DNA of 33,674 bases. It comes from a bacterium (lineage in GTDB: Bacteria > Electryoneota > Electryoneia > Electryoneales > Electryoneaceae). The position numbers and the translations under genes are program-made. This document shows, in pieces, positions 1 through 33,674 of the stretch; within the stretch, counting starts at the first letter, position 1, and each line of letters starts with the position of its first letter. The notes below the pieces were generated by a model. That model did not search any database. It was not told the DNA's origin and was given only the letters and a program-made list of their open reading frames with translations. The DNA lies in NCBI GenBank assembly GCA_028278125.1, contig JANQEY010000086.1, positions 1 through 33,674 of the forward strand. Direction: 5' to 3'.

Positions 1-2037
1 AATGATATAATCAACCTGTTACTGGAGCTGGCGCCAGCGCAACCAGCTCCCGCACCGGAAGCGGTAAATGTCCAAACTGAACCTGCCGCCCAAGCACAAA
101 TCGTTCAGACAGCAGTCGCAGATGAAAAAACCATTACTGACGGCCTTTTAAGCCTGGTCAGCGAAAAAACCGGTTATCCAACCGAAATGCTTGGACTCGA
201 CCAGGACATGGAAGCAGACCTGGGAATTGATTCCATTAAAAAGGTTGAAATCCTGGGAAGTTTACAGACTGCAATTGGAAGTATGCCAGGTGAACAGGTA
301 CAGGAAAGAATGGAAGAGTTTACCCGTTCAAAAACGATCCGGGAAATAATAAATCTCCTGGTAGAATTATCCGGTTCACCATCAGGTACACCTGTAACAA
401 CTGATGTACAACAGGAAACTACAATCGCTGCACCGGTTCAGGAACAAGTCTTAACAGAAACACCACGATTTGTTGTTGTCCCGGAAAAACAGCCAATTCC
501 TGATGGTTTTGAGCAAACGGATTTACCGGGAGGTTTATACCTGATAACTCCCGACGCGATGTCCGTGGCACCTGTCGTCGCAGAATTGCTGAAGGAAAAA
601 GGCGCTACTGTCGAATTTATCGAGCCGGACGTGTTATTTGACTACAATCTGCTCTCTTCTAGAATAGAAGCTCTACGTGATAAACATGGTTCCGTCAAGG
701 GAGTTATTCATCTTTCTACACTTGGTATCAGCCGCACACCCACAACACTTGAAGAATGGCAGCGTCATTCAGGACTTCATGCCAAGGGATTATTCCGGAT
801 TCTGCAGATCTGTGCTGACGATTTAAAAAGTGCCGGCGAATCCAAAGAGGGCAGAGTTTTATCCGCAACCATGTTTGGAGGGTACCTGAAACCTAACGGC
901 CATAGCGGTGAACTTGCTCCCATCCCGACAGCAGGAGGTATTTCTGGTCTGTTAAAAACAATGACGATGGAATGGGATGGTGTTTACGCTAAAGCCATCG
1001 ATTTCGACACCAGCCTTTCGGCTGCAGATATAGCTAAAAACATTATTAATGAGGTCCAATGGGCTGGAGGTCGAGTTGAAGTCGGATATCCGAAGGGACA
1101 TAGAACAATCTTCCAGACAGTCCCGGCAATGCTGGATTCAAACGGAATGGATGGAACTTTAGTACCATCTTCAGACTGGGTAGTGCTGGTAACGGGTGGT
1201 GCAAGCGGGATAACATCGGAAACTGCACAAGTTTTCGCGAATAGTGGAGCTACGTTAATCCTTGTGGGACGTAGTGCCGAACCTGGAGAAGAAGACGCGG
1301 AAACTGCCGCAGTCAACGATCCAGGGCAATTACGAACTCTACTCCTTTCCAGGGCAAAATCGAAGGGTAATGTTCCCAAGCCCACCGAACTGGAACATGA
1401 AATCAGAACAATTTTACATAATCGTGAAATTCGCAATAACATAAATCGTCTTCGTGATGCCGGTGCCAGGGTTGAATATTATTCAACAGATGTTCGCAGT
1501 GAGAGTAAATTCGGTCAATTAATTGATGATATCTACGATCGTCATGGAAAGATCGACGCTGTTTTACACGGAGCAGGTGTAATCGAAGACAAACTGATAA
1601 TTAACAAAACAGTCGATTCATTTGACCGGGTATATGATACAAAGGTGGATAGCAGCTTCATCCTCAGCAGAAACCTTCGACCTGAATCCTTGAAACTGTT
1701 GATATTCTTCAGTTCGGTTGCAGGGCGGTATGGAAGCAGGGGACAAGCCGACTACGCTGCCGCAAACGAAGTTCTAAACCGTATGGCCTGGCAACTTGAT
1801 CACCGATGGGACAACACCAGGGTTGTAGCAATCAGCTGGGGCCCATGGGATAATACAGCATCGGGAATGGTGACAGAAGAAATGAAACAACATTTCCTCA
1901 ATGAGGGAATAATTCCAATTCCGCCATCATCAGGACGGGAATTCCTGAAACAGGAGTTTGAATTTGGCAGTAAAGGTGAAGCGGAAACGATCGCCGGGCA
2001 GGGACCCTGGGGAACATCCTCGGAAAAAGACCAATAG
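1..2037 (+). CDS. Iterative PUFA-type polyketide synthase, C-terminal part (ACP-ACP-KR), 5' truncated
   Basis: The frame is open from base 1, so the methionine at 187 is internal and 678 residues of a longer protein are visible. Residues 1-10 (NDIINLLLEL) match the end of the next ACP (REIINLLVEL), so at least two ACPs stand in tandem. The complete ACP spans about residues 46-122; its phosphopantetheine serine is Ser78 in LGIDSIKKVE, the signature of PUFA synthase (PfaA) ACPs. After a linker comes a ketoreductase: a structural half at about 150-380, then a catalytic half with NADPH motif TGGASGI (398-404), Ser572, Tyr585 and Asn589. A roughly 60-residue insertion after the second strand (about 425-485) is usual in PfaA/HglE-like KRs. 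By family knowledge the missing N-terminus should hold a KS and an AT. The stop lies 10 bases before the next synthase gene, so the two are surely co-transcribed. KR assignment is firm; the product is unknown. Confidence 0.93.
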   Translation, partial: NDIINLLLELAPAQPAPAPEAVNVQTEPAAQAQIVQTAVADEKTITDGLLSLVSEKTGYPTEMLGLDQDMEADLGIDSIKKVEILGSLQTAIGSMPGEQVQERMEEFTRSKTIREIINLLVELSGSPSGTPVTTDVQQETTIAAPVQEQVLTETPRFVVVPEKQPIPDGFEQTDLPGGLYLITPDAMSVAPVVAELLKEKGATVEFIEPDVLFDYNLLSSRIEALRDKHGSVKGVIHLSTLGISRTPTTLEEWQRHSGLHAKGLFRILQICADDLKSAGESKEGRVLSATMFGGYLKPNGHSGELAPIPTAGGISGLLKTMTMEWDGVYAKAIDFDTSLSAADIAKNIINEVQWAGGRVEVGYPKGHRTIFQTVPAMLDSNGMDGTLVPSSDWVVLVTGGASGITSETAQVFANSGATLILVGRSAEPGEEDAETAAVNDPGQLRTLLLSRAKSKGNVPKPTELEHEIRTILHNREIRNNINRLRDAGARVEYYSTDVRSESKFGQLIDDIYDRHGKIDAVLHGAGVIEDKLIINKTVDSFDRVYDTKVDSSFILSRNLRPESLKLLIFFSSVAGRYGSRGQADYAAANEVLNRMAWQLDHRWDNTRVVAISWGPWDNTASGMVTEEMKQHFLNEGIIPIPPSSGREFLKQEFEFGSKGEAETIAGQGPWGTSSEKDQ

Positions 2038-2047
2038 AGAAAAAATA

Positions 2048-5000
2048 ATGAGCAATAAAAAAGCGCCCAGTATTAATAAACTGGACCGACGTCAATATCA
2101 GAGCACAAATTCTCCAAAGGATATCGCCATTATCGGCATGTCCGGGGTATTTGCAGTTTCACAAGATATCAACGAATACTGGCAGAATATCCTGAATAAG
2201 GTATCGGGGATCAGCGAAGCTCCAGACTCATGGTCAGAACCGTATTTTGATCCTGAATCCACTGAAAATGATCGAATTGGTACCCGTATGGGTGGATTTA
2301 TGGGTGACAATGCGCGGTTCAATTCTATGGAATTCGGTATCATGCCAAATGCCGTTGGTGGTGGTGAGCCCGACCATTTTATTGCTTTAAAACTTGCCCG
2401 CGACGCTCTAAAAGATGCCGGCTACTGGGACAAAGAATTCGACCGTCATAAGACAGGAGTCATTTTCGGTCACGGGACTTACCTGAACCGTAGTTTCGGA
2501 ACACTGTTCCAGCATGGAATGGTCATCGACCAGACCCTGGAAATGCTTAAACAGTTTAATCCTGAGCTTGATGACATTGACCTGGATAAAATCAGGACTA
2601 AATTAAAATCAGGTCTACCATCATTTAATCCGGATGTAGTCCCAAGTCTTGTTCCGAATGTCCTGACCGGCCGAATCGCCAACCGCCTCGACTTAATGGG
2701 TCCCAATTACCTTGTGGAGGCTGCGTGTTCATCCTCCCTTATTGCCCTGGAGCTTGGTGTAAAGGAATTATTGAACGGACGATGCGACATGGTATTGGTT
2801 GGTGGCGCTAATTCAGCGTCATCACCCCAGCTTTACATGATGTTTCACCAGATTGGTGCACTAACACCAACGATTATCAAACCTTTCGATAAAAATGCCA
2901 ACGGCACACTCCCCGGTGAAGGTCTCGGGATTGTTGTCTTAAAACGCCTGGAAGACGCTGAGAGGGACAATGATCGAATCTATGCCGTTATCAAGGGCGT
3001 CAGTTCTTCAAGTGACGGAAAAGCGAAGGGATTACTTGCACCGCGTTTTGACGGCCAGGTACTCGCTCTCGAACGCACTTACGGTGAATCGGGTATCGAT
3101 CCCGATACCGTTGAATTAATTGAGGCGCATGGTACCGGGATGCCACTGGGTGACCAGACAGAGGTAGAAACCCTGACTCATATTTACGGTGGTCGTGATG
3201 ATCACATCCCTTACAGGGCACTGGGTTCTGTAAAATCGATGATAGGGCATCTCTTCACCGCTGCCGGTATTGCAGGACTGATTAAAACAACCCTTGCTCT
3301 ATATCATAAAGTTCTCCCACCCACACTTTGTGACGAAGTCGATCCGGAGCTGGGTTTTGAGAATACCGCGTTTTATATAAACACTGAAACCCGTCCCTGG
3401 ATCCATGGAACAGACCTTCATCCAAGGCGAGCTGGAGTTAACGCGTTTGGATTCGGGGGCACAAATGCCCATACCATTCTCGAGGAGTATACCGGGACAA
3501 ATTCCGATGAAATTCAGTTTTTCAATAACGATTGGCCATCGGAAATATTCCTCTTTACCGGCAATGATTCGAAAGAACTGTTGGATAAGGTTTCAAAGGT
3601 CAGGGAATTACTAAAGGCTGAACCTGAGATCCGAATATCGAACTTGTCGTTTACCCTGGCGGAAGACACTAAAGATCCTGGTGATTTCAGGCTGGCAATA
3701 GTAGCTAAGAGTGCGTCAGATCTTGCTGAGAAGATAGACAGCATCACAGACCGTTTCGATGATAAGAAATTTTTGGGATTACAGGGTTTACGCGGGATCT
3801 TCTACGGAGAAAAACCAAAAGAGGGAAAAACCTCATTCATCTTTGCCGGGCAGGGTTCTCAATATACAAACATGTTTGCCCAATTGTGCCTCTATTTCCC
3901 GAAGGTACGCGCATGGTTTGATCTGCTTGACGAACTTTATACGGATCGAAAGAATCGGCCCTGTAGCCTGCTCTATCCTCCACCAACCTGTGTCACAAAA
4001 GAAGAAAAATCGCTGATTGCCGAGGAGCTTTTCAGCATGGAGTTTACCAACGACGTTGCCTTCTGCGCTGAACTCGCGGTAAATGAACTTCTCGATGACT
4101 TTGGTATCAACAGCGATGCGATGGTTGGTCACAGTACCGGTGAAAATTCAGCGTTGATCGCATCGGGAATAGGCGCTATCAGTGAGCGTGAACGGTTTAT
4201 GGATTCAATCAGGGCGTTTAACCGTTCATACAAACAGATACAGGGATCAGATGTTATCCAGGACGGTATCCTGTTAACTGTTGCCTCGGTAAAACTTGAG
4301 CTCCTGGAGAAGTTGGTCCAAGATTCAAAGGGTAAGCTTCATATCGCCCTCGATAATTGCCCAAACCAGATAGTCCTCTATGGAAAATCGGCAGATATTG
4401 AAGCGATAATCCCGGCACTTGAAAAAGAGGGTGGTTTTACTGACAAGATGCCTTTTGACAAGGCCTATCACACTTCAGTTTTTAAGGATGCGGCAAACCA
4501 TTTCCGCAGCTGTTATGAAAACATGCAGATTGAAGAGGCGGTTACTCCCCTGTACAGCTGCGCAACTGCCGATGTATTTCCAAGCGACAAGAAAAAAATC
4601 GTTAATCTCGCTATAGAGATGTGGCATACACGTGTACGGTTCCGTGAAACTATCGAGAAGATGTATGAAGATGGAATCCGCACATTTATCGAGGTGGGCC
4701 CAAGTGGAAATCTGACGGCTTTTGTTGATGACATTCTCCACGGATCTGAATATCGTGCCATGGCGTCTAATAACCGTCGACGTTCTGACCTCGAGCAGAT
4801 ACAATGCCTCCTGGGTCAATTATTTACCGATGGACATTCCCTGGAGTTTTCACCGCTGTTCGCCCAACGAAGCCTTGAAAATATATCTATCGTTCCAGGT
4901 GAATCTGATGATAACGGTAAGAAAAACCTGGGATCGATACTTGACTTGACGATTCCGAAGCTGGAGCTTGAAAACAGTTTTGTAGATACATTCGCAGATA

Positions 5001-8000
5001 AAAGAATAAAACCGGTTGAACCGGCGAAAGAGAAAACTGCTCCCGTTAAACCACACGAACCTGTTCAACACCAACAGCCCGTCACGACACCGGCTGCGCC
5101 AATACCGACTCCACCTGTCCAACCGGCAGTTCAGGAAACTCCACAGCCTGTCACAGCTTCAGCATATGCATCAGCAGACGATCCTAAGTCGCAGGCTATT
5201 GCGACACATTTCCAGTTGATGAACGAGTTTCTTGCAAGCCAGAACAGGGTAATGACAAAGTTTACCGGTGAGGAATCCCCTGGTATTCCAGCAGTTCAGC
5301 AGCATTTTACTTCTCCACAACCTGCGGCGGTTGCGGCCACAACAGTGCAGGCTCAAACAGCGCCTCCCATTGAGGAACAATTGAGCTTTGAAGAAGCCTG
5401 GCCGATGCTGGGAAGAATTGTGGAACAGACTGCGGACAAACTGTATTGTATAAATATATTTGACGTAGAAAAAGATCTGTTTTTGAAAGATCATACCCTG
5501 GCTGGGATTATTTCCGAACGACACCCGGAAACTCATGCTCTTGCTGTTATGCCTTTTGTGGGAAGCGCCGAAGTACTAGCTGAGGCCGCAGCCTGTATCT
5601 TTAACGGGACTAAAAAAGTTGTAAGCGTTTATGATCTTCGCGGATACCGCTGGTTATCGTTTGATCACGGTAAGCTGGAAATAGGCATCCTGGCTAACAG
5701 GTTACCAGACCAGGATGATCGATCAATAAATGTCCAGGTTGAATTATATATTATTGATAGAAACAACGGAGATGAAAAGCAGGTTAAAGCCTATGAGGGT
5801 AAAGTAAAGCTGGCTGACGCGTATCCTGCACCACCTCCCATGCTTGACATCGATGAAGAGAAAATGCTGCCATCCAACGTCAGGGATGACCAGCTTTATA
5901 ATAACGGTGTACCGGATAATCCACGTTTCTCGGGTTCAACTCACGGCCCCAGTTTCCAGGGATTGAAGCATTTAGAGTCCTTTAGTGACGATGGCATCAT
6001 TGGCGAACTTGAGGTTGTTTCCCTTAAGAACTTCTTCAAAAATGCTCCAAATGCAAGATTCCAGACCGATCCAACCTCAATCGACTCAGCCGGGCAAATG
6101 GCATCGCACTGGCTGGCAGAACTGTACGGTGTTGACTGGAACCTGCTTCCATACCTGATTGGTGGTATCCATATGTACGGTGAATTACCACCTCCGGGCA
6201 CCAAGCTCATAGCAAAGAGCGAACTTTTCTTCGGAAGCGCTATTCCCGGCATGGAACTGAAAGATGCCAGGTTCGAGTTCCTCGATTATGAGGGAAACAT
6301 CATATCGAGCTCGAAAGTTAACGATTATAAAAACTTCCAGTTGCCGGATGATTATTATGTCTGTCGACTTCAGCCTGAAATGGCAGTGCTTGAGGGCAGC
6401 GTAGATTTTATTGAAGCAGCTACCGGGCGACTGGTTGCCAGGATGGATGGATGGCAGGAACGGTTCTTCCCGGGTGTTCCCCACAATGTATATCAATGGA
6501 GCATCTATCCACTTCACTGGTCACTTTCAAGTAAGTGGATGCAGAAAGAGACCGGTTTGGTTTGCCGCAGAATTAAACCGATCATGAAAACCTTCTGGAC
6601 AGACTCCTGGGGAATCTGGGCCCGTAAATTCGCACATACAATTTTAAATGAAAATGAACGCAAGGAATATTATTCATTTAAGGCTGACTATATCAAAAAC
6701 GAAAACTTCCTCCTTGGCAGGTTAGCCGCCAAGGATGCAATCAGGCAGTGGTTAAATGATGAGCATAATGAAACACTTGCACCCCTTGACATTGAAATAA
6801 AACATAACGGTGACGGTAAACCTTTTGCATCATGCCCATCATTGAGTCATATCCAACTGCCGGAAATTTCGATCAGCCACAGCAACGAATACAGCATTGC
6901 TGCTGCGGCTCCAATTGGTAAAAAGATAGGAATTGATTTCGAAAGAATTCGTGATGATTTGTCTGTCGATGATCTCCTGACTGCAGGTTTCACCCAGGAT
7001 GAAAAAGACATCATTGAGGCTGTTGATGCCGACAAGAGGGAAAGAACTATAATCGGTATCTGGTGCGCCAAGGAAGCCGCGGCTAAAGCACTGGGCACCG
7101 GTTTAAAATATGATCCTACAAAATGGACAGTAACTTCTCTTCCATCGGAAGATGGAAATCTGGTAATCGTTCATGAAGGTGAGGAGTACCACTGCACAAC
7201 CTGGAATGCTAAAAACGCTGTACTGGCAGTATGCCTGATCGATTTGCAGAACACAGGTGAAAAAGAATTAATTGCTGTTGAAGAAAAAGACGTTTCAACT
7301 CCATCTGAGTCTGTAAGTCATGGAACTGAAGAATCAACGAATTCTGTCCAGGAACAAACCACTGAAGATATAACCGGTGCTGATCCTGAACCTGTAGAAA
7401 CTGCTGAAGAGATCAAAACGGAAGTTCACGAAGGTATACAACCTGAAGAGGAACAAAGCGAAGAGGACCTGGAGAAAAGAAGAGAGCTCGAAGAAAAACT
7501 AAAAACAATGTGGCAAGAGGTACTGAAGGTTGAAACCGTAGGCCTTGATGATGACTTTTTTGATCTAGGCGGTCAGTCAATGCTGGCAGTACGATTAATG
7601 GGGAAAGTCCGTGAACTTACCCAGGAAAACATCCCGATTGCCCAGCTAATCAAGGTTCGTACAATCCGTGAAATGGTTGACCTGTTAACCCAGGAGGGCG
7701 GGATAAAGCAGGAATCAATGCTTTCATCTCTTGTTCCGTTCCAGGAAAAAGGTAGTAAACGTCCTCTCTTTTTCGCACATTCTTTGGGCGGAAATGTTCT
7801 CAATTACAGGCTTCTCTCGGAGTATCTTGGTGAAGAGCAACCTTTTTACGGTTTACAGGCTAAGGGAGTTTATGGTGATGAAGAGCCACTGACCACAGTA
7901 AGTGACATGGCTGCTCATTATATCAAGGAAATTCGTACTATACAGGAGAAGGGGCCATATTTTATCGGTGGTTTCTCCGGAGGCGGAATAACAGCGTTCG

Positions 8001-8521
8001 AAATGGCAAACCAGTTAATTGCAGCAGGTGAAGAAGTTCCTCTTGTGGTCATGTTTGATTCTTATGAGCCAAGTTATATGCGATATTTAAAGACTCGCTG
8101 GATTCTTCCACCTCAAGTAATCTCCATGCTTTGGGTTTTAAGCTTGCACTGGTATAATATGAGATCAAAGAGTTTCCGCGAGATGATTGATTATATTGCA
8201 TATCGGTTGAAAAATGGTGATTGGCGATCTCGTAATGAATTACCTCCTCAATTGAAACATGTCCAGAGGATTACACGGGACGCTGTTATGGCCTATGAAC
8301 CAGAACCTGTTGATGTCCGTGTTACCCTGTTCAGGGCGATTGAGCAACAAAAATCGATCAGAAGAGATCTTGGTTGGGAAAAGGTTGCTAAAGAGGGTGT
8401 TGAAGTTGTTGATATTCCAGGTGCACACGGACACATGGTGGAAGAACCTCATGTAAAGGTATCCCAGGCTAGACTCATAGAAATTGTTGAAAATGCGGAA
8501 AAGCATATACGGGATCTTTAA
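2048..8521 (+). CDS. Multidomain polyketide synthase KS-AT-DH-PPTase-carrier-TE
   Basis: The protein has 2157 residues when started at ATG 2048, ten bases after the previous stop; an in-frame ATG at 1958 would overlap the upstream gene and add 30 basic residues with no domain match. Domains in order: ketosynthase (about 30-470; Cys227, His361, His401 all present), acyltransferase (about 600-920; Ser696 in GHSTGE), a Pro/Gln-rich linker with a conserved-looking helix, dehydratase double hot-dog (about 1120-1440; His1149 in KDHTLAG, Asp1346 in DSAGQ), 4'-phosphopantetheinyl transferase (about 1540-1740; Asp1630/Glu1632 in GIDFE and WCAKE at 1672-1676), acidic linker, an NRPS-like carrier (Ser1844 in DLGGQS) and a thioesterase (Ser1977 in GFSGGG, probable His2127). 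All catalytic residues I could check are intact. A DH joined to a PPTase recalls enediyne PKSs; the KS-AT resembles PUFA or heterocyst-glycolipid synthases. It probably shares substrates with the upstream ACPs. Start codon choice is likely but not proven. Confidence 0.93.
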   Translation: MSNKKAPSINKLDRRQYQSTNSPKDIAIIGMSGVFAVSQDINEYWQNILNKVSGISEAPDSWSEPYFDPESTENDRIGTRMGGFMGDNARFNSMEFGIMPNAVGGGEPDHFIALKLARDALKDAGYWDKEFDRHKTGVIFGHGTYLNRSFGTLFQHGMVIDQTLEMLKQFNPELDDIDLDKIRTKLKSGLPSFNPDVVPSLVPNVLTGRIANRLDLMGPNYLVEAACSSSLIALELGVKELLNGRCDMVLVGGANSASSPQLYMMFHQIGALTPTIIKPFDKNANGTLPGEGLGIVVLKRLEDAERDNDRIYAVIKGVSSSSDGKAKGLLAPRFDGQVLALERTYGESGIDPDTVELIEAHGTGMPLGDQTEVETLTHIYGGRDDHIPYRALGSVKSMIGHLFTAAGIAGLIKTTLALYHKVLPPTLCDEVDPELGFENTAFYINTETRPWIHGTDLHPRRAGVNAFGFGGTNAHTILEEYTGTNSDEIQFFNNDWPSEIFLFTGNDSKELLDKVSKVRELLKAEPEIRISNLSFTLAEDTKDPGDFRLAIVAKSASDLAEKIDSITDRFDDKKFLGLQGLRGIFYGEKPKEGKTSFIFAGQGSQYTNMFAQLCLYFPKVRAWFDLLDELYTDRKNRPCSLLYPPPTCVTKEEKSLIAEELFSMEFTNDVAFCAELAVNELLDDFGINSDAMVGHSTGENSALIASGIGAISERERFMDSIRAFNRSYKQIQGSDVIQDGILLTVASVKLELLEKLVQDSKGKLHIALDNCPNQIVLYGKSADIEAIIPALEKEGGFTDKMPFDKAYHTSVFKDAANHFRSCYENMQIEEAVTPLYSCATADVFPSDKKKIVNLAIEMWHTRVRFRETIEKMYEDGIRTFIEVGPSGNLTAFVDDILHGSEYRAMASNNRRRSDLEQIQCLLGQLFTDGHSLEFSPLFAQRSLENISIVPGESDDNGKKNLGSILDLTIPKLELENSFVDTFADKRIKPVEPAKEKTAPVKPHEPVQHQQPVTTPAAPIPTPPVQPAVQETPQPVTASAYASADDPKSQAIATHFQLMNEFLASQNRVMTKFTGEESPGIPAVQQHFTSPQPAAVAATTVQAQTAPPIEEQLSFEEAWPMLGRIVEQTADKLYCINIFDVEKDLFLKDHTLAGIISERHPETHALAVMPFVGSAEVLAEAAACIFNGTKKVVSVYDLRGYRWLSFDHGKLEIGILANRLPDQDDRSINVQVELYIIDRNNGDEKQVKAYEGKVKLADAYPAPPPMLDIDEEKMLPSNVRDDQLYNNGVPDNPRFSGSTHGPSFQGLKHLESFSDDGIIGELEVVSLKNFFKNAPNARFQTDPTSIDSAGQMASHWLAELYGVDWNLLPYLIGGIHMYGELPPPGTKLIAKSELFFGSAIPGMELKDARFEFLDYEGNIISSSKVNDYKNFQLPDDYYVCRLQPEMAVLEGSVDFIEAATGRLVARMDGWQERFFPGVPHNVYQWSIYPLHWSLSSKWMQKETGLVCRRIKPIMKTFWTDSWGIWARKFAHTILNENERKEYYSFKADYIKNENFLLGRLAAKDAIRQWLNDEHNETLAPLDIEIKHNGDGKPFASCPSLSHIQLPEISISHSNEYSIAAAAPIGKKIGIDFERIRDDLSVDDLLTAGFTQDEKDIIEAVDADKRERTIIGIWCAKEAAAKALGTGLKYDPTKWTVTSLPSEDGNLVIVHEGEEYHCTTWNAKNAVLAVCLIDLQNTGEKELIAVEEKDVSTPSESVSHGTEESTNSVQEQTTEDITGADPEPVETAEEIKTEVHEGIQPEEEQSEEDLEKRRELEEKLKTMWQEVLKVETVGLDDDFFDLGGQSMLAVRLMGKVRELTQENIPIAQLIKVRTIREMVDLLTQEGGIKQESMLSSLVPFQEKGSKRPLFFAHSLGGNVLNYRLLSEYLGEEQPFYGLQAKGVYGDEEPLTTVSDMAAHYIKEIRTIQEKGPYFIGGFSGGGITAFEMANQLIAAGEEVPLVVMFDSYEPSYMRYLKTRWILPPQVISMLWVLSLHWYNMRSKSFREMIDYIAYRLKNGDWRSRNELPPQLKHVQRITRDAVMAYEPEPVDVRVTLFRAIEQQKSIRRDLGWEKVAKEGVEVVDIPGAHGHMVEEPHVKVSQARLIEIVENAEKHIRDL

Positions 8522-8603
8522 TAACCGGCAGGAACAATATTTATCCCTGCATTGTTAGACAGTCTATATTCAGGAACATAATAGAATATGTTGAAAATGT
8601 AAT

Positions 8604-8647
8604 TTGCGTCACTCCAAATACGCTAAAATAGCGTTATAATGACGCAA
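8604..8647. repeat. Nested two-tier palindrome between PKS and sulfotransferase genes
   Basis: TTGCGTCA (8604-8611) pairs perfectly with TGACGCAA (8640-8647). Inside it ACGCT (8620-8624) pairs with AGCGT (8630-8634) around an AAAAT loop. No T-run follows, so it is not a standard intrinsic terminator. It sits in the only long gap (169 bases) of the biosynthetic block and could be an operator, an RNA processing or stabilising hairpin, or a REP-like remnant. Confidence 0.6.
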
Positions 8648-8690
8648 TTTATTTAGCTAAACTATAAAAAACGATCAGGTAAATAAACTA

Positions 8691-9629
8691 ATGAAAGAGC
8701 AACAGCTTGATTTTGTTGGCGTTGGCATGGCCAAAGCTGGAACCACATGGGTTTTCTCTGCCCTGAACGAACATGATCAAGTCTATTTGCCTGATTATAA
8801 AGAGCTAAACTATTTCACCGACACCCATCTGCTTCAGACCATCAAAAATATTGGTGGCCATTATGTCATATCTCACCGTCACCAGGGACCGGAATGGTTT
8901 AATGAGCATTTTAAAGACGCGAAACCCGGTCAGGTACTAGGTGAAATAAGTCCTGCATATTTCCATGATCCGAATTCACCCGGATATATTCTTGAGAACA
9001 ACCCCAAGATGAAGATTATATTGAATTTCCGTAACCCGGTAGATACAATATATTCTTCATATTTCCAGCTTAATAAAATGCTCCCGGTGCGCGGTACATT
9101 TGAAGACATGCTCGAACGATACCCGGCTGTTTATGAATACTTCAAATGTTACAAAAATGCCTCTCGTTACATGGATGCTTTCCCCCGTGAACAGGTTCAT
9201 TACATTTTTATCGAAGACATAAAGAACAAATCTTTAGAAACTTTTTACGATCTCCTTGAATTCCTGGAGCTTGAAAAAATAGAAGAGCCCGACGTTCTGA
9301 AAAAACGCGTAAATCCACGGTTAGTGGTACAATCCAGATTTTTACGTGATATTATACTTAATACCCACGGATTCATAAATAACCATCAGTCAACCCGGAT
9401 TTTTAAGCCATTGATGCGAGCTATCGGTCTCGACAGGTTATCGATAAAAATTCGTAAGAGTAACCTGAAACGTGTCGAAAAGACTGAGCCAATGAAACTT
9501 GAAACACGCCAGAGTCTGATCGATACGATGAGAGATGATATCAACCGGCTTATGGACATGGTTGATCGCGACTTGAGCCACTGGTTAAAAATGCCCGACG
9601 AGAAAGCTAAAGAAGCCAGCAATAATTAG
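8691..9629 (+). CDS. Sulfotransferase family protein (PAPS-dependent)
   Basis: A 312-residue cytosolic protein of normal family length. The PAPS 5'-phosphosulfate loop is GMAKAGTTW (12-20, Lys15), close to the family pattern PKxGTT. The 3'-phosphate site is visible as RNPVDTIYSSY (114-124) with Arg114 and Ser122/123. GEISPAYF (84-91) fits the region that often carries the catalytic acid or base. The family moves a sulfuryl group from PAPS to hydroxyl or amino groups of sugars, lipids or other acceptors. It follows the synthase genes on the same strand and precedes two sugar-nucleotide enzymes by 52 bases, so the acceptor is plausibly the polyketide lipid or a sugar attached to it. An alternative role, sulfating a beta-hydroxyacyl chain before TE-driven decarboxylation as known for CurM-type ST-TE pairs, cannot be excluded. 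Family is sure; substrate is inference. Confidence 0.9.
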   Translation: MKEQQLDFVGVGMAKAGTTWVFSALNEHDQVYLPDYKELNYFTDTHLLQTIKNIGGHYVISHRHQGPEWFNEHFKDAKPGQVLGEISPAYFHDPNSPGYILENNPKMKIILNFRNPVDTIYSSYFQLNKMLPVRGTFEDMLERYPAVYEYFKCYKNASRYMDAFPREQVHYIFIEDIKNKSLETFYDLLEFLELEKIEEPDVLKKRVNPRLVVQSRFLRDIILNTHGFINNHQSTRIFKPLMRAIGLDRLSIKIRKSNLKRVEKTEPMKLETRQSLIDTMRDDINRLMDMVDRDLSHWLKMPDEKAKEASNN

Positions 9630-9681
9630 TCGATAAAAGGGATACATTCTAAACGGAATAATTTTAAAACGGAGTACAGCA

Positions 9682-10614
9682 ATGGAAAAGATTCTGGTTA
9701 CCGGAGGTGCGGGATATATTGGATCGATTCTCGTACCAACACTTCTTCAACTGGGACACAAGGTTACCATCTACGACAGTTTTATGTTCGGAGCGACTCC
9801 TCTGTTAAGCTTCTCGCGTCATCACAACCTGGAAGTAATTAAAGGAGACATCAGGGACAAGGAAAACATGGCAAGAGCCATTAAGGGACACGACTGGGTA
9901 TTTCACCTGGCAGCAATCGTCGGTTATCCCGCTTGTGCCGCGGACCCAACACGTGCCAATTCAACCAATGTTGAAGGTACTCAAATCGTTCTCGATGCAA
10001 TGGAAAAAGGCCAGAAGCTGATGTATGCTTCAACCGGCTCCACATATGGTAAAGTTGAAGGTACAGCTACTGAAGAAACCCCGATTGCCCCATTAACGCT
10101 ATATGGTAAAAACAAACGCGACTGCGAACACATGATCCAGCAGACCGATCTTGACCATTGTATGTTCCGTTTTGCCACGGTTTTCGGAAGCTCACCCAGG
10201 ATGCGTCTTGATCTCCTGATAAATGATTTTGTTTACCAGGCAATTCATAATAAACAGATTGTTCTTTTTGAAGGCCATTTCCGTCGTACGTTCCTGCACA
10301 GTACCGATGCCGCGGCGATATATACTTTTGCGCTGGAAAATTTTGATGCGATGAATGGTGGTGTGTTCAATGTTGGCGACGAAAAAATGAACTACACCAA
10401 AAAGGACGCTGCTGAAGCAATCGCCAAGCACATAGACTATTACCTGCATGAAGCTGAGTTTGGAAGTGATCCGGACAAGCGTGATTATGAAGTTGATTAT
10501 TCCAAGCTTAATAATCTCGGGTTCAAGGCAAAAGTCGACCTTGATATGGGTGTCCAGGAATTGATTAAAATTCTCTCGGTATTAAAAGTTGATAATCCAT
10601 TAAGAAATGCTTAA
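9682..10614 (+). CDS. NAD-dependent epimerase/dehydratase (nucleotide-sugar, extended SDR)
   Basis: A 310-residue extended short-chain dehydrogenase. The N-terminal Rossmann motif is TGGAGYIG (7-14), and the catalytic pair is Tyr141/Lys145 in YGKNK, with Ser/Thr at 117-121 (STGST). HLAAIVGYPACAADP (75-89) is typical of sugar-nucleotide epimerases or dehydratases in polysaccharide and glycolipid loci. A good ribosome site (ACGGAG, nine or ten bases upstream) supports ATG 9682. It lies 52 bases after the sulfotransferase and 23 bases before a second enzyme of the same superfamily, so the two probably act in sequence on one NDP-sugar. Whether it is a 4-epimerase, a dehydratase or a reductase cannot be told from the motifs. 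Confidence 0.9.
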   Translation: MEKILVTGGAGYIGSILVPTLLQLGHKVTIYDSFMFGATPLLSFSRHHNLEVIKGDIRDKENMARAIKGHDWVFHLAAIVGYPACAADPTRANSTNVEGTQIVLDAMEKGQKLMYASTGSTYGKVEGTATEETPIAPLTLYGKNKRDCEHMIQQTDLDHCMFRFATVFGSSPRMRLDLLINDFVYQAIHNKQIVLFEGHFRRTFLHSTDAAAIYTFALENFDAMNGGVFNVGDEKMNYTKKDAAEAIAKHIDYYLHEAEFGSDPDKRDYEVDYSKLNNLGFKAKVDLDMGVQELIKILSVLKVDNPLRNA

Positions 10615-10637
10615 TAACAAATAGACTGGAATAAATA

Positions 10638-11579
10638 ATGGCAACCGTTGTTTTACTAACCGGCGGAACCGGATTTTTCGGTCGACGCCTGAAAGAAGCT
10701 ATTGAAAGCCAGGATAAATATGAGCTGGTAGCTCCCGGCAGGCCAGATTTTGACCTGATGGACCCTGAATCTGTCCAGAAAACATTAAAAGATATAATGC
10801 CGGAGATTGTCGTTCATTCAGCTGCTTATTACGGTGGTCTGAAGATCTGTATGGAAGAACCGGCAAATATGTTCCATCACAACATCGTGATGATGGCAAA
10901 CCTGTTTGAGGCCTGCGGTAAAGCCGGAATTAAACGATTTGTCAGCATCGGCTCGGCTTGCGGATATGCCGGTGATGTAGCCGGTGATATGAGCGAAGAC
11001 GATTTCTGGAGTGGTCCTCTTCACCCGTCTGTTGAAGCTTATGGTTTTACAAAAAAAGCCCAGCAGGTCGGTGCCCGTGCTTTCGGAAAGGAACACGGCT
11101 GGATAACTCAATTCCCCCAGATTACAAACCAGTACGGTGAGAACGACGTTTTCACGGAATACCGCTCGCATGTTGTTGCGGCAATGATTAAACGTTACGC
11201 TGACGCCAGGCTGAATAACGTTGAAGAAGTTGTCAACTGGGGTACAGGCGCGCCTGTGCGTGAATTCATATACACTCGTGATTCGGCAGAAGCAGTTGTA
11301 CGGTTAATGGACACAGAGTACCAGGACACTATCAATATCGGTACCGGTACCGGAACATCCATCAAAGAACTGGCCGAACTTATAGCAAAACATGTCGGGT
11401 ATGAAGGTATTGTTTCCTGGGATACAACCAAGGCTGACGGAGTGATGCGGAAGGTACTTGACGTATCACGTATGAAAGAAGTTCTGAACTGGGAACCCCC
11501 TACATCTCTTGATGAAGGGCTGGGTAAAACCATCTCCTGGTATATGGCGAATAAAGAAGAGGCCGACGCGAGGCCATAA
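10638..11579 (+). CDS. NAD(P)-dependent epimerase, GDP-L-fucose synthase-like
   Basis: A 313-residue extended SDR. The cofactor motif is TGGTGFFG (8-15), and the catalytic residues are Ser106, Tyr135 and Lys139 (YGFTK). The sequence around GSAC (105-108) places a cysteine where GDP-fucose synthase has its acid/base Cys, and LHPSVEAYGFTK resembles the PxxPxxxAYxxxK region of that family; AAYYGG at 62-67 also fits. It would make or rearrange a GDP- or other NDP-6-deoxysugar. It is the last gene of the + strand block. Its stop codon (11577-11579) is one base from the stop of the convergent phosphatase gene, and no terminator separates them. The superfamily is certain; the GDP-fucose synthase label is a likely analogy only. 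Confidence 0.87.
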   Translation: MATVVLLTGGTGFFGRRLKEAIESQDKYELVAPGRPDFDLMDPESVQKTLKDIMPEIVVHSAAYYGGLKICMEEPANMFHHNIVMMANLFEACGKAGIKRFVSIGSACGYAGDVAGDMSEDDFWSGPLHPSVEAYGFTKKAQQVGARAFGKEHGWITQFPQITNQYGENDVFTEYRSHVVAAMIKRYADARLNNVEEVVNWGTGAPVREFIYTRDSAEAVVRLMDTEYQDTINIGTGTGTSIKELAELIAKHVGYEGIVSWDTTKADGVMRKVLDVSRMKEVLNWEPPTSLDEGLGKTISWYMANKEEADARP

Positions 11580-11580
11580 T

Positions 11581-14500
11581 TTAATGCGAGTTTGTCAGGC
11601 GTTTTAACGCCATTTGTGTGAAATCGTCGTGTTCGAATCCATTTTCCGGGCAATCGGTCTGGGTCCATTCGGACACGACGGTTTCTACTTTTATCAGGAA
11701 GTTTTTAGCATCAAGACCGGCGAGGGATCTCACCAATGGTTCCAGCCGTTTTTCGTCAAACTCAGTACCAGCAGGCGTAAAAGCTTCATTTACGCCATCA
11801 GTGTAGAGATAAAGAATATCCTCCGCCATCATCTTCACCGATTGCGATTCGTACCTGGTATCGTCGAACATTCCAAAGCAGATCCCGCCTTTGTCAAGTT
11901 TCTCCATATCACCGGTGATCCGAACCAGCATCGGTGCGTTATGTCCTGCGTTCACTGTTTCCAGGACACCTTCCCTGATATTAAGGAGACCGATAAATCC
12001 GGAGGCAAATTGTTCAGGAAGTGTATTGCTGAAGAGAATTTTATTCGCCCTTGCTGCTATTTCCACAAGTGGTAATTCAGTGTTAAACAGGGAATGGAAG
12101 GTAGCCTGGAGATTGGATACCAGCAGAGCCGCTGATAGTCCCTTCCCGGAAACATCACACATCACCATTCCAATTCGTCCATTGCCACAGGGAATTATGT
12201 CGAAATAATCTCCACCGATCTCTTTACAGGGATAGTTATATCCATATACCTCAAAACCATCAATCCTTGGTAGATCTTCCGGTTTAGGTACTATCAGTCT
12301 TTGAATACTCGCAGCTGTTTCAAGCTCGGCTTCCATTTCAGCCTTTGTCAGTTCTTCAGCCTGTTTTCTTTTCAGTTTCCTGATGTGTCCCCTGTAGACC
12401 GGCATGATTATCAAGAGAATTATCGGCAGCCCCATCGCTGCATAACCAATATTCTGCCAGGGGAATGGTGGGTGGTAATATTCGATCTTCCAGACAAACA
12501 GCCTGCCAGATGCTATACCATAGAAGTTTCCCTTCCTGATCTTCGGATTTTCTATACCTGCAAAAGGAAGCGGTTCCCTGCTGAGAATTGATCCATTCCT
12601 GACATCCAGGATCATCAGAACACCTGAATTAAGCAACGCCGCCAATGTATTAGGATCATCATTATTCACCCATTCAAAGTTCCTGCTCAGTTCCTGCTTC
12701 CATAACAGTCTATCGGAATCATTGGCTGTTGATGCCAGGTCAACACCAACAAGGTCAAGATGATCATTCAATACCATCACATCAGACCTGTTGGTCTGGT
12801 TCCAGTGCCAGGCTGTTTTACTCCCGGGAACAATAAATTTTTTATGCCGCCTGTTGTCCGGATCGTAGAGCATAATTGTATCACCGCGAACATAGACAAG
12901 GTCACCGGAAGAGTTTGAAGTTCTCGGAACATAGCCCTTTGGCAGTGGATGTTCAGAAATTCTCTTTCCTGTTTTCGGCTCAATTTCCCACATATTGTTT
13001 GTATCATTAACCAGGATTCCGATACGACCGTTTTCGATATTTGTACTCAGGGTATCCTCATTCCGGATGTAAGTCATTTCGAGGGGCACATTTGGAGGGT
13101 ATAAACGTTTGATATCACCCAGGTTTAACCCATCCGCGATATTATAATCGCCCCAGCCTATGATAATATCACCTTCCTGGATTCCCTCATCATAGGCGCG
13201 TGATGGCTGCGAAATTCCGGAAACAAGCTGTCCCCATTTATTGTGAGCATAAACCCTGTCACCAACGGTTATTGACTGCGTTAAAGTTGTATCAACCCAG
13301 TGATTCCCGTCTCCGGACAGATCCACTCCCACAGTTATCATACCTGTTGGAACTTTTTCGTCGAGTACCAGTCTTCTGAAACAGGTCACTATATAATTAT
13401 CAGCGCATTCCTCCATCTCCAGCCTGTCTTCGTATCCCCAGGTTACGATATTGGCGGAGGATAATTTCCCAAGTTCTGCTTTTCTTTTGAAAAGGTTACC
13501 CAGCTCGATAATATCCCCGTCTTCTGTATAAAGCACCGGTTCGATTTCCAGGAGATGTTCCGTACTGTCAAAATGGCTGTTAAAAAACAGGAGACATTTA
13601 TCGAGGTCGATTGAACAGTTCGGAATTATAGTATTATTAAGAACATGCGCTTTGTTATACGGGGCATCATAGATATAGCTATCATTATTCCGTCCAAGGA
13701 GGACATCGGGGATATACCCATATGATGATCTTGCCAGCAGAGTTTGGTCACCAACCCACAGATGGTAACTTTTACCCAGGTGTGCGTCTTCCGACAACGC
13801 GATAACATCGGTCATCAATAGTTTTTTGCGCCATCTATCGTCCGGAATTTCAATTGCGGATTTGCCGATCATCTGGAGTTTCTCTTTTTCAAACTCCATT
13901 TTATCGAATAGTGCGACAAGTTTTTCGATGGATCGGGGTGTTAAAGACTGGGTAGTTGCGATTGATCGTCTTGCATGCTGGACAGCATTCAGAGTATCTC
14001 CAAGCTCCCAGTAGCTCATTGATGCCAGGGCGTGAAACTCGCTCCGTAAGCTCATCCCTTTAAAAATTCGGTAGGTCCTGGCTTCGTTTCTAGTATATGT
14101 TACGTAGGATTTTACCTTTTCCCGGTAGTTTCCACGCAGATAATCAGGCGATTCAAGTTTTCCGATCTCATATTGTCCCTTTGCGTCAAAAACGTGGAAA
14201 CGATGCTGGTCGGCACTCAGTATCACAAAACCGTCAGTATAGACAAGATAGCGATCCCTTGCCGCATGAACATCCATCGCCTTTACAAGCTTGTAATCTC
14301 CTCTTTTATTCTTTTTAAATAGTTTCAACCAGTTGGGATATATGTGCACCCAGAGAACGTCGAGTGAATCATGTATAACCGCACGAACATCCTGGTCTTC
14401 AATAGAAAACAGGACGTTGCCTTCTTCTACAATCCTGAGTCCTTTTGGTCCCTGTTCAATAAAATTTCCATTCCACCAGGCACCCCATCCATCCAGCGTT

Positions 14501-15654
14501 TCCATTGACAGCACCTGGTCTACATGATCCTTTTCAAGCCTGAACATCCTGGTAGAATCCATTCCCACGCAGGAGAGGTATTGGAATCCCTCTTCATTAA
14601 TCCCGAACCACCGCTTGTAGTCCATGTTCAGGGCATTATCGAAAGTATATGACCTGCATTTTAAATCAGGTTTTTTCAGGTTAACTACATGTATAACATC
14701 GTCCTGCACCGATGTAAAATGTTTCTTCAGAAACCTTGATTTTTCATTCACCTGGAATGGGAGGGAATTGTATAACGTTAAGTCACCATTCTGCAGGTTA
14801 ATATTGTAGATTTTGCTTCCCTGGGCGAGAAGCCATTTATCCCCTGTTTTACCGAGATAGCGGAAATATCTTTCAATACCTCCAAACTTGTATGGAATAA
14901 CTCCCAGTGAAAAATCCAGCGACGAGACAGTAACCACAGTTCCGGATTCAATATCCGCCAGCCGCAGGTAAATTCCGGTTTGTTGTCTTTCCAGGAGCCA
15001 GGCTTTGGTTAAATCCCCATCCATAAATGGCCAGAGGCTGAATTCGTCAGCTCCTTCACGATGGTAGTATCTAACTGGTTGAACTTGAGTAGTATCAAAA
15101 ATTGCTACCCTTGCGCCAACATATTCCGGCTGTGATTCGACCGCAATGATATAATGGTTTTCCGGGTTTTCATCAACCTGGCCGATCCAGTCAATATTCC
15201 AGGGTGCCGGATCATAAACGCCAACAATATTATTATTTCCTGGATCAATGACTGTTAGCCGTTTCATTTTTTCGCTGATATTCGAAAATTCCACGACTCC
15301 GATCCAACTGCCCCAGAACAAGGCTCTGTCTACTGAACCTTCTTTGGAATAGTGCCAGTCAGATTCTATCAGGGAGTCAATATTATTCAGCCCCTTTTCG
15401 CTGAGTCGGACAACTTCGCTCCAATCTCTTGCATCAAGGGCATCCTGGCTTTTTTTATGGAGGTTTTCTAAATCAGGAGAGGCATGAGCAGAGAACAGGG
15501 AGGCCTGCAGTGCCAATATTATTAACACCATAAGGATACTAACGACAGATCTGTAAAAACGCATACCAAGCTGGATATCTAGTGGAGATATCCCTCCCTG
15601 ATTGTATCCCGCGGCTCCAGTTTCTAAAAGAGTTATACTACTGAACTTCAACAT
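11581..15654 (-). CDS. Membrane-anchored PPM/SpoIIE-type phosphatase with large extracytoplasmic propeller and PDZ-like sensor
   Basis: From ATG 15654 it has 1357 residues; starting at ATG 15564 (residue 31) puts a clean signal peptide or anchor (RFYRSVVSILMVLIILALQA) at the very N-terminus and gives 1327 residues. I favour the second, though neither has a strong ribosome site. A TPR-like helical pair follows, then many beta-propeller-like repeats, another helical TPR-like stretch at about 535-595, a PDZ-like domain at about 806-870 (AYDEGIQEGDIIIGW), further propeller, a transmembrane helix at about 1066-1086, a coiled coil (RKQAEELTKAEMEAE) and the cytoplasmic phosphatase with metal ligands in EIGGDYFD (about 1147) and DVSGKG (about 1168). 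RsbU/SpoIIE-type enzymes dephosphorylate anti-anti-sigma (STAS) proteins. No such partner or anti-sigma kinase lies in the window, so it probably acts on targets elsewhere. Confidence 0.92.
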   Translation of the reverse strand: MLKFSSITLLETGAAGYNQGGISPLDIQLGMRFYRSVVSILMVLIILALQASLFSAHASPDLENLHKKSQDALDARDWSEVVRLSEKGLNNIDSLIESDWHYSKEGSVDRALFWGSWIGVVEFSNISEKMKRLTVIDPGNNNIVGVYDPAPWNIDWIGQVDENPENHYIIAVESQPEYVGARVAIFDTTQVQPVRYYHREGADEFSLWPFMDGDLTKAWLLERQQTGIYLRLADIESGTVVTVSSLDFSLGVIPYKFGGIERYFRYLGKTGDKWLLAQGSKIYNINLQNGDLTLYNSLPFQVNEKSRFLKKHFTSVQDDVIHVVNLKKPDLKCRSYTFDNALNMDYKRWFGINEEGFQYLSCVGMDSTRMFRLEKDHVDQVLSMETLDGWGAWWNGNFIEQGPKGLRIVEEGNVLFSIEDQDVRAVIHDSLDVLWVHIYPNWLKLFKKNKRGDYKLVKAMDVHAARDRYLVYTDGFVILSADQHRFHVFDAKGQYEIGKLESPDYLRGNYREKVKSYVTYTRNEARTYRIFKGMSLRSEFHALASMSYWELGDTLNAVQHARRSIATTQSLTPRSIEKLVALFDKMEFEKEKLQMIGKSAIEIPDDRWRKKLLMTDVIALSEDAHLGKSYHLWVGDQTLLARSSYGYIPDVLLGRNNDSYIYDAPYNKAHVLNNTIIPNCSIDLDKCLLFFNSHFDSTEHLLEIEPVLYTEDGDIIELGNLFKRKAELGKLSSANIVTWGYEDRLEMEECADNYIVTCFRRLVLDEKVPTGMITVGVDLSGDGNHWVDTTLTQSITVGDRVYAHNKWGQLVSGISQPSRAYDEGIQEGDIIIGWGDYNIADGLNLGDIKRLYPPNVPLEMTYIRNEDTLSTNIENGRIGILVNDTNNMWEIEPKTGKRISEHPLPKGYVPRTSNSSGDLVYVRGDTIMLYDPDNRRHKKFIVPGSKTAWHWNQTNRSDVMVLNDHLDLVGVDLASTANDSDRLLWKQELSRNFEWVNNDDPNTLAALLNSGVLMILDVRNGSILSREPLPFAGIENPKIRKGNFYGIASGRLFVWKIEYYHPPFPWQNIGYAAMGLPIILLIIMPVYRGHIRKLKRKQAEELTKAEMEAELETAASIQRLIVPKPEDLPRIDGFEVYGYNYPCKEIGGDYFDIIPCGNGRIGMVMCDVSGKGLSAALLVSNLQATFHSLFNTELPLVEIAARANKILFSNTLPEQFASGFIGLLNIREGVLETVNAGHNAPMLVRITGDMEKLDKGGICFGMFDDTRYESQSVKMMAEDILYLYTDGVNEAFTPAGTEFDEKRLEPLVRSLAGLDAKNFLIKVETVVSEWTQTDCPENGFEHDDFTQMALKRLTNSH

Positions 15655-15971
15655 CGTTTCAATTATTTCCCGACACCAGAATAGAAATACTTACCGGGGA
15701 CTATGATTATTCCGGGCTAAAAATTATCACAACAGAGAATTATGTTTTTGTGTTTCTGTAGCTTATGAATAAATGTTGAAGACTAAACTCCCCCATTTGA
15801 AAAGAAACGTATCCTATAAACTACTATACATTTTTTCTTCAAACAACATTCTGACCAATATTTGAGCCTGAAAAATCTGACAATTAAATTTGAGATAAAA
15901 TTTAGAGTTCAAAGTAATGATATTCTTTGTTATCAGTTGTCAATCGCTCGAATTCAATATCTCTATTTTGC

Positions 15972-16000
15972 TTGACTCAAATTTAATTTCTCAATAAATT
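15972..16000 (+). promoter_or_regulatory. Candidate sigma70-like promoter for the T9SS protein at 16260
   Basis: TTGACT (15972-15977) and TAAATT (15995-16000) are 17 bases apart, matching 5/6 and 4/6 of the classical -35/-10 consensus. The surroundings are AT-rich. It would give a leader of about 250 bases that contains the stem-loops at 16042-16224. Sequence likeness only; promoters in the FCB group can differ from this consensus. Confidence 0.35.
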
Positions 16001-16041
16001 TAATGATCCGTGGAATTTCCAAGGTAAAACATTTTCTATAG

Positions 16042-16224
16042 GCCAACGTCAGCAGTAGAACATGGGGTGCTGATTGAATTGTTGGCAGGAGCCGGCAGTA
16101 ATTCTCTATCCGGATGAGAGGTTTTCATCTAATGCCGCGAGCCAATGCACCAATTTATGAAGTAATGCTCTGAAAGGTTTTGCCTGGCCAACGGCTTTTT
16201 TTTTCAGGCCGGGAGTTAACCCGG
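16042..16224 (+). ncRNA. Putative structured 5' leader RNA with alternative pairings
   Basis: Visible perfect pairings: GCCAAC 16042-16047 with GTTGGC 16081-16086, enclosing TCAGCA 16049-16054 with TGCTGA 16068-16073. A second, three-tier hairpin is TTGGC 16082-16086/GCCAA 16141-16145, CGGCA 16093-16097/TGCCG 16133-16137 and CTCT 16104-16107/AGAG 16117-16120. Then CTGAAA 16170-16175/TTTCAG 16202-16207 around GCC/GGC and a nine-T run (16196-16204), and CCGGG 16209-16213/CCCGG 16220-16224. GTTGGC 16081-16086 can pair with either of the first two partners or with a third copy, GCCAAC at 16187-16192, so the folds exclude one another. It matches no riboswitch class I could recognise. It may be a regulatory leader or an mRNA-stabilising structure for the next gene. 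Confidence 0.5.
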
Positions 16225-16259
16225 TGGAACAGGTATTATACTAACACAGGATAGGTTCT

Positions 16260-18419
16260 ATGAACAAGAATTTGATAACTCTGAGTGTGACGATCCTTAT
16301 TCTGATGCTGGCAATAAGTGTGTCCGCAACAGAGCTTACGTCACTAAGATCCTCAACCGCCAACCCGGTGGAATGGGGAACATTTGCCCCGGCAAATGGT
16401 GGGCAAGTATTAACAAACGGTGAATTGGACGAAGAATTCAGTGATTCCCTGGTTTATCACGATTTTACCAATGCATTCTACTATTATTCAGAAGCGGAGG
16501 ATTTCCTCGCTGGTTACCGTTTTACAACACCCGCTCCATTTACTATCCAGGGATTGCGCTTCTTCGTTTCCCAAAGCGCAACCGTTGAAGAAGTAACCGT
16601 TGGTTTTTACACAACAACAACTGCAGAGCATGATTCCCTGATGATGCCTGATGAATTGCTCTATGAGTGGGACGCTGAGCCGACATCAGTCTCAGAAGAG
16701 ACAAACTTTAACGCTCCTTATCCGGGTTGGGTAGAGCTGGTATTTGATGAAGCTGATTATATCGCACTCGATGAAGCTGAAGATGTATGGGTAGTAATCG
16801 GCCCATGTCCCGGTGAAGGTAACGACGCGTGGGGTGTTGGTCTCGACCAGGACGGCGCCGAAGCAGGTTTCCGCTGCCGGACAGCCTTTTCTCCGGACGA
16901 TCCACTCGACTACCAGACACCGTTCGATTTTATCATCAACCTCCTTGGTGAATTCGCTGAAGATTTTTATGATGTGAGAGGTTATGCGCTCTACAATGAT
17001 ATTGAACGGTTCCATTTAGCTTCTGAAACTGATGTAACCCTTTCCGCCAAGTTCACCAATGGTGGAACCGTAGATTCGCCGGCTGGTGATGTTACATTCA
17101 CAGTTATGCAGTATGGCGAGGAAGATCCGGTTGAAGTATTCAGTAATACCGTTGCCATCGATCCCATTGCCAGCTTCTCTATGGATACTGTTTCAGTAAC
17201 CGCAACAGAAGCCTGGACACCCGATGAAGAAGGTCACTATATCGCAGAAGCATATATTTACTGCGATGAAGATGAGTCCGTGCTTGAAAACAACACCTAC
17301 CTGCTGTTGCAGGATGTTGTCAATGAGTACAGCTGGATTGCCTACGACGATGGTATCAGTGAAACAACCGTGAGTCAGCAGGAAGGTAGCGGCTGGTGTG
17401 TACCATTTTACCCGCTTGAATACCCGGCTTCAATTGATTCAATTATGATATGGTTCCCGGCAGCCCACGAAACAACAGATATTCGGGTGGCGACTTTAGA
17501 TAACCAGACATTGACCGAAGTATGGACTTATACCGGTGCAACCGACTCCGGGTGGACCTATATCGGCGTTGAGAGTGAGGAATTCCCGGAGGGAATCAAC
17601 ATTAATGGTGGTTCTTTCCTCGTTGCCTATATGTATGTCAACGATGTTTCATTCCACTCTGATGCAGATCCCCCAACCAGTGCTTCCAATCCGGAAATGC
17701 CTGAAGCTTCATGGACATATAGAGAAGATGGATTGTTTTATGATCAGACCGGAAACTGGATGATCCGTGCCCGGATGGGTACCGGTGTTGCACCAGAAAT
17801 CAGCTTCCCGGAAACAGAACTTGAATTCCCGGAAACAATGGTTGGTACATCTTCAGAGATCGAAATCTATGTAGACAATCTCGGAACCGGGATCGGCCAC
17901 ATCAATGAAGTTATCATTGCCCAGTCCGTTATGGATGTACTGGCAATTGATGAAGCGTTCCCGATTGAAATCGCACCAGGAACCAGGGACTCCCTGACAG
18001 CTGTCTGGGCTCCGGACGAGGAAGAACCGGAAGACCTGGATAATGCAATTGTCCGTGTCCTGACTGACGACATTAATGAACCACCAAATGGATTTATGAT
18101 CCGTCTCAGCGGTCTGTACAAATTATCAGTCCGTGAAATGGTTGATGCGGTACCAAACGAGTATTTCCTTGGCCAGAATTACCCGAACCCGTTCAACCCG
18201 ACTACCGAAATTCGCTTTGGTGTAAGGGAAGCCGGTCATGTTTCCATGGCTATCTACAACCTGATGGGTCAGGAAGTAGGACGTCTTGTTGACCAGCAGA
18301 TGCAGGCAGGAACGCACATGGTCAGCTTCGACGCCAGCAACCTCGCCAGTGGTGTATACTATTACTCTATCGAGGTTAATGGATTCCGTACCATGAAGAA
18401 GATGGCCTTGATCAGGTAA
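16260..18419 (+). CDS. Secreted T9SS-sorted acidic surface protein with CARDB-like domains
   Basis: A 719-residue exported protein. Residues 1-23 form a signal peptide (ITLSVTILILMLAISVSA core). The middle consists of beta-sandwich segments: one CARDB/APHP-like domain around 250-360 (FTNGGTVDSPAGDV start, ENNTYL end) and an ASH-like 'choice of anchor' segment around 515-620 (LEFPETMVGTSSEI). The last 85 residues are a type A T9SS sorting domain, starting YFLGQNYPNPFNPTTEI and ending KKMALIR. No catalytic motif is visible. The protein is very acidic and its codon choice looks more uniform than that of the next T9SS gene, hinting at high expression, although I did not compute this. It has its own long leader upstream and a strong terminator downstream, so it is monocistronic. 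Role unknown; a surface-layer, adhesive or appendage component is one guess. Confidence 0.88.
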   Translation: MNKNLITLSVTILILMLAISVSATELTSLRSSTANPVEWGTFAPANGGQVLTNGELDEEFSDSLVYHDFTNAFYYYSEAEDFLAGYRFTTPAPFTIQGLRFFVSQSATVEEVTVGFYTTTTAEHDSLMMPDELLYEWDAEPTSVSEETNFNAPYPGWVELVFDEADYIALDEAEDVWVVIGPCPGEGNDAWGVGLDQDGAEAGFRCRTAFSPDDPLDYQTPFDFIINLLGEFAEDFYDVRGYALYNDIERFHLASETDVTLSAKFTNGGTVDSPAGDVTFTVMQYGEEDPVEVFSNTVAIDPIASFSMDTVSVTATEAWTPDEEGHYIAEAYIYCDEDESVLENNTYLLLQDVVNEYSWIAYDDGISETTVSQQEGSGWCVPFYPLEYPASIDSIMIWFPAAHETTDIRVATLDNQTLTEVWTYTGATDSGWTYIGVESEEFPEGININGGSFLVAYMYVNDVSFHSDADPPTSASNPEMPEASWTYREDGLFYDQTGNWMIRARMGTGVAPEISFPETELEFPETMVGTSSEIEIYVDNLGTGIGHINEVIIAQSVMDVLAIDEAFPIEIAPGTRDSLTAVWAPDEEEPEDLDNAIVRVLTDDINEPPNGFMIRLSGLYKLSVREMVDAVPNEYFLGQNYPNPFNPTTEIRFGVREAGHVSMAIYNLMGQEVGRLVDQQMQAGTHMVSFDASNLASGVYYYSIEVNGFRTMKKMALIR

Positions 18420-18458
18420 ATACTATAAATGGTCTATACCGGGAAACCGGAAAATATA

Positions 18459-18486
18459 AGCCGGACACTCAGGTGTCCGGCTTTTT
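18459..18486 (+). terminator. Strong intrinsic terminator after the T9SS protein gene
   Basis: AGCCGGACAC (18459-18468) pairs perfectly over ten bases with GTGTCCGGCT (18473-18482) around a TCAG loop, followed by TTTT. It starts 40 bases after the stop codon at 18419. Confidence 0.92.
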
Positions 18487-18567
18487 ATCTAACAATAATC
18501 CCGGGAAACTCTGTTATGCCTCGGCACACAAGTCCTGGGCTACCTCGCGTTTCAATAAGTATAAATT

Positions 18568-18602
18568 GGTGTCGTCCCCGGTTTGACCGGGGACCCAGTG
18601 TC
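18568..18602 (+). repeat. REP-like palindromic repeat, copy 1
   Basis: A 35-base unit beginning GGTGTCGTCCCCGG and ending CCAGTGTC. Its core GTCCCCGG (18574-18581) and CCGGGGAC (18587-18594) forms a perfect 8-bp stem with a TTTGA loop. The reverse complement occurs at 21126-21160 with 32 of 35 bases identical, on the other side of the gene at 18748-20952. Confidence 0.85.
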
Positions 18603-18747
18603 TTTATGTGATGTATTATGGATTTATTGGGTAGACAATTGGATATTGTTGCATAACCAAAATCTATTTTGTAAACTAATCCCATCCCCCGCACACTTAG
18701 TCCATTCTCTGTACTGAGATAATTTCGTAAATACCATTGAGAGCTCG

Positions 18748-20952
18748 ATGAACTCCATATTTTGTAAAACATTCCTTTTATTGTTCTGCGTTATTATTCC
18801 ATTGGTCTCGCGCACGCAGGACTGGCTCCATACCGGTCCAAGCGGAGGGAATATAACTGCGTTTTCATACGCTCCCAGCGATCCATCAGTCATGTATGCC
18901 GGAACAAGTACAGGAAGGGTATACTACAGTCATGATTCAGGTGACTCATGGCAGAGCTGGTATTCAACCAATTATGGAGAGATTGACGTTTTACGTTGCC
19001 ATCCCACAAATCCAGATGAAGTATGGATGATTACTCCAACAGGTTTGTATAAGAGCGAAGATGGTTCGGAAAGCTGGTTTTATATTGAAGTTTCAGGTGC
19101 TGATTCAACCTGGTTTCTTGATTTAGCAATTCATTCCACTAATTCTGACACTTTGTTTATTACTGCAAGGGATCTATTTAGAAGCAACGATAGTGGTATA
19201 ACCTGGCAACTGGTTGAAGATACACCTTTTAATCCATATAGTTGCTATAAAATAATAGAAGATCCTCAAAATTCCGAACATCTCCTTATTTGTGCAAGTA
19301 ATATCTATGAAAGCTGGGATTCTGGAACTACATGGACTCTTCTTACAGATCCAGGAGGAGGCTGGTACCAGGAAGTTTGCATAAATCCTGACAATCCTGA
19401 ACAGATGTGGGGAATTTTTTGCAATGGTTGGGATGGTGAATATATACATGTTACAGAGGATAACTGGGAAACATGGGAACGGCAGTCTGGTCCTTTTGAT
19501 ATTTGGTTTCAAATGAATTTATCAGTCAGGGACTTACATATAAGTTCTGACGGTACACTATATATCCATGATGTTCATGGCGCATATCACAGTAATGATG
19601 GTGGAGAAACGTGGGATTCCGTCAGAGTAAATACTGAGCCAACATTTATCTGGGATAATGATTACGACGGTGTTGATTTCGAAGATCGATTTTTTACACA
19701 CCCTGACAGGGAAGAGGAAGTGTTTTGTTCAACAATTGTTGGATTGTTCAAGTCTGAGGACGCCGGGACTACCTTTGTTGATAGTGATTATGGAATTATA
19801 GAGACAAGTATCGAGAGAAGCATTTCGGATTCCAGTACAAACAAGCTACATACCTGTGGATCTAATGGAGTATGGATATCAGAAGACGATGGAAACAGCT
19901 GGAACAGGATTATTTACGAGATGGGAAAGGATATCGTAGTTCATCCGGATAATCCTGATTCAATGTTATTCATAGGGAAGAGATTATTAAGAACTTTTGA
20001 TGGCGGACAAACAGTGCACCTGATTCAAACCAACATTCCACATTGGTTTTTTGAAGCATCAGATGTCAATCCATTTAATCCGGATGAGGTTCTTATGACA
20101 TGTGTAAATTTTGGTGTGGGTGAAACTGTTTATAGAACATCTGATTTTGGCGACACCTGGGAGCAGATATATCCCGGATTGGTAGGAAACGCTCCTATTG
20201 AAATTCGTCATGATCCAGTAGTTGGAAACAGGATTTTTATTTTACATGGTGGCATATTTGTCAGCACGGATTGTGGAGAGACTTGGGAGAGATTGCTTCC
20301 TGATTATTACTTTTACGACATAGATTTTAATCCAGCTAATAACAGCATATTAGCGGTATCGAGAAATGTAGTATTTGTCTCAGCTTATGACGTTCTCGAC
20401 TTTCAGGAAGTTTATGATTCCCCAAATCCAGATCTCTGGTTCAGTGACGGAATTTTCCATCCGTTTGACAGCTCGATCATTTTAAGTGCCAGCTATGACA
20501 TTACTGGACTGTATATTCTTGAAAACGACTCCCTCCGGTTAATTGAGTGTACAAACGATTTACCCATTTTTGATATTGCTTATACGCACGAAAGTGGGAT
20601 GCTGTACTTGGGGACGACGAACGACGGCATCTGGAGTTTGCCGTTAGAATACCTCGACAGCCCCGAACCCGAGACGTCCCCACTGCCCAGTTCCTTATCT
20701 ATTGACATATTCCCAAATCCGTTTAATTCTTCTACTAAAATCACTGTATCACTCCCCGATGAGGGTAAGATGAGTGTAAGCGTTTATAATACTCTTGGAC
20801 AGGAAGTGGCACGATTAGCTGATCGTGCATTTTCAGCTGGGGAACATTCTCTTACTTTCGATGCTTCACATTTGTCATCAGGAATATATTTCATAGGCCT
20901 TGACTTAGATGGGAAACACGAGAGTCTGGAAAAAATTGTCTTGTTGAAATAA
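18748..20952 (+). CDS. Secreted T9SS-sorted protein with Asp-box (BNR/sortilin-like) propeller repeats
   Basis: A 734-residue exported protein. The N-terminus has a hydrophobic signal (FCKTFLLLFCVIIPLVS). At least eight Asp-box motifs of the S-x-D-x-G-x-T-W type follow, for example SHDSGDSW, SNDSGITW, SNDGGETW, SEDDGNSW, TSDFGDTW and STDCGETW. They are usually interleaved with NPDNPE-like turns, as in sortilin/Vps10- or exo-alpha-sialidase-fold propellers. The last 80 residues are a T9SS sorting domain (DIFPNPFNSSTKI ... SGIYFIGL ... KIVLLK). Enzymatic sialidase residues are not evident, so a binding or structural role is likelier. The start is supported by GAGAG just upstream and the signal peptide. 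REP-like repeats flank the gene on both sides, and it looks more AT-rich with freer codon use than the T9SS gene before it. Confidence 0.9.
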   Translation: MNSIFCKTFLLLFCVIIPLVSRTQDWLHTGPSGGNITAFSYAPSDPSVMYAGTSTGRVYYSHDSGDSWQSWYSTNYGEIDVLRCHPTNPDEVWMITPTGLYKSEDGSESWFYIEVSGADSTWFLDLAIHSTNSDTLFITARDLFRSNDSGITWQLVEDTPFNPYSCYKIIEDPQNSEHLLICASNIYESWDSGTTWTLLTDPGGGWYQEVCINPDNPEQMWGIFCNGWDGEYIHVTEDNWETWERQSGPFDIWFQMNLSVRDLHISSDGTLYIHDVHGAYHSNDGGETWDSVRVNTEPTFIWDNDYDGVDFEDRFFTHPDREEEVFCSTIVGLFKSEDAGTTFVDSDYGIIETSIERSISDSSTNKLHTCGSNGVWISEDDGNSWNRIIYEMGKDIVVHPDNPDSMLFIGKRLLRTFDGGQTVHLIQTNIPHWFFEASDVNPFNPDEVLMTCVNFGVGETVYRTSDFGDTWEQIYPGLVGNAPIEIRHDPVVGNRIFILHGGIFVSTDCGETWERLLPDYYFYDIDFNPANNSILAVSRNVVFVSAYDVLDFQEVYDSPNPDLWFSDGIFHPFDSSIILSASYDITGLYILENDSLRLIECTNDLPIFDIAYTHESGMLYLGTTNDGIWSLPLEYLDSPEPETSPLPSSLSIDIFPNPFNSSTKITVSLPDEGKMSVSVYNTLGQEVARLADRAFSAGEHSLTFDASHLSSGIYFIGLDLDGKHESLEKIVLLK

Positions 20953-20972
20953 ATACTATATATGTTTTGTCA

Positions 20973-21064
20973 GTGTCGTTGCGAGGGCGAAGGACGAAGC
21001 AATCTCAGGTTTAATGATAATCCTATTTGACAAGAGATTGCTTCGCTAACGCTCGCAATGACAC
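20973..21064. repeat. Long inverted-repeat element (GTGTCRTTGCGAG family)
   Basis: The outer arms GTGTCGTTGCGAG (20973-20985) and CTCGCAATGACAC (21052-21064) are complementary except for one base. The inner arms GAAGCAATCTC (20996-21006) and GAGATTGCTTC (21034-21044) are perfectly complementary. It resembles the widespread, non-autonomous 'TTGCGAG...GAAGCAATCTC' interspersed elements seen in many bacterial genomes. Confidence 0.85.
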
Positions 21065-21125
21065 CCCTTCAAATTATCTCCCCTTGAATTACGGATCATT
21101 AGAAGAATTCTGAACATTTGAAAAA

Positions 21126-21160
21126 GACACTGGATCCCCGCTCAAGCCGGGGACGACACC
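21126..21160 (-). repeat. REP-like palindromic repeat, copy 2 (inverted)
   Basis: Reverse-complement copy of the unit at 18568-18602, differing at three of 35 positions. Its palindromic core survives as CCCCGCTCAAGCCGGGG. Confidence 0.85.
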
Positions 21161-21200
21161 TTTTAAACCAATTGTGTCGTTATGATAATAGTCATTGTAG

Positions 21201-21222
21201 CCCGGACCGCCCCCGGTCCGGG
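21201..21222. repeat. GC-rich hairpin repeat
   Basis: CCCGGACC (21201-21208) pairs perfectly with GGTCCGGG (21215-21222) around GCCCCC. It is of the 'TAGCCCGGACC' REP-like type; no second copy is seen in this window. Confidence 0.7.
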
Positions 21223-21279
21223 AACAAGATTTTTCAGGAATCAAAGGATAATATAAGGACTTAGATTGTTTCGGTTCCC

Positions 21280-21301
21280 TGCGAGGGCGGAGAACCTCGC
21301 A
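21280..21301. repeat. Short hairpin downstream of meaB, fragment of a TGCGAGG-type repeat
   Basis: TGCGAGG (21280-21286) pairs with CCTCGCA (21295-21301). It shares the TGCGAGGGCG word with the left arm of the element at 20973 and may be a decayed relative. It lies 17 bases past the meaB stop. Confidence 0.6.
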
Positions 21302-21317
21302 ACGACCCCGTTACATC

Positions 21318-22439
21318 TTACTTATCAGGTTTATATCCTTCCAGCAACTTCAAGGCCGCCTGGGTGGGGGGCAAAACTCCGTCAGTCACCTGTTTTTCGA
21401 TATGAGGAAGTTTGTCTTTAATATCGGGATCGTTGAAGAACATCTCTTTGATCTGTTCCTCAACCAGGGTGTGTACCCATTTGAGGTTCTGTTCTTTACG
21501 GCGGGAATCGAAAACACCACTTTTCAGCGTATTGGCTTTAAATTCGTTTATTATGTTCCAGATATTTTCTATCCCAGTCCCTTCCAGCGCGGAAACGGAA
21601 TATGCGGATGTTTTCCATCCTTCTGTCGCGGGCTGCAGGTAGTGAAGAGCCTGTTCGTAATCGGCGCGGGCAGCAATTGCTTTTTTGACATTATCACCGT
21701 CTGCTTTATTGATAAGGATTGCATCGGCCAGTTCCATAACCCCTTTTTTAATACCCTGCAACTCATCACCGGCTCCGGCAATCAGTACAAGCAGGAAAAA
21801 GTCAACCATTGAGCGGACCGTTATCTCGCTCTGCCCCACTCCAATTGTCTCTACAAGGATGACATCATAGCCGGCCGCCTCGAATAAAAGAATCGTTTCC
21901 CTTGTTTTCCGCGCGACACCACCGAGTGTACCTCCACTGGGGCTCGGACGAATAAAGGCATTGGGGTCTCTCGCCAGTTTCTCCATCCGGGTTTTATCAC
22001 CGAGGATACTGCCCTTTGATACACTGCTGGACGGATCAACCGCGAGAACAGCGACCTTGTGATTTCTACCTGTAAGATAACATCCAAAGGTTTCGATAAA
22101 CGTACTTTTCCCCGCGCCGGGGATACCTGTGATGCCAATCCGGATTGAATTTCCTGTTTTCGGAAGGATTTCGGTTAATACTTCCTGCACCTGTTGCTGG
22201 TGGGAAGCAGCGTTGGATTCTATGAGTGTAATTGCCTTGGCAAGGACAGGTTTATCACCCGCGAGTATTCCGCTTATAAAATCTGATGTTGTGATATTGT
22301 TCCGAGCAGGATTTTTTGAAACATTTCCCGGCTTTGTTCCCAAATCGCCGGGCATCCCGTCATGTCCACCCTCAACACCTTTTTTCACTTCAAGGGCGGA
22401 TTTCGCATTCTTTTTTTTCTCGCCTGGTTTACCTGGCAA
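21318..22439 (-). CDS. meaB: MeaB/ArgK-family GTPase, methylmalonyl-CoA mutase chaperone
   Basis: A G3E-type P-loop GTPase that loads adenosylcobalamin onto methylmalonyl-CoA mutase and ejects damaged cofactor. Visible motifs are Walker A GIPGAGKST (105-113), DPSSSVSKGSILGDKTRM after it, the SGGTLGG switch segment, ETIGVGQSE and the base-recognition NKAD. The reading from TTG 22439 gives 373 residues and begins five bases after the mutB stop; its first 50 residues are charged, Gly/Lys-rich and outside the family core. ATG 22355 (residue 29) is the alternative start and closer to the usual family length. It is the last gene of the mutA-mutB-meaB operon. Confidence 0.95.
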   Translation of the reverse strand: MPGKPGEKKKNAKSALEVKKGVEGGHDGMPGDLGTKPGNVSKNPARNNITTSDFISGILAGDKPVLAKAITLIESNAASHQQQVQEVLTEILPKTGNSIRIGITGIPGAGKSTFIETFGCYLTGRNHKVAVLAVDPSSSVSKGSILGDKTRMEKLARDPNAFIRPSPSGGTLGGVARKTRETILLFEAAGYDVILVETIGVGQSEITVRSMVDFFLLVLIAGAGDELQGIKKGVMELADAILINKADGDNVKKAIAARADYEQALHYLQPATEGWKTSAYSVSALEGTGIENIWNIINEFKANTLKSGVFDSRRKEQNLKWVHTLVEEQIKEMFFNDPDIKDKLPHIEKQVTDGVLPPTQAALKLLEGYKPDK

Positions 22440-22444
22440 TAGAA

Positions 22445-24613
22445 TTATCCGTTCAATTTTTCGATAATTTTTTTCGCGGCAACCGGGATAACTGTTCCCG
22501 GCCCAAAGATAGCAGTCGCGCCATGTTGATAGAGAAATTCATAATCCTGCGCCGGGATAACACCACCTATTACCACCAGGATATCTTCCCTGCCCAGTTT
22601 TTTCAGTTCTTCAACCAGTTTCGGCAGCAATGTTTTATGCCCCGCGGCCAGTGAACTCATCCCGATAATATGGACATCATTCTCTACCGCCTGCATTGCT
22701 GTCTCTTCAGGTGTCTGGAATAATGGGCCAACATCAACATCAAAACCTAGGTCAGCAAACGCTGTAGCTATTACCTTGGCACCACGGTCATGACCGTCCT
22801 GCCCCATTTTCGCCACGAGAATCCTGGGACGACGTCCCTCGCTGGTGGCAAATTCATCGGTCATCCGCCTGACTTCAGCTATCTGGTCTGCTTCTGAAAA
22901 TTCGCTGCTATACACTCCGCTGATCATCCTTGTTTCTGCTTTATGCCTTCCGTAGACCTTTTCCAGGGCGTAACTGATTTCACCCAGCGATGCCCTCGCT
23001 TTTGCCGCTTCAACGGAAAGCTCCAACAGGTTGCCTTCACCGGACTCTGCTGCTTTGGTCAAAGCCTCCAAAGCCCTGTTCACATTATCGTTGTTTCGTT
23101 GCGCCCGGAGCTTATCCAGCCTGCCAGTCTGCTGCTCACGGACAATTTTATTGTCTACTTCCAGAATGTCAATAGGTTCTTCCTTATCCAGTCGGAATTT
23201 ATTCACGCCCACAACTGTTTCAGTGCCGGAATCAATTCTCGCCTGGCGACGTGCCGCAGCCTCTTCGATCCTCATCTTCGGCAATCCGGCCTCGATTGCC
23301 TTAGCCATACCTCCCAGCTCCTCAACCTCTTCAATGTGCTGCCAGGCTTTATGGAGCAGTTCATGTGTCAGCGATTCCACGTAATATGATCCACCCCAGG
23401 GATCGATCACATCGCAAATTCCCGTTTCCTCCTGAAGGTAAAGTTGTGTATTCCTGGCGATCCTGGCGCTGAAATCAGTGGGTAACGCGATTGCTTCGTC
23501 GAGGGCGTTTGTATGCAGGCTCTGTGTATGTCCAAGCGCTGCCGCCATGGCCTCGAGGCAGGTACGGGCGACATTATTGAACGGACTCTGCTCAGTCAGG
23601 CTCCATCCGGATGTCTGGGTATGGGCTCTCAGCATCATCGACTTTGGACTGGCGGGATTAAACTGTTTAATCAGTTTCGCCCAGAGCATCCTTGCCGCCC
23701 TCTGCTTGGCAATCTCCATGAAGTAGTTCATCCCGCTTCCCCAGAAAAAGGAGAGACGTGGGGCGAACTCGTCTATGGATAATCCTGCATTTAATCCTGT
23801 CCTTACATATTCTACGCCGTCAGCAAGGGTATAAGCCATCTCCAGGTCAGCGGTCGCCCCAGCTTCCTGCATATGGTAACCGGAGATTGAAACGCTGTTG
23901 AATTTCGGCATCTTTTGGGCAGTATATGATATAATATCGCCAATGATCCGCATTGAACCTGCAGGCGGATATATATAGGTGTTACGAACCATGTATTCCT
24001 TGAGAATATCGTTCTGTATGGTTCCGGTAAGCTGTTTGAGCGGGACACCCTGCTCCAGCCCTGCAACGATATAAAATGCCATTACCGGTAATACCGCGCC
24101 GTTCATTGTCATCGAGACGGACATTTTATCGAGTGGGATTTTATCGAAGAGAATTTCCATGTCGAGGATGGAATCAATGGCAACCCCAGCCTTACCAACA
24201 TCTCCGATCACCCGCTGATGATCTGAATCATATCCTCGATGTGTTGCGAGGTCGAATGCGATAGATAGCCCCATCTGCCCCGCGGCAAGGTTTCTGCGGT
24301 AAAATGCGTTTGAATCTTCAGCCGTGGAGAAACCGGCATACTGACGGACAGTCCAGGGACGGATAGTATACATTGTCGCGTATGGTCCGCGAAGGAATGG
24401 GGGAATCCCCGGGTAAGAGCTAAGATGCTCCATTATTTCGAGATCGGCTTCCGTATACAATGGTTTAACATCAATCTGTTCCATTGTATTCCACGACAGC
24501 TTTTCCAGGGGCAAACCAGATTCATTTTCTATGTCACGTTCCCAGGTATCGAGTCCAACTGATCCGCTGGAATCACCGAGGCTGATTTTGGTAAAATCCG
24601 GAAGTTTACTCAT
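22445..24613 (-). CDS. mutB: Methylmalonyl-CoA mutase large (catalytic, B12-binding) subunit
   Basis: Interconverts (R)-methylmalonyl-CoA and succinyl-CoA with adenosylcobalamin; cytosolic, used in propionate breakdown or formation. From ATG 24613 it has 722 residues, the usual length. The substrate barrel shows [22 protein letters not shown] (from about 78) and [12 protein letters not shown]. The C-terminal cobalamin domain has DGHDRG (606-611, His608 as lower axial ligand), [11 protein letters not shown] and VVIGGVIP. The start is chosen because GGGAG stands six bases upstream and the gene overlaps the mutA stop by eight bases; an ATG at 24637 would overlap further and add eight residues. 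The paired subunits point to the heterodimeric bacterial type. Confidence 0.97.
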
Positions 24614-26747
24614 TTTCAACTCCCAGCTTTTCCGCAAGCTTATTCAGTGTTTCAAGTACGTCTGACCCGGTATGGATAAATGAATCAACTCCACTCTTTT
24701 CCAGTATCCCGGCAAGTTCCTCGTCTTTTGGCAGCCCAGCCATATAAACAACAATCCCCGGATTTTCATTCTTAAGGATAGTCGCCAGTTGAGGTGCCTG
24801 GTCTTCATATACCTCATCCAGTCCACAAATAACCGCTACCCGTGGATTATCCGCTTTTGTAGCGTTGGCGGCTTCATCCGGTGAATTGTATCCCAATGTC
24901 CTGGTTACCGGGAATCCACTAACCTCAAAGAATGAGGCCGCGAAATCCAGCCGGGGCATATATTTACCGACAGGTCCCAGTGTTGCCAGGAATATTTTCA
25001 GTTTCTCTTTCTCGCGGCAGTGTTTTTCTACCCTCCTTCTTAGCTCTTCAAATGGTTCAGACGCTCTCTTTCTTAGAATGGGTGTGATGTTAACCGGTAT
25101 ATTATCAGCTTCAGTGCGATAGGATGCAATTTCACCAACTGTCGCCCCTGCCAATGTTGCTTCGATTACACCATTAGCCACGGCCATTGTGTCTACTTTT
25201 GACAATAGCTCCAGGATACTGAATGTTTCAGCATTTTCCCTGTAGTTCGAAGTTGAACACAATTCGTCAAGTTGTTTTTTCCTCTCTGAAACAAAATCCG
25301 ACAAATCATGTATTATAGGATCTACCGGATCATCATCAGCGTTTGGATATTTATTAGTACCAATAAGAACATCTTTTCTTGTTGCATAATCATCTGCCCG
25401 CTTTATTCCCGCGTTTTTAACCTGCTCCTGCGGGAATCCCTCTTCCAGCGCATTAGCGATCCCGCCGTGTTTCTCGACTTCCTGGAACAATTCCCATGCT
25501 TTCTGCGCGATTTGTGACGTCAGGTTTTCTATATACCATGATCCTCCACCGGGATCCGTCACCTCTCCTAGGTGGCTTTCCTCTTTTAACAGGTACTGCA
25601 AATCCCTTGCAATTCGCCGTGAAAATTCGTTCGGTTTACGTGAATGTTCGTCAAATGCGGCAATGTGTATGCTGTTAGCTCCTCCGGCTATTCCCGAAAG
25701 CGCTTCAGTAGTGTCCCGCAGCATATTTACATAGGGATCATAATCTGTTTTTGTATACCTGGATGTTCGAGCATGAATCCACATATTTCTTTTTTCAGGT
25801 GGGATATTTGAGGCTTCAAGCACACGGTTCCAGACCAACCGGGCAGCACGAAGTTTTGCAATTTCCATGAAAAAGTTTGATCCCTGCGAGAAGCTGAAGC
25901 GCATATGAGGAACCACATTATCAGGTGCCAATTCCAGTTTTTCCAGTTCACGCAGATATTCAACAGCCGTAGAGATAACAAAAGCCAGTTCCTGTATTGC
26001 TGTTCCCCCGGCTTCGCTGTAGGGTTCTCCATGAATCCAGGTTGTTCCCAGGTTAGGAGCATTTTGATTTGCCCATGATGTCATTTCCATCATTGATACA
26101 TACGCCCACCTGAGAGGCTGCGCTAATCTTCCCTCGTTGACCAGCACCCCGATTGGATCCATGCCAATCGCGCCATTCAATTCAGTGAGATCAACTCCTC
26201 TCTTTTTCGCAAGGGCGATATAAATCCCCAGGTATGGCATTCCGCTGGCGCCAGTCTGCAGGTAGACTGGTGTAGTTGCTAAATCAACATCCCTCAAAGC
26301 CGCATCAAGATCAAAAATTGAAGCAACTGAAATGCCACCACGACCAATATCACCCGGCTGAGCGTTTCGGGGATCTTCACCCATTCGTGAGGCTACATCC
26401 AGGGGCAGGTTAACCGCGGTCATCCCTCGATTCAGGGCATCAAGGATATATTTATTAAATTCATCACAACCGGGGCAGACGAACTCCTGCGCAATTTCCC
26501 ACCTTTTTCCGGCAGAAATAGTTTTTTTAGTACCTCGAACATATGGTGGATACCCCGGCATTGACCTGGCGAATTCCAAGCCTTTGATGTTTTCACTATC
26601 ATACAGGGGTTGCAGTTCTATACCCTCATGTGTCCGGGTCAATAGAGTTTTATCAAATGGCTTGCCTTTCAGAAGACGTTCGGCTTCTTTCCGCCATTCG
26701 CCATAATTACTACCCTGGAACTCTTCTAGTAAACTTTTAGTATTCAT
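24606..26747 (-). CDS. mutA: Methylmalonyl-CoA mutase small (non-catalytic) subunit
   Basis: A 713-residue partner of MutB. The TIM-barrel part is recognisable ([62 protein letters not shown]). The C-terminal domain keeps the Rossmann-like cobalamin fold, but the DxHxxG motif is replaced by GPVGKYMPR, so no cobalamin His ligand exists. This is what the beta subunit of heterodimeric mutases normally looks like. It is the first gene of the operon. The ATG at 26747 has no clear ribosome site; a GAGATT/AATCTC hairpin (26758-26776) lies just upstream. The gene before it on the same strand ends 109 bases away, so its own promoter is possible. Confidence 0.95.
24614..24624 (-). promoter_or_regulatory. 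Ribosome binding site deciding the mutB start
   Basis: On the - strand GGGAG is followed by TTGAAA and then ATG 24613, inside the end of mutA. This spacing favours ATG 24613 over ATG 24637 and suggests translational coupling. Confidence 0.7.
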
Positions 26748-26856
26748 ACTGTTATTTGAGATTTTTAGTTAATCTCCCGGCATCTTCGGATCCGTTAAAA
26801 ATTAAAAATGACGTGTTGCTAAACTTACTCTTGCACTTATCTGCTGTTGAAAGAAT

Positions 26857-29154
26857 CTATTGTAAGTAATTCTGAATCCAATCGATAACAAGAATCTGCA
26901 TCTTTGTATCAAAACAATTGTAATAGTCCGGTACCAGTAGTTCCAATTTGTCACCGGCATCATACAACTTGTATACATCCTTAGCATCCATGAGGACATC
27001 GACCATCTCGTCAAGGTCAGTTTCCCAGTTCAATTTTGGATTGATGACGAGGACAGGTCGAGGCGCGATCATGGAAACCAGGTGCTGTAAATCATATGGT
27101 ACCTTCTCTTCCTGACCTGAATACAGACCCAGTTTAGGTATTAACATAGTATCTTTCGACCAGTAGTCAACCCCCGACTTTTCCGGACTATACCTATTTG
27201 TCTCATATGGTGGCGGTGCACTCACTGCAACCATTCCCGCCGGACGCCTGTCGGTAGCACATAGATGCATCCCTACCATTGATCCCAGGCCATAACCCAC
27301 AACCCATACCTGTTCCTTGTCGACATATTTCATTGTCCAGATTCTATTGAGCGCGGATTTAGCGTCACGTACCATTTTCCCCATCAAAGACCAGTCGGGA
27401 TGATAATCATAGAAACTCTCTGCCTCCTCTACCCTCCACCCGAAACCAACCTGGTCATAGGCAAACACGGCAAATCCAGCTTCGGCCAACTTATTGTATG
27501 CCTGCTTGCCCCTGCGATATCCCGCGGAATAACCCGTTGAAGGATTAAATGGATGCAGCCATAATATGGCCGGAAATTTCTGGTCAGTATCGGCACCGCC
27601 TTGGGGGATATATACATCTGCGTTAATATATTCGCCGAAAACCAGGTCTACTTTCTGGAGACCAGATCCTTTCCCTCCTCTTTTAAGTAGCTCGTGTATA
27701 TGACTTGGATCTTTTCCGTAATCTGTTCCGATATCCTTAACACCCGGCGGGGCATCACCCAGCATCCATTCTATATCTTCCTGGATTGTACTCTTAAAAT
27801 CTATCCAGTGATCCTTCGATTTGATTTTTTTGCCCTTGTTATCTCTTAATAGCTTTTTGTTTTTTCTAGATAACAGATCATATTCATTCAATGATGCCTG
27901 ATCATTTTTCCAATCATTCCAGAAAGACGGCCAGACATATCTTTCTTCGATATGATCATCCATGTTATTAAACTGGGCGTCACTCCAGTCGAGGTATTTA
28001 TCGATTACTGTCGGCCAGCTTTCGTGCCCGCCATGACGCCAGAGAATATCCAGTTTATCGCCTGCCTGGTAGATTTCATATACATCTTTTACCGTACTAT
28101 AGGTCTGCTGCATAGCCCATGTATTCTCAACATTATCATTTAGCGCTATACTTAACAGGCACGGACGGGGTGCTGACATGGCAACCAGCTGGTTAAAGTC
28201 AACGGGAAGTTTGTCCTCGCGCCCGATGAAAAATCGCAACCTCGGATGAAACCAGTCCGGATAACGATTGGTCAATATCTCAATACCCGAATTAAAGTGC
28301 TGTTCTGAACAGAGTCGAGCAGATAGTGTTCCACCAACACCGGCAGAACTTGATATTACCGCGCTGAATCTTTCATCAATAGCGGACGCAATCAATGCCT
28401 GTTTCCCATTTCTTGAGTGCCCGGCAATAACTACTTTTTCCATGTCCGCCTGTGGAATAGTCTCCAGGTAATCCAGACAACGTGAAGCTGCCCATGCTCT
28501 CCTGGTTAAATTCGACCAATCATACCCTGGATACGCTTTTTTGAAGGAATTAGTATCATCATAATTATCTGCACCGGCATAAACGCATGCCAGGTAACCT
28601 CTCCTGACAGCAATCATCGCCCATCCACGATGGTTAGCCTGGGTCATAAATACTGGAAACGGCCCCTCGCCTTCCGGTAAAAATATTTCAAGGGATAAAT
28701 TGGCTTTGTTGCCTGGTCCAAAATGGAGACGTATCTGGGAGGTTTTCACCTGGTTTTCGCGTTGCTTACCAAGAATTTCCACCTCAAAAGTATCCGGTGG
28801 TGGAGGATATGTTCCAATGATCCAGTGTTTAAATTCTTCGAGAACAACTTCCCGACGGTTTCGCCATTCTTCGTGCGTTGTAATTATGTCACGTGTCCCG
28901 TCCGTTTTGTGTATCAACGGCTCAGGTAAAAAAGGAATTGACGGCATTTTGTCGAAATTGGGGGGTAATTCTCCGCTCTCCAGCAACCATTCATCCCATG
29001 CAGCTGACGGTTCAAGTATCCCCCTCAATTGATCCAGGAATGCTGTTCGTTTAGTAGAATCGTCCGGTGCTGCTGCGAGATTGATAGAGCTTAAATGAAC
29101 AACAAAACCGACCAGGAATAATATTAGCCAGGGAGGGATTTTGAAATGCCGCAT
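26857..29154 (-). CDS. Exported tandem alpha/beta hydrolase; CE15-like active N-half, degenerate C-half
   Basis: A 765-residue protein with a signal peptide (PPWLILFLVGFVVHLSS, then AAAPDD). Residues about 95-395 form a CE15/glucuronoyl-esterase-like alpha/beta hydrolase with nucleophile Ser247 in GHSRNGK, the MSAPRP segment (326-331), AGDKLD and His377 in GGHESW. Residues about 505-765 repeat this fold: QHLVSMIAPRP (690-700) and AGDKLE (733-738) match the first half, but the nucleophile is Gly622 (GYGLG) and the histidine region reads PDYYNCF, so the second half cannot use the same triad. A charged linker (400-450) joins them. The first half probably cleaves an ester in plant or algal polysaccharide, or a related acyl ester, outside the cytoplasm. 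No other carbohydrate enzymes are adjacent, so the substrate is open. Confidence 0.85.
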   Translation of the reverse strand: MRHFKIPPWLILFLVGFVVHLSSINLAAAPDDSTKRTAFLDQLRGILEPSAAWDEWLLESGELPPNFDKMPSIPFLPEPLIHKTDGTRDIITTHEEWRNRREVVLEEFKHWIIGTYPPPPDTFEVEILGKQRENQVKTSQIRLHFGPGNKANLSLEIFLPEGEGPFPVFMTQANHRGWAMIAVRRGYLACVYAGADNYDDTNSFKKAYPGYDWSNLTRRAWAASRCLDYLETIPQADMEKVVIAGHSRNGKQALIASAIDERFSAVISSSAGVGGTLSARLCSEQHFNSGIEILTNRYPDWFHPRLRFFIGREDKLPVDFNQLVAMSAPRPCLLSIALNDNVENTWAMQQTYSTVKDVYEIYQAGDKLDILWRHGGHESWPTVIDKYLDWSDAQFNNMDDHIEERYVWPSFWNDWKNDQASLNEYDLLSRKNKKLLRDNKGKKIKSKDHWIDFKSTIQEDIEWMLGDAPPGVKDIGTDYGKDPSHIHELLKRGGKGSGLQKVDLVFGEYINADVYIPQGGADTDQKFPAILWLHPFNPSTGYSAGYRRGKQAYNKLAEAGFAVFAYDQVGFGWRVEEAESFYDYHPDWSLMGKMVRDAKSALNRIWTMKYVDKEQVWVVGYGLGSMVGMHLCATDRRPAGMVAVSAPPPYETNRYSPEKSGVDYWSKDTMLIPKLGLYSGQEEKVPYDLQHLVSMIAPRPVLVINPKLNWETDLDEMVDVLMDAKDVYKLYDAGDKLELLVPDYYNCFDTKMQILVIDWIQNYLQ

Positions 29155-29287
29155 AGGACTGTCACTTTCTACAATCTCGCCGGTGAAAAGGAATCGATGG
29201 TATCAGAAATTCAAACCAAGATCCTATGAACCCGGCGAAAAATTTTATTGCTTAAGGAGGTGTTTTATCGATTCGGATATAATAGCA

Positions 29288-29319
29288 CAAAAAAAGGCGG
29301 GTTCGCCAGAACCAGCCTT
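29288..29319 (-). terminator. Intrinsic terminator after the SDR gene
   Basis: Read on the - strand: AGGC-T-GGTTC, loop TGGC, GAACC-C-GCCT, then seven T. On the + strand AGGC 29295-29298 pairs with GCCT 29315-29318 and GGTTC 29300-29304 with GAACC 29309-29313, with one mismatch between them. It lies 43 bases past the SDR stop. Confidence 0.88.
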
Positions 29320-29361
29320 GCTGTTAAGACATTATTAAATGCAACAAACTTGTGAACAGAA

Positions 29362-30216
29362 TCAGCCAGGAATGTTCGAATAAGGATTCCTCGGTTCCTG
29401 CAGGTTGACAATATCTTCCATTCTTGAGTTGACTATTGGCTGTTTTTCCGGCTCGTAGATATAGAACAGGTTCTTCTGCATAGAATTAAATACATGCTCA
29501 GCAGCCGATTCCGGCGGCATGCCGTTACGAACCCCCATGGCGATAATCATATCGATATCACCTGTTGACGATCTTATCTCTTCGTTAGGATCGTTTTTGA
29601 GATCATCCGGGCGATTTCGGTCTGAATCCATAATTCGTGTTCTGACAAAGCCCGGGCAGTACACCGATACCCTGACTTTCGAACGAAGATATTTCATTTC
29701 GTGGAACAGTGTTTCCGTCACACTTACAAGGGCATGTTTCGATGCCTTGTAGACTCCCTGGCCGGGATAAGTCGATAAACCGGCAAGGGAAGAGGTATTT
29801 ACCACATAACACTCATCATTCTGTTCAAGCATCCGGGGAATAAAGCTCCTGATACCATTCACCACCCCCATCAGGTTTGCCCCGAGTACCCATTGCCAGT
29901 CCTTTTCCGTGCTTTCCCAAAGTGTGCCCCTCACTCCTCCAACACCTGCATTGTTGAAAAGCATTTGGACTGAACCATACTTCGAATAGCTCTCTATCGC
30001 CAGTGCTTCAACATCATCAGACTTTGCCACATCAAGTGGGAATGCTATTACATTGTTTCCCATCGCAGCAATTTCGGATCTAACTTCATACAACGGTTCA
30101 CGTTCAATATCAGCCAGAACAACATTCATCCCATCCTTTGCACAATGGAACGCCAGGGCTTTGCCAATCCCGCTTGCCGCACCGGTGACAACTGCCGTTT
30201 TTCCGTTAAATCCCAT
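29362..30216 (-). CDS. Classical short-chain dehydrogenase/reductase (SDR)
   Basis: A 284-residue cytosolic NAD(P)-dependent oxidoreductase. Motifs: TGAASGIG (11-18), Asp/aromatic preference region VLADIE (33-38, an acidic residue that favours NAD), NNAG (88-91), Asn114, Ser143, Tyr156 and Lys160 (YKASK). Length and order match the classical SDR family, with a somewhat long C-terminal tail (PPESAAEHVFNSMQ and beyond) typical of uncharacterised cp3-like members. GAGG lies 13 bases before the ATG. It is monocistronic: its terminator is at 29288-29319 and the next gene upstream ends 339 bases away. Substrate cannot be predicted. Confidence 0.93.
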   Translation of the reverse strand: MGFNGKTAVVTGAASGIGKALAFHCAKDGMNVVLADIEREPLYEVRSEIAAMGNNVIAFPLDVAKSDDVEALAIESYSKYGSVQMLFNNAGVGGVRGTLWESTEKDWQWVLGANLMGVVNGIRSFIPRMLEQNDECYVVNTSSLAGLSTYPGQGVYKASKHALVSVTETLFHEMKYLRSKVRVSVYCPGFVRTRIMDSDRNRPDDLKNDPNEEIRSSTGDIDMIIAMGVRNGMPPESAAEHVFNSMQKNLFYIYEPEKQPIVNSRMEDIVNLQEPRNPYSNIPG

Positions 30217-30555
30217 TAAGATTTATCCTCTAATAAACTATTTTACGAATTTTCAGATAATATGCTAATTTATAATATCGACACATTTATTGTTGTGATT
30301 TAAACCACAGTGTTTTCAATCACTAAAAATTTATAGCATTAAATAGATTAATTCTACATCTCAAGATAGAATACCAGTTAAAATTTCTAAATTTCAGGAT
30401 AATAAACATTGATTAAAGGATTATCAATTTAAAGTCAATGGTAGTAAGTATGTAATACTGATACAAGGCAAAAGTCCCGCCAAGGAGCTTTCATTGATAA
30501 TATTCTATTTCCCCCTCCGAATTCGGGTACTGACTGTTCGTCGGAGACTCAATTA
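30217..30555. other. 339-base AT-rich intergenic region
   Basis: It lies between the SDR start and the DUF5916 stop, both on the - strand, so it should hold the SDR promoter and the DUF5916 terminator. Apart from the candidate hairpin at 30470-30491, I see only AT-rich sequence and no open frame. Confidence 0.65.
30470..30491 (-). terminator. Weak candidate terminator for the DUF5916 gene
   Basis: On the - strand AAAGCTCC, loop TTGGC, GGGACTTT pair with one mismatch and one G-T pair, followed by a short T-run. It lies 65 bases after the stop codon, so it fits but is not strong. Confidence 0.4.
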
Positions 30556-32718
30556 TCACAGTGAGACGGGAAAGAAGTAAGTCCACTTCATCCGAATGGT
30601 TCGCTCATCAGGACGCCAATGATCTCTCTGGAAACGTAAATCTGTATGCCTTCCCTCGTCGTAAACCAGGTAGAACCAGCTGCCCGGATTCCAGTTCCAG
30701 GCAAAGAGTAAGTTTGTTCCCAGGTACTCATCTTCTTTATCAAATTGAATTGTCCCACGAATAGATATATCCAATGTTGGTGACCACCTTGTTTTCAAGC
30801 GGTTAATAACAAAATCTGTTCTCTCACCATCTTCTATTTCGCTGGCCCCTTCTATCCTGATCCAGTCTACCTCGGCTTCAAACTCAAGGTTTGGTAAAGG
30901 TCTTACTTCAATCCCTATTTCACCATCCAGCTTTTTTCCCTCACGGTGCGTCCCCTGGATAATCTCAGCTCCGACTTCGATCGGTTTGCGATCATCAGAA
31001 CTGAACCATAACCAGCGTCCATACCAGGCCATTTTATCCGGCCTGAACTCACCGAAATTGTCGCGGTAGGGGTAATCGTCCACTGTATAATCTTCATCAT
31101 CATCGGGACGGTTTCTGTAAAAACCACCACCCCAATCCATACCACAGCCAAACCTTAAATTGTTACGTGTTCGGGTATTGGCATTCCAATTAAATGATCT
31201 TTCATACAGATGTCCGTCAGGCATCATTTCATGATAGAAATTGAGGTTATAACGTACAACTTCAAAAATGGTTGTTTCCGGGTAAAGTACATATTGCATC
31301 CAGTTCCAGTTGTTCACAACGTTTGAATACCCTACAAAACCAAGATCATTGATCTCAAAATCCTGTCCCTTATACGTTCCACCCGATTCACCACGAATAT
31401 GTTTACCTTCCATGTAAACATTCCATGATGCTCCAAAGGGCTGGTTTTCAGTATTTGTCCTGTCTACTCCTGCATACATCAGGTTGAGAGAGTTAGCTGC
31501 TCCCCATCTTAACCTGGTATCAACTGCCCCTGCGTTGGAATGGAAATTGTCTTCTACAAGGCTGGTGCCGGTAAATCCAAAAGTGCTTCTCTCACCCACA
31601 TTCCAAACTGCTCTCCCTGCATTTATTGACTGTTGTTCATTTTCGGTCGTTATATTCCTGGCTGAAAGAACACTCATCCTCATCTTTCCATGCTGCCCTG
31701 TAATTCGAGCACCAAGGTCCGGATTAGTGATTTTACGTGTATAAAACATCCTGAAAATGGTCTCATCAAACAGCCCAAGTCCTTCAAGAAAGAATGGTCG
31801 TTTTTCTGAAAGATATACGGGGTAATCGCTTAGATTTATAACTTCCTGGTCTACATCCACCTGCGCAAAATCAGGCTCTACCGTGAGGTCGACCGTCCAG
31901 CTTGAAGAGGGAACTATCTTCAGATCAACACCCAGGTTCTCCCATTCATTCCGCGATCCCCACTCCCCTGCTGCGGGTTGATCCCAGCGTCCTGTGACAT
32001 GCGGCAGAATCTCAACATGCATGGTCTTATTAATACCTTCAAGACCTTTGAGCAAACCGAATTCGCTTACGCTCATCCCGCGGTCCCTGTCAACCGGCTG
32101 CCAGGCAAACCACTCATTTGTTCGATGAATTACCCTGTCGAAGTTAATGCCCCATCCGTCGTGACGTGCGCCACCATGACGGAAGCTATTAAATGGTAAC
32201 CGCATCTCTGCTACCCATCCGTCGTCCCGGTGCGCTGTTGCCGATTCCCAAACCCCATCCCAGGAATAATCAACACGGTTCTCCCGGGTAAAATTACCAT
32301 CAAGCTGAATTCCTGCGGCAGTTAATCCAAAAAAATACGCGTTTCTTTTATCGTGAAAAGTATCAATTTGGATATAAACTACATCGGCTTCTTCTCCCTG
32401 ATCCCTTCGTCGGATTTTCCCGGTAATACTGTCTGGAGAGCTGTCCAGGCAATGAAATGCTACAAACAGTGCATCATCGGAATAGAGCAGATAGATTTTT
32501 GTTTGATGGCTTGGGGGATCTCCCTGGTTTGGCATAATCAGGGTAAAACCGGTAGCCGGTTCTGCCTGGAACCACAACTCCTCCAGCTCACCATCGATAA
32601 CAGGTCCTGGAGAGTAAACAGCAGTAACACTTTTACGACTAATTTCACCCAAACATACTTTTAGGGTAAGTACAGAAAACACTAATAGTGCTGTTGCGCA
32701 TTTAAAAAAATAAATCAT
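30556..32718 (-). CDS. DUF5916 outer-membrane beta-barrel protein with CBM9-like N-terminal domain
   Basis: A 720-residue protein with a signal peptide (CATALLVFSVLTLKVCLG). Residues about 30-230 are a CBM9-like fold: PVIDGELEELWFQAEPATGF, LYSDDALFVAFHC, DVVYIQIDTFHDKRNAYFF and EMRLPFNSFR are hallmark pieces of the DUF5916 N-domain. After DLTVEPDFAQVDVD and YLSEKRPFFLEG, the C-terminal 400 residues alternate aromatic and polar strands, as expected of a large outer-membrane barrel (LNLMYAGVDR, FEAEVDWIRIEG, WSPTLDISIRGTIQF). This family is common in the FCB group; its transport or binding role is not established. No clear ribosome site precedes ATG 32718. It diverges from the gene at 32965 across a 246-base spacer. 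Confidence 0.9.
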   Translation of the reverse strand: MIYFFKCATALLVFSVLTLKVCLGEISRKSVTAVYSPGPVIDGELEELWFQAEPATGFTLIMPNQGDPPSHQTKIYLLYSDDALFVAFHCLDSSPDSITGKIRRRDQGEEADVVYIQIDTFHDKRNAYFFGLTAAGIQLDGNFTRENRVDYSWDGVWESATAHRDDGWVAEMRLPFNSFRHGGARHDGWGINFDRVIHRTNEWFAWQPVDRDRGMSVSEFGLLKGLEGINKTMHVEILPHVTGRWDQPAAGEWGSRNEWENLGVDLKIVPSSSWTVDLTVEPDFAQVDVDQEVINLSDYPVYLSEKRPFFLEGLGLFDETIFRMFYTRKITNPDLGARITGQHGKMRMSVLSARNITTENEQQSINAGRAVWNVGERSTFGFTGTSLVEDNFHSNAGAVDTRLRWGAANSLNLMYAGVDRTNTENQPFGASWNVYMEGKHIRGESGGTYKGQDFEINDLGFVGYSNVVNNWNWMQYVLYPETTIFEVVRYNLNFYHEMMPDGHLYERSFNWNANTRTRNNLRFGCGMDWGGGFYRNRPDDDEDYTVDDYPYRDNFGEFRPDKMAWYGRWLWFSSDDRKPIEVGAEIIQGTHREGKKLDGEIGIEVRPLPNLEFEAEVDWIRIEGASEIEDGERTDFVINRLKTRWSPTLDISIRGTIQFDKEDEYLGTNLLFAWNWNPGSWFYLVYDEGRHTDLRFQRDHWRPDERTIRMKWTYFFPVSL

Positions 32719-32759
32719 GATTATACAAAGAATGTACCGTTATTAACGGATATTTATCC

Positions 32760-32838
32760 GGCTCACAATTTTGAAGGTAGATATTTGAAAAAAAGAAAGC
32801 AATCGAAAGGAAAGATTGTTGAATTGCACCTGTGAGCC
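32760..32838. repeat. Spaced inverted repeat in the divergent promoter region
   Basis: GGCTCACA (32760-32767) and TGTGAGCC (32831-32838) are perfectly complementary, 63 bases apart, in the spacer between the DUF5916 gene (-) and the partial gene at 32965 (+). A smaller stem CAATC/GATTG lies between them. It could be a pair of regulator half-sites, or the stem of a leader hairpin. Confidence 0.5.
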
Positions 32839-32964
32839 TATATTATTTCTCAGTATCAACATCTCTCATATTTATCCGATTAAGTATAGTAGGCATACAT
32901 TTCCCGCACTGAAAAAGGTTATTCAATATTTGATAAAACAGGTTATTACTTAAAGGGGTTTATC

Positions 32965-33674
32965 ATGATCAGGCGAAAGAGAAATGGTTATATCTTCGTA
33001 CAGTTCCTGGTCCTGACTGTTTTCCTTGCATTTACTACAGGCTTATCTTCAGCAAATCCTGAGAACGAAATTGAAGCTTCCGTTCTGAATAGTCATGTTG
33101 TTGTAATACACTCCTATCACTATGGTCTCAATTGGTCAGACAGTATTTCCGATGGAATAAAACAGGTTTTCGAAAAGGACGCGAAAGATACGAAGTTGAA
33201 ATTCGAGTTCCTCGACACCCGGTTCCATAATTCCAAGAACTACCTCGATTCCATCAGAGACGCTTTGAAGATTAAATACTCTGAGCAGCAAGTTAATGTT
33301 GTTATAGTCGTAGATGACCATGCCCTCTATTTCATGCGAACTTACGGCAAGGAAATATTTGGTGATGTTCCTGTTGTTTTCTGCAGCGTGAGTGGTTACA
33401 AGCCCGAAATGCGAGAGGAGCTTCAGCTAACCGGACTACGTGAATCTATCGATATAAGATCCACTGTCGAGACTGCACTATTGCTTCATCCTGCAACTGA
33501 AGAAATTGCTGTAATCCTGGAAGGCAGCCGAACCTCTTTATCATTTGTAACAAAAGTAGAAGAGATGCTGCAAGAATTTGAAGACCGTGTTCAAATCAAC
33601 TTTTTAAAAGATCCGACTGATAAACGATTGAAAACGATTATACCTGATTTACCTGAGAACACAATCATACTCCT
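32965..33674 (+). CDS. Periplasmic-binding-protein-like sensor or transporter protein, 3' truncated
   Basis: An open frame of 236 codons from ATG 32965 to the window end; AGGGGT sits about nine bases upstream. After a basic start there is a signal or anchor helix (GYIFVQFLVLTVFLAFTTG). The rest resembles the ABC-type substrate-binding-like sensor domain: VVVIHSYHYGLNWSDSIS, then GIKQVF, NVVIVVDDHALYFM, FGDVPVVFCSVSGY and LLLHPATEEIAVILEG. In this family the domain often forms the N-terminus of sensor histidine kinases or diguanylate cyclases, and at times stands alone as an ABC-transporter component. Which applies here lies beyond the edge. Confidence 0.82.
   Translation, partial: MIRRKRNGYIFVQFLVLTVFLAFTTGLSSANPENEIEASVLNSHVVVIHSYHYGLNWSDSISDGIKQVFEKDAKDTKLKFEFLDTRFHNSKNYLDSIRDALKIKYSEQQVNVVIVVDDHALYFMRTYGKEIFGDVPVVFCSVSGYKPEMREELQLTGLRESIDIRSTVETALLLHPATEEIAVILEGSRTSLSFVTKVEEMLQEFEDRVQINFLKDPTDKRLKTIIPDLPENTIIL

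What the first reader, a model, noticed from the sequence alone, without database searches (positions are those of the whole stretch)
1..8521. Split iterative polyketide/secondary-lipid synthase with unusual domain layout
Seen: ACP-ACP-KR ends one gene and KS-AT-DH-PPTase-carrier-TE forms the next. Known: PUFA synthases use PfaA (KS-AT-ACPn-KR), PfaC (KS-CLF-DH-DH), PfaD and a separate PPTase; enediyne PKSs use KS-AT-ACP-KR-DH-PPTase in one chain; HglE-type synthases are related. Here the second gene has a full KS-AT pair, no chain-length factor, one DH, an internal PPTase and a TE end. Inference: this is a distinct architecture making a released long-chain hydroxy or unsaturated acid.
Basis: partly seen in the sequence, partly recalled or inferred. 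Interest (0 to 1): 0.75.

Follow-up and report, generated by a model that had tools for sequence, protein, structure and literature searches.

The report
Lipid-making enzyme pair with release domain
This looks like a two-gene bacterial factory for an unusual long-chain lipid, of a known but uncharacterised kind; what is uncommon is a product-release tail on the second enzyme that resembles the ends of peptide-making enzymes.

Summary
ORF1 (1-2037, cut by the window start) ends ACP-KR; ORF2 (2048-8521) is KS-AT-DH-PPTase-ACP-TE with intact catalytic motifs. The layout is less novel than claimed: KS-AT-DH-PPTase proteins partnered by KS-AT-ACPn-KR are widespread, their second KSs share a supported clade, and they include a Gloeobacter violaceus protein, probably of Shulse-Allen "Type O". 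Fused pfaDA plus pfaBC-PPTase genes are in print. Relatives suggest what is missing upstream: an NMO (PfaD-like reductase) region before KS-AT-ACPn. AT2 is PfaB-like. The uncommon part is the ACP-TE tail: the window and 3 others of 120 listed proteins carry PPTase+TE; the four group together and the tail is NRPS-like. Downstream, 13 of 14 comparable loci have a phosphodiesterase-family gene; the exception has two sulfotransferases, and this window has one plus two GDP-sugar-type genes. Best reading: a secondary lipid synthase whose chain is released by a captured NRPS-type TE, possibly then sulfated or glycosylated. Product unknown.

The parts
1..2037 (+). ORF1, 3' part of a PfaA-like protein: ACP remnant - ACP (about 142-297) - KR (Pfam match 1183-1851)
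   Evidence: (TIGR02813 PfaA 294.9 bits, below its cut-off of 1010.1); best related loci L004 (45%) and L003 (51%)
2048..8521 (+). ORF2: KS-AT-DH-PPTase-ACP-TE, 2157 aa
2117..3643 (+). KS with its C-terminal extension (second-gene KS clade)
   Evidence: KS tree (30-row clade 99, 46-row clade 98); C-H-H motifs
3836..4822 (+). AT2, PfaB/PfaBC-like, without the RG motif of malonyl-type ATs
5375..6397 (+). DH, double hot-dog (approximate limits)
6926..7234 (+). PPTase (extent of the ACPS match; the domain probably starts near 6485), ISISH and DGKP motifs
7493..7687 (+). C-terminal carrier (PCP-like, LGGQS)
7760..8443 (+). Thioesterase, NRPS-type (GFSGGG, GAHGHM)
8600..8651 (.). Inverted repeat (12-nt arms, 92% complementary) in the ORF2-ST gap; possible operator or internal promoter
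   Evidence: not shown to be functional, and the sigma-70 scan lists no promoter there
8691..9629 (+). Sulfotransferase (PAPS-type); profile nearest to PDB 3rnl, then heparan-sulfate sulfotransferases
9682..10614 (+). Nucleotide-sugar SDR, best PDB match 6vo6 (putative sugar-nucleotide epimerase/dehydratase)
10638..11579 (+). GDP-L-fucose-synthase-like SDR (best PDB match 7ll6; NF047922 227 bits, below its cut-off of 500)

Best explanation
ORF1 and ORF2 are the two proteins of an iterative secondary-lipid synthase of the fused pfaDA / pfaBC-PPTase kind (Type O-like). The missing 5' part of ORF1 should encode an NMO-type enoyl-reductase region, a KS, a malonyl AT and further ACPs. SHOWN by sequence: domain content, clade membership, PfaB-like AT2, NRPS-like ACP-TE tail. 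INFERRED: the PPTase domain activates the carriers; AT1 loads malonyl on the tandem ACPs; KS, KR, DH and ER build a long chain; AT2 or direct transfer moves the finished acyl chain to the C-terminal PCP-like carrier; the TE releases it as a free acid, ester or lactone; the sulfotransferase and the GDP-sugar-type enzymes may make a sulfated and/or glycosylated derivative.
For: Domains and motifs; 1785 proteins at E<=0.001, the window's own included; paired gene layout in relatives; KS tree, 40 of 40 second-gene rows inside a 46-row clade at 98; full-length tree of 31 rows, the four TE-bearing proteins one clade at 97/95 with tails cut off; ACP-TE tree of 45 rows, the same four at 100/96; NMO region on gene 1 in 15 of 18 loci with at least 2 kb before the first KS, four of the 15 having supplied the queries; Pfam NMO in 5 of 5 gene-1 proteins scanned, two stretches in 3 of them; AT2+PfaBC AT split from AT1 at 99, RG motif in 56 of 69 AT1 and 0 of 32 AT2; DH fold; ST with a carbohydrate-ST-like profile; five co-directional ORFs with gaps of 10, 169, 52 and 23 nt (and the ATG at 2048).
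Against: The upstream part is not in the window, so ER, KS1 and AT1 are inferred from relatives; three relatives with room for it (L065, L108, L111) show no NMO region. No genome is held and the organism is unknown. No product of a Type O-like synthase was found in the papers seen. The 169-nt gap with an inverted repeat before the ST may separate transcription units. No glycosyltransferase was seen in the block. In the KS-only FastTree the window grouped with P0045, which has no TE tail (99), not with the other TE-bearing proteins; differ from that. In the ACP-TE tree the window sits on a long branch, and the tool warns of long branches meeting. ORF2's AT has an Arg one column from where AT1 has it, so loss of the malonyl-binding Arg is not shown for the window itself. 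P0005, P0123 and P0124 have no Pfam DH match; their DH is assigned by alignment or by eye.
Confidence: 0.68

Rival explanations
1. Sulfation-primed olefin release as in curacin/OLS: the ST sulfates a beta-hydroxyacyl carrier and the TE hydrolyses and decarboxylates to a terminal alkene.
For: A PAPS-type ST lies next to an ACP-TE; Lentisphaerota locus L040 has two STs beside a related synthase.
Against: The ST profile hits heparan-sulfate sulfotransferases at up to 1.1e-24 but CurM ST only at 7.5e-5; the ST is a separate gene; the nearest solved relatives of the ACP-TE are NRPS. The TE was not compared directly with CurM TE.
Confidence: 0.08
2. Enediyne-PKS-like conjugated polyene synthase.
For: The same domain kinds, DH before PPTase (enediyne domain order recalled; CalE8 paper PMC3107222 seen only as a listing with the start of its abstract).
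Against: Two proteins; two KS-AT pairs and an NMO-type reductase on gene 1 in relatives; ORF1 and the KS-AT of ORF2 score best against the PfaA model, below its cut-off. No enediyne KS was in the tree, so this was not tested phylogenetically.
Confidence: 0.04
3. An ordinary Type O-like lipid synthase whose ACP-TE only edits or is accessory, with ST and sugar genes being an unrelated capsule or polysaccharide operon next door.
For: 169-nt gap with an inverted repeat; no glycosyltransferase in the block; the sugar genes resemble capsule-type and fucose enzymes; of loci L001-L111 searched with the ST, only L040 and its duplicate L110 have hits.
Against: TE tail shared by four divergent proteins; the ST sits where 13 of 14 complete relatives have a phosphodiesterase-family gene, and the one exception also has STs.
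Confidence: 0.2

Closest known systems
Type O secondary lipid synthase (Shulse and Allen 2011, PMC3098273): Gloeobacter violaceus, Dinoroseobacter shibae, Parvularcula bermudensis
   Same: The G. violaceus KS-AT-DH-PPTase protein P0062 is 40-41% identical, over 79% of ORF2; Rhodovulum relatives lie in the same 30-row KS clade; the ORF2 PPTase has ISISH, fitting the P1b' motif hShxH that the paper reports for types M-P and R-T, and DGKP, fitting its P1a x(G/D)xP.
   Different: No ACP-TE on P0062. Type letters come from the paper's text and tables (parts 1-4 of 7 read); Figure 1 was not visible, so P0062 as the Type O gene is inferred from the genome named. Product uncharacterised in that paper.
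Fused pfaDA and pfaBC-PPTase genes (Aquimarina sp. TRL1, Flavobacterium sp. N502540, likened to Renibacterium salmoninarum; PMC13291983, passage read)
   Same: PfaD fused to PfaA, and PfaB/C fused with a PPTase domain, which is the logic seen in the relatives here.
   Different: Those two are parts of PKS-NRPS hybrid clusters; their exact domain order (CLF or not) is in figures not seen; no PCP-TE tail is mentioned in the passages read.
Canonical PUFA synthase PfaABCDE
   Same: ORF1 end and ORF2 KS-AT score against PfaA (TIGR02813), below its cut-off.
   Different: No CLF and one DH in the visible part; PPTase fused; AT2 on the same protein as KS2; C-terminal PCP-TE.
Calditrichaeota MAG protein P0005 and unnamed P0123, P0124
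   Same: KS-AT-(DH)-PPTase-ACP-TE; group with the window.
   Different: P0005 40% identical overall; no Pfam DH match; long Pro-rich linkers; neighbourhood not seen.
swf cluster of sponge symbionts (PMC3908369, passages read)
   Same: Type I PKS/FAS with a sulfotransferase; the authors suggest an alkyl sulfate.
   Different: KS-AT-DH-ER-KR-ACP single protein; ST joined to a reductase in SwfB; no PPTase or TE in the stated domain order.

Membership tests
Fused pfaDA / pfaBC-PPTase secondary lipid synthase (Type O-like) | Second protein KS-AT-DH-PPTase in one chain | tested here: met
Fused pfaDA / pfaBC-PPTase secondary lipid synthase (Type O-like) | Second KS inside the second-KS clade | tested here: met
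   (FastTree): 30-row clade 99 and 46-row clade 98
Fused pfaDA / pfaBC-PPTase secondary lipid synthase (Type O-like) | Partner gene with tandem ACPs and PfaA-like KR directly upstream | tested here: inconclusive
   KR, one full ACP and a remnant seen; KS1, AT1 and further ACPs lie off the window
Fused pfaDA / pfaBC-PPTase secondary lipid synthase (Type O-like) | NMO-type ER at the N-terminus of gene 1 | not testable with these tools
   off the window; found in 15 of 18 relatives with at least 2 kb before the first KS
Fused pfaDA / pfaBC-PPTase secondary lipid synthase (Type O-like) | AT2 of PfaBC type | tested here: met
PfaABCDE PUFA synthase | PfaC with KS-CLF and two DH domains; separate PPTase | tested here: not met
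   no CLF, one DH, fused PPTase in the visible genes
PfaABCDE PUFA synthase | TIGR02813 (PfaA) above its curated cut-off | tested here: not met
   294.9 and 606.9 bits against 1010.1, the first on a truncated protein
Enediyne PKS (PksE) | KS-AT-ACP-KR-DH-PPTase in one chain (recalled) | tested here: not met
   two proteins, different order
Enediyne PKS (PksE) | KS in the enediyne clade | not tested
   no enediyne reference was fetched
HglE heterocyst glycolipid synthase | First KS in the HglE clade | not testable with these tools
   the first KS is off the window; the second KS is not in the clade that holds the first KS of the heterocystous-cyanobacterial loci (their hgl label is recalled)
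CurM/OLS olefin module | ST of the CurM kind fused with ACP and TE | tested here: not met
   separate gene; CurM ST only at 7.5e-5

The most novel reading that the evidence does not exclude
A lineage of secondary lipid synthases that captured an NRPS PCP-TE terminal unit, so that the PfaB-like AT2 hands the finished chain from tandem ACPs to a dedicated release carrier, and in which the conserved downstream phosphodiesterase-family gene has been replaced by a sulfotransferase (with GDP-sugar enzymes), giving a released, sulfated and possibly glycosylated long-chain lipid.
Probability: 0.3. Interest if true: 0.58.

Novelty: new variant of a known kind. Interest (0 to 1): 0.42.

Why it matters
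Secondary lipid synthases of this kind are widespread, and in what I read types M-O have no known product. A member with its own TE should release its chain without an unknown acceptor, which makes it a good candidate for reading out the chain chemistry of the whole group. The PfaB-like AT2 beside a PCP-TE is also a testable model of how PUFA-type chains are off-loaded. The conserved phosphodiesterase-family gene, and its apparent exchange for sulfotransferases, is a lead to the head group.

Tried and rejected
Viral contigs: none. Whole genome of the window: not held. TE-bearing relatives with context: the phyla of G002 (149 genomes), G003 (148) and G001 (194) gave hits in 4, 1 and 6 genomes at strict cut-offs, none reported to match beyond query residue 1107, so no TE tail was seen; the phylum of G498 (from a Bacteroidota locus) gave 0 of 395 at E<=1e-180, which the tool itself calls uninformative. 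Mutase gene as taxon marker: best 69% to a Saprospiraceae genome, 68% to two others, 67% to a proteobacterial MAG, so the host phylum stays open. In one search several ORFs chosen were on the wrong strand or frame, so its blanks say nothing about the phosphodiesterase. Considered and rejected: chimeric assembly (a like domain order in P0005, P0123 and P0124); methylmalonyl-CoA mutase as part of the pathway (opposite strand, about 10 kb away, other genes between).

Rows dropped: ACP-TE tree used the best 45 of 109 usable rows. Phosphodiesterase count: 13 of 14 is for loci with KS, AT, DH and PPTase all detected in gene 2 and at least 3 kb downstream; adding the incomplete ones L065, L105, L107 and L109 makes it 14 of 18 (of these four only L105 has it). 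L005, L078 and L111 hold under 0.6 kb downstream. Extra second-gene copies at G008:C109 (L089) and G006:C47 (L090) were not examined for neighbours. In the AT motif count 1 of 33 AT2 and 7 of 8 PfaBC rows lacked the anchor motif.
Full report
What is there. Translation of 1-2037 gives a protein open at the window start with one full ACP (LGIDSI), a KR, and at its first residues a stretch resembling the end of a preceding ACP. ORF2 (open frame 1958-8521; likely ATG 2048, 10 nt after ORF1's stop) carries KS, AT, DH, PPTase, PP-binding and TE by Pfam, each above its gathering score, with catalytic motifs for each. The DH was the weakest call; a profile of ten family DHs finds PksJ, MAS and Cur DH chains in PDB, and the AF2 model (pLDDT 76.9) matches PKS DH domains best.

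Relatives. A search with ORF2 returned 1785 proteins at E<=0.001 (its own included), 120 of them listed. Most listed are about 1,550-1,700 aa proteins with KS, AT and PPTase domains, and DH in most, at 36-52% identity; names given by sources include cyanobacteria, Gloeobacter violaceus, Nevskia, Sinimarinibacterium, Halioglobus and Terriglobia. In genome loci the layout KS-AT-ACPn-KR followed by KS-AT-DH-PPTase recurs in Fischerella (where the KR lies on an ORF of its own), Nevskiaceae, Rhodovulum, Rubrivivax, Brocadia, an acidobacterium and a Tectomicrobia MAG. A KS tree of 147 rows puts the window KS in a 30-row clade (99) inside a 46-row clade (98) that holds 40 of 40 rows labelled second-gene KS, apart from first-gene KSs and from PfaC KS and CLF (FastTree, with the tool's warnings about long branches and letter make-up elsewhere in the tree). 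So the layout belongs to a known broad kind. Shulse and Allen (PMC3098273; parts 1-4 of 7 read) list G. violaceus under Type O, product uncharacterised, and report the P1b' motif for PPTases of types M-P and R-T, which ORF2 also fits. The 2026 paper PMC13291983 (abstract, section list and passages) describes fused pfaDA and pfaBC with a PPTase domain.

What should lie upstream. Gene 1 of relatives begins with about 690 residues before the KS. Pfam finds NMO (PF03060; that PfaD is of this kind is recalled) in 5 of 5 gene-1 proteins scanned, in two stretches in 3 of them. By tblastn the region is present in 15 of 18 loci with at least 2 kb before the first KS (L002, 3, 5, 6, 8, 27, 33, 55, 59, 62, 72, 75, 105, 106, 110; not L065, L108, L111; four of the 15 supplied the queries), and also in Type M/N-like loci and the Azotobacter locus L022. 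The missing enoyl reductase is therefore expected at the N-terminus of ORF1; it is not shown for the window.

The two ATs differ. AT2 (33 rows) and PfaBC AT (8 rows) fall on one side of a branch from AT1 (69 rows), support 99 (quick tree). The RG motif that carries the malonyl-binding Arg (role recalled) follows the active serine in 56 of 69 AT1 and 0 of 32 AT2. ORF2's AT has an Arg one column away, so this is a family trend, not proof for the window. A transfer or off-loading role like that of PfaB is inferred.

The ACP-TE tail. A search with the PPTase-ACP-TE region listed 120 of 1243 hits; 4 of 120 have both PPTase and TE domains: the window itself, P0005 (Calditrichaeota MAG), P0123 and P0124; most others are NRPS modules. 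The best PDB matches of the tail are NRPS (4zxh first). The four tails form a clade at 100/96 among 45 rows, and the four KS-to-PPTase parts do so at 97/95 among 31 rows, which fits one capture event followed by descent. The KS-only tree did not show this grouping and put the window with P0045 instead. Proteins shorter than 0.55 of the query and unlisted hits were not seen, so rarity is a statement about these listings.

Neighbours. Three genes follow in the same direction with gaps of 169, 52 and 23 nt: a sulfotransferase and two nucleotide-sugar SDRs. The sulfotransferase profile is nearest to 3rnl (5.4e-44) and then to heparan-sulfate sulfotransferases (1.1e-24), and only weakly to CurM ST (7.5e-5), so carbohydrate-type or general O-sulfation is likelier than curacin-type release. 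The SDRs are nearest to 6vo6 and to GDP-fucose synthase 7ll6; 6vo6 is recalled to be Cj1427, the GDP-heptose C4-dehydrogenase described in PMC10680097 (passages), whose text does not give that code. In 13 of 14 related loci with KS, AT, DH and PPTase all detected in gene 2 and at least 3 kb held downstream, a phosphodiesterase-family gene follows within 0.5 kb (tblastn; Pfam PF01663 confirmed in four of them). L105, whose gene 2 is KS-AT-PPTase with a DH on gene 1, has one within 2 kb (Pfam). The exception, Lentisphaerota L040, has two sulfotransferases of 32% and 35% identity to the window's, and its gene 2 is split or frameshifted. Exchange of phosphodiesterase for sulfotransferase is thus a pattern from two cases only, and the Type M/N-like loci have hits to neither.

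Mechanism and limits. Shown: domains, motifs, clades, PfaB-like AT2, nearest kin of the tail. Inferred: iteration, ER upstream, transfer to the PCP, TE release, sulfation or glycosylation. Literature searches (listings and abstract starts) did not turn up the KS-AT-DH-PPTase-ACP-TE order or a Type O product; only open-licence papers are held, and MIBiG could not be searched.

Verdict. A new variant of a known, uncharacterised kind of secondary lipid synthase; the TE tail and the sulfotransferase neighbour are the parts worth following.

Noticed in passing
window 8600-8651: Inverted repeat with a TATAAT-like stretch in the gap between ORF2 and the sulfotransferase; may be an operator or promoter for the tailoring genes, though the sigma-70 scan lists none there.
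   Followed up: partly
L001, L002, L003, L006, L008, L027, L033, L055, L059, L062, L072, L075, L105, L106: A phosphodiesterase-family (PF01663) gene follows the second synthase gene; in seven loci (L001, L002, L008, L033, L059, L062, L072) it is 61-65% identical to the Fischerella copy. Its role in the lipid pathway is unexplained.
   Followed up: partly
L040 3311-8190 and L109 2870-7305: In two genomes reached through the Lentisphaerota centre the second gene reads as a separate KS and an AT-DH(-PPTase) protein; a split gene or a frameshift.
   Followed up: no
L105 6015-10091 (-): Second gene without a detected DH (KS-AT-PPTase, 1358 aa) while its gene 1 carries a C-terminal DH.
   Followed up: no
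window 21318-26747: MeaB plus two methylmalonyl-CoA mutase subunits on the minus strand.
   Followed up: partly
window 16260-20952: Two proteins with a secretion-system sorting tail (Por_Secre_tail), one with sortilin repeats, pointing to a Bacteroidota-like or FCB-group host (taxon link recalled).
   Followed up: no
window 11581-15654: 1357-aa protein with a C-terminal SpoIIE phosphatase and about 1,150 residues without a Pfam match at E<=0.001.
   Followed up: no
window 26857-29154: Protein with a glucuronyl-esterase-like half and a second alpha/beta-hydrolase half.
   Followed up: no
P0005, P0123, P0124: TE-bearing relatives carry long Pro-rich stretches between AT and DH, and no Arg in the AT2 columns where malonyl-type ATs have RG.
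   Followed up: no
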